Source of the DNA: Agelas oroides | Taxonomy: Eukaryota; Porifera; Demospongiae; Agelasida; Agelasidae | Direction of reading: 5' to 3' | Assembly: GCA_949130485.1 (NCBI GenBank) | Contig: OX422195.1 | Coordinates: 6,812,566 to 6,876,565, forward strand | Length of the DNA stretch: 64,000 nucleotides | In this document: one piece after another, positions 1 through 64,000 of the stretch | Layout: every line of letters begins with the position of its first letter | Position numbering within the stretch: the first letter of the stretch is position 1 | The notes under the pieces: generated by a model | Seen by the model: only the letters and a program-made list of their open reading frames with translations | What the model was told of the DNA's origin: nothing | The model's database searches: none | Position numbers and translations under genes: made by a program

Positions 1-706
1 TACTCACACGCAGCAGTTGCAGTGGTTTTGGCCGCTGCACTTTTTGACCATGAACCTTGAGCTTAATAATGCTTAAAGGCTGCTGTGTGCACTAAGTTAT
101 GCGGAATCTGCAATAACTAGCTACCTCAGTGTGGACATGTAGTAACTCTCGAAATCCTGCTCACCAAGAATATGACATTTTTGGCCTTTCAGAAACAATC
201 TCTGAGCACTAATTTGAAAAAATTTCCTTGGGGAGGTGGCATACCCCCAGAACCCCCTAGACACCCCTACATGCAGCTGCGTGCTTACGCGTGTGAGTTT
301 GGCCGCACCACCTCCGAACAGCTTGCTCAGTGCCAGCTCTATGAGGTCAAACAGCTTACCAAGTGCCTCTGATAGGAGTTGGTATGGTGCAAGAAGCTAT
401 ACCTACAGATATTTTACTTCCATTGAGAAACTGATGCTGGAAAAAAATTACTGCATGATTTAAACACTCTTCTACTAAATTGGGGAGTTACCAGTTTACA
501 CAACAGCAGGGTTTAATTATTAAGCGTATTAGTAAAGTATATTTTGATTTAGTTGTGATACCAAGTTAGGAAGAATATCCTAATGGCTTAATTAATTTCT
601 TTCAAGGGTTCATAAATCTTCTCAATTATTTCGAAGTAGAGCTGAGTGCACCCTGGGTGAGAAAGAAATCTCTGCTGCTAGGTGGCTACAGAACCTGGGA
701 TCTGTA
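1..706. other. No gene recognised; dispersed-repeat fragment at about 205-325
   Basis: AT-rich DNA with many stops and no coding stretch I can support. The part at about 205-325 (aaaatttcc, a G/C-rich turn with gcatacccccag, then ccccctaga and ggccgcaccacct) closely resembles 6990-7095 and more loosely 3735-3830, 60380-60440 and 61790-61900, so it is a piece of a dispersed repeat family. Confidence 0.5.
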
Positions 707-1112
707 CACTGTAAAAAATTAGGTTACTTTAAGCATCTTTATAGGTTATCTCAGTTGCACCAGAGTGGTATCATTATCAGAAGTCTCAGGAATGCTTCTA
801 AAAAAGGTTTCTTGAAATTCCATCCAAGAGCTTCTTTAGTTAAATTAGTTTCTTCTTTCAGAAGTCCTATTTGGCTACATTACTGGCATTTCTACCATAA
901 GTATGTAGCCAAACCTTTTCCAGAAATGTTAATTGATAGAAAGAAGACTGGGTTTGATTAAAAGAGAAGCTTCTCGACATTTTGATTTCAAGGTCTTCAG
1001 AGGACTTTTGTTTGGAAGCATTCCTTGAACTTCGTGATGTGTACACCACACACATGCAACTGAGATAACTGAAATATGGTTGAAGTAACCTAAAAATTAA
1101 TGTTTTACAGTG
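707..1112. repeat. 406-bp element with long imperfect terminal inverted repeats
   Basis: The left end starts CACTGTAAAAAATTAGGTTAC and the right end is its inverse, ending in GTAACC...TTTTACAGTG. Further in, gttatctcagttgca (about 744) pairs with tgcaactgagataac (about 1060), and aggaatgcttc pairs with gaagcattcct. The arms together cover most of the element, so it can fold as a long hairpin. There is no coding potential. It is probably a non-autonomous DNA transposon (MITE); the superfamily is not determined. Confidence 0.65.
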
Positions 1113-2198
1113 ATATATATATAGGTCCACAATCTAGTGCTTTAACCATCAGGCCACCGTTATGCTGGTTTGGTGTGAGGGGGTCTACTATCAGAATGCA
1201 ATTGGTTACACCACAATACAAATAACTACTTTGTCCACCTCACACTATTTCCATGGCAATAAACAAACCCTTGCACTGAGTTTGTCAAACAGTTTCTATT
1301 CACTTTAATGTCAAAATTTGTTTTGCATTGCAACTAAGAACTTTGTCCACTTGCAAAACCACATTTGGGGTGAGTTTTTCTTACATCAGGCCACATGAAA
1401 TGTAAAGAATAATAACAATTAAGCACTGTACATAATTGTTTCATGCAAATGTGTCCCTTTCCTTGAAGTTGTGCACTGCCTACCACAGACAGTGAAATGC
1501 AAGAGAGATTTAGCTGTTGTGTGAGACTTTGCTTTGGTTTCACAACCACAACTGAAGCTATGATAGCTACATTTTAGAATTCATGTTTTTACACGGTCAG
1601 TTGAGTGTGCATGACAGCTAACTTATAATTAATGGTAATAGATCAAGAGATGTGGCTTTTTCTCAAAGTTGTGAAGCTCACAAAGTGTGCCACTACTCAC
1701 AATTCGCTCAAGTGGCAGTGGAACACCTATATGTAGAGGCTCGATGCAGTTAGCATCTGTTTCACTCACCATAACACAAAGTTCTTATAGCTAACTTCCA
1801 TGCACAAGGAAATGCCAGCAGATTGTTCCCAAGGCCTTACCCCAGATTCCATGTCAAGTGGGGCATGGAGGGGTAGCCTCATTGGAGTGAAATGGGAACA
1901 AAGCCAGTCAATCTGGCACCTCCATCTGATTGCAGGATGTTTATACCGTCTATCTCTGATGTCTGCCCTTGCCTGTTTGCCTCTTCACTCAAACCCTCTG
2001 GATGAATATTCATGTGCTATCTGCATTACTTTATGCAGAAATGACATTATATTTTATTGTGATGTGCAGGCTAAAGTGCAGCGATGAGCCTGAGTGACAA
2101 ATGTGTGAACCTTATTTGTTGCAGCAAATGTGGAGATAGCCACTCAATCGCTATATACATATATATATATATATAAATATATAATATATATGTATACA
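1113..2198. other. No gene recognised; tRNA-like box A on the minus strand and a TA-rich stretch
   Basis: On the minus strand, 1163-1125 reads like a tRNA 5' half (GGTGGCCTGATGGTTAAAGC contains a good box A), but it runs into TA repeats and no box B follows. A SINE head or chance match is more likely than a tRNA gene. 2150-2196 is a TA-rich palindrome. Nothing else is recognisable. Confidence 0.35.
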
Positions 2199-2424
2199 TA
2201 AGAACAAGTGGCTTGAGTAAGAGCGTGTAACTCTAACATAAGCTCATAGTCCTGTCAAAATTGTTGAACCGTATTAAAAATAGAACACCAGGTCATGTTC
2301 TTAGCAACAATGGCATATGTCTTCGTGCATCTGCGTTACTACCTTTAGTGTTGGCGGTAAATTCCGACTGGTTTCGAATTTTTATGGAGTTACACGCTCT
2401 TACTCAAGACACCTGTTCTTATGC
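2199..2424. repeat. 226-bp MITE, related to 28607-28846
   Basis: The ends are inverted repeats: ataagaacaagtggcttgag on the left against ctcaagacacctgttcttat on the right, followed inward by taagagcgtgtaactc and gagttacacgctctta. The interior (ttgaaccgtattaaaaatag, ggcggtaaattc) recurs in diverged form at 28607-28846. No coding sequence. Non-autonomous TIR element, superfamily unknown. Confidence 0.7.
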
Positions 2425-2433
2425 ACTCCCGTT

Positions 2434-2435
<2 letters not shown>

Positions 2436-2498
<63 letters not shown>
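2436..2498. repeat. (TA)n microsatellite
   Basis: Uninterrupted TA dinucleotide run of about 60 bp, directly next to the 2199-2424 element. The following 2500-2953 shows nothing I can assign. Confidence 0.95.
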
Positions 2499-2501
<3 letters not shown>

Positions 2502-2959
2502 TGTATAATTATCATGATTAGTTATGTATATTGCATGAAGTATATTAAGGATAGCTACATAACATTATTGGTAAGTGATACCTAGCATGTAGCAGACATA
2601 CACACACAGTAGAGTGAGGAGTTGATCTCACACACAAGGAAATGCATACTAAGTGTGTGTTTCTGACCTCTGTACCATGATAGTATCAGATTTAGTGGAA
2701 GTTGACCCGTTCACATAAACCACCCTCATCCTGATCTGCAAAAAGCACACGGATGAGCATCATGCAGTGCTAACCTTAGGCCTGCACAACTCACTCTAAG
2801 GCGAAATGGGGGAGTGGCTGACACGAATTGAATTATAGCTATCTACATTGCGCCTGAAAAATCATAGTTGCATCGCTGGCCTTTGGTGCATGAACATTGT
2901 GGGTAGTCCTCATGGTGGTGGTGGATCGAGACAGATAAAACTTCACACCATTTTCATAC

Positions 2960-3250
2960 CTGCGAGTCATTGGCGGTGAACTCCAGTGTATATCCAGGCA
3001 GAATATCAGTTCTGTTATTCACCAGCTCCAACGCAAGCTCGACGGCAGTGATAAAGGGCCTACCATCCAGGCTCTCCGCGAAAGCGTTCGTACCGTTGGG
3101 TGTGATACCGCTCATGAAGACAGCCAGCGTGAGAGTGCTGGTGTTGTCACCGGCGGCTGCTTGAGCTAGCGCAGGAACGTTTTGGAGGAGGACTGGCAGC
3201 AGCATTGCTAGCATGGCTACCTTGCAGCTGTAATCAACTTTCTGCTTCAT
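2960..3250 (-). CDS. GABA-B-like (class C GPCR) receptor, first exon only
   Basis: Ninety-seven codons start at the ATG at 3250 and end at a GT donor (CAG|GTATG, exon end 2960) in phase 0. The N-terminus is a signal peptide (hydrophobic VAMLAMLLPVLL, about residues 11-22, then an Ala-rich cleavage region). It is followed by a β-strand (STLTLAVFMSGI) and a helix-strand unit (FITAVELALELVNNRT, LPGYTLEF) typical of the first lobe of the periplasmic-binding-protein-like ligand domain of GABA-B receptors. Layout, phase and sequence match exon 1 of the receptor at 7393, which lies head to head, so the two are likely paralogues. N-glycosylation sites are present (NNRT, NDSQ is not one). I found no second exon in 1-2950, so the rest must lie left of the window or the gene is broken. 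Confidence 0.75.
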
Positions 3251-3380
3251 TCTTGCTCACCTTCGGAACACCACTTTGCTGGTCTGCAGCTGGCTAATAA
3301 TAATGCACCGGAAATGAGATAGGTGGCCGAAGTGACGAACACCAAGTTGCTAGCCTCCCGAAGCATAGATAAATACAGTA

Positions 3381-3500
3381 CGGAGTGAAGTTCCGGGGAA
3401 TAAGTTTCTTCGAAAGGGGTGGTCCCCCGTTAATTCGGAGGTCTATTATTAACTCTATTATTAAAGCGTCCGGGAGACAACTTACTTTGAAGTAGAGTGT
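3381..3500 (-). promoter_or_regulatory. Candidate promoter motifs shared with the 7393 receptor gene
   Basis: Reading on the minus strand upstream of the ATG at 3250 there is ACTTCAAAGTAAG (3493-3481) and then AACTTATTCCCCGGAACTT (3407-3389). The paralogous gene has ACTTCAAAGTAAC and CTATTCCCCGCCGGGGAACT at 7211-7241, also 140-240 bp before its ATG. A regulatory role is inference; a shared repeat fragment is an alternative. Confidence 0.3.
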
Positions 3501-3569
3501 CTTCGAAGAAATAAGTAACGAGTATTCTACGCTAAGAACTCAGTGAACAAGCAATGTCAATCAAGGGCA

Positions 3570-3988
3570 CCACGGGGGCTACGGGGGTTACAGCCCCCCT
3601 AAAGTACTGATGCAGGAGGGGCTTTCGCATGCGCTGGTACGACACAAATCATGTCATTCAGGCCCGTGGCCAGGATTTTCAGAAGGGGAGTTACATGGAT
3701 GTCTGGTGTGCATGTATGCACGCATAAGCATGCAAGACTAGGTAGATGGGTCTGGGGGCATGCTCCCCCGGGGAAATTTTCAGAAATTAGATGCTCTGAG
3801 ATTTGCTTCTGAGGCCATTTAGGCATTTTGGGACGGAAGCAGAGCCATACCTAGATATAGGCTATGGTTTGCAGAGTATTGCATCCAATTTTTGGCTGTC
3901 CATATTATGCATTTGCTAAGCCAGCTGACACCGAATTTTCACGAGGGAAAGTATTTGACTACAGTTGGCAGAACAGCAGGTTGGGTAA
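3570..3988. repeat. Dispersed repeat, family of 57534-57630 and 60378-60560
   Basis: Landmarks are caggcccgtggccaggattt (3660), cataagcatgcaagacta (3723), gggtctgggggcatgc (3750), attagatgctctgagattt (3787) and ctaagccagctgacaccgaa (3916). The same blocks in the same order recur at 57534-57630 (first part) and 60378-60560 (second part), and shorter at 61790-61890. No coding potential. Possibly a non-autonomous element; its ends are not defined. Confidence 0.65.
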
Positions 3989-4047
3989 TAGTCTCGGAGC
4001 CAGACCCTCGCACACAGAGTGCGTGCGAGGGTCTGGTTCCGAGACTA
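3989..4047. repeat. 59-bp TAGTCTCG palindrome (MITE-like)
   Basis: Near-perfect palindrome: tagtctcggagccagaccct on the left and agggtctggttccgagacta on the right. The ends match the TAGTCTCG/TAGCCTCG superfamily described at 9134, 44729, 47427 and 59061. I see no 9-bp direct repeat around this copy. Confidence 0.7.
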
Positions 4048-4178
4048 CATGTAGTTGATGGTGACTACCATACATAATATACCGTATCTTTCCATGCGTT
4101 TTCAGAAAGATGGTATGACTCCAGGCTGTTTAGTTTCCGCTTCATTGTTGGCGGTGACTCACTAGAAGGACAACTGGT

Positions 4179-4831
4179 GAACTCTCGAGCTCCATTTATT
4201 TACGAACGTATTTACGCGCGTCCTTTCATCACAGCGGCGTAAACCGTTATTTTTTTAGTTATTTATTTTTATTTTTATATTGAACAATGATTGTAAGTCA
4301 ATACATTGCAGGGTCCAATAGCAAAGCTAGTATGAAGGACCTCGAACAAAAAAGAGCTAGGATAACAAAACAACAAAATATAAGGAACAAGTAAAGGCTT
4401 CAAGAGAGCTATAGGTAGATCTATATATTTTTAACATTACTCTTAAAAGAACTAACATCATTACATAATACTACTTCATTAGGTAGAGAGTTCCATAGTC
4501 TCACAGAGCTTACAAAGTAAGAATTGAAAAAGGATACAGTCTTTGCAAAGGGTTGGACTAAGTATTTAGAGTGATAAAGTCTGGGGTTGGGATTGTGCTG
4601 AAAAATAAAAAGACCTGGCAGACAAAAAGAATAACCATTTAAAAATGTATAAGTACATAGCAATTTGTGATATGACCGACGGCTGGGGAGTGTAGCGAAT
4701 GAACTTCAGTTCCGCACTGAAGTTCATTCGCTGGTCCTCCGTGAACAAGCAGGGTGCATAGCTGAACTCTCGAGCTCCGTTTATTTACGAACGTATTTAC
4801 GCGCGTTCTTTCATCGCAGCGGCGTAAACCG
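4179..4831. repeat. 68-bp direct repeats flanking a region with a LINE insertion
   Basis: A 68-bp sequence (gaactctcgagctcc ... cagcggcgtaaaccg) occurs at 4179-4246 and again at 4764-4831 with only a few substitutions. A diverged relative is at 60605-60665, there followed by gagttccgcactggtcctcc, which here lies at about 4707-4745. The arrangement suggests an older tandem repeat unit into which a LINE fragment was inserted, rather than a true 68-bp target duplication. Confidence 0.6.
4247..4663 (-). pseudogene. LINE (non-LTR retrotransposon) 3' end fragment
   Basis: The minus-strand translation of about 4663-4421 ends in SSVRLWNSLPNEVV and a Ser/Phe-rich tail, the usual C-terminus of reverse transcriptases of CR1/L2/Jockey-type LINEs. 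Downstream on the minus strand the DNA runs into an A-rich tail (taaaaataaaaataaataac, 4280-4250), as expected for a LINE 3' end. The 5' part is missing. It is 5'-truncated and inactive. Confidence 0.6.
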
Positions 4832-5116
4832 AAGTCTAAGTCATCAAGAAGTCGAAATATTGAGATTAAGCCACTACTGTTAAAGTGTCTACCGCGAACA
4901 CGGACCGCCCGCAGCAACGATGGACACGCCAGCTACTTCGCGGAAGCGCCCTGCTTCCTCGACCCTCAACGCTGAAGCTCGTCAGGACGTCAGCCTACCG
5001 CTAGCGTCGGGAGCATCTCTCCGCCTCGCGCTCGCCCCCCCCCCCCCCCCCCTGCCTACGGGCCTGAAGACTACTCATTCAGTACTCAATGTGAATCAGA
5101 ATCCTTCTTGCCTATG
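4832..5116. other. Unassigned, GC-rich; possible end of a dispersed repeat
   Basis: A short plus-strand reading frame starts at 4920 (MDTPATSRKRPASS, 65 codons) and runs through a C17 homopolymer. The sequence next to the C-run (ctgcctacgggcctgaa) matches 60858-60878 (ctgcctatgggcctgaa), so it looks like repeat DNA. I do not support it as a gene. Confidence 0.35.
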
Positions 5117-5629
5117 ATAGGGTGTCCAACCTGAAATACGAAAGTGTGCACATTGGTTCCAAAACGGTGGTTTTCATAAGAGCCAACCCAGGTAAGAAAG
5201 AAACCACAGACGGATTGGGTTCGCATGTCATTTCTTTTGGGATCGGTGCACTTTTCCGGAAGTGGTAAATTCCGAAAAATGGCACGTGACCAAAAATTTA
5301 AGTTCGCCGTAACCGGTAAAATTATTTCATTCCTAGACCACTGACCACTGCCAGCGAGGCTACTTTAAACGTGGCAGTGAGTTATACATTAGGTCTGTGA
5401 GGGTAAGTTTCTTGGGAGATAACTAGGCCCATGGCTTGATATTGGTCACGTACCATTTTGCGGGACTTACCACTTCCGGAAAAGTGCACTGTTTCCGAAT
5501 AAAATTGACATTCGAACCCGATCCTTCTGTGGTTTCTTTCTTACCTGGGTTAGTTCTTATAAAAACCACTGTTTTGGAATCAATGCGCACACTTTCGTAT
5601 TTCAGGTTGGATACCCTACCTATGATCAC
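5117..5629. repeat. About 510-bp element with 190-bp inverted arms
   Basis: The left arm begins agggtgtccaacctgaaata and the right arm ends with its inverse, tatttcaggttggataccct. Both arms contain ggtaagaaagaaaccacag / ctgtggtttctttcttacc and cttttccggaagtggta / taccacttccggaaaag. The element is flanked by cctatgat on both sides (an 8-bp direct repeat, with one extra base on the right). Foldback or long-TIR MITE; no transposase. Confidence 0.75.
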
Positions 5630-6199
5630 AGCTATGAAGTGATCTCCCAACAATTTTTATTTTGCTGCGGGGGCATGCCTTCCAACTACGTGCACTAAGT
5701 TACGCGCAATCTGCGATCACTACCTCAGGCCCCAATTCTAGTTTCTCATCAGGTGCTTCCCCTGCACACAATGCGGGCGGGCGAGTATTACCATTATGTA
5801 TTTACCAATAGCCAGCAGACATTTCTCACGAAAGAACATGATGCCAGGAGAATCAGCGCTCGCCATACGCCATTGCAGAAGGGTTCTTTTGGATGCTGTG
5901 CAGTAGAAAAAGATGTTTGTTAGCGTTACGTTCATCGCTACGCTTATCCGGTTCGTTACTACGTCGTTAGTTAGTATTAGAAAACAAAAATAATGGTGAT
6001 AAATTCTATCGCAGAAAATCCATGCGGGCGGCTGATGAGAAACTAATAATCAACGAATTGGAGCCTCACACAGAGTATCTGTAGCAACTATTGAAATTCT
6101 GTTCGGGAAGAATTGCAGAACATATTAGATTTGGGGCCTAAAATGGCCTCAGAAGCGCGTATAAGTTTAACAAAATCTATTGAAAGCACCACTGATTAT
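5630..6199. other. No gene recognised
   Basis: Mixed-composition DNA with no convincing coding stretch on either strand. gatgagaaact / agtttctcatc occurs near 5740 and 6035 as an inverted pair, so it may be another degraded inverted-repeat element. Confidence 0.4.
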
Positions 6200-6938
6200 G
6201 CTAGAATACAGGAGGACATAACTGCCGTCTTGTAATTTTCTTACTCTGAACGCATCCAAATGCAAGTACATGTTAGTGTCACGAAGCAGGATATATCAGC
6301 ACCCCCAATTGTACCTAGCTGACCAACCCCTAGAATGTGTGTAGAGTTATAAATACCTTGGGGTCACAATCACCTCTACTCTATCCTGGTCAGACCATAT
6401 CCAGTCGATCTGTAACAAAAGCAGGAGACTTGTGGGCTTACTTTGTCGTCAATTCTACCTCAATGCAGACTCTGACACACTCCGTCAATTCTACCTGTCC
6501 TGTATTCGGCCACATCTTGAGTACGCATGTTCCGTTTGGGATCCCTACCTTACAAAAGAAAGATCTCTGCTGGAGGATGTGCAAAAGTTTGCCTGCAAAG
6601 TCTGCTGTAAAAACTGGCACATGGGCTATGAGAGCATGTTGACACACTTGAACATCCCATCATTACAACAGAGGAGGCTGCAACTAAAGGCCAATATGAT
6701 GCATCAGTTTGTGCATGGAACTAGCTACGTCCCAGATGGTACACTTCGTCCTCATCCCCCCACAAGATATGACACTCGAACCTGTTCTTATTTTTCTGTA
6801 CCCTTTGCTAGAGCAAATGCCTACTACCACTCCTTTTTTCCACACGTCTCGTTTCTGTCTCGTCTCCCACCTTACGTAGTTGAAGTACCTAGTAATTTAG
6901 CATTTAAGAGACTTATAGAATCCTATGTATTGGTATAG
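6200..6938 (+). pseudogene. LINE reverse-transcriptase C-terminal fragment
   Basis: From about 6245 the broken frames contain NASKCKYM, then YKYLGVTI with LSWSDHI, then a 168-codon stretch (6432-6938) with LRQFYLSCIRPHLEYACSVW and SLQQRRLQLKANMM. These are standard landmarks of the thumb and 3' end of CR1/L2/Jockey-type LINE reverse transcriptases. At least two frame changes separate the segments, the catalytic YxDD region is absent and there is no endonuclease. It is a dead 5'-truncated copy on the opposite strand to the one at 4247-4663. Confidence 0.8.
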
Positions 6939-6984
6939 GTTCATGTACCAAATTAGCTCAGCTAGCTCATGGACCCCTGCTGTA

Positions 6985-7100
6985 TGCAGAAATTTATTTA
7001 AAAAAATAAAATTTCCTGGGGGAGCATGCCCCCAGACCCCCCTAGATACTATATGCGGTATGTAGACTTTGGCCACACCACCTTCAAACACTACGCCCCT
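6985..7100. repeat. Dispersed repeat fragment like 205-325
   Basis: aaaatttcctgggggagcat, gcccccagacccccctagat and ggccacaccacc match the block at 205-325 in order. It lies just after the LINE fragment. Confidence 0.5.
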
Positions 7101-7204
7101 GTTTATATGGTTCTTCATGACAGCTAGTACATTAATCTGGTGTATGGTTGACGACTATCTTTTGCGCGAGTTCGGGAAGGGCGAGCAGATAACTTCATCA
7201 AAGG

Positions 7205-7245
7205 GGTCCAACTTCAAAGTAACTATTCCCCGCCGGGGAACTTTA
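7205..7245 (+). promoter_or_regulatory. Candidate promoter motifs of the 7393 receptor gene
   Basis: ACTTCAAAGTAAC at 7211-7223 is followed by the palindromic CTATTCCCCGCCGGGGAACT. Both resemble motifs at 3493-3389 upstream of the divergent paralogue. They lie 150-180 bp before the ATG. Function is inferred only from position and sharing. Confidence 0.3.
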
Positions 7246-7392
7246 GTTCGGGGGGCAAGTTACTACGTGACAGACCACATACCTGACCTTAGCACAGTTT
7301 CCTAGCTTTGACTGGCAGACCGCTTATGTGAAGAAACATCTTGCAAGAACTGTCGAACGGTATAGTGGATCATAACTGTTATAAGACAGAAA

Positions 7393-10300
7393 ATGGAAAC
7401 GGGTTACAGGCCCTCTCCCCTGCTACTTGGATGTTTTCTCGCTCTTCTGTGGTGGCCTCCAAGCGCCTCGAGTAACACCCTCTGCGACTCTGCCTGCAAC
7501 AACAACTCTGAGCTGGAGATATGTAACCCCCTCCCAGACTCGCCAGGGGTCGTTCCTCTCCCCGTCATGGCGTTCTTTCCATGCAACTCACTTTTTTTCA
7601 GAGCTCGGGGGCTAACAGTGGCAGCCCAGATGGCCGTGAGAGCCGTTCTCAAGAACACCACCATACTTCAGAATTACAGCCTTGAGCTCTCCTTCAACAA
7701 TACCATGGTACATGAACTGATACAGTATACAATAGACTACTAGTAGGCTCGTTGAGAGCTTGAAGTCTCTAGTTACGTGTGGAAGTCTCACAGGCCGGAC
7801 TCTCACGCTGAGAGAATCTGGCGTGGCCTATAAAACTAGTGACTTAGAGAACACACAACACATTCTTTGATCAGTGTTTTACACGTCAGATTGAGTCAGC
7901 TTCCACATACATGTAGCTGCTATCATTAATCTCTTCTGAGCACCCTGGTTTCTTATACTGGAGGTCAAGTGCTAAACATGGTAGTCAATACTAGTCTATT
8001 AGCATGTTGATGTGAGTGACATGAATGTGTTGTATGGTGTTTTTTGGAAGGTTGCTTTAAGCCAGAAGTATTTCTCACCCTGGTTTCACATGCTAACTGC
8101 AAATTGTGTGATATTCCTTGATCTCCAATATGATGTATTACCATGGAACCAGTTGCTCAGAACTTCTGCCAAATTAGATTCATGAAAAATTCCCAAGAAT
8201 GCAATTTCTTCAGCTAGATTAGATCTATTATAGTATAACTGCAGTACGTCACTGTAAGATGTCCAACATCTGGAATGCTCAGTATTTCGCATTCAAACCT
8301 AGTACTTAGTAAGTTTTCCCATTCAGCAATCAGCATGGTAGTTGGTTTGATCCATCTTGGTATTCTGTCCTGACGCATGTGAAGAATATAAAGGATAATT
8401 GTTATGACTGCTGTCAACAAGCCAGGTCCAATGGTACAAACTAGTAATCAGCAAAATACAAAGGATGGCAGGTTTCCCTAGCCTTGATTCCAGGCTAGGC
8501 TTTCTGTCTATGTTCTTAAACTGCAAATTTACTGAGACTAGTCTCAGTCCCAGGCTCCCCCACTTTGGTATACAAACATTGCAATCATGAAGGTGGAGAG
8601 AGCCTGGTGTCTTTTCTCACATGAGCAATGTCATGCAAGGGTAGAAAGGGGGTAGTTATTTGCACATGGGCACACCTGGGGACTCAGAACTGCAAAAAGA
8701 TAAAGCAGTACATGTATACTGTGCTTTGTAGGTAGGTTGTCACAAAGGAACAGACAGCTTGCATCTTTTGTCATCAAAACTGGAGCCAGGGAAGGCCTGG
8801 GAATGCGGCTAAAACTGTTGTAGCTGGTCTTATTATCACCTCATCCCAACAATTATGAAGGTGAAGAGACCCCGGTATCTTTTCTTACGTAAGCATGACA
8901 TAATTTGCAAGGGTCAGAACAAAAAGGTAACATTTCACACGTTCTATCAACCATACACTGCTTGGTACATGCTTGGTACATGCTCTCAGTTAGCTGGATA
9001 CAGGTAGTAAGTGGTTGATTAATGTCTTTTGAAGCCTATGAAGTCCCCATGATAATTGATTGACCTGGTAAAACCACAAGTTTACCTTGCAAGCTCTTGT
9101 AAGTAGCTATTGATAAAAGTGCAGTACAAGAATTAGTCTCATCCCCAGACCCCACCCAGCTCACGCTAGGAGAAAGGGTCTGGTGTCACAAGTCCAAATC
9201 CTTGGGCTTGCGGAAGTATTGAAGCCTTGTAATTGTTAGTGTAGTATTACAAATTTGTCAGTGTGAATAATGAATTTCATAACATCAGTACGATTGTCAG
9301 AAGTACTTGTTCTCGCTTCCGCATTATTCCAATAAATGCCGCTCTAGGATTTCATTAGTTGTTCCACGTTTCTGGAGCTAGCCCAAGGATTTGGACTTGT
9401 GACACCAGACCCCTTCTCCTCGCGTGAGCTGGGTGGGGGGTCTGGGCACGAGACTATGCAAGAATGGGAAGGAAGGCATGCATGGGATATCATGAATTTG
9501 GGTCTAGATAGACAGAGGGGAGGGGGGAAGGGGTCTTGAGGCCTTTTGTCTGTCAGGTGCTGGAGTCCTGAATGTTTATGATGCTAAAAACTTATTCAGG
9601 ACAAAGAACATGTGTGTGAAAAGCAGTAAAATGGGTTCTTTCCGTTGGGGTCCTCTGTCTACAATGCAAGTATACCTAAATAGAGTTTCTTGTGATGAGA
9701 TCTCCCAGGCCCCTCCTTTGTTCACACTGTAACCTAGATGGTGGCAAAGGCCTCGGAATGAGGCTACAGTAGTTGATAATCCTTTGACTGCACGTTCCAT
9801 GGATGTATGTTGCTGTTGAATAAGTCTACTTTGCAGTATTAGTCATCAAGACTTGCATGTGTATGTGCTCACTTGGCTGCACGACAAAGGTGCAAGTAGA
9901 TGAACAGGAATTTCCTTATGAGTGGATCCTTTTACATATGAAGATGACTTTTAAACCAGAAGCTGTCACAAGCATATAATGTCCCTGATAAGAAGATCAG
10001 TCTCCAGCCTGCACATTTTGTTAAAATGGGGGAAAATATGAGTAGCTAGGCTGACACTTGTGTGTGATCGTCTTGCCAGATGTGTACAGTGACATGTTTG
10101 AACATGTTCTCACAAACTGTAGCTATTTACAGACAGCAGAGGTCCTTGTAGGATAACTAGTCCACGCAGTCATCTTGTAAGCACATAACACATTAGCTAG
10201 AGATGTGGTTCATAGATTTTTCATGTACATGTATCTATGTCCTGATGTGAAATGTAGGGTAGTGAGTATGTTATCATAAGTCTACTCACGGGGGAGTCAA

Positions 10301-13111
10301 TGGGGAAGCCTTGCAGGTACACACAGTTGATATTTTTATACTACAAGTCTCATGAGAGTCTGTATCAGATAATACAAGTCACACAGTCTGTATCAAGTAC
10401 TGCAAGCTATACCGGGTAAAATATCACTCGTTTGTTGCTGTTGGTATAAGCTGTGCACTGGTAACAATACAGATGGCAACAGACTCATAACAGTATAGCT
10501 TTGTTGGTGATATTATATAATTATCACCATAGTATGAAGCTATACCGGAAAATATCACGAGTTTGTTGCCGTCTGTATTGTTACGAGTGCGCAGCACGAG
10601 TAACAATGCCAACGGCAACAAACGAGTGATGTTTTTTTTCGGTATAGCTTGGTACTATGGTGATAATGATTTTATCATACGAACCTTCGATTTCATTGCA
10701 CGTTCAGACACAGTGCACGTGACTTGTAGTACCTGATACGGATTCTCACATGACTTGTAGTACTGATACGGATTGTTGCGTGACTTGTAGTAAAAAATAC
10801 GGCTTTTTATAAACTGCGCGCAGCTGCAAGGCTTCCCCATTGACTCCCATACATTAGCGTGAGTTAGACGTATGATAATTAGATAGTATTGCATAACTCC
10901 ACATCCAGTCTGAGTGTACATGCCCTAAACATGAATAACTCACTTTTGTTCAACAACAGCACCCGTTACACATGGATTGTTCAACGACCAGTTCCTTCTT
11001 CAGTTATGTACACCAGCTTCACCCTTACCATGAATATTGGTATTAGAAGGTTATAAGAGTCATGAATTCTATTATGAAGCTACCCTTCCTTGTGGCTGTT
11101 ATGATTAAGCCTTCTTGTTTTGGTAGACTTTACACCAAGCCAAAACCACAAAATCAAGATACTGGAAAAAAATATGTGGGCCTGTCATCAGCTACAGTGG
11201 AACGGAACCCCTTATAGTGGACACCATTGGGAACCAACATTTTGTCCTTTATAGCGAGGTGTCCCTAACTCAGGGGCTTCCGGTATATTTCCGGTAGGCG
11301 TGGTATGCGTAATTGGGCTGTTGAGCACAACATGGCTACGTTTTCGGAGCTTTCCCTTGCTGTATGCTGGCGGCGAAGGCTAAGCAGAGGCTAGTACTAT
11401 GAGTAACAGTGCTAATTTAATGTCAAGCTGTTAACTCCAGCAGCAATGGTGGACAATCTTACTGAAAAAGTCGATGAGTGTCCGCTAAATTGAGGTCGTT
11501 ATGTATTGTTTGCATATAATTGGGATCACGAAAACTGTCTGTTATACGGAGTAGTGGGGTGTCCGCTATTCAGGGGTTGCTTATGTATTGAAGTGAATGG
11601 AAGGACAGTGGGGACTTTTGGAATAGTCCGTTATATCGTGGGTGTCTGCTGTTGAGGGGTGTCTGTTAAGCGGGGTTCCACTGTACCTGTAAAGGCATAA
11701 TCTATCTAATCTACTTTGTGGTTTGTTTAGTATTCATATTTTGTATGCAAGGTCAATGCAAACACTACGTACCTCGTTCCCAGGCTCTCCCCGCTATAAG
11801 GAGTACTACGCTATGTAGTAGTACTACAACTTTATGTCAACCACTGTTGGTTCCAGCTGTATGTAACTGTCGGCTACATTTCTTGAACTTGACCCCATTT
11901 ACTGGTTAGCATGTGTGACGTTGTTTGCATGATGCAGTTTTGGGAGATGTACTTTAACACACCATGTATGTGCATATGTTGAGAGGTGAGGGTCTGACAG
12001 TGGCACCATGTATGTGCATATGTTGGGAGGTGAGGGTCTGACAGTGGCAGTGAACCCTCTGTGTACTTTAACACACCATGTATGTGCATATGTTGGGAGG
12101 TGAGGGTCTGACAGTGGCAGTGAGCCCTCTATGTACTTTAACATACCATGTATGTGCATATGTTGGGAGGTGAGGGTCTGACAGTGGCAGTGAACCCTCT
12201 ATGTACTTTAACACACCATGTATGTGCATATGTTGGGAGGTGAGGGTCTGACAGTGGCAGTGAACCCTCTATGTACTTTAACACACCATGTATGTGCACA
12301 TGTTGGGAGGTGAGGGTCTGACAGTGACAGTGAACCCTCTATGTACTTTAACACACCATGTATGTGCATATGTTGGGAGGTGAGAGTCTGACAGTGGCAG
12401 TGAACCCTCTATGTACATTAACACACCATGTATGTGCATATGTTGGGAGGTGAGGGTCTGACACAACAGCAATTGAATTATGCATAGGTGCTCTAAATAT
12501 GTGTCGCTCTAATTCCACGTCAGTACAGAAGCTCCATTTTCTAATTTTGCATCAGTTGGCCAAAAATTTAACAAGGTTACATTCTAACATTGCGTCGTTG
12601 ATGTTCCATGAGCTGTTATCGTAAGAAGTCTACAAGTAGGTCTAACAGATCGCGCTCACAATGTGCAGTTATCACAAACACAAGCGAAAGAAGTGACCAT
12701 GGTGTCTCACACTGCATCTCTTTGAGTGGAAAGTTACATTCGAAGATACCATGTATTTAACGGATCCAGACCCCGAGCTGGGCGAAGTTGCTATTGCTGT
12801 GCGAGAAGGAGAGAATTCTCACAACCGCCACACTGTAGCTCATGCTGTACTGTGGAGCATTTGCCACGGGAGATCCCCAAGACCACCATAGCTAACTTCT
12901 TTGTTCTCACAGGTATCATTTCAACGTTTGCAATTCTCTAATGTTGCATCACGTTCTAATCTTGCATCAAATTAAATTTTTGCTAGCAATTTTCTATTTG
13001 TGCGTCATCCGGGAAAATAAAGTTTTTGAAGTGACGCATATTTAGAGTGCATACGGTAGTATACTGCTGCCATTCCCAGGTCAGAAGCCATTGAGTTAAT
13101 GTAGAAGAGTT

Positions 13112-13192
<81 letters not shown>

Positions 13193-16100
13193 ACACACAC
13201 ACACACATGCACACAAACAGTGTAGCCGTTTACCTGCTGTGCGTTCTTTCATCAGTCAGCTTCAAACACCTCGCTACATGATTATCGGACCAGGCTGTTC
13301 ACCAGGGGCATTGCCTATCGCAGAAATATCCCCCTTCTGGAACCTTACTCAGGTAACCAACCTCTTACATTTCTGGCTTTCATCTATGGTAATAACAATT
13401 CAGTGGAGTAGGAACCAATTTTGGATTGGGGGGGCCAAGGTGTATTGGGAGGGGTAGGGTTAGGGTTATATAATAATCAGCATGATATAGTATAATATAT
13501 ACTATAACATGGAGCCTGATTATTGGGGGGGCCAGGCCCCCCCTGTTGGATTATTGGGGGAGCCAGTGGCCCCCCCCGGCCCCCCCAGTTCCTACTCCAC
13601 TGCAATTAGTTGAGCAACAATGTTGCTGTATAGTGTTGTGTGCAACATTGCCGCTGGCAACAGTGTATGGGACACTTTGCAAGAGGCACCAACATGAGGG
13701 ATCATGAGACACTAAGAGATGCCAAGAACATCATGAGACACCACAAGACACTGCGACAACAAGAACCATCATAAGACACCATGAGACATCATGACACACT
13801 ATGAGACAGCATAAGACAACATGAGACATCATGAGACATTAAGAGACACCATGACACACTGTGAGACAGCACAAGACAACATGAGACATCATGAGACACT
13901 AAGAGATACTATGATACACTGTGAGACAGCACAAGACAACATGAGACATCATGAGACACTAAGATACACCATGACACACTGTGAGACAGCATAAGACAAC
14001 ATGAGACATCATGAGACATTAAGAGACACCATGACACACTGTGAGACAGCATAAGAAACATGAGACATCACGAGACACTAAGAGACACCATGACACACTG
14101 TGAGACAGCATAAGACAACATGAGACGTCATGAGACATTAAGAGACACCATGACACACTGTGAGACAGCATAAGACAACATGAGACATCACGAGACACTA
14201 AGAGACACCATGACACACTGTGAGACAGCACAAGACAACATGAGACATCATGAGACACTAAGAGACACTATGATACACTGTGAGACAGCACAAGACAACA
14301 TGAGACATCATGAGACACTAAGAGACACCATTACACACTGTGAGACAGCACAAGGCAACATGAGACATCATGAGACACTAAGATACACTATGATACACTG
14401 AGAGACAGCACAAGACAACAAGAACCATCATAAGACACCATGAGACATCATGACACACTGTGAGACAGCATAAGACAACATGAGACATCACGAGACACTA
14501 AGAGACACCATGACACACTGTGAGACAGCACAAGACAACATGAGACATCATGAGACACTAAGATACACCATGACACACTGTGAGACAGCACAAGGCAACA
14601 TGAGACATCATGAGACACTAAGATACACTATTATTATTATTATTATTAAATATATACAACACACCAATACAGATGCAGGGGTGAAAAAAGACTAATTAGT
14701 ACATATTGTATAAATTAAGTCATTGATCTCTGAAGGGTTTCCATGAAGACGAATATGATACACTGAGAGACAGCACAAGACAACAAGAACCATCATAAGA
14801 CACCATGAGACATCATGACACACTGTGAGACAGCATAAGACAACATGAGACATCACGAGAAACTAAGAGACACTATGACACACTGTGAGACAGCACAAGA
14901 CAACATGAGACATCATGAGACACTAAGATACACTATGACACACTGTGAGACAGCATAAGATAACATGAGACATCATGAGACATTAAGAGACACCATGATA
15001 CACTGTGACACACTGTGAGACAGCATAAGACAACATGAGACATCATGAGACATTAAGAGACACCATGATACACTGTGAGACAGCATAAGACAACATGAGA
15101 CATCATGAGACACTAAGAGACACTATGATACACTGAGAGACAGCACAAGACAACATGAGACGTCATGAGACACTAAGAGACATCATGACACACTGTGAGA
15201 CAGCACAAAGACAACATGAGACGTCATGAGACACTAAGAGACATCATGACACACTGTGAGACAGCATAAGACAACATGAGACATCATGAGACACTAAGAG
15301 ACACCATGACACACTGTGAGACAGCACAAGACAACATGAGACATCATGAGACATCATGAGACATCATGAGACACTAAGATACACCATGACACACTGTGAG
15401 ACAGCACAAAACAACATGAGACATCATGAGACACTAAGATACACCATGACACACTGTGAGACAGCATAAGACAACATGAGACATCATGAGACACTAAGAG
15501 ACACCATGACACACTGTGAGACAGCACAAGACAACATGAGACATCATGAGACACTAAGATACACCATGACACACTGTGAGACAGCACAAGACAACATGAG
15601 ACATCATGAGACACTAAGAGACACCATGACACACTGTGAGACAGCACAAGACAACATGAGACATCATGAGACACTAAGAGACACCATGACACACTGCAAG
15701 ACAGCATAAGCATCATGAGACATCATGAGACACTAAGATACACCATGACACACTGTGAGACAGCACAAGACAACATGAGACATCATGAGACACTAAGAGA
15801 CACTATGATACACTGAGAGACAGCACAAAGACAACATGAGACATCATGAGACACTAAGATACACCATGACACACTGTGAGACAGCACAAGACAAAATGAG
15901 ACATCATGAGACACTAAGAGACACCATGACACACTGTGAGACAGCACAAGACAACATGAGACATCATGAGACACTAAGATACACCATGACACACTGTGAG
16001 ACAGCGCAAGACAACATGAGACATCATGAGACACTAAGAGACACCATGACACACTGTGAGACAGCACAAGACAACATGAGACATCATGAGACACTAAGAG

Positions 16101-18823
16101 ACACCATGACACACTGCAAGACAGCATAAGCATCATGAGACATCATGAGACACTAAGATACACCATGACACACTGTGAGACAGCACAAGACAACATGAGA
16201 CATCATGAGACACTAAGAGACACTATGATACACTGAGAGACAGCACAAAGACAACATGAGACGTCATGAGACACTAAGAGACATCATGAGACACTAAGAG
16301 ACACCATGACACACTGTGAGACAGCACAAGACAACATGAGACATCATGAGACATCATGAGACACTAAGATACACCATGACACACTGTGAGACAGCACAAA
16401 ACAACATGAGACATCATGAGACACTAAGAGACATCATGACACACTGTGAGACAGCACAAGACAACATGAGACATCATGAGACACTAAGATACACCACGAC
16501 ACACTGTGAGACAGCACAAGACAACATGAGACATCATGAGACACTATCAACATATGTATCTCATGAGACACCATTGGAGACACAACGAGGAATGAATGCA
16601 ACATATCCATTCTTCAGAATCGTCCAAAATGTGATTGTATCCAACATCTAGTTTAGAATGACCAGTATGTTCACTTTTCATCCAAATCTAGATGGCACAA
16701 ATCTTCCAAATTTGTCATCCACTTTTCAGGTTTAGAATATTATCTGATCGATATTGACAAATCATCCATTTAGATGAATCACAACGTCATTTGTTTGGAA
16801 TAAGAATCTATCCCAATCCTTCTTCCTCCCATCCTTCCTCTTCTTCTTTCTCCCTCCATTACTTTCTCTTTATATTTCTCTTAACCTCATTCTTTCCCTG
16901 TCCTCCTCCTATCCCTCTTCTTCCCTTTCTTTCTTTTCTCCCTCTCCACCTAACCCTCTTTTCCCCCTCCCATTTTTAGGTCAGCTACACAGCTACTGAT
17001 ATAACTCTGTCAGACAAGCGCCGATTCCCCAACTTCCTTCGCGTCATACCTTCTGACAGTTCTTCAATTGTCAGTGTCACCAGTGTGGTAATGGAGTTTG
17101 GCTGGCAGCAGGTGGCCATTGTTACACAGATAGACAACCTTTTCAACAATGTAGGTGGAAGTTTGAATGTCTGATTTTCTTTTCATAACTGCCCTCCCTG
17201 TGCTTCCCCATTCATTCTTCATTCTTTCTCCCCTTCTCTCCTCCTTCTTCATCAACTATCTCACTGTTAGTTGGCTCAAATTGGCTTGTGAGCATGAGAA
17301 TCAATTGAGAGATGACGTGTGCTATCCTACAGTCCTGCTTCCTTCCTATTCAGAGCTGACGTGTACTATTCATTAACCATCCTTGCTTCCTCTTATCCTT
17401 TCCTTCCATGACCAGTTGTCGGCAGTGATGAGAAGTGATCTGACAGCGCAGGGTGTATCCGTGATCAGAGAGAGATTGTCTTTCCGTCCCTTTGTGGATG
17501 ACACCAGGGGTATCGTGGAACAGCTCAATGTATGTGTGATGAGCAAAGCCAGTGGACTGAAACTTTGTTAAGTGGAAAATGCACAATTGAAGAGCTTTGA
17601 GAGGCATGCCAGAGGAACCAATACATGACCAATCTAAGTGCATATTTGTTAATGTCATGGTACAATTATTACTTGCACAATCATATAAGGGTATTTGTAA
17701 AAAATCTATTTAGCTAATAGTCTGAACTTCAGGAGTATCTTAGACTTGATACACAAAGGCTGTGCAAATTGCGTGCAGGAGCTAGCTAACTGGCTAGCTG
17801 ATACCTTTAGCAACAGTTCCACTGAATCTCAAAGTGCTTTAGCAGCCCTTGCTCACTGTGTTGTTGCACCCAAGACCAACATCAAACATTTATGAACTGA
17901 CAGAGACCGACAGGAAAGCTATAGAACTGGGCACCACTTACAATATAAGAGTTCAAATTAAGATGTTTACTACAAAATTTTGCTGGTACTGTGTTGGTAC
18001 ACAAGTGGGAATTGATAAAAACATACGATGCTATACATGTCATGTAGTTACAAAACATCTTACTAACTGTATTGAAATAAGGTAGTCTGGGCACAAGACA
18101 AGCCTATTATATGTGGGGATGAAGAACATCCCTTTGCAGATGAGAATGTTGCTAGCCACTTGGTGATGGAGTGATTGACATTACGTCTCTCTCCTCCACA
18201 GACTTCTGGTGCCAGAATTGTGGTACTGAACATGTTTGAGAATTTTGCAAGAGAAATATTTTGTCTTGTGAGTGATAGAATAAAATAGTGTGTGTATGTG
18301 TGATCGCATTGTGTGAGATGTGGATGTGAAAGTCTAGCAATATAATCCATTACCTAGGCAACCTATAGGAATCTCTCATATCTCTCTTCTACAGTCATGT
18401 TGCCTAGGTAACAGGTTATAGTTTTTCCCTCCCTTGGGAGGTGGGGGGGTGCACAGGTAACTATATACAATTTATCCCTCCACCCACCCACCTACGCCTC
18501 CCAACACACACACACACATGAGTGCAGGCGTACAGAAGAGGTATGATATACCCTCAATACCTATTCATCTCTTACTTCTGGTACATGGAGTACTGGTGGA
18601 CATTCCCCATACTCACGGGAACAGATCATACTTATACCCCAGAAAACTGCACAACGCAACAGCTTACTGATGCCATATTTAAGTCTCTTGCGGTAGATTA
18701 CTCCCCCTTGGTAAATGCTCCAAGAAACGAGTCAACTGATGTTGGAACTGTAAGTCAGGCAGTTGACTTTTAGTACACATAGTTATATACATGATGCCTT
18801 GTGGTTTTAATATCAACCTCTGT

Positions 18824-18855
<32 letters not shown>

Positions 18856-21800
18856 GTTTGTTTGTTGTTGTTGTTGTTGTTGTTGTTTTACTCACCATTG
18901 GCTCATAAAAATACTGAGCACATTACTGAAGACCAGCTTATAGCTGCTGTAACATTCTTGCTAAAAGACCATTTCTGAACTGAAGTAAAATGAACACAAT
19001 TGCTTATGTATCTATTTATGGTGGCTCTGCCTTCTGTCTTTGTGCAGCCAGATGTGCTTGCCTTCACATACCTAAAGCACTGTAGAGATCCAATGTGCAA
19101 GTGTATTTAAAGTGTCACTCTCTACTTCCCCCCCTTTTCAAGACTATAGACCAATTCTGGGAAGATTTTATGAACAACATCACTGCCTTAAACTACTCAC
19201 AATCTGAAGCCATCAGTTCGGCATATTATGCCTATGATACAGTGTGGTTAGCTGCTCTGGCCTTGCACAATGCTTCTGTGGAACTGGAAAATGGGGCAGT
19301 ACAGGGAAGGTCAGGATTGTCAAATTTCACCTATGCTGACAGTGAAATCAATAATCTCATCCTAAGGGCTGCAAGGGGAGTGAACTTCCGTGGCGTGTCT
19401 GTAAGTGGATACCACAAGTGAGACAATTCCTTTTCTTGCTGTATGAATTGGGTGTTGTGGGTATCAAGTCAACTTGTTGAATTTCAGTTCCTTTTGAGCA
19501 CTGACTAGCCTTGTTCCCAGGCCACTCCCAGGTATTATCTCCCAGCTGTGGAGAAAACTCAGCTGAGTTTTCTCTATAGTTAGGAGATAAAATCTGGGAG
19601 TGGCCTGGGAATGTGGCTACTTCATGACAGGTTCCTGAATCCCCCCCCCCCCCCCCCCCCTCCTCCGACAGGGAAATGTTAATGGGGAGTGGAAATCAAC
19701 AGGTTTTGATGTTCTTATAATAATTTTATACATTCAGTTATATAGGAGGGTTTACAAAAAGATTCTATATTTAAGAGGGTTTACAAAAACATTTCACATC
19801 TCTGTACACAGGGGAACGTGAGGATCAATGAATTTGGTGACAGGGAGTCTGAGATACAAGTCTACCAGTACAATTGTAGGAAGAATACTTGTATATCAGT
19901 GCACAAGCAGCCAGCATTAAGCCATATTCAGTGGGTATTTATCCTTAAATCAAAGACAACTAGACCAATTTACATACATTTATAAAATCATACTGCCCCC
20001 CTCCCCACCTCTTCTTGCCCACACACACCCCCCTTAATAATATTATTGTCTTAAGAGTAGTTCCACTGTACCGTGTAGCTAAAGATTAGTAGAGTGGGAT
20101 GTTGGTCTGCTGAGGAGTATAGGATGTTGGCTGTCTATGTGATGCCAGTATTGAGTTAGGGTGAACACTAGCTTTTATTTGTAATACTTGACTGACAACT
20201 AGTCACTGGAGTGAGTGATTCTAACATTAGGCAATTTTGGTATAGTTGTCTGTATCCTCATTGACTGCTGATTTGGTTGCTACTGCAGTTACTGAAGTTG
20301 TGGGCCCGCAGAACAGCACTCTACCTCCACCATTTGCAAGGGTGGACCCTAACAACGGAAGCTTTTCCTATGAACCTGGAGTGACCAATGAAACACTGTT
20401 TCCCACTAGTTTAGGTAGGGTGCTCTATGGCTACACTTTCTCTTATTAATGTTTGTTGAATTAGACATTATAATGGCCGAGCATGAATCACCATAGTGAT
20501 ATGTCGTGCCAAGGTGTTCATCCTACTTGTTAGCAAGTTTAGTACCAAAATTTTGAGTTGATTTGCATGTGTACAAGCTTGTGTTGCTTACTTAAACTTC
20601 GACATGTATACTCGTTTGTTGTAGGAGTGTGTACTGTCTGAGATTGTAACTATTATCTGCATGTTTGTTGTATGCATGTTTGTTGGATGTTGCTTAGCAA
20701 CGAAATCTTTGGACTTTAATAACACAAAGTAGAATGGGTGGAGGTGATAATGGATGTGACAATGGGTTGCTAAGGGTAACATCCAACAAATAACTTACAT
20801 TCCCCCCCAGATGGAGCAGCATTCGCCCATGCTGTTTTAGAATGTAACTATTAGGTACTGTCTGAGATTCTCCAGATGGAACAGCATGAGCCTGAACAAC
20901 GTGAATGGCCCATGCTGTTTTGTCTGGAGAATGTAACTATTGTGCTATTATCATGTTTGTTGTATGCATGTGCCCTGTCTGAGATTGCAGTAGTAGCTTG
21001 CTTGTTGTATTCACATGTTCAGGTGGTGTTCCTCAGGCTGTGCAGTTGGTGCTGATCAGCCAAGCAGCATTCATTGTGTTTACTATTCTGTCATGCCTGG
21101 GTATTCTCTTCGCCTTCGCCTGCCTGATATTCAACCTTGTGTTTCGGGAGAAACAGTAAGTGTGTTTTTCCCTTCATTTATTGACTGGTGCACAGTACAG
21201 TCTTGTCCCTATTACAAAAGTAAATCATGGGTGCTTTTCTGTGGAGAGTGTTGGGCCCAGATGTGATGATACTGCATTGATGGAATGTCTGCCAGGTATT
21301 GTGAGAGAAAGCCTGAGTGTGCACATGCACGGTGCTAAATATGGACTCAGCAGAGATTCAATTGCCTGGCAGCTCTCATTAGTTTGTCCACAGAGTCCCT
21401 GAAAGTTATCATCCTCAGTCGTGTGAAGTAATCTTCATGTATACTGTCAAGTGCAAGTCCAGTTGAAGATTGATTCTACATAGTGCAGTGGGAGATTGAT
21501 TCTACATAGTGCAGTGGAAGAGTGATTCTACATAGTGCAGTGGGAGATTGATTCTACATAGTGCAGCGGGAGAGTGATTCTACATAGTGCAGCGGGAGAG
21601 TGATTCTACATAGTGCAGTGGAAGAGTGATTCTACATAGTGCAGTGGGAGATTGATTCTACATAGTGCATTGGAAGATTGATTCTACATAGTGCAGTGGA
21701 AGAGTGATTCTACATAGTGCAGTGGAAGAGTGATTCTACATAGTGCAGCGGGAGAGTGATTCTTCATTTCACCTCAGCCATCCTCATGTAATGCTTAGTG

Positions 21801-24800
21801 CGGCTGCTTCGTTGTTTCAGCAGTCCATAGTATAGCAAGATGGTACCCAGAGCTCAGTCGTTTTATAGACGTACAGAGAATCATTGCCGAGTCACATATC
21901 AGAGCGGAGTCATAAGGATAAGGGGTAGATGTACAGAAATCGGGGCAACCACAGCAGACAAGACTGTTGTGCATAGATGTTAATGTTCCAATTGTCATTA
22001 TTACTTGCTTCATTGTATTGATCATTGTACTCACATCTGCAGGCTTGTCAAGATCTCTAGCCCGTACCTGAATATAATTATCACTGTGGGGGCTATGTTC
22101 TTCTATGTGGACGTCATCCTTGCTGGGGTGGATTTGAACACAGCCTCCCGCTGTACTAAAGACAACCTCTGCCAGGTACTGATACCATCTTTTTCACTCT
22201 AACTTTAGATATGGGTTATGTACTACCTGTACTAGTTCTTCTATCAGATGCTGTGGCTACTATTTTTTCGCTGCCTGTTGTATGGCTACTATTTGAGGGT
22301 GGTGTTTGTTTCTTTGGAAAGCCTGCAGACATCGACAACAGCACAAAACACATACAAGCAATACAATGACGACTGTCAGTAGTATGCGCAGCCTCTTAGT
22401 CCTGCTATCAGCCGTGGAATCAAGTTGTACAACACAAACAACCCTAGCGCTAGCCTGATGACCGTCATCAGAAATGATTCACATACATGTATATACATGT
22501 ACTGCATATACTAGTCACAGCTACTGTTTGAGGGCGGCATTTATTTCGCTCAGAGCTTCTGATTGTGCTACGACTATTCGAGGGCGATGTCAATATTGGT
22601 AATTGTTTATAGTGTGGAAAGCGTATGTGTTGCAGCTGCATACAGAATAATTCCTCAGGAGATGAAATCAAAATGGGAAGGAAGGAATAATTTACAGTGT
22701 GTGGATATTGCCTTGTTCCCAAGCTTTTCCCACTGTTCAGTTGCTTTACAGTATGTTCTATTTTTGGGTGATCAGAACTGGATGGTGGGAAGACCTGGGA
22801 ATGAGGCTAGTTTGGGTGGTCAGCTACTGGATACACCTTTCTTTTTCTCTCCCATAGACCAGAATTTGGGTAGCCACCATTGGGTTCACCCTCTTCTTTG
22901 GCCCAATTCTGGCCAAGGCGTTGAGGGTATACTACATCTTCAGAAACATCAAACTCAAGAAGAAGGTGAGCTGCCGGAGGGTACACTTGAGAAAGTTAGT
23001 GAAACAATTACAGATTGATGGATCATGCCATATATGTGGAAAGCATTTCTACATTGTTATTTTGGTACAAGGTATTTTAAGTTACATAGAATGCCTCATT
23101 CTACCTGTTGAACTGATTTTATATACACAGTCATATCTTTCCCTTATTATCATCGTTTGCAGCCTATTAAGGACTGGGTGTTGTACCTGGTAGTAGCCGT
23201 CCTCGTTGGTGTTGATGTCATTGTGTTGAGTATAGTCACGGTCTGGAGGATAAGACTCCAGTCTCGGCTACTCCAAAGGGAGGTATGTACTCAGACCAAC
23301 TACTCTCTCTTACCCTTAATTCCTGAACTGTGTACCCATAATCAGTCAACAAGAACGGACTTTGTGCTAATATCAAATATAGCTGGCATCCCTAAATATT
23401 ATTGCCATTGGAGCAAGATCATTTATCTATAGGAATTAGTGATATAATATTATTTACGTACAAAAAGTTAACTCCAATACAAAAGAGGTTGAATTCTTAA
23501 GACTTTCATTTGTCCAACATTAGTGAGTTTTTTCAACTGATTGTGGTTGGTAGGTTAACCAGTTACATTTTACAGCCAGGTTTATAGTTCTGTCTGAAAC
23601 TTCCATCACAATGTTGTGTATGTAACTTACTGCATGAGTGCTAGAGCTCTAGGTCAAATATTTCCAAATCAATCCACAGAATGGAGAGATCCCTCAACTC
23701 TTTATGGAGTGTAGATCAGATATTGGTGGTCCCCAGATCTGGGTCCCTATCCTCCTAGCCTACAAGGGCCTCTTCCTCATGCTGGGGCTCTTCCTTGCTG
23801 TCCAGACCTACAATGTCAAGATCAAGGAGCTGAGAGACTCCAAGCTGATTGTGGCATCCGTGTTCAGCATCACTGTGATCACCATTACAATAACACTAGT
23901 TGCCTTCCTGGTGACAAATGACCCCAATGCCCAATACATTGTGTTAGGAGTGTGCGTCTTGCTGCTGCTCACCGGCATCCTTGTCCTACTGTTTGTGACT
24001 AGGGTAAGCAGAGCTAAGCTAGAATTCCCAGTATTGTACAATCTAGTTAATCAGAATGAATCACCTCCTTGCTAGATGTCAAGTTTAGTGTCCACAAATT
24101 TTGCCATCTCAACTCCCATAATACTATACTACATGTTGACATGGCTAGTTTGGATATGGCCAGACCACTGTCTTGATTGCTTGTATGCACAGGCCTTGCA
24201 TGTGCTTCACTTCCAGATGTGTCACCATCATCTAGGCTTCCTGAGGTTGACAAATGACCTAACTAACCAATGTAGTTCAAATTCCTGACCATCAGTTTTG
24301 GAAAACTAAAGTTGTGAATCGGTCACTTTTGGGGACCATTAGTTTTAGAAGTGGTGTTGGACTCTTGGCTTCGATACAATGAACCTTATGACCTGGCACT
24401 TTTTTGCCATGTGTATGTTTAGTTGCAGAATATGGGTAGCTACAGAAGTAATTCTATAATTTGTTAATTCCCCAGTAAGGGGGGTAGCATGCCTAGTGCT
24501 GTGTGCTTACGCAAGCTTGTGTGCTTATGCAAGCTTGTTTGCTTATGCAAGCTTGTGTGCTGTGACTAGTTGCAAGCACACTGTATATATGGTCAGCAAA
24601 AATAATGCTGAATGCAGAACAAAAAATTGCTTATATAGGAGACTATGATCCATGCAAATGCTATCCATAAACTAAGTACCACTTCTGAGAATAACCGATA
24701 CCTACTTTCATTACATAGGCAATCGAACTCTACATGAATCCCAGTGGGGAGGTTGATATCACTGGTTTCCCCAAACGAGCAAACACTACAATTGGCGGCC

Positions 24801-25604
24801 GGTCATTATCTACTTCTGAGGACAAAGCGAAAATTACTGAACTGAGGGAGACCATAGACTCTCTCAAAACAGATATACAAACAGTAAGTTCTGTCATTAC
24901 ACTTTTAAACCTGCTGCACATGCACGGAAACAAAAATGAAAAGGTGCCATGTTGTTTGTTGTTGGACAAGGGGATGGGTAGCTTCTATGGCAACCTTGGA
25001 AAATGTAGACACTTTTATTCAGCAGCTCTGTAATTCAACAGCCACGTAAATTCTGTAGTGCTATTTCATCACCAAACTAATTCTGTTCTCTATGTATGAT
25101 ACAAGTAACCTACAGTTGTAGACTTAACACATGGAAACCCCAGAAAATGCCATCACTTGCATTAGCTCTGCAAGTTCAGTATATACCCATTTGTAACAGT
25201 TTTAGTGTATATACCAGTTCAGAATTTATGCAATCAACAATGTAAGTATTATTAGTGTACAATTAGACCTGGTTCCTCCCTCATCACAGCTCAGACAGAG
25301 ACACAACTCCAGACAAAACCCACTCCAAACCAGCCAAACTGATGACCGCTCAACTGAGAATCTTCTTGCTGTTGATGTAAAGACAGACACTGGCAGGGAG
25401 AATCCTCCGTTGCTGATAGGACATACAGACACTGGCAGGGAGAATCCTCCGTTGATAGGACATACAGACACTGGCAGGGAGAATCCCCCATTGCTGATAG
25501 GACATACAGACACTGGCAGGGAGAATCCTCCGTTGCTGATAGGTCATACAGACACTGGCAGGGAGAATCCTCCGTTGCTGATAGGACATGTCACAGCAGT
25601 GTAG
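7393..25604 (+). CDS. GABA-B-like metabotropic receptor (class C GPCR), 16 exons found
   Basis: Exons: 7393-7707, 13260-13352, 16980-17150, 17416-17529, 18202-18267, 18528-18749, 19143-19400, 19812-19875, 20289-20414, 21023-21155, 22043-22175, 22858-22965, 23163-23282, 23680-24003, 24719-24883, 25290-25604. All are GT-AG and in frame, together 908 codons plus stop. Order: signal peptide; Venus-flytrap ligand domain (MIIGPGCSPGALPIAEISPF, WNLTQVSYTATD, FGWQQVAIV, EFGDRESEI); no cysteine-rich domain; then TM1 (exon 10), a KISSPYLN loop and TM2 (exon 11), TM3 (exon 12, ending KLKKK), PIKDW and TM4 (exon 13), TM5-TM7 (exon 14); a short coiled coil (ELRETIDSLKTDIQ, exon 15); and a repetitive tail. 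This is the GABA-B domain order. A short exon of about 15 codons expected between exons 1 and 2 was not found. The ligand is unknown. The donor of exon 8 (TT|GTAGGA) is weak, but only it keeps the frame. Confidence 0.88.
7708..9124. other. Receptor intron 1, first part: no further gene
   Basis: No exon of the receptor could be placed here. Several degraded TAGCCTCG/TAGTCTC-type arms are visible (gactagtctcagtcccaggc at 8536, ggaaggcctgggaatgcggc at 8786). Intron 1 continues to 13259. Confidence 0.4.
9134..9456. mobile_element. 323-bp TAGTCTC MITE with 9-bp target duplication
   Basis: Left end tagtctcatccccagacccc and right end its inverse (ggggtctgggcacgagacta); the arms continue through gggtctggtgtcacaagtcc / ggacttgtgacaccagaccc. 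The direct repeats are tacaagaat (9125-9133) and tgcaagaat (9457-9465), 8 of 9 identical. It belongs to the 9-bp-duplication family seen at 44729, 47427 and 59061. Confidence 0.8.
10291..10849. repeat. About 560-bp inverted-repeat element; partial copy at 48169-48470
   Basis: The outer arms are ggagtcaatggggaagcctt (10292) and its inverse aaggcttccccattgactcc (about 10830). Inner arms contain atatcac-gtttgttgc and gcaacaaa-gtgat around a central stretch with gtctgtattgtta. The same arms, orientation and interior recur, truncated, at 48169-48470 in the GH31 gene. No coding sequence. Confidence 0.7.
11193..11685. repeat. Pogo/mariner-like non-autonomous element, copy 1
   Basis: Starts TACAGTGGAAC and ends GTTCCACTGTA, so the TIR is CAGTGGAAC with TA on both sides, as in Tc1/mariner/pogo elements. 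Nested copies of the terminal motif (ttatagtggacacc, ttatatcgtgggtgtc) follow inside. The core (gggcttccggtatatttccg, aaggctaagcagaggctagt) recurs at 27707-27958. There is no transposase. The superfamily call rests only on the TA duplication and the terminus. Confidence 0.6.
11957..12463. repeat. 70-bp minisatellite, about 7 copies
   Basis: The unit contains accatgtatgtgcatatgtt, gggaggtgagggtctgacag and tgaaccctctatgtacttta. The period is 70-71 bp and divergence between copies is a few percent; the first unit is deleted to 43 bp. It lies in receptor intron 1 and is open on the minus strand only because of its composition. Confidence 0.9.
13113..13207. repeat. (AC)n microsatellite upstream of receptor exon 2
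   Basis: About 95 bp of AC with two interruptions, ending about 50 bp before the exon 2 acceptor at 13259. Confidence 0.95.
13401..13602. repeat. 202-bp element with TIR CAGTGGAGTAGGAAC
   Basis: Left end cagtggagtaggaacc and right end gttcctactccactg are inverted repeats. The interior is made of G-runs and C-runs (gggggggcc / ggcccccccc) and contains gggtagggttagggtt, a short telomere-like stretch. No gene. Confidence 0.65.
13690..16552. repeat. 2.9-kb satellite: 60-bp unit built from six 10-bp subunits
   Basis: About 45 copies of a 60-bp unit fill most of receptor intron 2. Each unit is six 10-mers of the form N-GAGACA-type: atgagacatc, atgagacact, aagagacacc, atgacacact, gtgagacagc, acaagacaac. 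Copies differ by a few substitutions, partial deletions and one-base insertions (acaaagacaac). Since 60 is a multiple of 3, both strands stay open over long stretches and give 20-residue peptide repeats, which I take as artefacts. A 420-bp (7-unit) block is itself duplicated: the variant ctgcaagacagcataagcat occurs near 15695 and again exactly 420 bp on. Confidence 0.95.
14632..14758. repeat. About 127-bp insertion inside the 60-bp satellite
   Basis: Unique sequence interrupts the array, starting with (TTA)n and ending near catgaagacgaa, after which the satellite resumes in the same unit. A (TAA)n run at the left end would be the 3' tail of a minus-strand non-LTR retroelement fragment; this is a guess. 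Confidence 0.5.
19506..19619. repeat. TAGCCTTG foldback element (114 bp)
   Basis: tagccttgttcccaggccac at the left pairs with gtggcctgggaatgtggcta at the right, and ttatctcccagc / gttaggagataaa within. Degraded member of the TAGCCTCG family; no clear target duplication. Located in receptor intron 7. Confidence 0.65.
20668..20945. repeat. Bipartite MITE, copy 1 (of three)
   Basis: Module 1: ttggatgttgcttagcaac ... gttgctaagggtaacatccaa. Module 2: gttacattc-ccagatggagc with its inverse near 20925. Here module 2 is disrupted and partly duplicated. Other copies are at 31548-31742 (inverted) and 42224-42404. Located in receptor intron 9. Confidence 0.75.
21465..21770. repeat. 26-bp minisatellite, about 11 copies
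   Basis: The unit is attgattctacatagtgcag + tgggag, alternating with an agtgattc...tggaag variant. It lies in receptor intron 10, between the TM1 and TM2 exons. Confidence 0.9.
24487..24555. repeat. 18-bp tandem repeat
   Basis: gtgtgcttatgcaagctt repeated about 3.7 times with single-base variants. Located in receptor intron 14. Confidence 0.85.
25383..25589 (+). repeat. Coding minisatellite: five copies of a 14-residue repeat in the receptor tail
   Basis: In the last receptor exon the 42-bp unit encodes HTDTGRENPPLLIG. Five units are seen; the second is 3 bp shorter (one Leu lost), so the frame is kept. The first begins with KTDTG. After the array the protein ends GHVTAV. The units are almost identical in DNA, including synonymous positions, so the array is young and may vary in number between individuals. 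Confidence 0.9.
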
Positions 25605-25900
25605 TTTATTAATGCTCATAAGTTTATTCACAACTTTATAGCTTGCCTGCATGTAAACCAACCTCACCTTAGTGTGTCTATTTTTTTTAATAAATTTTTT
25701 TTATAAACTAGAATGGGTATACTGATATAATTATCATAGTCCACTTGTCAATGTTGGAGGTAATTTTTAGCAGTATTTACCAGAGAAATTCCCTTACTAA
25801 AATGCATTTTTAACTAATCAACACTGCTATTTACCAGCAAACTGATATTCGTTGCCATTTGTAGTGTGGTAAAATTATACAGTTGTTGATACACATTGGT
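25605..25900. other. Space between the convergent receptor and CHTF18 genes
   Basis: AT-rich 296 bp between the two stop codons, expected to hold both 3' UTRs. attttttttaataaatttttt (25680-25700) contains AATAAA on the plus strand 72 bp after the receptor stop, a plausible polyadenylation signal. Confidence 0.6.
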
Positions 25901-28900
25901 TTAAAGTAAATCTTGAATGCGCACAGGTCTTCTGACAGCATTAGAAAATCCTTCATTGAAGCGAAACCATAGAGGATGGGTAGCTGTCTTACTACGGCAA
26001 CCAGGTCTCTTCACTGTATCTGTGATAACAAAAAGCATTACTCTAATCAGACTGCAATCAACAGACATACATAAGTCTAAGATTCTCATAGCGAGGACAG
26101 TTATGTACTACAGATATCTCCTATTTAGGCCACAAGCTGGGATTATATCTTCCAGCATAGACACCCAAGATCCTATTGCAGAAAGTTGATGACTCTGGTC
26201 AAGAATAAAACCTTTATTAACACCTACATTTTTTCACTTGAGGCCATATACAGTCATGCTTTAACTAAGCAGACTCATGACTTTGACCATGCCCACTCAT
26301 TAACGAGCATGCAATAGTCCCAACTAGCAAACACCAGTTCAGAACACAAACAGCCTTCCCTGCAGGAAATGAACCCCCTACAAGGCACTTTTCATGCAGT
26401 CAGGGCAAGAATTAGCACACACTGTGCCAACCAAGAGCGCAGAGACAATCTTTCCTGTGCAGTGATGCACTATAGGGTTTAATGGGTTTTACAACATTTC
26501 TACCAGACTTTGTGCTTAGAGAGTCTCATGTACAAGGATTGGAGACAAAGTATTATACAACCCAGTACACAGTACAAGTATTTTCAGGCAATCCTACCAT
26601 GTGCAAAGGTCTTTTGCCAATTTCATTTTCATGCAATAGCCATTTGGCCACATTGTAAAACTGGAAGTGGAAACAAGTCTCAGAAAGGAGAACAAGGGCC
26701 TACAGTTGAATATAATAAATTTCACACTGCAGGCTAGCTTTTAATATTACTAGCTAAAAACTAAGTGGCTTGCTAAACTTTAGTGAAGCTAAGTGGAGTA
26801 ATGGAAATACAGGTAAGAAGCCCAGACACATGCAAGTTAATTGTCCAATAAGATCCAAATCCCAAGAAATTTGCATACAAGTATATTCACCAGACCCTCC
26901 TTCCCTTTGTGGCTGTGTGCACCAAGGGTCTGGGAAGTGGGGATGATATCATAGACCAGGGTATTTAGCAACCAAAAGCACTGTGGTAATAATATACCTG
27001 TGTGGCTTGTCTTGGAGTTGATCACTCGGCCAAAGAAGTCAGTAGGAGGCTAAAATGCAAAAGGTGAAAAACATGTTTCCAGTGGCCACACATGTACTGA
27101 TTTCATTATGTAATGTGAACTCAAGCCACCAGAGTTCTGGTAGAGTACACAATATACCTTCTCTTCCTTGATTTCAGCAGGTTTAGTTTGCTTCTGTGGC
27201 TTATTTACAGATGCAGTATCATCAGTGTTGTCCTTGTCGGTATTCTTGTTAACAGCTGCTGCAGCAGATCTCTCACTACAACAGTATGATATTGGGGAGT
27301 GAGAGAAACAACCCTACATGTTGAAGTTTGACTGGTTGTCACGTATGAAAGGCATAACTATACCTTGATTTCCCAGACAGTGCTCTCTCAGCTCTTCTCA
27401 TTTTCTCCACATTGACCTGAGGTTTTTGTAAACCTACACATTAGCATGGCCGCTACTCATACACTTCCCAGGACACTAACTACCACATCCCTTCGCACAT
27501 TATTTTGTACGGTGATTACAGTGATTGTGGAAATGGCTCACCTCTCTTGCAATGAGCTGCTTGGCACTGTACGTGAGTTGTTTTCTTTGGGGCAGACCAG
27601 GAAACCTACACAGCTCCTCCACATTCCTAACAAACAGGAAGTGATCCACTTTTACACTTAGGTTACACACCATTAGCAATTATTATTGACATATTATTTA
27701 GTGTAATACAGTAGAACCCCTTTATAACGGACAGCATTGGGAACCAACAGGGGGCTTCCGGTATATTTCCGGTAGGTGTGGTACCGCATAATCGGGCTGT
27801 TGAACACAACGTGGCTGCGTTTTCAGAGCATTCCTTTGCTGTACGCTGGCAGGGAAGGCTAAGCAGAGGCTAGTACTATGAATAACAGTACTAATCTAAT
27901 GTCAAGTTGTTAACTCCAGCAGCGATGGTGAACAATCTTGCTGAAAAGGTCCTATAGTAGCCTCGTACCCAGGCTCAGGGGGGGGGGAGCCTGGGTACGA
28001 GGCCATCACCTAGTACAAAAGTTAGTGTAATACAACAGTGACCAACATTATGTGGCAGGAGAGTACAGTAGTGAATGAAGCATACCGTCTACACCAGTCT
28101 TTTGAAGACTAATCTCCTAAACATGTGTATAGCACTATATATACCAGTATATTTACAGTTGTTGTGCAGGGTGTCACCTGCGGTCACTTTATACCCACTT
28201 ACGGGTCCAGTACGTAGGTGTACTGTCCATCAGCCCCCCTCTCCTGCTGGTAGGTGAGGTTGTATGAGATCATGGTGTCCACAAGGTCAGCCAGTTGCTG
28301 TTTCTCTCTTGCTGTGTACAGCTGAATGCTTACCTGAAGAGGAAGTGGAGCTATAACCTGTCAGTAGTGGCCCAGAACATTTGAATGCTTGTAATGTAAA
28401 CAGGTTTTCAATGTAAATGGTGGTGACCTATTGGATAAGCATCAACTACTCGGTACTTGATAATGTAGACCATATTTAGCCTCTTCATTCATTTTATCTC
28501 ACAGCCATGGAGAAAAATGCTGCAAGGTACTAATAAAATCTGGGCAGAGGCCTTTGAATGAGACTACAATTACAAGCACCTATACTACAAGCATAACATC
28601 AGCCAAGAGCGCATAAGAATGAGTAAGAGTGTGTAACTCCAATAGAAGCCCATATTCTGGGCAAAATTATTGAACCGTACTAAAAATAAAACACCTGGTC
28701 ACATGCTATAGCAACAATGACTATGTAGCATTCATAGTACGCATTACTATTTTTAGTACTGGTGGTAAATTCTACCAGGTTTCAAATTTTATGGAGTTAC
28801 ATGCTCTTACTTTAGCCACCTGTTCTTATGTGCTCTTGCATCAGGATTATCAGGAGCACACATGGGTGACCAACTAACAGACAATATTCACAAATTGAAG

Positions 28901-31900
28901 GCAGATTTATCTAAATAAGGTAATATTCATAACTCAAAGCAAAGCGCATTGTCCTCATTGTCCAAATATGGTACAAGTGATTTGGTCATCTTGCAATCCC
29001 AGATTTTCAAAATTGGGATATCACGAAATGAACTAACTTGAACAACAAAAGGGGGACAGAGAGATCATGGAGGATATCAGCAAAATAGCTTTACTTTACT
29101 CTGTGACCATACATTATTCAGTACCCAAATATTAACTACAAAGTTAGATGCTCCTTCCTCATGAGCACTCTTAGTATATCATACAGGTCTGAAAACGGGA
29201 GAGATGATCTCCATAAGAGGGGGGAGGATCTCAACAGCCAGCATAGTGGTACTGATGGTTCTTCTGTTGTGAGGAGGCACCTCAGCCTTCAGAGAGGAGA
29301 GGAGGTGGGAGCTCTGCTGGTGGCGCTGAAACACCTGGGACACAAAGGTGAGACTCAGTATTACGGCATAAAAAGAAAAGATGAAAGGTGATAAAGTAAA
29401 CATGATCCTTGTCTAGTAAAATAAATAAATAAATAAACAAACAAACAAATAGATAAATAAACAAACAAACAAACAAATAGATAGATAAATAAACAAATAG
29501 ATCAATGAATCAATCAATAAATAAATAAATGTGTATGTACAATATACATCAATAAGAAGGAACAATGTATTTTTTAAGCTATTCTGAAGTTAGAATGAGC
29601 TTAGTGTTGATGAGTAGTGATAGCAGATCATAGTATCAGAGGTTGTGTAGCGTACATGCAGTTCTGTTAAGTGGAGTAAACTCTGAAATGTTCTTACTGC
29701 ATGCATGCAATGAATTCTGCATATTGGGTTAGGGTGCAATATACAATTGAGACCAGAAAACAATTCACAGGCTCTAATGCAGGGAGAGCCTGGTAATGAG
29801 CTATGGAAGACATTGTTACGCATCTAACCTCAAAACTGGTGTGTGGGTATCGTATCTGTGGCTTAGAAGGAGCCGCAAACAAGAAGTGGAAGGCCACAGA
29901 GAGGAAGGGGAGGTAGGCAAAGAAGAGGTAGTCCTGCATGTGGCTAATGTGGTGCTGGAGGGTGTCATGGAACACTGTCCAATCTTGGGCCAGTGAGATC
30001 TGTGGGGGGGCAAGTGTTTACATGTACAGAGCTATCCAGTGACTTGTAGTGAAGGTAGACAACTCACAGCTTTAAGATTAGGATCCTTGAATTTGATGTG
30101 AAGGTAGTTCTCAAACAGACCTATGTGAGATGATTGACAGTACTCACTAAATGAAACATAACAGTACATCAAAACTATTGTGGTTTAGTGGCTGGCAAGA
30201 AGCAGATTTCATAAATAATATGTACTGCCATAGTGAAGAAAGAACTCATTTACACTAGCCAGCATTTGTTTGCTTTACATAAACCTCGCTCAGTGGATAC
30301 CGCAGTGGGTACAATCTTCTGTGTACATCCCCAAAACACATCTACAACCAAGTAGCAGTGTCTAGTGAGTGAGTTTAGCGCAAAAGAGAAAAAGGAACAC
30401 TGTTTCACTTTGACCAGTATATATATCAGTCTGCATGATTACATCATTGCTAAACAATTGCACATGATTATTAACCATCTCCTCTGTTACTGAACTGTGT
30501 AGCCATGCATGTTTTACCCTGGGTGACTTTCTCATACTCCCCTGTTGCAGTGGTGGCTGACAGAATGTGGTAGAACCGAGCAGCATTGGTGCTAAGATAG
30601 CTCTCTGTACCAGCAGATTCTAGGGGGAGATGAGCACACATGTACAAGGGGACACTGTCAGAGGAGCAGATCTTCACCAAATGAAAATCGCAATCACGCA
30701 GAAATGTTACTTCTGTAACCATTGTTAGTACTATCTCTTTCACAATAGAGAGAGAGAAAGACCCTTTGTCATTCAAACAAGGTGGTGAGGTTATTTTTAA
30801 GGGTGGGCTTATTTTAGAGTACTCTCCAATCACCTCCATTGAGCCCAGTCTGCTGCGCACCATCCACACCTGAGGAGATTCTCAAAGGACCATGGTTGAG
30901 GGTATGTCTGCAACAAATTTAAGAATGGATGTGATTAGTCCTTACAACGCACTGAATTTAGATGTCCCACGAGTTGTTGTTGGTGTGAGGGTGTGGCAAA
31001 CTTGTACCTTTTCTTGCTTGTGGGTAGCTGAAATATCTCTTTCCAGAGGGAGAAGAGGCTTTTCTGGGCATCTTTCTGTCCCACGCTGGCACTCTGCACT
31101 GCTGCCAGAGTCAGGTCCTTTTCGTTGCGGTGGATAAACTGCATGTGTGTTTAGGTGTGAAGAGAAAGGGGGTGGGGTTTACACATACAGAAAGCAAGAA
31201 TGTAGCATGGTGGGTATAGCTGTGACTGATATATGGTTTTCAAATGGGCGGGGCTAACCACTTTTGGAGGGCAACTGTGCCATTGAGAGGCAGTGCAATA
31301 CAACCAAATTTTTGCCTTGATAGAAGCTTCTTCTTGTATCTCTCACCTGATACTCATTGTAGGGGACCAAGGTAACACTTGTTTGCCTGCATTTAGCGTG
31401 CAGCTGCACTATACATATGCAGACCCACCTGTTGCCCTCCAGAAGTGAATACACAGTATTCTAAGCAATGCCTCATTAAAACCATTGGTTAGTAAGAATC
31501 GGTAGTGGTGCTCATGTAGCCATAAACATATAGGTGACCGCAAATAATAGTTACATTCCCCAGACAGAGCAGCATGAGCCCAAACATGAGCCCAAAGGGC
31601 GAATGCTGTTCTGTCTGGGGAATGTAACTCATTTGTTGGATGTTACCCCTAGCAACTCACTGCCACACCCATTATCACCTCCACCCATTCCACTTCGTGT
31701 TATTCAAGTTCAAAGATTTGGTTGCTAAGCAACATCCAACAACTAGCAATGTGAACATTTGTCTTGCCAGGGTAACTACTACAGTTGTGACTATCTACAT
31801 TATGGCTCCTTCCTCCCTTTGCTAGCTTCATGGTTATGCACATAGAGGGTCACACACACACACACACACACCTGCAGGGTATTGAGACAGGACCTGATGT

Positions 31901-32373
31901 CGTTGTCACTCTTCTCACACAGAGCCATCATGGTCGACATGGCAGCAGTCATGTGCTCCTTCTTGGCAACCTTGAACCACAGACAGACAGACAACCAACG
32001 GCAGAGCCACAGGCAGACGACCAGTGACAGAGCCACAGAGAATGGCAGAGCCACAGAGAAACGACCAATGGCAGAGTCACAGACAGACGACCAATGGCAG
32101 AGTCACAGACAGACGACCAATGGCAGAGCCACAGACAGACGACCAATGGCAGAGCCACAGACAAACAACCAATGGCAGAGCCACAGACGAACATATCAAT
32201 GGCAGAGCCACAGACAGACGACCAATGTCAGAGTCAATGTGAGTGTCTACTGTGTGCAGAGAGAAGGGGGCTGCTCACCTGTTGGAGTCTACCTGCCAGG
32301 CGAGAGGTGATGGTGGGAGGAAAGGACAAGACTAGAGCATGCTTTTTCAGCTGACGCAAAGAGGAAGCATACC

Positions 32374-32425
<52 letters not shown>

Positions 32426-34496
32426 ATGCGTGCGTGCGTGCGTGGAGTGGAGGAAGGATCGAGAAAGGAGAAAGGGAAGAGAAAAGGACATCTTCCACAC
32501 TATGGAAATATGATTTGACTATGGTCTTCATATAACCAAGTGCACAGGGAGGGTTGTTCATCAAGTAGATGTACATGTACTGGTTTGCAAAGAACAAACA
32601 AGTTCACATGGATTGAGGCACGTAGCCCCATGCCCCTCCTAGGTATGATACAGGGCAGTTGACCATGCTCTAGTTCCCTGCCAACATGAGAGACTGGGGC
32701 TTAGTACACTGACTCACTGGTCATTGCATATGCAGATGATGGGTCTTGAGAGGATACCCCCACCGCCCTTCTTCTTCTTCTTGGCTGGAATGGGACAACA
32801 CACAATAGCTACACCATGCTAAACACTGCTGAAATAACACAATGTAGCTTGGTAACCGAAACTTGACAACATTTCAACTAGTTGATTTGACCATTACAAA
32901 CATAAAAATATTTTAGAGTATAAATCAAGTAATCTGATTGGTCAGTAGCAGGTTTCTAAATAGCGTAGATCCCTTGGTCTCAGCGTCTAATTACTATTTA
33001 GATGTTACGAGGCAAAAACAGAGGAAAGTGAAAGCCAGCCGTCACCAAGAATAGACCCAGGACTCCTGCATGGTTTGAACCGCCAGCACTCTACCACTAA
33101 GATATGACCATCAGACTACCACCAACCCTTGGAATCCTCCATAATTCGCCTTATAGCGTCCTTATTTCTAGCTGAGGCGAGGTGTTTAACGAACATGTAT
33201 AGCCATTCACAGAGTAACACAGTAAAACAAGCTTACATGTTTCAGTTCTCTTTAAGAGCTCAATCAGCACATTGATGGCTGCCTGAAGGTAAGAAAGAGA
33301 GGGCAGAAGTACGTACAGTTGGTGTTCATCAAGCTCATGCAGAATAGGGCTGCCACGATATATCGTATGTCGTTATGTCATGACATAAAGTAGTCTCGAC
33401 ATGATATGACATACGCCAAGACTATATCGATATTTGTAAACAGTGTGCATTTGCATAATTACTAAGCTGGGATTTACCTGAACACACAAGAAGCTGACAC
33501 GAAATGTAGGAAATTTGAGCCAACAGACCTATATTCCTACTTGTGAAAGGTCACATGTACTCGTAACTTACCAAACACTAGCATACACTAAGTTAATGAG
33601 TCACTTAAGACTTTTTTCATGCAGTGACAGATTACAATTTCAGAAAAGAACCTCATGTCATGACATATCGTCATATCGTGACATAAAATTACATGACATA
33701 TGATATAGAATTTTAGCCATGTCATGGCAGCCCTAATGCAGAATGATGGATTGATTTGACTGTGAACAGTGCCTAAAGTAATCGTAATCTCCAAAAAAAA
33801 GCCTTTCTCCCACTCCACCGAAGAGGGAAAAGAAACAAATGAAAACAGACACCATTTGTTACAATTGCCCAATCAGTCAAGTGCAGGGGATCACATGTAT
33901 CTTGGAGATTGTAGGTGACATTGCATTGCATTGCAGGGTTTCATACAGGATTTTTTCCTGGGGGAGCCAGGGATGCATGCAAAGGGCGCATGCACGTCAG
34001 TATACCTGCTTGGGTTTCGCAGACTTTAATGACATTCTGGACATATTTAAGGACAAGAATCGTCAGATTCAGCTATAATACATTAGGTCTATACTTATGC
34101 TGTACTTTGTTATTGTATTGTATACCCTATTGTAGCTGTTGAGGTAATTATGACATCATAATTTTCAAATTTCTGGGGGGGGGGGGGGGGGGAATCCCAG
34201 TGTCCCCCCCCCCCACACTCCCCTCTGTATGAGATCCTGCATTGAGAGTATATAGTTGTGCTGAGGCATACAGCTTTAGGGACAGCATGTGTGAAAACAA
34301 GCCTATGGAAGAGCCAATACCCATGGACATAAGAAAATTACGATGTGTATACGAAATAGGACACAATTCTTACAGCTGGGGCTCCATCAATCTCATCCAG
34401 AATGAGGCAATTGGGTCTCGAGTCAGCCGTGAGCACTGCCTGCATCTGTGTAGCCGACTGGATGCGCTGGTGAAATAGCTCTGGACTGCGATCATC

Positions 34497-34568
<72 letters not shown>

Positions 34569-37500
34569 CGTGTGTGCGTGTGTGCGTGTGTGCGTGCGTG
34601 CGTGCGTGCGTGTGTGTGTGTGCTATGTGACAAGTTGATGAAAACGAGACTAAATAATTTACCTAGCATTCATCTCCACTACATTGTATCCAGCATGTTT
34701 TGCAATGATATGTGCCAACGTTGTCTTTCCCAGGCCTGGGGCTCCACAGAGCAGAGCAACCTGAGGAGGGAGGGAGGGAGGAAGGAAGGAAGGAAGAAGA
34801 GTGATGGAAGGAAGGGAGGAAGAAGAGTGATGGAAAGAAGGAAGGAAGAGTGACGGACAGAAGGGAGGAAGGAAGAGTGACGGACGGAAGGGAGGAAGAA
34901 GAGTGACGGACGGAAGGAAGGAAGAAGAGTGACAGACGGAAGGAGGAAGAAGAGTGACGGACGGAAGGGAGGAAGAAGAGTGATGGACGGAAGGGAGGAA
35001 GAAGAGTGACGGGCGGAAGGAAGGAAGAAGAGTGACGGACGGAAGGGAGGAAGAAGAGTGACGGACGGAAGGAAGGAAGAAGAGTGACGGACGGAAGGGA
35101 GGAAGAAGAGTGACAGACGGAAGGGAGGAAGAGTGACGGACGGAAGGAAGGAAGAAGAGTGACAGACGGAAGGGAGGAAGAGTGACGGGCGGAAGGAAGG
35201 AAGAAGAGTGATGGACGGAAGGAAGGAAGAAGAGTGACGGACGGAAGGGAGGAAGAAGAGTGACGGACGGAAGGAAGGAAGAAGAGTGACGGACGGAAGG
35301 AAGGAAGAAGAGTGACAAACGGAAGGAGGAAAGGGGAGGGAGGTTTAAAGGGAAGGAAGGGTGGGAGAAACAGGGGAAGAGTGAAGAGTGGAAGGGGGAA
35401 GGAGAGGAAGGGAAAGAGCAAAGGGAAGGGAGGGAGTGAGCAATATGAAGGAAGGAAGGTGAGTACATCAAAATCTTAGTCAATGCACCAAAATTGCCAG
35501 TAGTCAAGTTACCTTCAGCCTAGGTCTCCTTGTTTCATCCAGAGCCTATACGTATAGTAAGAGATTACAAGTCAAAATCACCCATCTGCAAGTTTGAGCT
35601 CAACCACAAGATACACATGCAAATCTCCCTATAAAAAGGCAGGCCTAGTTGTTATACGACGTCATCAATTGCATAGGATGCATTTGCACACACACACACA
35701 CAGTCACACACCCTCACTTAATTAATTAACCTATTCACTCCTACCTCAGGGACTGCAAAAGCACCGGGATCCTTATACTCCACCTTGTTCTCAAAGTTCT
35801 TCCCCTTCACCCCTTTCATCTGTCCCTTCTCCTCTCCCTTCTTCCCCTGCCCACCCTTCGTAACTCCAACGGGCAGGGAGGATCGACCAAACACACATTC
35901 ATCCCACAGCTTCAGCCAAGACAATATGGTACGATTGATCCCCTGCATGAGATGTTGAAGAGATAGTTACATCAATCTGGAGAGACTTTATGTATCAAGT
36001 CTAGTATAAGCCCTAGCTGAATGCTTATTTATCCTGATTTAGCAGTTAAAGAAAAAAAGCTTTAGAGCAGGTAAGAAAATATGTAGTCCTCCAAGACAAT
36101 CAAAATGGCCATAGACATCAGATGAAAGCGCCACTACTACACTGGGCAAGCTGAACAGCGAGTTCACACTGACTGTGGGTGGTAATTCCTACCATGTATT
36201 ATTTAGCTAACTCCATCCCAAAGGTATTTAACAATAACTCTAATAATTTTTTTTTTTTCGAGTTCATACACTGACACACAAACTGGAAGTCAGGAACACA
36301 GTGATACTAAAGCTTCTCACATCGTCACTGAGCAGCTCTGTGAACTGTCGAGGAGAGTATTTGTCCACCCAGAGCACATGTTCTGCCCTCTGCCCCATGT
36401 CCTCCATCGCCACCCCGTCTTGGTCCTCGGAGTCTCCAAACAACAACTGCGACTCCTCCTCCAAACCATCACTGTCACAGTACAAATGACACCAATCAGA
36501 GTGGTCAACTCTCATACATGTAAGGTTTCTCGGCCAAAATAAATACGACAAAATACTGTGCATAACAAGGTCAGATTTTCAGTTGAAAGTTATACGGCTT
36601 TTGCTTAAGTATGCATATATTGTGCGTCCACACCATCCCTAGATAGAGGGTCTACCGACTCTCTGATGATAATTTATGGGGATATTTTCTTTGGTGCTTT
36701 TTCTAAGCTAGTGTTAAAGCTCTGAGGTTTTTGCATATATACACATGCATATTCTAACTTAAAACTTCTCTAATGTTGATTAGTTACAACAATTATTATC
36801 ATGTAACCGACCAGCAGGAATGTACAAGAGGCAGTGCGTGGGGAAGACTTGTAGCAATATACAGACCTGTCCTTGTTGCATATGTTACTGTTGTTAGCTG
36901 CTGCGTCTGCACTAATTCTTAGGCACAAAGGAGGACAGCCTGGGAATCTGCAACAAGCATTATCTACTAAACCAGTTCTTTTGTTCAATATCTATGTCTG
37001 TCAGTGTGTGAAGAATCAATCAATCATATTTCCCTGAAAAACGTAGGCCTACATACAGATGTTTTACACAGTCCATCACCCACTGTACGGGATGTGTTTT
37101 GGTCAACACTAGGTCTCATCAGCTGCACTGGGGTAACCAACGGGACAGCTATCTTATGCAACAGGTCTCACCAGCTGCACTGGGGCAACCAACGGGACAG
37201 CTATCTTATGCAACACAGTCAGGTGGCTGGCCTTATGGGATAATAGCATCTCAGCAGTAGCATCTTTGTACGGCTGTTTTTGAAAATTGTTTCTAAGAGC
37301 AACTGTGCAAATGTGTCGCTACTCACCTTCTGAGGGATTGCAGTAGGTTGTTGGACTGCTCAACCAGCCTGCGACGTCTCTGCAAGAGGAAGGGTAGTAA
37401 CTTTAGAACATCATGCAGAGCTCGATGTAAGTATGAATAGTTAATCAACCACACTTCCCTGGTGAAAGCTAATACTGGGCCTCATTTGTTTCTTCCTCAC

Positions 37501-40340
37501 CTCTTCCTCCACGGAGTCTCTGAGTCTGGCAAAGGGGACTGAGAGCAGCTGGAACTTGGAGGAGGAGAACATGCTCTGCTGGGAGGACTGTAAGCAAGCA
37601 ATGGAGGAGAGAAATGGGAGGGAAACATACACTGCAAAGATGGCTGTCAATGACCTAAGCGCCTTTTACCTAGCCTTGTTCCTAGGTCCCTGCCCAGCTT
37701 CCCATCACTCAGCTAAGTGGGGAGGGCCTGAGAACATTTATCATGTGAGCAGGACACAGCAAAATGGTGAAAATACTCAGAATGAAAAGGCAATATCGCA
37801 TGTTGTTCAATCAACATACTACACACTTGACACCTTTTGTATGCGTATGACAGTCACCCCTGCTAGCTTGGTACATGTGGTAGGTTGCCTAGTACAATAG
37901 CTCTTCTTGCTGGTCTGAGCCGCAGCGTGCCCACACTCAATTCTACCATCTATTCTAGCACTACCACACTTGCACATATAAGAAAGCCTACCTCCCCTCT
38001 CCCTCCAAACTTGGAGCCTGATTTGACCCGTAGGTAGATCCTGGTGCCATCACTGCCGGTGACTGTAACATGAAGTCCAGGGGGGGCCCGTGTCAGCACA
38101 TGGGAGTGCTGCTGCAGTCGAGGACTCGCCGAGGAGTAACTTACCGACTGGGAGCTTGGGTCTACTGTCAAAGGGCTGTGTGGGTCTTCATACAAGTCAT
38201 CCACATCCATGGTGGGTCTCGGACTGAGGGTGTGGCTTGTAACATCTCCAGTCGGTGTGGTCTTCAGAGCTCTGTAAGTGTCTTCAAACTGATCCATGAG
38301 GAAGTCCCTGCGACTAGGCGTGGTGTTGGTATGGCCTGGCTCCAGCTGAGAGGGGTCTAGAGTTCTCTTGTATCTTGATGCAGAGGGTGGAGTGGGGGTG
38401 GGAATCGGGTGGTCTCCTGCCTGACTACTGGACCGAGATGGTGTCTTCATTGGAGATGACCAATGAGAGTCCACCTTGTTCCCCTGTGATTCAGGGGCAG
38501 TGAGGGAGCCCCTGGTTTCGGCCCTGGTTAGATCTTGATCATTCCCTCTAGGGTGACAGCTATCTCTCTTTCTTCTCTTGGGACTATGCCCCACAGAATG
38601 ATCATCATGTGAGGGAAAGCCAGTTGGTGAGGGAGATGAGGGGAGGGAGTAGGGAGATGGAGGAGAGTAGGGACATCCATCGTCAGCCTCCTTCATATTG
38701 CGGTCTGCTTCTCTTGTGCGTGTCTGGTTCCTTGAGCCCTTATCTTGCACATGCATCACAGAAGTCTGACTGTCCACAGCTGGAGCCGACTCAGGGAGAG
38801 ATGCAGCTCTTATACTCATTCTTGTCCTTTGAACCTTTACTGGGGGGCCTGAAAAACAGAGACACATAAAATGGTTGGAGAGGTATAGTGAAATTGGACT
38901 ACAGTTTAGTAATCACGTGCACAATTGTTCTAGTAGAAATACATGTACACAGTGGGGGTGAAGTAATTTGCATTTTTCCACAATTGAGTGGGGTTCACAA
39001 AGTAGCCAGCGAGAAAAATCATGCCATGACAAATTGAAAAGGATTTGCTAGCAGGCTTGTAAAGATTTTATTGCACAGACTGAGAGCTTACATTTCCGTA
39101 ATAGAATAGTTATTGTGTAGAAAATATTACAAAAAGCACATAATGGTAAGTACAAAGAGTTTGTTGCAGTGAGTTCATTAACGTTCAATTCTTACACCCT
39201 ACTACCAGACATCTAGCTGCCATGCAGTGTCAGAGGCATAAGACTTGATGCACTCTCATGGCACTTATAACAATTATCTCCTGTCAGTGACCTCACTCAC
39301 GGGGAGTGTCATCAATGTCCGAGGGAACAAAGGGGAGAGGACTCTCCTCCATGGGTCTCTTGCGGGAAACCCCAGGGGGAAGGAAAGGGCTAGCAAGGGA
39401 AAGTGCACGCCGGGAGGGTGGAGAACAGCTGCCATTACCTGCAGGTACAGAGAGGTATACATACACTACTGAAATAAATGTCACATTGGGACTGCAGCAA
39501 AGTTCTCAATGTTCAAATGGCCCTATGCACTTTGGAGTCACTAGCACTTGTTTGCCGGAGATTACAACCAAAAACATCACACACACTGCCGAGGGCATCA
39601 CTTGTGATTTGGAGATATTCCTGAGCATGAGTGAGATTTAACGTGTCCACTCACCGTTTTGGCTCATGCTCAGCTAAAGACACTGCACTGTTGAAGTTTG
39701 TCATTACGTAAACATTAACTACTTTTTTTTTTACATCTACCAGTTCATAAAACAATTTGGCATGGCCTTCCTGCTTCGAGGTACAAGAAAAGAGCCAATA
39801 AACAGAGTGAGGACTTCAGTTACTAAGCACAAAATTAGCCCCTAGTGGACATTTGTGGTCAACAGTTAATACTCTCTACACCCAGTGGTGTAGCCAGGAT
39901 GAGCAAGTTACGTGGGCACAACATGGGCACACCCAGCGCGTGCGTAACATGCATCTGGCACAGGCCCGGGTATGCCCGGGTGTAGCTACGCCACTGTCTA
40001 CACCCCATGCCTGAAGCTTTGGAGGTTACCAGCATGGTGCCCAACATCCTTGCTTGAACTTTGACCTCAACTGGACAACCAGTATGGTAAAGTGGGGTTA
40101 GCTCAAAGCCCTTTTTGTTCAATAGCAGTCAAATATAGGATCATTGTGTATTTATGTCAACAGCTGTTGGTCATCTGGCCATCCACCACCCGAGTATCCC
40201 ACCATGAAAACAGATGCTCCCTCACGGACACAAACTATTCTGGATTTCTCCTTCTAGTTGAAACACTCACTCTCCTCCTGCTCTTTGAGCATCTCAAGCT
40301 CTTCTGCAAACTGGCTCTCGAAATCATCCTCATACTCCAT
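25901..40340 (-). CDS. CHTF18: Chromosome transmission fidelity protein 18 (CTF18 clamp loader), complete
   Basis: Twenty-five exons (minus strand): 40340-40271, 39438-39301, 38848-37992, 37587-37501, 37379-37327, 36471-36321, 35942-35745, 35545-35513, 34760-34663, 34497-34374, 33282-33237, 32784-32718, 32372-32279, 31970-31872, 31138-31008, 30654-30518, 30120-30068, 29999-29829, 29334-29185, 28333-28203, 27626-27542, 27416-27364, 27275-27158, 27049-26998, 26019-25901. The total is 1104 codons plus stop, every phase matching. It is the large subunit of the alternative RFC complex that loads PCNA, partners DCC1-CTF8 and works with Pol ε and in sister-chromatid cohesion. Landmarks: acidic N-terminus [34 protein letters not shown], Walker [10 protein letters not shown] (about 535-543), Walker [11 protein letters not shown] (about 593-602), IICICNDQ, and the conserved C-terminus [14 protein letters not shown]. 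Exon 3 is a long Ser/Pro-rich disordered region; exon 23 is a low-complexity linker. The exon 16 acceptor was chosen for phase and is the least certain. Confidence 0.93.
27707..27958. repeat. Pogo/mariner-like element, copy 2 (truncated)
   Basis: Starts TACAGTAGAACCCC and shares gggcttccggtatatttccg and aaggctaagcagaggctagt with 11193-11685. The second half is missing; a tagcctcg palindrome (27959-28003) sits at the break. Located in CHTF18 intron 20. Confidence 0.65.
27959..28003. repeat. 45-bp TAGCCTCG palindrome
   Basis: tagcctcgtacccaggctc, a G-run, then gagcctgggtacgaggcc. Short member of the TAGCCTCG family, abutting the truncated pogo-like copy. Confidence 0.7.
28607..28846. repeat. 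MITE related to 2199-2424
   Basis: cataagaatgagtaagagtg at the left and ctcttactttagccacctgt at the right are inverted. The interior aaaattattgaaccgtacta and ggtggtaaattct match the copy at 2199-2424 with substantial divergence. Located in CHTF18 intron 19. Confidence 0.65.
29418..29531. repeat. (AAAT/AAAC)n microsatellite
   Basis: Tetranucleotide array alternating aaataaat, aaacaaac and agatagat variants in CHTF18 intron 18. Confidence 0.9.
31548..31742. repeat. Bipartite MITE, copy 2 (inverted)
   Basis: Module 2 (gttacattccccagacagag ... ctgtctggggaatgtaac) is followed by module 1 (ttgttggatgttacccctag ... ttgctaagcaacatccaaca). This is the reverse orientation of 42224-42404. Located in CHTF18 intron 14. 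Confidence 0.8.
32000..32230. repeat. 26-bp minisatellite in CHTF18 intron 13
   Basis: The unit is aatggcagagccacagacag + acgacc, about 8 copies. It fills most of the 308-bp intron between the exons at 32279 and 31970. Confidence 0.85.
32374..32442. repeat. (TG)n microsatellite forming the CHTF18 exon 13 acceptor tract
   Basis: On the minus strand this is (CA)n running directly into the acceptor CACACAAG|GTATGC at 32373, with no other pyrimidine tract. Confidence 0.85.
32935..33010. repeat. Half-copy of the 54813-54970 palindromic element
   Basis: ggtttctaaatagcgtagat, cccttggtctcagcgtctaa and ttactatttaga match one arm of the element at 54813-54970. Located in CHTF18 intron 11. Confidence 0.6.
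33036..33112 (-). other. tRNA-like sequence (pseudo-tRNA or SINE piece)
   Basis: The minus strand has a good box A (TTAGTGGTAGAGTGCTGG) and, 32 bp later, a box-B-like CCTGGGTCTATTCTTGG, spaced as in a tRNA. The 7-bp ends (GGTCATA and TGACGGC) do not pair as an acceptor stem, so it is not a functional tRNA as it stands. It is most likely tRNA-derived repeat DNA. Confidence 0.35.
33345..33735. mobile_element. 391-bp hAT-like MITE with 8-bp target duplication
   Basis: Perfect 11-bp TIRs TAGGGCTGCCA / TGGCAGCCCTA are flanked by atgcagaa at 33337-33344 and 33736-33743. An 8-bp duplication is typical of hAT elements. The interior repeats variants of atgtcatgacata and is itself nearly palindromic. 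No transposase. Located in CHTF18 intron 10. Confidence 0.8.
33934..34240. repeat. CAGGGTTTCATACAG element, copy 1
   Basis: Left gcagggtttcatacaggatt and right ctctgtatgagatcctgc are inverted. The interior includes gacattctggacatatttaa, gtcagattcagctataatac, ctattgtagctgttgagg and a G18 run. Copies: 55901-56137 (near full) and 45481-45575 (internally deleted). Located in CHTF18 intron 10. Confidence 0.75.
34499..34620. repeat. (TG)n microsatellite at the CHTF18 exon 10 acceptor
   Basis: About 120 bp of TG with tgcg variants. On the minus strand it is (CA)n ending at the acceptor CACACAG|TGATGATC (exon start 34497). Confidence 0.9.
34765..35345. repeat. Purine-rich minisatellite in CHTF18 intron 8
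   Basis: About 21 copies of a 26-30-bp unit (ggaagaagagtgacggacgg + aaggga) with no pyrimidine-rich interruptions. On the transcribed minus strand it is a 570-bp pyrimidine tract that ends at the acceptor of the Walker A exon (CCTCCTCAG|GTTGCTC). Long open frames on the minus strand through it are repeat artefacts. Confidence 0.9.
37111..37214. repeat. 52-bp tandem duplication
   Basis: aggtctcatcagctgcactg ... cttatgcaac occurs twice in tandem with two substitutions. Located in CHTF18 intron 5. Confidence 0.9.
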
Positions 40341-40621
40341 GATCTAGTGGCACGGCTGCTTTCAAGTTAGCGCCAAAACGCGGGAAGCCCGGCTTGATCC
40401 GCATACTTTAATAAGTCAATTCCGTATACTGATAGAGTGATGGGTGTAGCTGTAGCATATCAGGTGATTGTGTAGTACCATAGTAAAGTACCCGAGAGGC
40501 GAGACGTTAGACGAGACGATGGAAGCGCAACTTCAAATTGGTACGGAGAAGCAGCGCTGTCAAATAATATGCTTTCACGTTCCAATAAATCAAGCATCAT
40601 AGCTTGAAGTGTACTTGCTAT
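40341..40621. promoter_or_regulatory. Divergent promoter region of CHTF18 and the GH31 gene
   Basis: Only 281 bp separate the two ATG codons on opposite strands, so both 5' UTRs and promoters must fit here unless an untranslated exon lies elsewhere. I see no clear TATA box; a bidirectional promoter is inferred from spacing alone. Confidence 0.55.
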
Positions 40622-43600
40622 ATGAATTTAACTATTGTGAATATTTTCTTTCCCTCTTCAGTTCTTTTCTTCTTGTGTGTGGCGGCGCTTGCCTTCCAGG
40701 TAGCAGCTGATGAGAACTACCTTGTTCCCCCTGCTAAGCTCAAGAGTGCACCCTACCCTGAGTGGGCCCATCACCACTGGTACTGCTCATTGCATGCATT
40801 TTGTACAGCATTGTATAGCAGCATAGTCGTGAGTATTCTCTCGCAAAAATAATTTTGTGAGAGAATATTTATGAATGGCAGTACAGCACAATGCAGCAGT
40901 GGTGATAATGTTTTGAAAATTAACAACAAAATAGTCTTTTGTGGAACCGTATAGAGGAATTGTGTTTGCGTGTTGAAGTGCATATAAAATTTGCATAGTG
41001 AAGTTATTCTATGGGCTTGCTTCTGAGGTATGGAGCATGCATTTGGCTTCAACTTTAGAGAGCTAATAAGAGCATTCAACATTCCCATACAAGAAGGGAA
41101 TGCTACTTGTAGGAACATTGCTAGAGCAGGAAGTTTTAATTGTACGCAAGTCCCATTGAAAATTGTCTGTTTTTAACGTCCAAGATGGTGCGCGTGTGCA
41201 TGACACGTATGATGTAATGTTATAATGTAAATGCAATTCCTCTATTAGCAGTGATCAGTAGGAAACTGAATGGCTGCAACCCAAGTAGCAACGTGTACGT
41301 CCTTTCTGTGTACTGTAACTTGTGACCACAACTGTGTTTCAGCCATGCTCTATCGATCTTGTCTCATAAGATGGCCTACTAGCTTGAAACTAATATGTAA
41401 CACGTAATGTTCTATGTCATTTTGCGCAGGGTGTGGCTCGAGTCATGCAACCAGACTACCATTACCCAGCTTGCCACTGATTACATGGACCATGGCATTC
41501 AGGTGAACTTTACTATATATATATAGTACTGAGTAGAGTTTACAGATAGATGCCATTACCCTCCCACTTCACCCTCATGAAGTAGGAGGGTAAAGATATC
41601 CTGGCACAAAATACTAGTGTTACATTAAAGGTGGTTTTGTGAGGGGCAGTCAGATAGAGTTTCAATATGCAGTATTGCTTAGTTTCCTAACCATAAATAT
41701 AACATATGTCAGTCTGTAGCTTCACTGTACTGCACATCTGCATTATGGGAATTTTCTGACGTGGTGAATGTACATTAGTTATGTACTGAAGTTGTAGTGT
41801 ACTTGTACAGGCTACATAGCGAATACATTGCGAATACAACAGTGAACATGTAGTGTATGCCACTACTGCTTGTGGGTGCTGTATTGACCTATTGTACTTT
41901 GCTATTGATGTGGTGTGTGTGGTTCTGATCTAACTCAGTTGTGGTCTTGACTACCTGTTTGCTATTGATGTGTAACCTTTGATTCTGGCTACTGTAGGTG
42001 GGAGCTGTGGACATTGAGCCTGTGTGGTCTACAGGCATGATGGACTTTGTGTTCAACACCACCATGTTCCCAAACGTAACTGAAATGGTATGTAACTCAC
42101 TGGTAGTCGGGTGAGCTAATTTTCAGCAAGTGAATGTTTCCTTCTGTGTCAATGTCCCCTTACTAAATACTTGACTCTACAATACTGACTTATGTATGTA
42201 TGGTATGTATGTATGTTTGTTTGTTAGATGTTGCTTAGCAACCAAAACTTTGTACTTGAATAACACGAAGTAGAATGGGTGGAGGTGGTAATGGGTGTGG
42301 CAGTGGGTTGCTAGGGGTAACATCCAACAAATAAGTTACATTCTCCAGACGGAACAGCATTCGCCCTTCGGGCTCATGCTGCTCCGTCTGGGGAATGTAA
42401 CTACCATTTGTATGTTTGTACATGCCTCTTGTTGCATTTAAAACTACACTGGACACCCAGATTAAAGTGAGATGTATGATAGTCTGATCTTTCAAATATA
42501 CCATACAGTATGAGCAGTGCAGCTGTAAGTAGTATGTGTAATGAAAAGTACTTGGTAGCCATCATCCCTATCAACTCAGATCCTCCATGTATCTCAGGAA
42601 AGACCTGTTACCAAGGTGATGGTTACCAATAGCACACAAGGAAATTGATCTAAAAGAGTGCCTGTGTTAAGTATCAGCTAGGTGCCATGGCCAGTCTCCT
42701 TATGCACACAGGTGGAGTCCTTCCACTCCAAGGGTGTCCGTGTGATCATGTGGATGGCCTCCATGGTGGACATTGACTCGCCCAACTACCAGGAAGCCCA
42801 TGACAGGAAGTACTTCATCAGGTGATTCCTGTAGTATAGTATCATGTGATGAAGGAGCTATTAAACTTTGTACTTTGAGGCTTTCATGGAGGACAAAGTT
42901 TGGTAACCACACTGTTGAACTTGTTTTTTATGTATGTAGGTGTTTTGAAAGGAAAGTGATAGTTTGTCCAAATTAAGTGATAAACACTAAATATGGTTTG
43001 TATATAGTCTGGTGCCATCTAATCTGAACTTGTGCAAAACGAAAATTGGCTCAGGATGCTCTTTCACAAATTGCATGGTCTATGTGGTAGGAGTTAGTTT
43101 ACTGGCACTTCTCAAACCATCACTGTTAGTTCTACTCTTGGTTTGGTGGAACACGTACTTGAGAGTGTGCTTGTGCAGTGCAGTGCATGTGCAGCACAGA
43201 TCTGTAATGTGATCACCTTATGTCTATTGCATCAGCTGACAGGTTTGCCAAACCAAGCAATGGTGTCACATGACATAAGGTCATTTCTGACCTAAAACCA
43301 TGTAAGGGTGTTAAATGACATCACACGAGATCATTTCCACATACCTAACCACCCAATGGGGTTATACTGATGACCATATACCAGTGGTATTACATGACAT
43401 CATATTACACTGTCTGTAGCACTAATGACATCACATTCTGAACTGCACTGTCGATTTTGTCTCACTTGCGTACACTTGTACATGTACACATGCATTGGCC
43501 ATGGAAGCTTGTTTATGTTTAGGCTTGTCCCTCCCTTGGGGGTGATTGTTACACATTGGTACACCAATATGCCAGTCCCTTCCACCCAGGGATATAACCA

Positions 43601-46600
43601 GGGCAACACTGTTGTAGAAGAGCGTATGAACAACATTCTGCCTATGTAACACACTATACTGTATAGCTGGAAATATTGACAGTCTTTAAATTTGGCGGCT
43701 TGGCCCCAACCCGAGTGTAAAAAATATTGGCGGAATTTAAATTTGGCGGTGGCACCTCGCAGCATATTACGTCATCATAAACATTGCACGCACATTTATC
43801 AGGGAGCATTGCCGTCCTTTCGCTTGAAGTACTTGAACAAAGCCATGAGTTCGCAAATTTACAAGAAACATAACTGGCAGCGTGCTAGTGCCGAGCTTAG
43901 CCTAGCTATATGTACAGCTCATGTAGAGGGGTGCCAGGCGGGACCAAGAACATTACTGTTGGCTTACGTCATTACATGTTGTGGATGAAAATAATATTGG
44001 TGGATTTTAATTTGGCGGTTTCAACCCCGACCGCCAAACCACCAAATTTAATTCCCCATCAAATTTTCCGGCTATATGGTATTTCTAAAGCTATATATAT
44101 TAATCAAACGAAACCAGTAGACTTATGGAGCCCTTTGATGTCAGCCCAATCTCCAGATATTTAATTTGAGTGAATCCCACACTTGCAGGGATTTGCTTGA
44201 TGATCAACATGTGTTCAGCTGGTGGCTTGGGAAGGGGAGCCTGTTGGATTTCACCAACGAGGAAGCCAAGGAGTGGTGGCATGGACAGCTGGATAAGGTG
44301 TGCTGAGTCCAGATACCATATAACGGGAAAGGCCTGGGAACGAGGCTATCCAGATACCATATAGCAGGTTTCTTTTGTGGAAGAAAACTTTTGTAAATTT
44401 CACATTTTATCAGCAATTTGCTCATGGACTTTGTTTGAAACGAGCCTGGGAACGAGGCTAGCACTTTGAATATCACTAAGAGTTTATAACAGTAAGAGTG
44501 TGCAACTTCCATATGGTTTCTACACCCACCATCTGGACAGTATGACGTAGGCAATCAGCAGTGAATATGTTTAGCAGGTACTTAACATGAAGCCATTCTA
44601 GGTGCTAGTGTCATTAGCTAAGTGAACACTCTAGCAAAAGTCCGCCTCTTTGCTGCTGTGTTTTCACAGCTAAGCATATTCACTGCTGATTGCCTACCAC
44701 ATACTGTCCAGATGGTGGGTGTAAAAACTAGCCTCGTTCCCAGGCCCTCGCACAGCTTCCCGTCGCTTGCAGTACGGTTAAGCGGGAGAGGGCCTGGTAC
44801 ATTTTCTCACGTGAGTGACGTCACGGGTAGAAAGGCGGTAGAAAGACTTTAATTGAACGTGAGCGAGCATGACTAAACTGTTGCCGTGTGTCTTCACTGT
44901 CTTGGCTTGGTAAAACTCTCTGTCCTCTGAACTGTCTCGTGAAGAGCGACATAAAAGCGCCTTTGTGCGCTGCCATCTTTCGACTCGGAATAGCCGTGCT
45001 CTAGTGCGTGCGGGCGAGCGAAGTTTTTTGTGGTTTACATGACGCCCACGTTCGCATAATTTGCCCTGTCCGTGACGTCACTCACGTGAGAAAATGTACC
45101 AGGCCCTCTCCCGCTTAACCGTACTGCAAGCGACGGGAAGCTGTGCGAGGGCCTGGGAACGAGGCTATGTAAAAACCACATGGAAGTTGCACACTCTTAC
45201 TCTTGGTATCGCTGTGTACCAGTTTCTTGTTGCTTCATCATATGATCTGGTTGTCCTCCTCAGACACTTGCCTATGGTATAGACGGCTGGAAGTGTGATG
45301 CAGCTGAACCTTACATACTGGAGATAATCCTCCCCCTGGGCAAGCAGGGGCTGGTCACCAGGAGGGAGTACTCTGAGGCATACTACGCTGACATCTTTGA
45401 TTACACCCGACAGAAATTGGGCAAAGACAGACTCATCATGTCTAGAGCTGTGGATGGGTCAGTTACTGTTTTTCCAGTATCAGGGTTTCATACAGAGAGA
45501 ACGGGAGGGGAGGGGGGGGGGGGGGGGGGGATGTTGGGATTCCCCTAACTAATCCTGTATGAAATCCAGATTATGGTGTCATAAAATATTCAATTGGCCA
45601 GTACTTGTACACAGTTAAACTCTTCAGCCCCTTAGTAACATTCCTACTTGGACACTACAGTGTGGGCCCTCAACTTATCTTCTTAACATCTACTGTAGAT
45701 TGGGAAATTTTCACGTGAAAAATAGTTTGCGTAAAAAATTTTCATTGTGTTAAATTTTCGTGGTTTCGTTCGATCCGTGGACATTTTTTTTACGTTTGAC
45801 GGTTACAATATGGACGAGCGCCTGGAGCGTTCGTAGCGTTTAGTCTACTACCAGGTGTCGGGAGAGCCAGGTATCGCTGGCTGTAGTGCTGTAGCTGTCA
45901 GGAGTAGTAGTTGATTGGGTGTGGATGTGCGTGCACGCTATTCATTGACCATCGCTGCACCTAAATTTTTTTTTATTCGTGTGTTAAATTTTCACGGTTG
46001 GTCTCGACCGCGAAATTATTTTAACAGCCACTCTACGGTATTTACACCTCACGTTGCTGTGTACATGCAGGTTTGGTCCCATCTACTTGGACTTCAGTCC
46101 CAGGAGAGTGATGTTCTCTGGCTGGATCGGGGACAATGACCCCACCTTTGAGGGAATGGAGGACGCTCTTCGGAAGTACCTGCAATCAGCATGGGCAGGT
46201 ATGTGTTCTCTTCTATAGTGGCTGTTTTTTTTTTATCTCTAAATGGTGTTGCCTTGGTATTCATCCCTCCCTCCCTCCCTCCCTCCCTCCCTCCCTCCCT
46301 CCCTCCCTCCCTCCCTCCCTCCCTCCCTCCCTCCCTCCCTCCCTCCCTCCCTCCCTCCCTCCCCTCCCTCCCCTCCCTCCCTCCGCTCAGGCTATGCCAA
46401 CTTTGGTTCAGACATTGGTGGCTATAGGCAGGGCACTGGGAAGTATGGCAGGACAAAGGAACTGTTTGTCCGCTGGTTCCAATTGGGAGCCTTCTCCCCA
46501 CTCATGGAGAACGGAGGGTACGGAGAGCATCGTCCTTGGAAGTATGATAACCAGACACTGGAGATTTACAAGAAGTGAGTTAAATTAAAATTTGCCACTG

Positions 46601-49600
46601 GATGTGTGGTGAGAAATATGAAGTAGTGCACTGTCACTGTGTCACTCTGTGACTATTAATGTACTAAAGGACGCACAGACCTTTGGCATCCACTTACCCT
46701 TTGATCTCAGATGTAGATCAACATTATGTTTTGGGTTGCCTAGTAACCAATTAGTACCATGTTGTAAATCATCCCTTATACCAAACGTTTTTCATGTGTA
46801 CGTGTGTGACTTATACAGCCAACCTACCTGGCTCCTAAGCTGTCTTTAAAATTTATGTACCATGCAAGCTGCCCCATGAATAGCTTCAGCTTTGTAGCAT
46901 GTGAGACGACTACTTTAGTTTGTTCGCTACCATAGAGACTGCTTAACTCTTTAACCATTTACTAAGAGTCTTTATTAGGAGGCTATGGATACCTTCTTTG
47001 GTCCGTATTTCAACTTCTGCTTGGAGCTAGCACTGGAAACTTGAGCCAAAGCTTCTTTGAGAAATTCTGGAGTCAGCCTCTAACTCTTCTCTGACTGCAA
47101 CTAGTGTCAGGTGTGTCATCATAAGGCTATGAATCTCATTAACAGGCGTAGAAACCACTCCTCCCCCCTTGTAGGGGCACCATTTCTGGTGCATACATAC
47201 TGTAGTCAGTTTTCAGTCAGGAGGAGCGTTTTCTGGTCGGAAGGCCCTGACCATTGAAAGCTCACTAATGAGTAGGAGTGGTCAAGGTCATTGAGGCTTG
47301 AGGTGAAATTCAGGTTTAGCACTTCTGAACTTCTCACTCCAGATATCGGCTATTTTACCTACACTTAATAGTCACATAGAGCTTTTAAGCCAGTAAGTGC
47401 ATAGTTTCCTTACGATAGGCACAGCATAGCCTCGTTCCCAGGCCTCCCCCGTTTTTGTTCTTCAGTTTGTGTTCAGTATAATACACGGAAGCAGAAGAGC
47501 AATGAAAAACAGGGAAGGCCTGGGAACACTTATCATGTGAATGATGTAAGGTGGACACGAGGTGGATGTGGGGGGAGTCCACATTCAAATAACATACTAG
47601 TCTTCATCCTTGAGAGCTCCATCGCTAGGCAGGACCCCAGACATTCACACGATCGAGAGTACTTGACTTAAGAGTAGGAAACTTGTACTCAGATTTATTG
47701 CGCACGAATTTGTAGTTGGGGACCGCCCCCCCCCCCCCCCACGTCCACTCCACATCCACTTGTGTCCACGTCATGTGATGTGTTCTCAGACATTCCCCAT
47801 TTTTCATTGCTCTTCCGCTTCTGTGTATTATACTGAATGCAAACTGAAGAACAAAAACTGGGGAGGCCTGGGAACGAGGCTAGGCACAGCACCTATTCAC
47901 TGATCTCAATGTCCATAGTACATTTCTTGCTGCTATGGATGTTTACTTAATTGCTCAAGCTGATGTTTCTCCTGCTACAGGTTTGTGGATGTACACTATC
48001 AGCTGGTGCCATATTTCCTCACCACCGGCTCAGAGGCTTTGGAGACCAATACCAGCTCGCTCACACCACTAGCAGAACATGAGAACTTTATTGAAAAGGT
48101 ACGTGTAGGGCCATGAATGAAATGTATGAGTGAAAGCACCACTATCATACGTCTAACTCACACAAATGTAAGGGAGTCAATTGGGAAGCCTTGCAGCTAC
48201 ACGCAGTTTATAAAAAGCCATATTTTTTACTACAAGTCATGCAAGAATCCGTATCAGTACTACAAATCACACGAGAATCTGTATCAGGTACTACAAGTCA
48301 CATGCGCTGCGTCTGAACGTGCAATGAATCGAAGGTTCATATGATAAAATCATTATCACCGTAGTACCAAGCCATACCAGAAAAAATATCACTTGTTTGT
48401 TGCCGTCTGTATTGTTACAAGTGCGGTGATATTACAGATGGCAACAAACTGGTGATACTTATATAGTAGCACTTATTGTGCGTAGGTAGATGCAAGTATT
48501 ACATCATTAGATCAAATTGCTCAATTACTAAATTAGAAGGTTTGTGCTAGCAGAAAAACCTCTTGCAATGTTCCTGTGGTTAGCTACCTCAGTGCAGGTG
48601 CCCGCCCCCAATATCTGGATCCACAGAGTGCTAACCATGTTGTCGACCTTGCATTCTTGAACTGCCACACCACACAAGCACAGCACAGCACAGGGAAATA
48701 TAAGATGTATTCAAGTTCTTGAGCGATAGCCTGGCCCTGCATTGCGCTCCAACACCTGGCGTATGCCGTCTCCCGTCGCGGCGTTGAGCTCTCGATGGTA
48801 GCCGCGCACCAGGTCCTTGATGGTGCCGAGTTTGGACATGGTCACATGCCTTCGGGAGCGCGCAGTGGTCCTAGGCGCGGGACTTGAACAGAAAAATGAA
48901 CTGGGTGGGCACTTGCACAGGGAAATATAAGATGTATTCAAGTTCTTACCAGATTTTCATGCAGAGGAGGTCGGACACGGTTGAATTAAAATGGCTGAGG
49001 TCACACTAATTGATCTTGGATATTGCAAGATAGAAAGCTTTTTTAGCTTTTTCTATAGCCTTGAATCTTGATTTGAAAACTGGGGTCCCACCTCAGTAAA
49101 AGTCGAGAGAGCTAGAGATACGAAAAATCAATTAGTGTGACCTCAGCCATTTTAATTAGTAAAATTCAACTGTGCCCGACCTCCTCTGCTCTATATGCTT
49201 GTGTTTCATTTTCTTTATGTGGGGGCTTTTTGATTTTGGTTACAGTTACTTACAAGTTACAAGGATAGTTTTATTTTCAATGTGTGACCTCTTGCAGCTG
49301 ATAGATGACTTCCATCCATCCACATTCAACTACTTGCTGGGCAAGAACATTCTGGTGGCCCCCATCCACACCAACACCTCCTCCGTGAGTGTGACCTTCC
49401 CTGAGGGTAGCAGCTGGGTGGACTGGTGGAACCACAGCACTGTTTTCACTTCAAGTTCTTCTCAAACCTTCACCAACGTACCTCTGGAAGACTACCCAGT
49501 GTTCTTCAGGACAGGTAGATTCATTGCATGTTTGATATCTGTAATGCAGCCTTAAGAAGTGAGAACATTCCTGTTTGCACAGTCATACAAAGACACTGTC

Positions 49601-52600
49601 TGTGAAATGATACCAACTCTCCCTCAGGCTCCTTTCTTCCTCTGCGTGTGACTGAACAGACCCCAATGCTGGGTAGGAGTGGGTTTGCTGGCTACCTCAG
49701 ATGGCTGCTACACTCTCCAACAGTGACAGAGAGCCCAGTGAGCTTTGCTGTCAGAGAGCAGGAAGAGGGAGGGATTGTTGCCTCCTATAGGTGAGCCTGG
49801 TTAAACATAACATACCACACTTGTGTTAAGATGAGCATATTCAGGGTGTTTCTGAGCTTCCTTGAATTCGTTGCTGAATGCTTTTATTGGGCCGCTTTTA
49901 TTATTTAGTATATACACAATTAATGAATATCATTAGGACCCCAGAATATGCTGACATGCAAATCTGTACGAGTTTGGGCTGATTTTAGGGCTGAACAAAT
50001 CAGTATGAGATGGCTTAATTTTGCTGGGAACTAACACGCAAATTCGTACGTCAAGAAAAAAATACGCATCTCTCTTTCTCACAAAGATCCTCAGACATCA
50101 TCAGACTGGCATTGCCTATCAAGCAAACAGGGAAGGGGGTGTCTATACCTCTAACATCTGCACGAGTTAGTAGCAACTGTAAGTAACTAACACTCGTACC
50201 CATACAAGATATGGTGTCCACCCGTGCCGCACCCTGGTTGGAATTTTGAATTACAGTAGTCGGACCATGTGCATTGCTGTTTGCCGCACCATGCCATGCC
50301 AGGGCTGTCTCTAGATGTCTTCTGACCGGGAATAACTATTGAATTTTAAGAGGAAAGTGTATGGCATTGATCCAAAGGCGATTGTGAAGACGTCTGAAAT
50401 ATCTTGTACTGATCGACCATTTTACAGCATGAGGACAATCACATGACATCACGTGAGTATTACATAACAATATACTATAGTCTCCTCCTCACTTAGCTAA
50501 ATACAGTTCCTATAATTGTTCAATGAGTCTCTCTGGTGCTCGAATTGTCCGAGATGACTGACGACGTACTGGCGGTTCATGTGGCCCAACTGTGCCACAC
50601 TCCCGAGGTGTCACTGGTTGATCTAGTGGTGTAACCGTGTCACAGTCTGAGGATTCCGACGTGTTCAATGGTTCCTCACCAGTGACCACTGGCACTGGTT
50701 CTGACGATACTGGGGTACATCCTGGAGCTTGACGAATTAGGTGATCTACATGCACCTTCCGCTGACGACCACCCTCCAGTTCCACATTGTAGCTCAAGGA
50801 TCCCATGCATGACTGCACAACGCCTGGCTGCCACTTCTCTGCATTAGGCCTGTAGTCCCGCACCCACACTCTGTCACCTTGAGCAAATACTTGTGGTGCG
50901 GAACTCTCTGGCTGTTCAAGACTATCCCTCATTCGGTCCACCATGCTGGGTACTACCATCGAGAGATGTGTGCGTGGAATTCATCCAAATATAATTTCCG
51001 CCGGTGTCTTGCCAGTGCTGGTATGTGGAACATTCCGGTATGTTCTAAGGAATGCAGCAAGGGCACTGTTAATGTTGGTCACTCTCACTTGTTTTTTTTA
51101 GCCACTGCTTGACATTCTTCACCATGTTCTCGGCTAATCCATTGGTGGCAGGGTGATAAGGGGGCGACTTCCGGTGAGAAATTCGATTCCTCTTCAGAAA
51201 GTTCTCGAATTCCACAGCTGTGAACTGTGGCCCATTGTCTGACACTAGGAGTCTCGGAAACCCATGAGTTGCAAAAACATCCTCAAGAACTTCTATCGTG
51301 CGCCCAGCTGTTGTTGACAATGGCATATGTCGAACCTCAGGCCATTTACTAAAGGCATCCACCACAACTAGGAAGTGCTTCTGATTCCATTCCCCAAAGT
51401 CAACATGTATTCTGTCCTGTATGAGTATGCACTCAAAATAAGCGCCCACCGCTGCATCCGAGCTGCTGCCAGTGTTGGCACTCCTTGGTTGTGACCTAGG
51501 ATCTTGCAGAGTGGTCGGTGGTCCGTGACCAGTGTGAAGGGCCTGCCACACAAGTACTGATGAAATTTCTTTACGGCAAATACAATTGCCAATGCTTCTC
51601 GTTCAACTTGTGCATAGTTGACTTCTGCTTGAGTCAACACCCGGGAAGCATATGCCACAGGTTTTTCCTGCCCTCCGATGACATGCATCAGGCATGCTCC
51701 CAGCCCATATGATGACGCATCACAGTAAAGCTTGATTGGGGAGTCGACACTGTAGTGGGCCAAGACAGGGGTTTTGCTGACTAGCTCTTTTGCCTTTTTG
51801 AAGGCATGCTTGTGCTTCTTCCCCCACGACCATCTTGCATGCTTCCTCAGCAAGCTGTACAGTGGGTGTAACACACTGGTTATTGCAGGTAGGAATTTCA
51901 CATTGTAGGTCATCGCGCCTATGAATGACTTGAGCTCCATCTTGTTTCTTGGACTCTTTGCAGACAGTATATTGTCCACCCTTTCCTTTGTCAGCCTGAC
52001 TCCTTCTCGTGAGATTGTGTGCCCCAAAAATTCCAGTTCATCCTGAAAGAATCGGCACTTGGACAGCTTCACTCGTAGACCGTACTGTTGCAGGCGTCGA
52101 AACACTTGACGAAGATTCTCCTCGTGTTCGCTTCTTGTCTTCCCTGTTACAAGGATGTCATCGATGTAGCATATAGTTCCTTGACACCCTTGCAGCACAA
52201 TGGACATTGCCTTCTGCCAGATTGCAGGTGCGGAGGCAATTCCAAAGGGTAACCGACGATAGCGAAACAGTCCCAGGTGCGTGTTGATTGTCAGGTAAGG
52301 TTGGCTGCTCTCCTCAACTTCCATCTGTTTGTAAGCCCTGGCCAAATCCAGTTTGGAGAATGATTCACCATGTGCAAGTGTTGAGAAGACTTCATCTGGT
52401 GTTGGCAATGGAAATGTTTTCATCCGTAGGTGTGGGTTGACCGTTGTTTTGAAGTCCGCACATATCCTTATGCCTCCGTCCTTCTTCTTGACAACCACTA
52501 TTGGAGCCGCCCACTCACTCTGGTCCACAGGCTCCAGTTCCCCGTCTTCCACTTGCTTCTGTATGGCTTCTCCAACTTGATCTCGCAATGCAAAAGGGAC

Positions 52601-55600
52601 TGGTCTACTTCTGCAGAATCGTGCATCCGCTCCTGTCTTCAGTTCAACTTCTGCCTTGATGCCCCTCAGCAGCCCTAGCCCTTCCTTTGTCACCTCTGGA
52701 AACTCATTCATCCATATGGCTGAGTGTAGTGTGTGTACTCGGGGGTCACCAACATCTCCCCGGTTGAGCATCTTGGGCCAGTTGAGGCGGAGCCGGTATA
52801 GCCAGTCCCGCCCTAGCAAGGGTAGCTGATTGTCAACCTTCTCCACAATAATGAATCGGCCTTTGACCAGCTGTTGACCGTGAAACACTTCCACAACTAT
52901 CTCCCCCATGGTTGGCAGTGCGGTGCCATCATACTGGCGCAGGATGACAGACGAAGGCTCCAGCCCGACTTGTTTCAGCTTTGCTCGATATAATGCAGCC
53001 GGGATGGTTGACAGTTCAGCTCCAGTGTCCACTTCAAAGTCAATGTTCTTCCCTTTGATTTTCAGTGTCGTTATTAGTTTCCGGTACTTGCTGCCACCCT
53101 GTGCTACCTTGTGGACACCTGCCAGTGTGGCACCTAGCTCGTCGCTCTCATCCCCAGATCCACTACTTCCGCTGTCAGCTTCCAGCACATGAGTGTTCCT
53201 TGATCTGGTCCCAACCTTTGCCTTGCTACTTTTGCAAACCCGGGCTAAGTGTCCAATTTTGTGGCATTTGTGGCAACGCTTGTCCTTATGAGTGCATTTT
53301 GCTGCCACGTGGTCAGTGCTTCCACATCTGTGGCACTTGAGTTTTTCGGTTCGTCTCATTTGGTGAGTGGGTGCCTCGTCTGCCTCTGTATTTCCTCCTT
53401 CGAACTGGAGGTGCTTTGCCTCCTTGGCCACCGCTTCCATCGCCCTCGCTCGCTCCAGCGCCTGGGCAACGGTGAGTTTCTGCACGCACAACAGCTCGCG
53501 CTGGATCCGTGGGTCCTTCAGCCCGCACACGAGTTGATCGCGTAGTGCCGTGTCCAGATAACTGCCAAAGTTGCATGTTTTCGCGAGTTTGCGTAGTTCT
53601 GCCATATAGTCGGTGACCCCTTCTTCGTCACTTTGCTGGCGCTTGAAAAACTTGAACCGTTCTGCGATTTCCACTGTATCAGGGCGATAATGTTCAGCCA
53701 ACTTTTCGACTATTGTGTTCAGGTCCAGTTCGCCCAACGGGGTGGGACTCACCAGTGTCTTGAGCTTAGAGTACGCGGTCTGTCCTATCCGCGTTAAAAA
53801 CAGAGCCTTCTGTTTGGCTTCCTCCACCCCATGCGCCACACAGTAGAAGTCAAATCGCTCTTTGTAGTCTTCTATCCTTTCAGTTTTGGGGTCGAACGTG
53901 TCTGCAGCTCGATGGTCCTCCATGATTCAACGGATCCTCGTCGCCACTGAAATATCTTGTACTGATCGACCATTTTACAGCATGAGGACAATCACATGAC
54001 ATCACGTGAGTATTACATAACAATATACTATAACGTCTTGGTGCATTCCAGTAACACTCAAATCCGTACGAGATAGGTAGCATACAAAACAACTAGCACT
54101 CTATATCATACGAAAATGGTGCAAAATAGATAGGCCTATTTTGGGAGATTTTTGAGTAGTAGGGTAGATGCTGGTATTATGAGACAGCTAAACTGAATGA
54201 CTACTCATTAGTGTAATGTATTTTTTCAGTTCCATCTAAAGGTTTGAAACATTTCTCCTGAGAATGTACCACTTAGAAAATAAAATTCGTATTTTTCCTC
54301 CTAGGCAGTGGTTCTAAAAGTAAGAGCCTATGAAAATCACTTTTGCAGGTATTATGAGTCGGCTGCTGGTATTATGAGTCACCAGGTGCTTTGTTGATTG
54401 AAACATTTTCAGTTGGAGTTCAAACTGTATCCTAGCATTTAATAACCTCTCTTTGTGCTGATAGTAATTTTTCTTCACTAGAGCACCTTCCATTCTAACA
54501 TGGTATTAATGTTAACATACACTGTTCAGGGTTCATAGTTTGGGATCCCTAATCATCAAACCTTGAAAAATACCACAGAGTAAACACATTTTGATGGGAA
54601 AGTTGCTATATAATGGCACCCGTATGTGCTCTAAATGGACGTCGAGTTTGGAAATTTTAGGAGTAAAAGTTACATGTGAACCCATAATACCCTCTGACTC
54701 ATAATACCTGCATCTACCCTACCATCGGCATATTCTGGGGTCCTATATCATTACATTGCTTGCGGACATGACGAAGACAGTTGATGTCGTCAGTATATGA
54801 GGTATTGTATGGCTAAATAATAGTTAGACGCTGAGACCGAGGGATCTACGCGATTTAGAAACCCGAGGGCCCGAGGCTGTAGCGCCCGAGCGCAGCGAGG
54901 GCGCTACTTAAGGGCCCGGCGGTTTCTAAATCGCGTAGATCCCGTCGGTCGAAGCGTCTAACTTATTTAGAGTGTGCTACTACAACGCAACTTTTCAAAC
55001 CAGGATGAGGATGGAACAACTTAGCAATGAGCTGGTTGCAGGGCGACGTCATGTCTACTGTGCGAAAAAGGCAAAACAAGCTTCACCTTCGCTGTTTGGC
55101 GGCTCGATGCGCCCTTGGCTCCACCTGCTAGGCTGAAATTTACGCCCATCCGCACCAGCGCCTGCCCCAAAAGAAGCTCCGCCCCTCTCTCCACGTTCGA
55201 AGGCAGCAGAGCGTAAGGGAAGACCACAGACTATTCTATGAAACTTTGGCATAAATGGCGAAGACCGTGTGTCAAGAAACTCAGGTTGACACTATCACAA
55301 ACCTGACAGTCCGTCTGCACTGTTCCCACCATAATTTCAATGTCAGCATCCATGATGGATTTGTTTACGTCTGTCCGTGTCCGTAGCAACTAATTTTCAT
55401 GTTTTGTATCAACAATAATGTGTTAGCTATATCAACACTTTTTTAATGTATCCATAAACAATATTGTTGTTACAAATGTAAGTCTTACCCAGGGGGGTGG
55501 ACTCTACATGTAGAGTCCACAGACGGTGGCTCTAAGTGATTTAGAGCCCTCACACTGACCAATCAAATTCAAGCATTTCATGATAGCATACTCTAAGTTG

Positions 55601-56485
55601 AAAAAGAGGATGGAGGAATATAGTGTGTACTTTTTTCTTGCATTGTGTACGTGCATGTCAAAATGTTTCTGTGAACAGGCACTCCTCGCCTGGATGGAGT
55701 GTATCACTTCTCTAGTATAGCAGACGTAATTCTTGTGCAACAGTTGAAGCAATGGCAGGAGACGCAATGGCTTTTTAAGGCATGGTGGAGACTGGAGAGC
55801 CAGTGCATAATAGCATTGTTTCAGACTCTCTTGTAACAACATTAAGTATTGCGTCAAACATGTGCATGTAATGAGGTTGCTTCAATTTGCCTTTACTTAT
55901 CAGGGTTTCATACAGGATTTTTCCCTGGGGGGGGGATGTAGGTGTGTGCAAAGGGTGCATACATGCGTCAGTGCACCCGCTAGGTGATTTTTAAATTTTA
56001 ATGAAATTCTGGACATATTTAAAGAGTACAAGAAACGTCAGATTCAGCTATAATACTATGCTCCCTATTGTAGCTGTTGAGGCAATTTTGACATCATAAT
56101 TTTAAAATTTCTGCCCCCCCTCTGTATGAAACCCTGCTTATTTAATAACTGTAACACAATATGGCTCGTGACTGTACTACTTCCCATTGCACTCCATTCC
56201 ATTCCATTCTTATGCAGGTGGCCCAAGCCAGGCTACATGGTGGTGTCTATTAGTGCTCATGACAAACTCCAGTCCCTGATTGAAGTCACTGGACTGCAGG
56301 CTCCACCCCAGGCAGTGGCTCTGCAGAACCTGGATGGTACAGTGGACCATGCTGAAGAAGCACTGTCCATCAGTGAACTGAGAAAGCTGGAGTGTGGCTA
56401 TTTCAGGGATAAAATGTTTCACAGGGTGATGATTCATCCTAGCACTACTGGAATATATGGGCATATTGTGCACATTTACTTCTAA
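40622..56485 (+). CDS. Secreted glycoside hydrolase family 31 protein (α-glucosidase/xylosidase-like)
   Basis: Exons: 40622-40779, 41430-41502, 41998-42087, 42712-42821, 44189-44297, 45264-45457, 46071-46198, 46391-46574, 47981-48098, 49298-49514, 49628-49790, 50087-50182, 56218-56485; 635 codons plus stop, all in phase. A signal peptide (SSVLFFLCVAALAFQVAA) leads directly, after about 20 residues, into the TIM barrel (YPEWAHHHWVW, GVRVIMWMASMVD). IDGWKCD holds the expected nucleophile (Asp192) and GWIGDND the acid/base (Asp266); GSDIGGY follows. The C-terminal β domains are exons 10-13. GH31 enzymes hydrolyse α-glycosidic bonds; the substrate cannot be read here. The usual N-terminal β-sandwich of about 200 residues is missing. 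Exon 12 needs donor AA|GTAACT rather than the stronger T|GTAAGT to keep the frame. The last intron, 6 kb long, holds a gypsy element. Confidence 0.85.
42224..42404. repeat. Bipartite MITE, copy 3
   Basis: gttagatgttgcttagcaac ... gttgctaggggtaacatcca, then gttacattctccagacggaa ... ccgtctggggaatgtaac. This is the best preserved copy (partners 20668-20945 and 31548-31742). Located in GH31 intron 3. Confidence 0.8.
43690..44060. repeat. Degraded element with ATTTGGCGG ends
   Basis: aaatttggcggcttgg at the left and accgccaaaccaccaaattt at the right are related inverted motifs, each next to aaatattgg-cgg/tgg. The interior has no clear gene. Located in GH31 intron 4. Confidence 0.5.
44485..45200. 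mobile_element. Inverted-repeat element interrupted by a second MITE
   Basis: The left arm has gagtgtgcaacttcca, acacccaccatctggacagt and aggcaatcagcagtgaatat. The inverse arm (atattcactgctgattgcct, actgtccagatggtgggtgt, tggaagttgcacactc) is split by the 44729-45167 element, leaving its last part at 45177-45200. The outer element was therefore there first. Confidence 0.8.
44729..45167. mobile_element. 439-bp TAGCCTCG MITE with perfect 9-bp target duplication
   Basis: The TIRs are about 100 bp: tagcctcgttcccaggccct and agggcctgggaacgaggcta, continuing through gtcgcttgcagtacggttaa and cacgtgagtgacgtcac. The direct repeats tgtaaaaac lie at 44720-44728 and 45168-45176. No transposase. A 9-bp duplication suggests a Mutator-like origin (inference). 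Confidence 0.9.
45481..45575. repeat. CAGGGTTTCATACAG element, internally deleted copy
   Basis: cagggtttcatacaga, a G-rich run, then aatcctgtatgaaatcc. Only the ends of the 33934/55901 family remain. Located in GH31 intron 6. Confidence 0.65.
45690..46040. repeat. Probable degraded inverted-repeat element
   Basis: aaattttcacg and gtgttaaattttcgtggttt at the left recur at the right (gtgttaaattttcacggttg, cgaaattatt), with ctactgtagatt / ctacggta at the ends. Boundaries are uncertain. Confidence 0.35.
46264..46384. repeat. (CTCC)n microsatellite at the GH31 exon 8 acceptor
   Basis: About 30 copies of the tetranucleotide lead directly into ccgctcag|gctatgcc (exon start 46391), serving as the pyrimidine tract. 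Confidence 0.95.
47427..47882. mobile_element. 456-bp TAGCCTCG MITE with perfect 9-bp target duplication
   Basis: Left tagcctcgttcccaggcctc and right gaggcctgggaacgaggcta; the arms run about 145 bp (tcttcagtttgtgttcagta / tactgaatgcaaactgaaga; gaagagcaatgaaaaacagg / ccatttttcattgctcttcc). Direct repeats ggcacagca at 47418-47426 and 47883-47891. Located in GH31 intron 8. Confidence 0.9.
48169..48470. repeat. Truncated copy of the 10291-10849 element
   Basis: gggagtcaattgggaagcct, tttataaaaagccatatttt, tactacaagtca, then tcattatcaccgtagtacca and gtttgttgccgtctgtattg match the 10291-10849 element in order. Located in GH31 intron 9. Confidence 0.7.
48688..48947 (-). other. GC-rich insert between 33-bp direct repeats, with a 42-codon bacterial-like reading frame
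   Basis: A 33-bp sequence (gcacagggaaatataagatg ... caagttctt) occurs identically at 48688-48720 and 48915-48947. The 194 bp between are GC-rich, unlike the surrounding intron. On the minus strand a frame from the ATG at 48839 to 48711 reads MSKLGTIKDLVRGYHRELNA and on to QVLERNAGPG, reminiscent of the N-terminus of bacterial SnoaL/NTF2-like ester cyclases (weak recognition). The frame stops at the left direct repeat, so it is at most a fragment. It could be a transferred or retroposed scrap, or contamination. Confidence 0.45.
48962..49188. repeat. 227-bp MITE with about 60-bp inverted arms
   Basis: Left agaggaggtcggacacggtt, aaaatggctgaggtcacact, aattgat; right atcaatt, agtgtgacctcagccatttt, cgacctcctct. 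The right arm has a few extra bases (attagtaaaa). It sits directly next to the GC-rich insert. Located in GH31 intron 9. Confidence 0.8.
50395..50479 (-). repeat. Gypsy 3' LTR (85 bp)
   Basis: Identical to 53948-54032. On the minus strand it begins TATAGTATATTG and ends ATATTTCA, so the 3' end has the usual CA but the 5' end is TA rather than TG. Confidence 0.92.
50510..51530 (-). pseudogene. Gypsy integrase core and C-terminus, frameshifted
   Basis: The integrase core is readable in a frame different from gag-pol: VDAFSKWPE, VSDNGPQF and PATNGLAE carry the D, D and E of the catalytic triad. The zinc-binding HHCC domain that normally precedes it is absent. After WLKK the frame shifts at an A8 run (about 51096), continues through an in-frame stop (about 50987) and resumes in a C-terminal part ending at 50510 (DRVWVRDYRP, a basic GPY-type tail). 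The breaks make it non-functional. Confidence 0.85.
51368..53923 (-). CDS. Gypsy gag-protease-RT-RNase H polyprotein (851 codons)
   Basis: Single open frame from the ATG at 53923, 24 bp after the 5' LTR. Gag comes first (about residues 1-190), then two CCHC zinc knuckles (CHRCGSTDHVAAKC and CHKCHKIGHLARVC, near 200-230). An aspartic protease follows with DTGAELSTIP (near 300), then RT with YIDDILV (near 590), then RNase H with YCDASSYGLGACL (near 735). There is no gag/pol frameshift. The frame ends abruptly inside RNase H, where a deletion joins it to the integrase core in another frame. The open reading frame is otherwise intact. Confidence 0.92.
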   Translation of the reverse strand: MEDHRAADTFDPKTERIEDYKERFDFYCVAHGVEEAKQKALFLTRIGQTAYSKLKTLVSPTPLGELDLNTIVEKLAEHYRPDTVEIAERFKFFKRQQSDEEGVTDYMAELRKLAKTCNFGSYLDTALRDQLVCGLKDPRIQRELLCVQKLTVAQALERARAMEAVAKEAKHLQFEGGNTEADEAPTHQMRRTEKLKCHRCGSTDHVAAKCTHKDKRCHKCHKIGHLARVCKSSKAKVGTRSRNTHVLEADSGSSGSGDESDELGATLAGVHKVAQGGSKYRKLITTLKIKGKNIDFEVDTGAELSTIPAALYRAKLKQVGLEPSSVILRQYDGTALPTMGEIVVEVFHGQQLVKGRFIIVEKVDNQLPLLGRDWLYRLRLNWPKMLNRGDVGDPRVHTLHSAIWMNEFPEVTKEGLGLLRGIKAEVELKTGADARFCRSRPVPFALRDQVGEAIQKQVEDGELEPVDQSEWAAPIVVVKKKDGGIRICADFKTTVNPHLRMKTFPLPTPDEVFSTLAHGESFSKLDLARAYKQMEVEESSQPYLTINTHLGLFRYRRLPFGIASAPAIWQKAMSIVLQGCQGTICYIDDILVTGKTRSEHEENLRQVFRRLQQYGLRVKLSKCRFFQDELEFLGHTISREGVRLTKERVDNILSAKSPRNKMELKSFIGAMTYNVKFLPAITSVLHPLYSLLRKHARWSWGKKHKHAFKKAKELVSKTPVLAHYSVDSPIKLYCDASSYGLGACLMHVIGGQEKPVAYASRVLTQAEVNYAQVEREALAIVFAVKKFHQYLCGRPFTLVTDHRPLCKILGHNQGVPTLAAARMQRWALILSAYSYRTEYMLTLGNGIRSTS
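53948..54032 (-). repeat. Gypsy 5' LTR (85 bp)
   Basis: Identical to 50395-50479. It contains no recognisable TATA or polyadenylation signal that I can call with confidence, in keeping with its small size. Confidence 0.92.
54159..54722. mobile_element. 564-bp TIR element GTAGGGTAGATGC, copy 1
   Basis: The ends are gtagggtagatgctggtatt and its inverse (aatacctgcatctaccctac); ggtattatgagtc and gactcataatacc recur inside. The copy at 57832-58396 is in the opposite orientation and nearly identical along the whole length. No reading frame of transposase length. Located in GH31 intron 12. Confidence 0.85.
54813..54970. repeat. 158-bp palindromic element with GC-rich loop
   Basis: ctaaataatagttagacgct, gggatctacgcgatttagaa on the left pair with ttctaaatcgcgtagatccc, agcgtctaacttatttag on the right. 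The loop holds gcgcccgagcgcagcgaggg. A half-copy is at 32935-33010. Confidence 0.8.
55021..55352 (-). other. Unidentified short open stretches on the minus strand
   Basis: An ATG at 55352 opens 17 codons (MDADIEIMVGTVQTDCQ) ending at a possible GT donor, and 55227-55021 is open for 68 codons, GC-richer than its surroundings. I do not recognise either, and there is no intact gene model. It lies in the last GH31 intron. Confidence 0.2.
55901..56137. repeat. CAGGGTTTCATACAG element, copy 2
   Basis: Left cagggtttcatacaggattt, right tctgtatgaaaccctg. Shares gaaattctggacatatttaa, cgtcagattcagctataata and ccctattgtagctgttgagg with 33934-34240. Ends about 80 bp before the last GH31 exon. Confidence 0.8.
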
Positions 56486-57533
56486 CTCTATTTTTCTGAG
56501 AATTATTTACACCAGTATTTCTAATTCATTTTTTCAAGAGAATTATGTAGACATGATCTTCCCTGTCACCTGCATGCACAGTCTAATGACTCACCATACA
56601 CATGCAAGAAAGCAATGGTTGCCTCAGTAAAGGACCCTATCTATAACCGTATGCCATGATACCTAGAGTTCAGAAAAGTGTCATGTAAAGAGAAGGGGTC
56701 CAGCTCAGCAAAGGCTCAAGCAGAAAACCTGCCTACATACATGTATATAGGGACCCAGGGTAATGTGCCAGGGGACAACATCAAGCTTGGTCTCATGCCC
56801 AGATCCCTTTCCAAAAGGGGTCTGGGCATGAGACTACATCGAGCTATTAGCAGATCAGTGAGGTCCTAGATCCTCCATGTGTCTCAATAATGAGGGAAGA
56901 AAAACCCATTATCATGGTGATGGCTGTCATGATGAATTCAGAAAGTGTAAAGAACGCACTCAACGTTGCCTAGCTATGAACCAACAGTATAATTTACAGT
57001 ACACAAGAACAAATTTTAGGGATGGCATGCCAAAAAGTATGCAAACAAGGTAAAGATGACATAAAAGTGAAGGTAAATATACAGAGTCCCATCCCTTCAT
57101 CTTTTTCACACCGGAGTAGACCTTTCAATTGCGCGCGCCCTTCTCCGTAGGTCTGTAATCTGGCCAGTGTTCCGGTGATTCCGTAGCCTCGTTCCCAGGC
57201 TCTCCCCGTGAGAGTCTTTCATGCAGTCGTAAACAAGTTCTGAGTTTACTATAGCTATATACGCTACAAGTTAATCATTACCAGCGAGTGCATGACGACG
57301 CTAGCTTGATCAACGGCACGACAAACTTCATTCTGTCTCTGTGAAGTGGACTAGTTCGAAATACTGGAGCTGAGTTACAATATCTGTGGTATAATTTGTA
57401 CATGTACCTGCAGACGATAATGGCTATAGCTCTAATTAGCACTTTAGAAGTTGTATGCAACAATGAGTGCTAGCTTACAAGCATCATGTTTGGTCAGTCA
57501 GTGTTGATAAGCAGTTGGTTGAGAAAGACAGTG
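56486..57533. other. Intergenic, no gene recognised
   Basis: GH31 3' flank. Contains a 49-bp palindrome (56788-56836) and a lone TAGCCTCG arm (tagcctcgttcccaggctct at 57185). No convincing coding sequence. Confidence 0.5.
56788..56836. mobile_element. 49-bp palindromic element with 9-bp target duplication
   Basis: tggtctcatgcccagatccc, then ggggtctgggcatgagacta. Direct repeats catcaagct (56779-56787) and catcgagct (56837-56845), 8 of 9 identical. Minimal member of the TAGTCTCG family. Confidence 0.75.
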
Positions 57534-57633
57534 AAAGTCAGGCCCATAGCCAGGATTTGTAGAAGGGGGGTTACCTGGAAATGTGATTTGTATGTATGCC
57601 TGCATAAGCATGCAAGACTAGGGGGGTCTGGGG
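57534..57633. repeat. Dispersed repeat fragment (3570 family)
   Basis: caggcccatagccaggattt, cataagcatgcaagactagg and ggggtctgggg match 3658-3760. Confidence 0.65.
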
Positions 57634-58663
57634 TAGACATGCGCACATTATGCCGGCATAATTTAAAGCACAATAGGCAGCTATTAGCATAAGGACAATC
57701 TTGAGCATAATGTAATGGGTAAGCGCAACGCGCTTACGTAATTATTTAACCTTTGAACCTAGTGAGAACTACTAAAGATTGCCCAACAATGCCCACGTGT
57801 AAAGTAACTATATACCGCTCACGCTAGGTACTAGGGTAGATGCAGGTATTATGAGTCAGAGGGTATTATGGGTTCACATGTAACTTTTACTCCAAAAATT
57901 TCCAAACTCGATGTCCGTTTAGAGTACATACGGGTGCCATTATATAGCAACTTTCCCATCAAAATGTGTTTACTCTGTAGTATTTTTCAAGGTTTGATGA
58001 TTTTAGGGATCCCAAACTATGAACCCTGAACAGTGTATGTTAACATTTATACCATGTTAGAATGGAAGGTGCTCTAGTGAAGAAAAATTACTATCAGCAC
58101 AAAGAGAGGTTATTAAATGCTAGGATACAGTTTGAACTCCAACTGAAAATGTTTCAATCAACAACGCACCAGGTGACTCATAATACCAGCAGTCGACTCA
58201 TAATACATGCAAGAGTGATTTTCATAGGCTCTTACTTTTAGAACCACTGCCTAGGAGGAAAAATACGAATTTTATTTTCTAAGTGGTACATTCTCAGGAG
58301 AAATGTTTCAAACCTTTAGATGGAACTGAAAAAATACATTACACTAATGAGTAGTCATTCAGTTTAGCTGTCTCATAATACCAGCATCTACCCTACTAGC
58401 ACGAGGATCGCAACGTCTGACTCTTGCAACAGCTCATATCAGAGCTCGGGTAGTGTGCCCAAGGAGGCGGAGTCCACATCTTCCGAGACGACTATATCAT
58501 TGCTGGACCGACTCAAGGCTCCTACGCGATCAGAACTGTCTCATAAACGCTGTGTACACATTGGGCATAATGGGGAAGATAACTGAGCATAATTGGTAAA
58601 ATTATCAGGAATAAAGGAATAGCATAATAGGATAGCAATGAAGCATAATGTGCGGGAGCCTAG
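57634..58663. repeat. Tandem repeat copy A (contains a 565-bp TIR element)
   Basis: tagacatgcgcacattatgc, taagcgcaacgcgcttacgt, caacagctcatatcagagct and attatcaggaataaaggaat match copy B (58684-60268) in order, about 90-95% by eye. Copy A is interrupted by 57832-58396. Reading from about 58440 gives a Ser-rich stretch followed by LLDRLKAPTRSELSHKR, which I associate loosely with N-termini of sponge and cnidarian transposase-like proteins. It is not an intact gene. Confidence 0.75.
57832..58396. mobile_element. 565-bp TIR element GTAGGGTAGATGC, copy 2
   Basis: Inverse of 54159-54722. Starts tagggtagatgcaggtatta and ends ccagcatctaccctac. Inserted in copy A of the tandem repeat. Confidence 0.85.
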
Positions 58664-59109
58664 TCTGGGGGTAGTCTCGCAAGTAGACATGCGCACATTA
58701 TGCTGGCATAATTTAAAGCACAATAGGCAGCTATTAGCACAATTTCGAGCATAATAGGTAAGCGCAACGCCCTTACGTCATTATTTAACCTTTGAACCTA
58801 GTAAGGAGTACGGATTGCACAACAATGCCCACGTCTGAGTCTTGCAACAGCTCATATCAGAGCTCGAGTAGTATGCCCAAGGAGACAGAGTCTACATCTT
58901 CTGAGTCGATTGTATTATTGCTGGACCGACTCCTGCTCCTACGCGATCAGAACTGTCCCGTAAGCGCTGTGTACACATTGGGCATAATGGGGAAGATAAC
59001 GGAGCATAATTGGTAAAATTATCAGGAATAAAGGAATAGCATGATAGGATAGCAATGAAGTAGTCTCGTGCCCAGACAACTTTTCGCGATCGCCGAGCGG
59101 GAAAGTAGT

Positions 59110-59863
59110 TAGCCTCGTTCCCAGGCCCTGCGCGTTCGTCGCTTGCAGTACGAAATTCGCGCAGAGGGCCTGGGCTGATGTATCCCGCAGCGCTTATCAA
59201 AGCTCTAATCCTATTGGTCAATATATTATACACATTTATATGCGCTTATGCGCCGTTGCCCTAACAACACCCTAAATTAACCCTAACCCAACCCTAATAA
59301 ACCCTAACCCAACCAATAAGATTCGAGCTTTGAAATGAGCTGCGGTACTATAGCCTGGGCTCGTTCATCACGTGATGTGTGCCGCAGCTTACGTCACGTC
59401 CATTCTACTGGAATCAATGATGTCATAGATGAGCTAGCGCCTTGTTTACCGTTGAAAGAGGCCCCCCGAGATCACAGTAATGGTTAGCGTGCAAACTTAC
59501 CTAAGTGTTAAAAGTCTCGGCAGCGGAAGAGCACAAGCTGCCATGCTTAGCTGGATAGTAGACGTATATATTCAGATACCTTGGCCACATCGTGTTACTA
59601 GGTCGAACCTGGATTTCGGCTCCTCGTCTTCTTCACCTCGAGTTTACTATTGTAGTCTATCGTACGCGCGTGACCTGTTTCAGGTTCTTCCAACTCCATT
59701 TATGGTTATCTGGGTACAACCAATGCTGCAACACGGCGCGGCCATATCTGGTGTGACGTAAAAACGCGTCCTGCGGCACACATCACGTGATGAACGAGCC
59801 CAGGCCCTCTGCGCGAATTTCGTACTGCAAGCGACGAACGCGCAGGGCCTGGGAACGAGGCTA
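59110..59863. mobile_element. TAGCCTCG element nested in 59061-60240
   Basis: Ends tagcctcgttcccaggccct and agggcctgggaacgaggcta, with gcgttcgtcgcttgcagtac / gtactgcaagcgacgaacgc. Perfect 9-bp direct repeats gaaagtagt at 59101-59109 and 59864-59872. Its left arm is itself split by 59177-59352. Confidence 0.9.
59177..59352. mobile_element. 176-bp element nested in 59110-59863, with telomere-like core
   Basis: Left gatgtatcccgcagcgctta, tcaaagctctaatcctattg pairs with right caataagattcgagctttga, gagctgcggtactata. The core has several ccctaaccc / ccctaa units, like (TTAGGG)n. Perfect 9-bp direct repeats gcctgggct at 59168-59176 and 59353-59361. Confidence 0.85.
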
Positions 59864-60264
59864 GAAAGTAGTCTGGTGAACTGCCTATACCGTTTTGGTT
59901 CCAATATTTTGAAATCACTATGACGTCACGTCAACTGGATTCTGAATTCAAAAGCGCTCTAGTAAACAGCGAACTCCTAGACAGCCTACTCGTGCTCCTT
60001 TCGATAGATACAATAGCCTAGTCTACACGCGGCAGCTAGGGTTGCCCGATCAATGTCCATTTCGCTAGTAGATCGTTGGCACGCAATGTGGAATGCAATC
60101 TTCGATGACGTCAAGCGTTAAATTAGAAAAGAACAATGCGCCAGCATTCCGGCGCACTTGAACGAAAATGGAATAGGCAGTTCACCAGACCCTTTTTTCC
60201 GGCGGGCGCGTGCGAAAAATGCGGTCTGGGAACGAGACTAGCAATGAAGCATAATGTGCGGGAG

Positions 60265-60378
60265 CCTACTCGCAAGCCAGACCCTTTCCGCGCAGCGCCG
60301 ATTGCTTTCAGTAAGCGTGCCGATACTGAAAGCGATCGGTGCTGTGGAACAGAAAGAGTCTGGCTTGCGAGACTAGTC
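60265..60378. repeat. TAGTCTCGCAAGCC palindrome
   Basis: ctcgcaagccagaccctttc on the left and agagtctggcttgcgagact on the right, with a smaller ccgattgctttcagtaagcg / ctgaaagcgatcgg hairpin inside. Family TAGTCTCG. Confidence 0.7.
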
Positions 60379-60880
60379 TGGGGGAATGCCCCCCACAGGA
60401 AATTTTTAGAAATTAGATGCTCTGAGATTGCTTCTGAGGCCATTTTGGGACAGAAACAGAGCCGCGTGGCTCGCGGAGTATTGCTTCCAATTTTTGGCTG
60501 TCCATGTATGCATTTGCTAGGCCAGCTGACTTCGAATTTCCACGAGAGAAGGTATTAAGGTTGGCAGGACAGCAGGTGGGGTGAAGGACAATGCTTGAAC
60601 ACCTGAACTAGCGATTTATGCATGTATTTACACGCATGTCCTTTCATCTCAGCGGCATAAACAGCTTACGCACGAGTTCCGCACTGGTCCTCCATGAACA
60701 AACTCACATAGCTGCAACCAGACTCGTTTGAACAGCGGTGATTCTCAATAGCAGCGAGACTAGTGGACCACTTTCAAATGGTAGGACACTTAGTTAAGCG
60801 GTGTATATAAAATCTTTTGGAGGTCAACAGGGGGGTTCGAGCGAGCCCCCTCGAACCCTCCCTGCCTATGGGCCTGAAAG
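60378..60880. repeat. Dispersed repeat (3570-5060 family)
   Basis: attagatgctctgagattgc, ctaggccagctgacttcgaa, tttcatctcagcggcataaa, gagttccgcactggtcctcc and ctgcctatgggcctgaaa correspond in order to blocks between 3785 and 5070. The copy ends about 80 bp before the Reeler gene ATG. Confidence 0.65.
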
Positions 60881-60962
60881 TAATGTGCATTTTATTTTAT
60901 GTACCCCCCGTATTATTCATACGCAGAGATAATACTGACACACAAGCAGAATACTGACGGCC

Positions 60963-63498
<2,536 letters not shown>

Positions 63499-64000
63499 GT
63501 AAGCCTAGGATTATATAGTTATACAGCCCGTGGGCATACCATGTTTAGCCAATGGCTGTAATGCTCCAGCTATTCATGGGTTCATCAGCAAGGTTGCCGC
63601 AGGTATCTTAGTCCATTGTGATGTCAGGAAGACAGGAACTGGGTTGCATGGAAGCACATGGCTGCATGAACTGCTACAGAAATGTGACAAGAACAGAACT
63701 GGTATATAGACCACTGTACCTGGTGAAAGCCATGTGTAAAGCAAGGGGGAGAGGGGATGTACAAGCAGAACTTGGAAAACCTACTTAGCCTTTCTTTGCC
63801 TTCTAAGTGTTCAGCAGTATACTAAAGTAGTTATCCATGGGTGCAAAGTTTGTTGTCTCAATTCTTCATTGAATATCTTTCCTTGGACCTAACCACTTAG
63901 CTACATGGCAACAAGTGAAACATTTCTTGACTCAGTTCCAAGCCATGTACAATTATGCATAAGTAGCTGTAATGTATTTTGAAAATTAATCTCTTGCAAA
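63499..64000. other. No exon recognised; continuation of the Reeler gene expected
   Basis: After the donor ttg|gtaagc at 63498 I find no further in-phase exon with family similarity. The next exon probably lies beyond the window. Confidence 0.4.

Follow-up and report, generated by a model that had tools for sequence, protein, structure and literature searches.

Several described systems resemble the elements reported here. Stowaway- and Tourist-type MITEs are short, have termini common to many families that one transposase is presumed to cross-mobilise, and generate target duplications of 2-3 bp. The elements described below, from the sponge Agelas oroides, are like them in size and in their common termini and differ in duplication length and in the hairpin nested within each end. 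P elements duplicate 7-8 bp, and the RAYT proteins associated with bacterial REPINs are another enzyme class. Like our elements, REPINs combine conserved short sequences with a hairpin and inverted ends, as doublets and singlets, but they are bacterial and RAYT-associated, and passages of their description mention no 9-bp duplication (PMC3116915). According to passages on the barley Mutator-like element (MULE) Hvu_Abermu, its insertions carry duplications of 9 bp (267 cases), 8 bp (10) and 10 bp (1), its terminal repeats are about 100 bp long and its terminus is 5'GGG (PMC9168764). In passages on Merlin and IS1595-like transposons, these elements have terminal inverted repeats with a conserved terminal 5'-GG and make 8- or 9-bp duplications (PMC8101967). 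Excerpted sources give 7-8 bp for KDZ elements (Kyakuja, Dileera, Zisupton) (PMC12730594) and 8 bp for hAT elements (PMC2874221). A length of 9 bp thus points, on the passages cited, to MULE or Merlin (PMC9168764, PMC8101967).

We analysed a window of 64 kb, the whole stretch C13:6812566-6876565 of a 259-Mb genome assembled in 141 contigs. A typical end consists of an outer box, TAGYCTCG, followed by a hairpin closed by CCAGRC and GYCTGG. The elements and ends identified, in window coordinates, were as follows.

3989-4047, unstranded: near-perfect palindrome of 59 bp with such ends; no duplication seen.
9134-9456, unstranded: element of 323 bp in which all four boxes are present; one-mismatch duplication TACAAGAAT / TGCAAGAAT.
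27958-28005, unstranded: palindrome of about 48 bp with such ends; no duplication seen.
44331-44348, minus strand: end without a partner found, from box matches in the window.
44443-44460, minus strand: end without a partner found, from box matches in the window.
44729-45167, unstranded: element of 439 bp whose end contains a hairpin, with perfect terminal inverted repeats of 98 bp; 9-bp duplication TGTAAAAAC at 44720-44728 and 45168-45176.
47427-47882, unstranded: element of 456 bp; 9-bp duplication GGCACAGCA at 47418-47426 and 47883-47891.
56788-56836, unstranded: palindromic element of 49 bp whose left end (TGGTCTCA) is decayed; by eye, one-mismatch duplication CATCAAGCT / CATCGAGCT.
57184-57201, plus strand: end without a partner found, from box matches in the window.
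58672-60375, unstranded: outermost nested element, split by 59061-60240 and 515 bp long without the insert; exact 9-bp duplication GTCTGGGGG at 58663-58671 and 60376-60384.
59061-60240, unstranded: element split by 59110-59863, 417 bp once the insert and one duplication copy are removed; duplication GCAATGAAG at 59052-59060 and 60241-60249.
59110-59863, unstranded: innermost of the three nested elements, 754 bp; duplication GAAAGTAGT at 59101-59109 and 59864-59872.
62220-62243, unstranded: palindrome of 24 bp, TAGTCTCGCG-GCTA-CGCGAGACTA; duplication ACTACGACC / ACTACGACG, one mismatch.

Both sequence blocks that mark the ends are strongly enriched in the window. TAGYCTCG occurs 23 times against 1.25 expected, a count reached in none of 100 shuffles, and TTCCCAGRCC (with one mismatch at most) occurs 30 times against 6.5 expected, again with no shuffle of 100 as high. 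When the window was scanned for inverted ends bordered by an exact direct repeat of 5-12 bp, five 9-bp cases were recovered, all with TAG.CT ends; no TAG.CT ends had an exact repeat of any other length in that range. Seven of the 31 inward-facing end pairs in the window carried a 9-bp duplication with one mismatch or fewer (5 exact), compared with none when the right flank of the same 31 pairs was displaced by 1-20 bases. By script, 25 of 39 relaxed ends (17 plus, 22 minus) fell outside any duplication-bearing pair. The four exact duplications reported in the initial annotation (44720/45168, 47418/47883, 59101/59864 and 59052/60241) were all present, as were its three with one mismatch, around 9134, 56788 (by eye) and 62220. 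The fifth exact duplication (58663/60376) is an addition to that list and resolves the cluster at 58.7-60.4 kb into three nested elements with one duplication each. The same annotation had called the interiors unrelated, which is true of the middles; several elements are, however, alike over about 67-138 bp at their ends (72-89% identity).

The window also contains 7tm_3, GH31 and Gypsy-type domains, the last in a Gypsy-type retroelement at 50510-53926 (minus strand) with RVT_1, RNase H, protease, zinc knuckle and integrase core matches in more than one frame. Two other elements, at 33345-33735 (exact 8-bp duplication ATGCAGAA, inverted ends TAGGGCTGCCA) and 39883-39996 (exact 8-bp duplication TCTACACC, inverted ends CAGTGGYGTAGC), we take to be hAT-like by length and ends. 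Telomere-like CCCTAA/TTAGGG repeats lie within 59110-59863 and also beside a P copy on C16 (L101).

Across the genome, the exact 18-bp end TAGYCTCGTTCCCAGRCC occurs 5,342 times in forward and 5,615 times in reverse orientation (10,957 in all), whereas the same pattern read backwards, our control, does not occur. Duplication lengths were surveyed in 320,648 bases (64 pieces), a non-random sample made up of the window and loci fetched for an end or a transposase match, in which L059 is counted twice because it lies inside L071. We considered inward-facing pairs whose first 14 bases were similar and left out flanks of one or two different letters. Exact duplications flanked 23 of the 81 pairs: 19 of 9 bp, 3 of 8 bp and 1 of 10 bp; lengths of 4-7 and 11-13 bp did not occur. 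A single copied insertion probably accounts for two of the three 8-bp cases, both with CCAAATCC; 5 of the 19 exact 9-bp duplications come from the window. The 23 duplication-bearing elements range from 42 to 1,704 bp, nine of them being shorter than 110 bp. Hence the group first recognised in the window by its common termini, different middles and 9-bp duplications extends genome-wide (10,957 exact ends), and the tabulation of inverted end pairs in the sampled 321 kb confirmed 9 bp as the predominant length (19 of 23 exact duplications). As expected of MITEs, the elements have terminal inverted repeats, and target duplications of a fixed length flank them at unrelated sites.

Outside this genome, the 18-bp end was absent from the viral contigs collection and present in 19 stretches of the genome contigs collection, where about 30 would be expected by chance at equal base frequencies. 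We therefore accept as real only L039, which holds a complete element, a palindrome of 147 bp that has these ends and the exact 9-bp duplication GTATGCACC. The record of this 6,175-base contig assigns it to a bacterial symbiont of a Poecilosclerida sponge, and the contig has Ig-domain frames. A full-text literature search with 13-letter pieces of the end returned no paper, and none describing these elements was found by title or abstract in the literature searched.

Many families share these termini. In an all-against-all comparison of 15 elements, eight groups remained even when shared end sequence was allowed to link elements and a single 35-base match was disregarded; the element at 47427-47882, for example, resembles C1:460298-460746 over its length (79%, 469 columns). 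A first look gave 402 candidates for the family of the 59061 element; the best-scoring 40 come from 19 contigs and match the full length of the query at 93-100% identity. The C1:182083 family (191 first-look candidates) spans 73-93% identity among the matches listed, save the query itself and four short pieces. The two identity ranges point to families of different ages with a common end design. For the 58672 element there were 101 first-look candidates, 40 of them scored. Split copies pointing to a longer parent were absent from the best 40 of each of these three interiors (402, 101 and 191 candidates). By eye, a splice-donor-like sequence comes after a start codon in the interiors of the 58672-60375, C1:90830 and C1:182083 families, possibly marking the first exon of a lost transposase or of a captured gene; no single-copy host gene for one such interior (the 58672 family) was found among the matches listed. 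Two further arrangements were noted. At C1:1253839-1358326 the end pair TAGTCTCG.. and TAGCCTCG.., both in reverse orientation, recurs seven times among the ends listed, at a spacing of 14.6-18.4 kb, probably as a large tandem array, and at L072:154-282 two short palindromic elements stand side by side within the flank sequence CCTTGTCA.

The ends themselves have a regular anatomy. Folded as single DNA strands, five ends of long elements formed a hairpin in which the box pairs with its partner to close the stem, 7-11 bases in from the terminus, and a sixth stretch, 3989-4047, folded as one long hairpin (z of -2.2 to -10.9 for the six window stretches). An 8-base partner (one mismatch at most) was present in 52 of 90 ends against 3.5 in single-base shuffles, and 78 of 104 ends had the partner G.CTGG within 110 nt, G[CT]CTGG occurring in 8.5% of random stretches. 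In 14 duplication-bearing elements, two of which (C1:44059 and C1:227526) are probably one insertion, inner boxes filled 22 of the 28 expected places compared with about 1.2 of 28 in dinucleotide shuffles. Both inner boxes are missing from C1:182083 and L007:1335 and one each from 47427 and 58672, and the outer-left box is changed in three of the 14.

One variable base recurs in the outer box, the inner box and the partner. Among 104 ends, the three positions read CCC in 50 and TTT in 18, with 10 discordant and 26 partnerless; outer, inner or partner base disagreed in 15 (10 with a partner, 5 without). Among the 77 sequence-distinct ends left once repeats of the same hairpin were removed, the outer-inner combination was C-G in 49, T-A in 21, crossed in 4 and one with A in 3 (Fisher p 4e-14, family relatedness being ignored). 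Agreement between inner box and partner follows from base pairing. The outer box lies mostly outside the hairpin, and we infer that its agreement is most readily accounted for if a protein recognises GYCTSG at each of the three copies; the alternative is common descent of two lineages, since relatedness among families was not taken into account. The covarying base suggests two specificity groups, TAGCCTCG..CCAGGC and TAGTCTCG..CCAGAC. Common mobilisation is well supported. The earlier suggestion that a single transposase mobilises all of the elements is consistent with the data, but the covarying base speaks rather for two specificity groups. The end design, the hairpin partner and the three-way base agreement are new here, as is the match between a predicted deletion product and an existing 61-bp element described next.

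Some elements look as if they had collapsed to about 60 bases. A typical long element has four boxes, two per direction, and a deletion between boxes of the same direction can collapse it to a single hairpin of about 42-61 bp while keeping both termini. The product predicted in this way from L109, a 295-bp element with the exact duplication AGCCTGAGC, is 61 bp long and is identical in 61 of 61 letters to L105, another locus. L106 differs from the prediction by 2 letters, L103 by one substitution and a two-base gap, and L108 by 13 extra bases. A 9-bp duplication flanks L105 (one mismatch) as well as L106 and its duplicate L107 (both exact), and L108 has one of 8 bp by eye. Collapse in place would keep the duplication, so the duplications of these short copies are compatible with shortening in place, deletion being the probable route. 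No duplication was seen at L103 or its duplicate L104, where the flanks of the 59-bp element are inverted; in both loci this element is the centre of a larger inverted repeat, and the two loci have identical flanks. The 24-bp palindrome at 62220-62243 may be an extreme product of collapse or the remnant of a failed excision.

These results are best explained, with a probability of roughly 85%, by non-autonomous cut-and-paste DNA transposons (MITEs) of many families that have one end design, insert with 9-bp duplications and depend on a candidate trans-acting transposase. This would be a DDE transposase, with GYCTSG as its putative binding site. Made elsewhere, the enzyme would recognise the common end, excise the element and reinsert it via a 9-bp staggered cut. 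The outer box TAGYCTCG would then abut the target site and, usually after 3-5 bases, CCAGRC would close the hairpin with GYCTGG further in. Deletion between boxes of the same direction would shorten a four-box element to the minimal palindrome. We found no transposase with these ends of its own in the loci read (23 of 119 MULE, 10 of 23 Merlin, 2 of 44 PF20700 and 4 of 48 P matches). The long transposase-bearing element with the same ends that the initial annotation proposed to look for therefore did not appear among them, and the lone P candidate proved to be a nested insertion. A Pfam scan of 79 of the 150 listed open frames from end-bearing loci returned mostly host domains (Ig, LRR, NHL, TRAF and TUDOR occur in the frames of these loci), with one DDE_1 and one RVT_1 among 25 of the 31 families. 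Of the two PF20700 loci read (44 matches in the genome), one has a 20-bp inverted repeat, CCCGTTTAAGG.., and no terminal repeat was found in the second.

A narrower form of the MITE explanation identifies the missing transposase as a MULE and the elements as MULE MITEs. We hold it tentatively, at a little short of even odds. The 19, 3 and 1 duplications of 9, 8 and 10 bp seen here are much like the 267, 10 and 1 given for the barley MULE in passages of its description (PMC9168764), and the long terminal repeats (98 bp at 100% and 114 bp at 88%) come close to the length of about 100 bp stated there. Further, MULE domains are present in the genome (119 matches), and the MULE at L069 has a 9-bp duplication. 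However, none of the 23 MULE matches read is enclosed by TAGYCTCG ends. We read 19 of them on both sides (flanks of 1.5 to about 3.5 kb, no more than 1.5 kb in five) and the other 4 on a single side (L059-L078, L096-L099). Among the 19, four have ends of their own, GGGATTCGC, GCGAATTTT, GGTCGTTACT and GCGTTTTTT, with duplications of 10, 9, 8 and 9 bp (the last with one mismatch). L065, L069 and L070 represent three MULE families, each with distinct ends, whose duplications measure 10, 9 and 8 bp, and TAGYCTCG elements adjoin some MULE genes (e.g., L075:2267-3097). In addition, the terminus here is TAG, with a hairpin inside each terminal repeat, unlike the 5'GGG terminus of the barley element in the same passages (PMC9168764). 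The label 'Mutator-like' given in the initial annotation fits as far as duplication length and long terminal repeats go and so far finds no support in the transposase matches read (23 of 119); we claim no membership in Mutator.

It is unlikely, on the present evidence, that an undescribed lineage of transposases, distinct from Mutator, Merlin, P, hAT and KDZ, uses these ends; its protein would read GYCTSG three times per end in a hairpin array, with C-type and T-type specificities that each drove their own MITE families and with elements of about 60 bp that still transpose. The hAT and KDZ superfamilies (34 KDZ matches in the genome) were judged by duplication length alone: the predominant 9 bp differs from the 8 bp and the 7-8 bp given for them in passages of PMC2874221 and PMC12730594.

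A Merlin-type transposase is an improbable source of mobility. The observed lengths agree with the 8- or 9-bp duplications given for Merlin in passages of PMC8101967, and the genome holds 23 Merlin matches, but the conserved terminal 5'-GG described in those passages is replaced here by TAGYCTCG. None of the 10 Merlin matches read is enclosed by TAGYCTCG ends, and 3 of the 10 loci have ends of their own, ACGAAGTCC or GACTCCCGCG, with 8-bp duplications.

More improbable still is mobilisation by a P-type transposase, an idea raised by C2:19467786-19472670. There, TAGTCTCGCGGAGCCAG ends with a hairpin and an exact 9-bp duplication (GGCTTTTGT) flank a P transposase with PF21789 in its last exon. 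By eye, however, the P element has its own inverted ends, CATAGATAGTAGAGGAGAG, and a 7-bp duplication, GTGACAC, within the left end of the MITE, and the sequence across this insertion site is uninterrupted in the MITE L109. A second copy, on C16, begins at the same CATAGATAG without the TAGTCTCG end, and the stretch read for its right side (L102) showed no end of either kind. The 3' sides of four of the 48 P matches in the genome were read, and the three others lacked a TAGYCTCG end. We therefore rejected the C2 element as the autonomous partner: its separate ends, the duplication of 7 bp and the second copy show it to be nested inside a MITE. Elements are often nested in this genome, and a single pair of enclosing ends is no proof. 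The P ends read here (CATAG.., 7 bp) thus differ from those of the MITEs (TAGYCTCG, 9 bp). At the C2 locus (L100/L092), the interval from the transposase to the right end holds a convergent frame of 329 aa (L092:440-1429, minus strand).

Least probable of all is a reading without transposition, in which the copies are structured hairpin RNAs or segmental duplication has spread the palindromes: the single strands do fold well and the L103/L104 and L106/L107 copies sit in duplicated segments, but the 9-bp duplications differ at unrelated sites, the highly similar scored copies of the 59061 family are dispersed over 19 contigs, and no Rfam family matches within the window at gathering score.

Read as MITEs with one end design, the approximately 11,000 exact copies of the end constitute a natural experiment in cross-mobilisation, in which the positions where families agree reveal the letters that a transposase requires. 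The four-box layout provides a concrete route by which one deletion turns a MITE into a 60-bp element with both ends. If the unlikely proposal of an undescribed lineage is true, the collapsed elements of about 60 bp would be among the smallest mobile DNAs of animals. Should the collapsed copies still be mobile, they would mark how small a transposable element can be.
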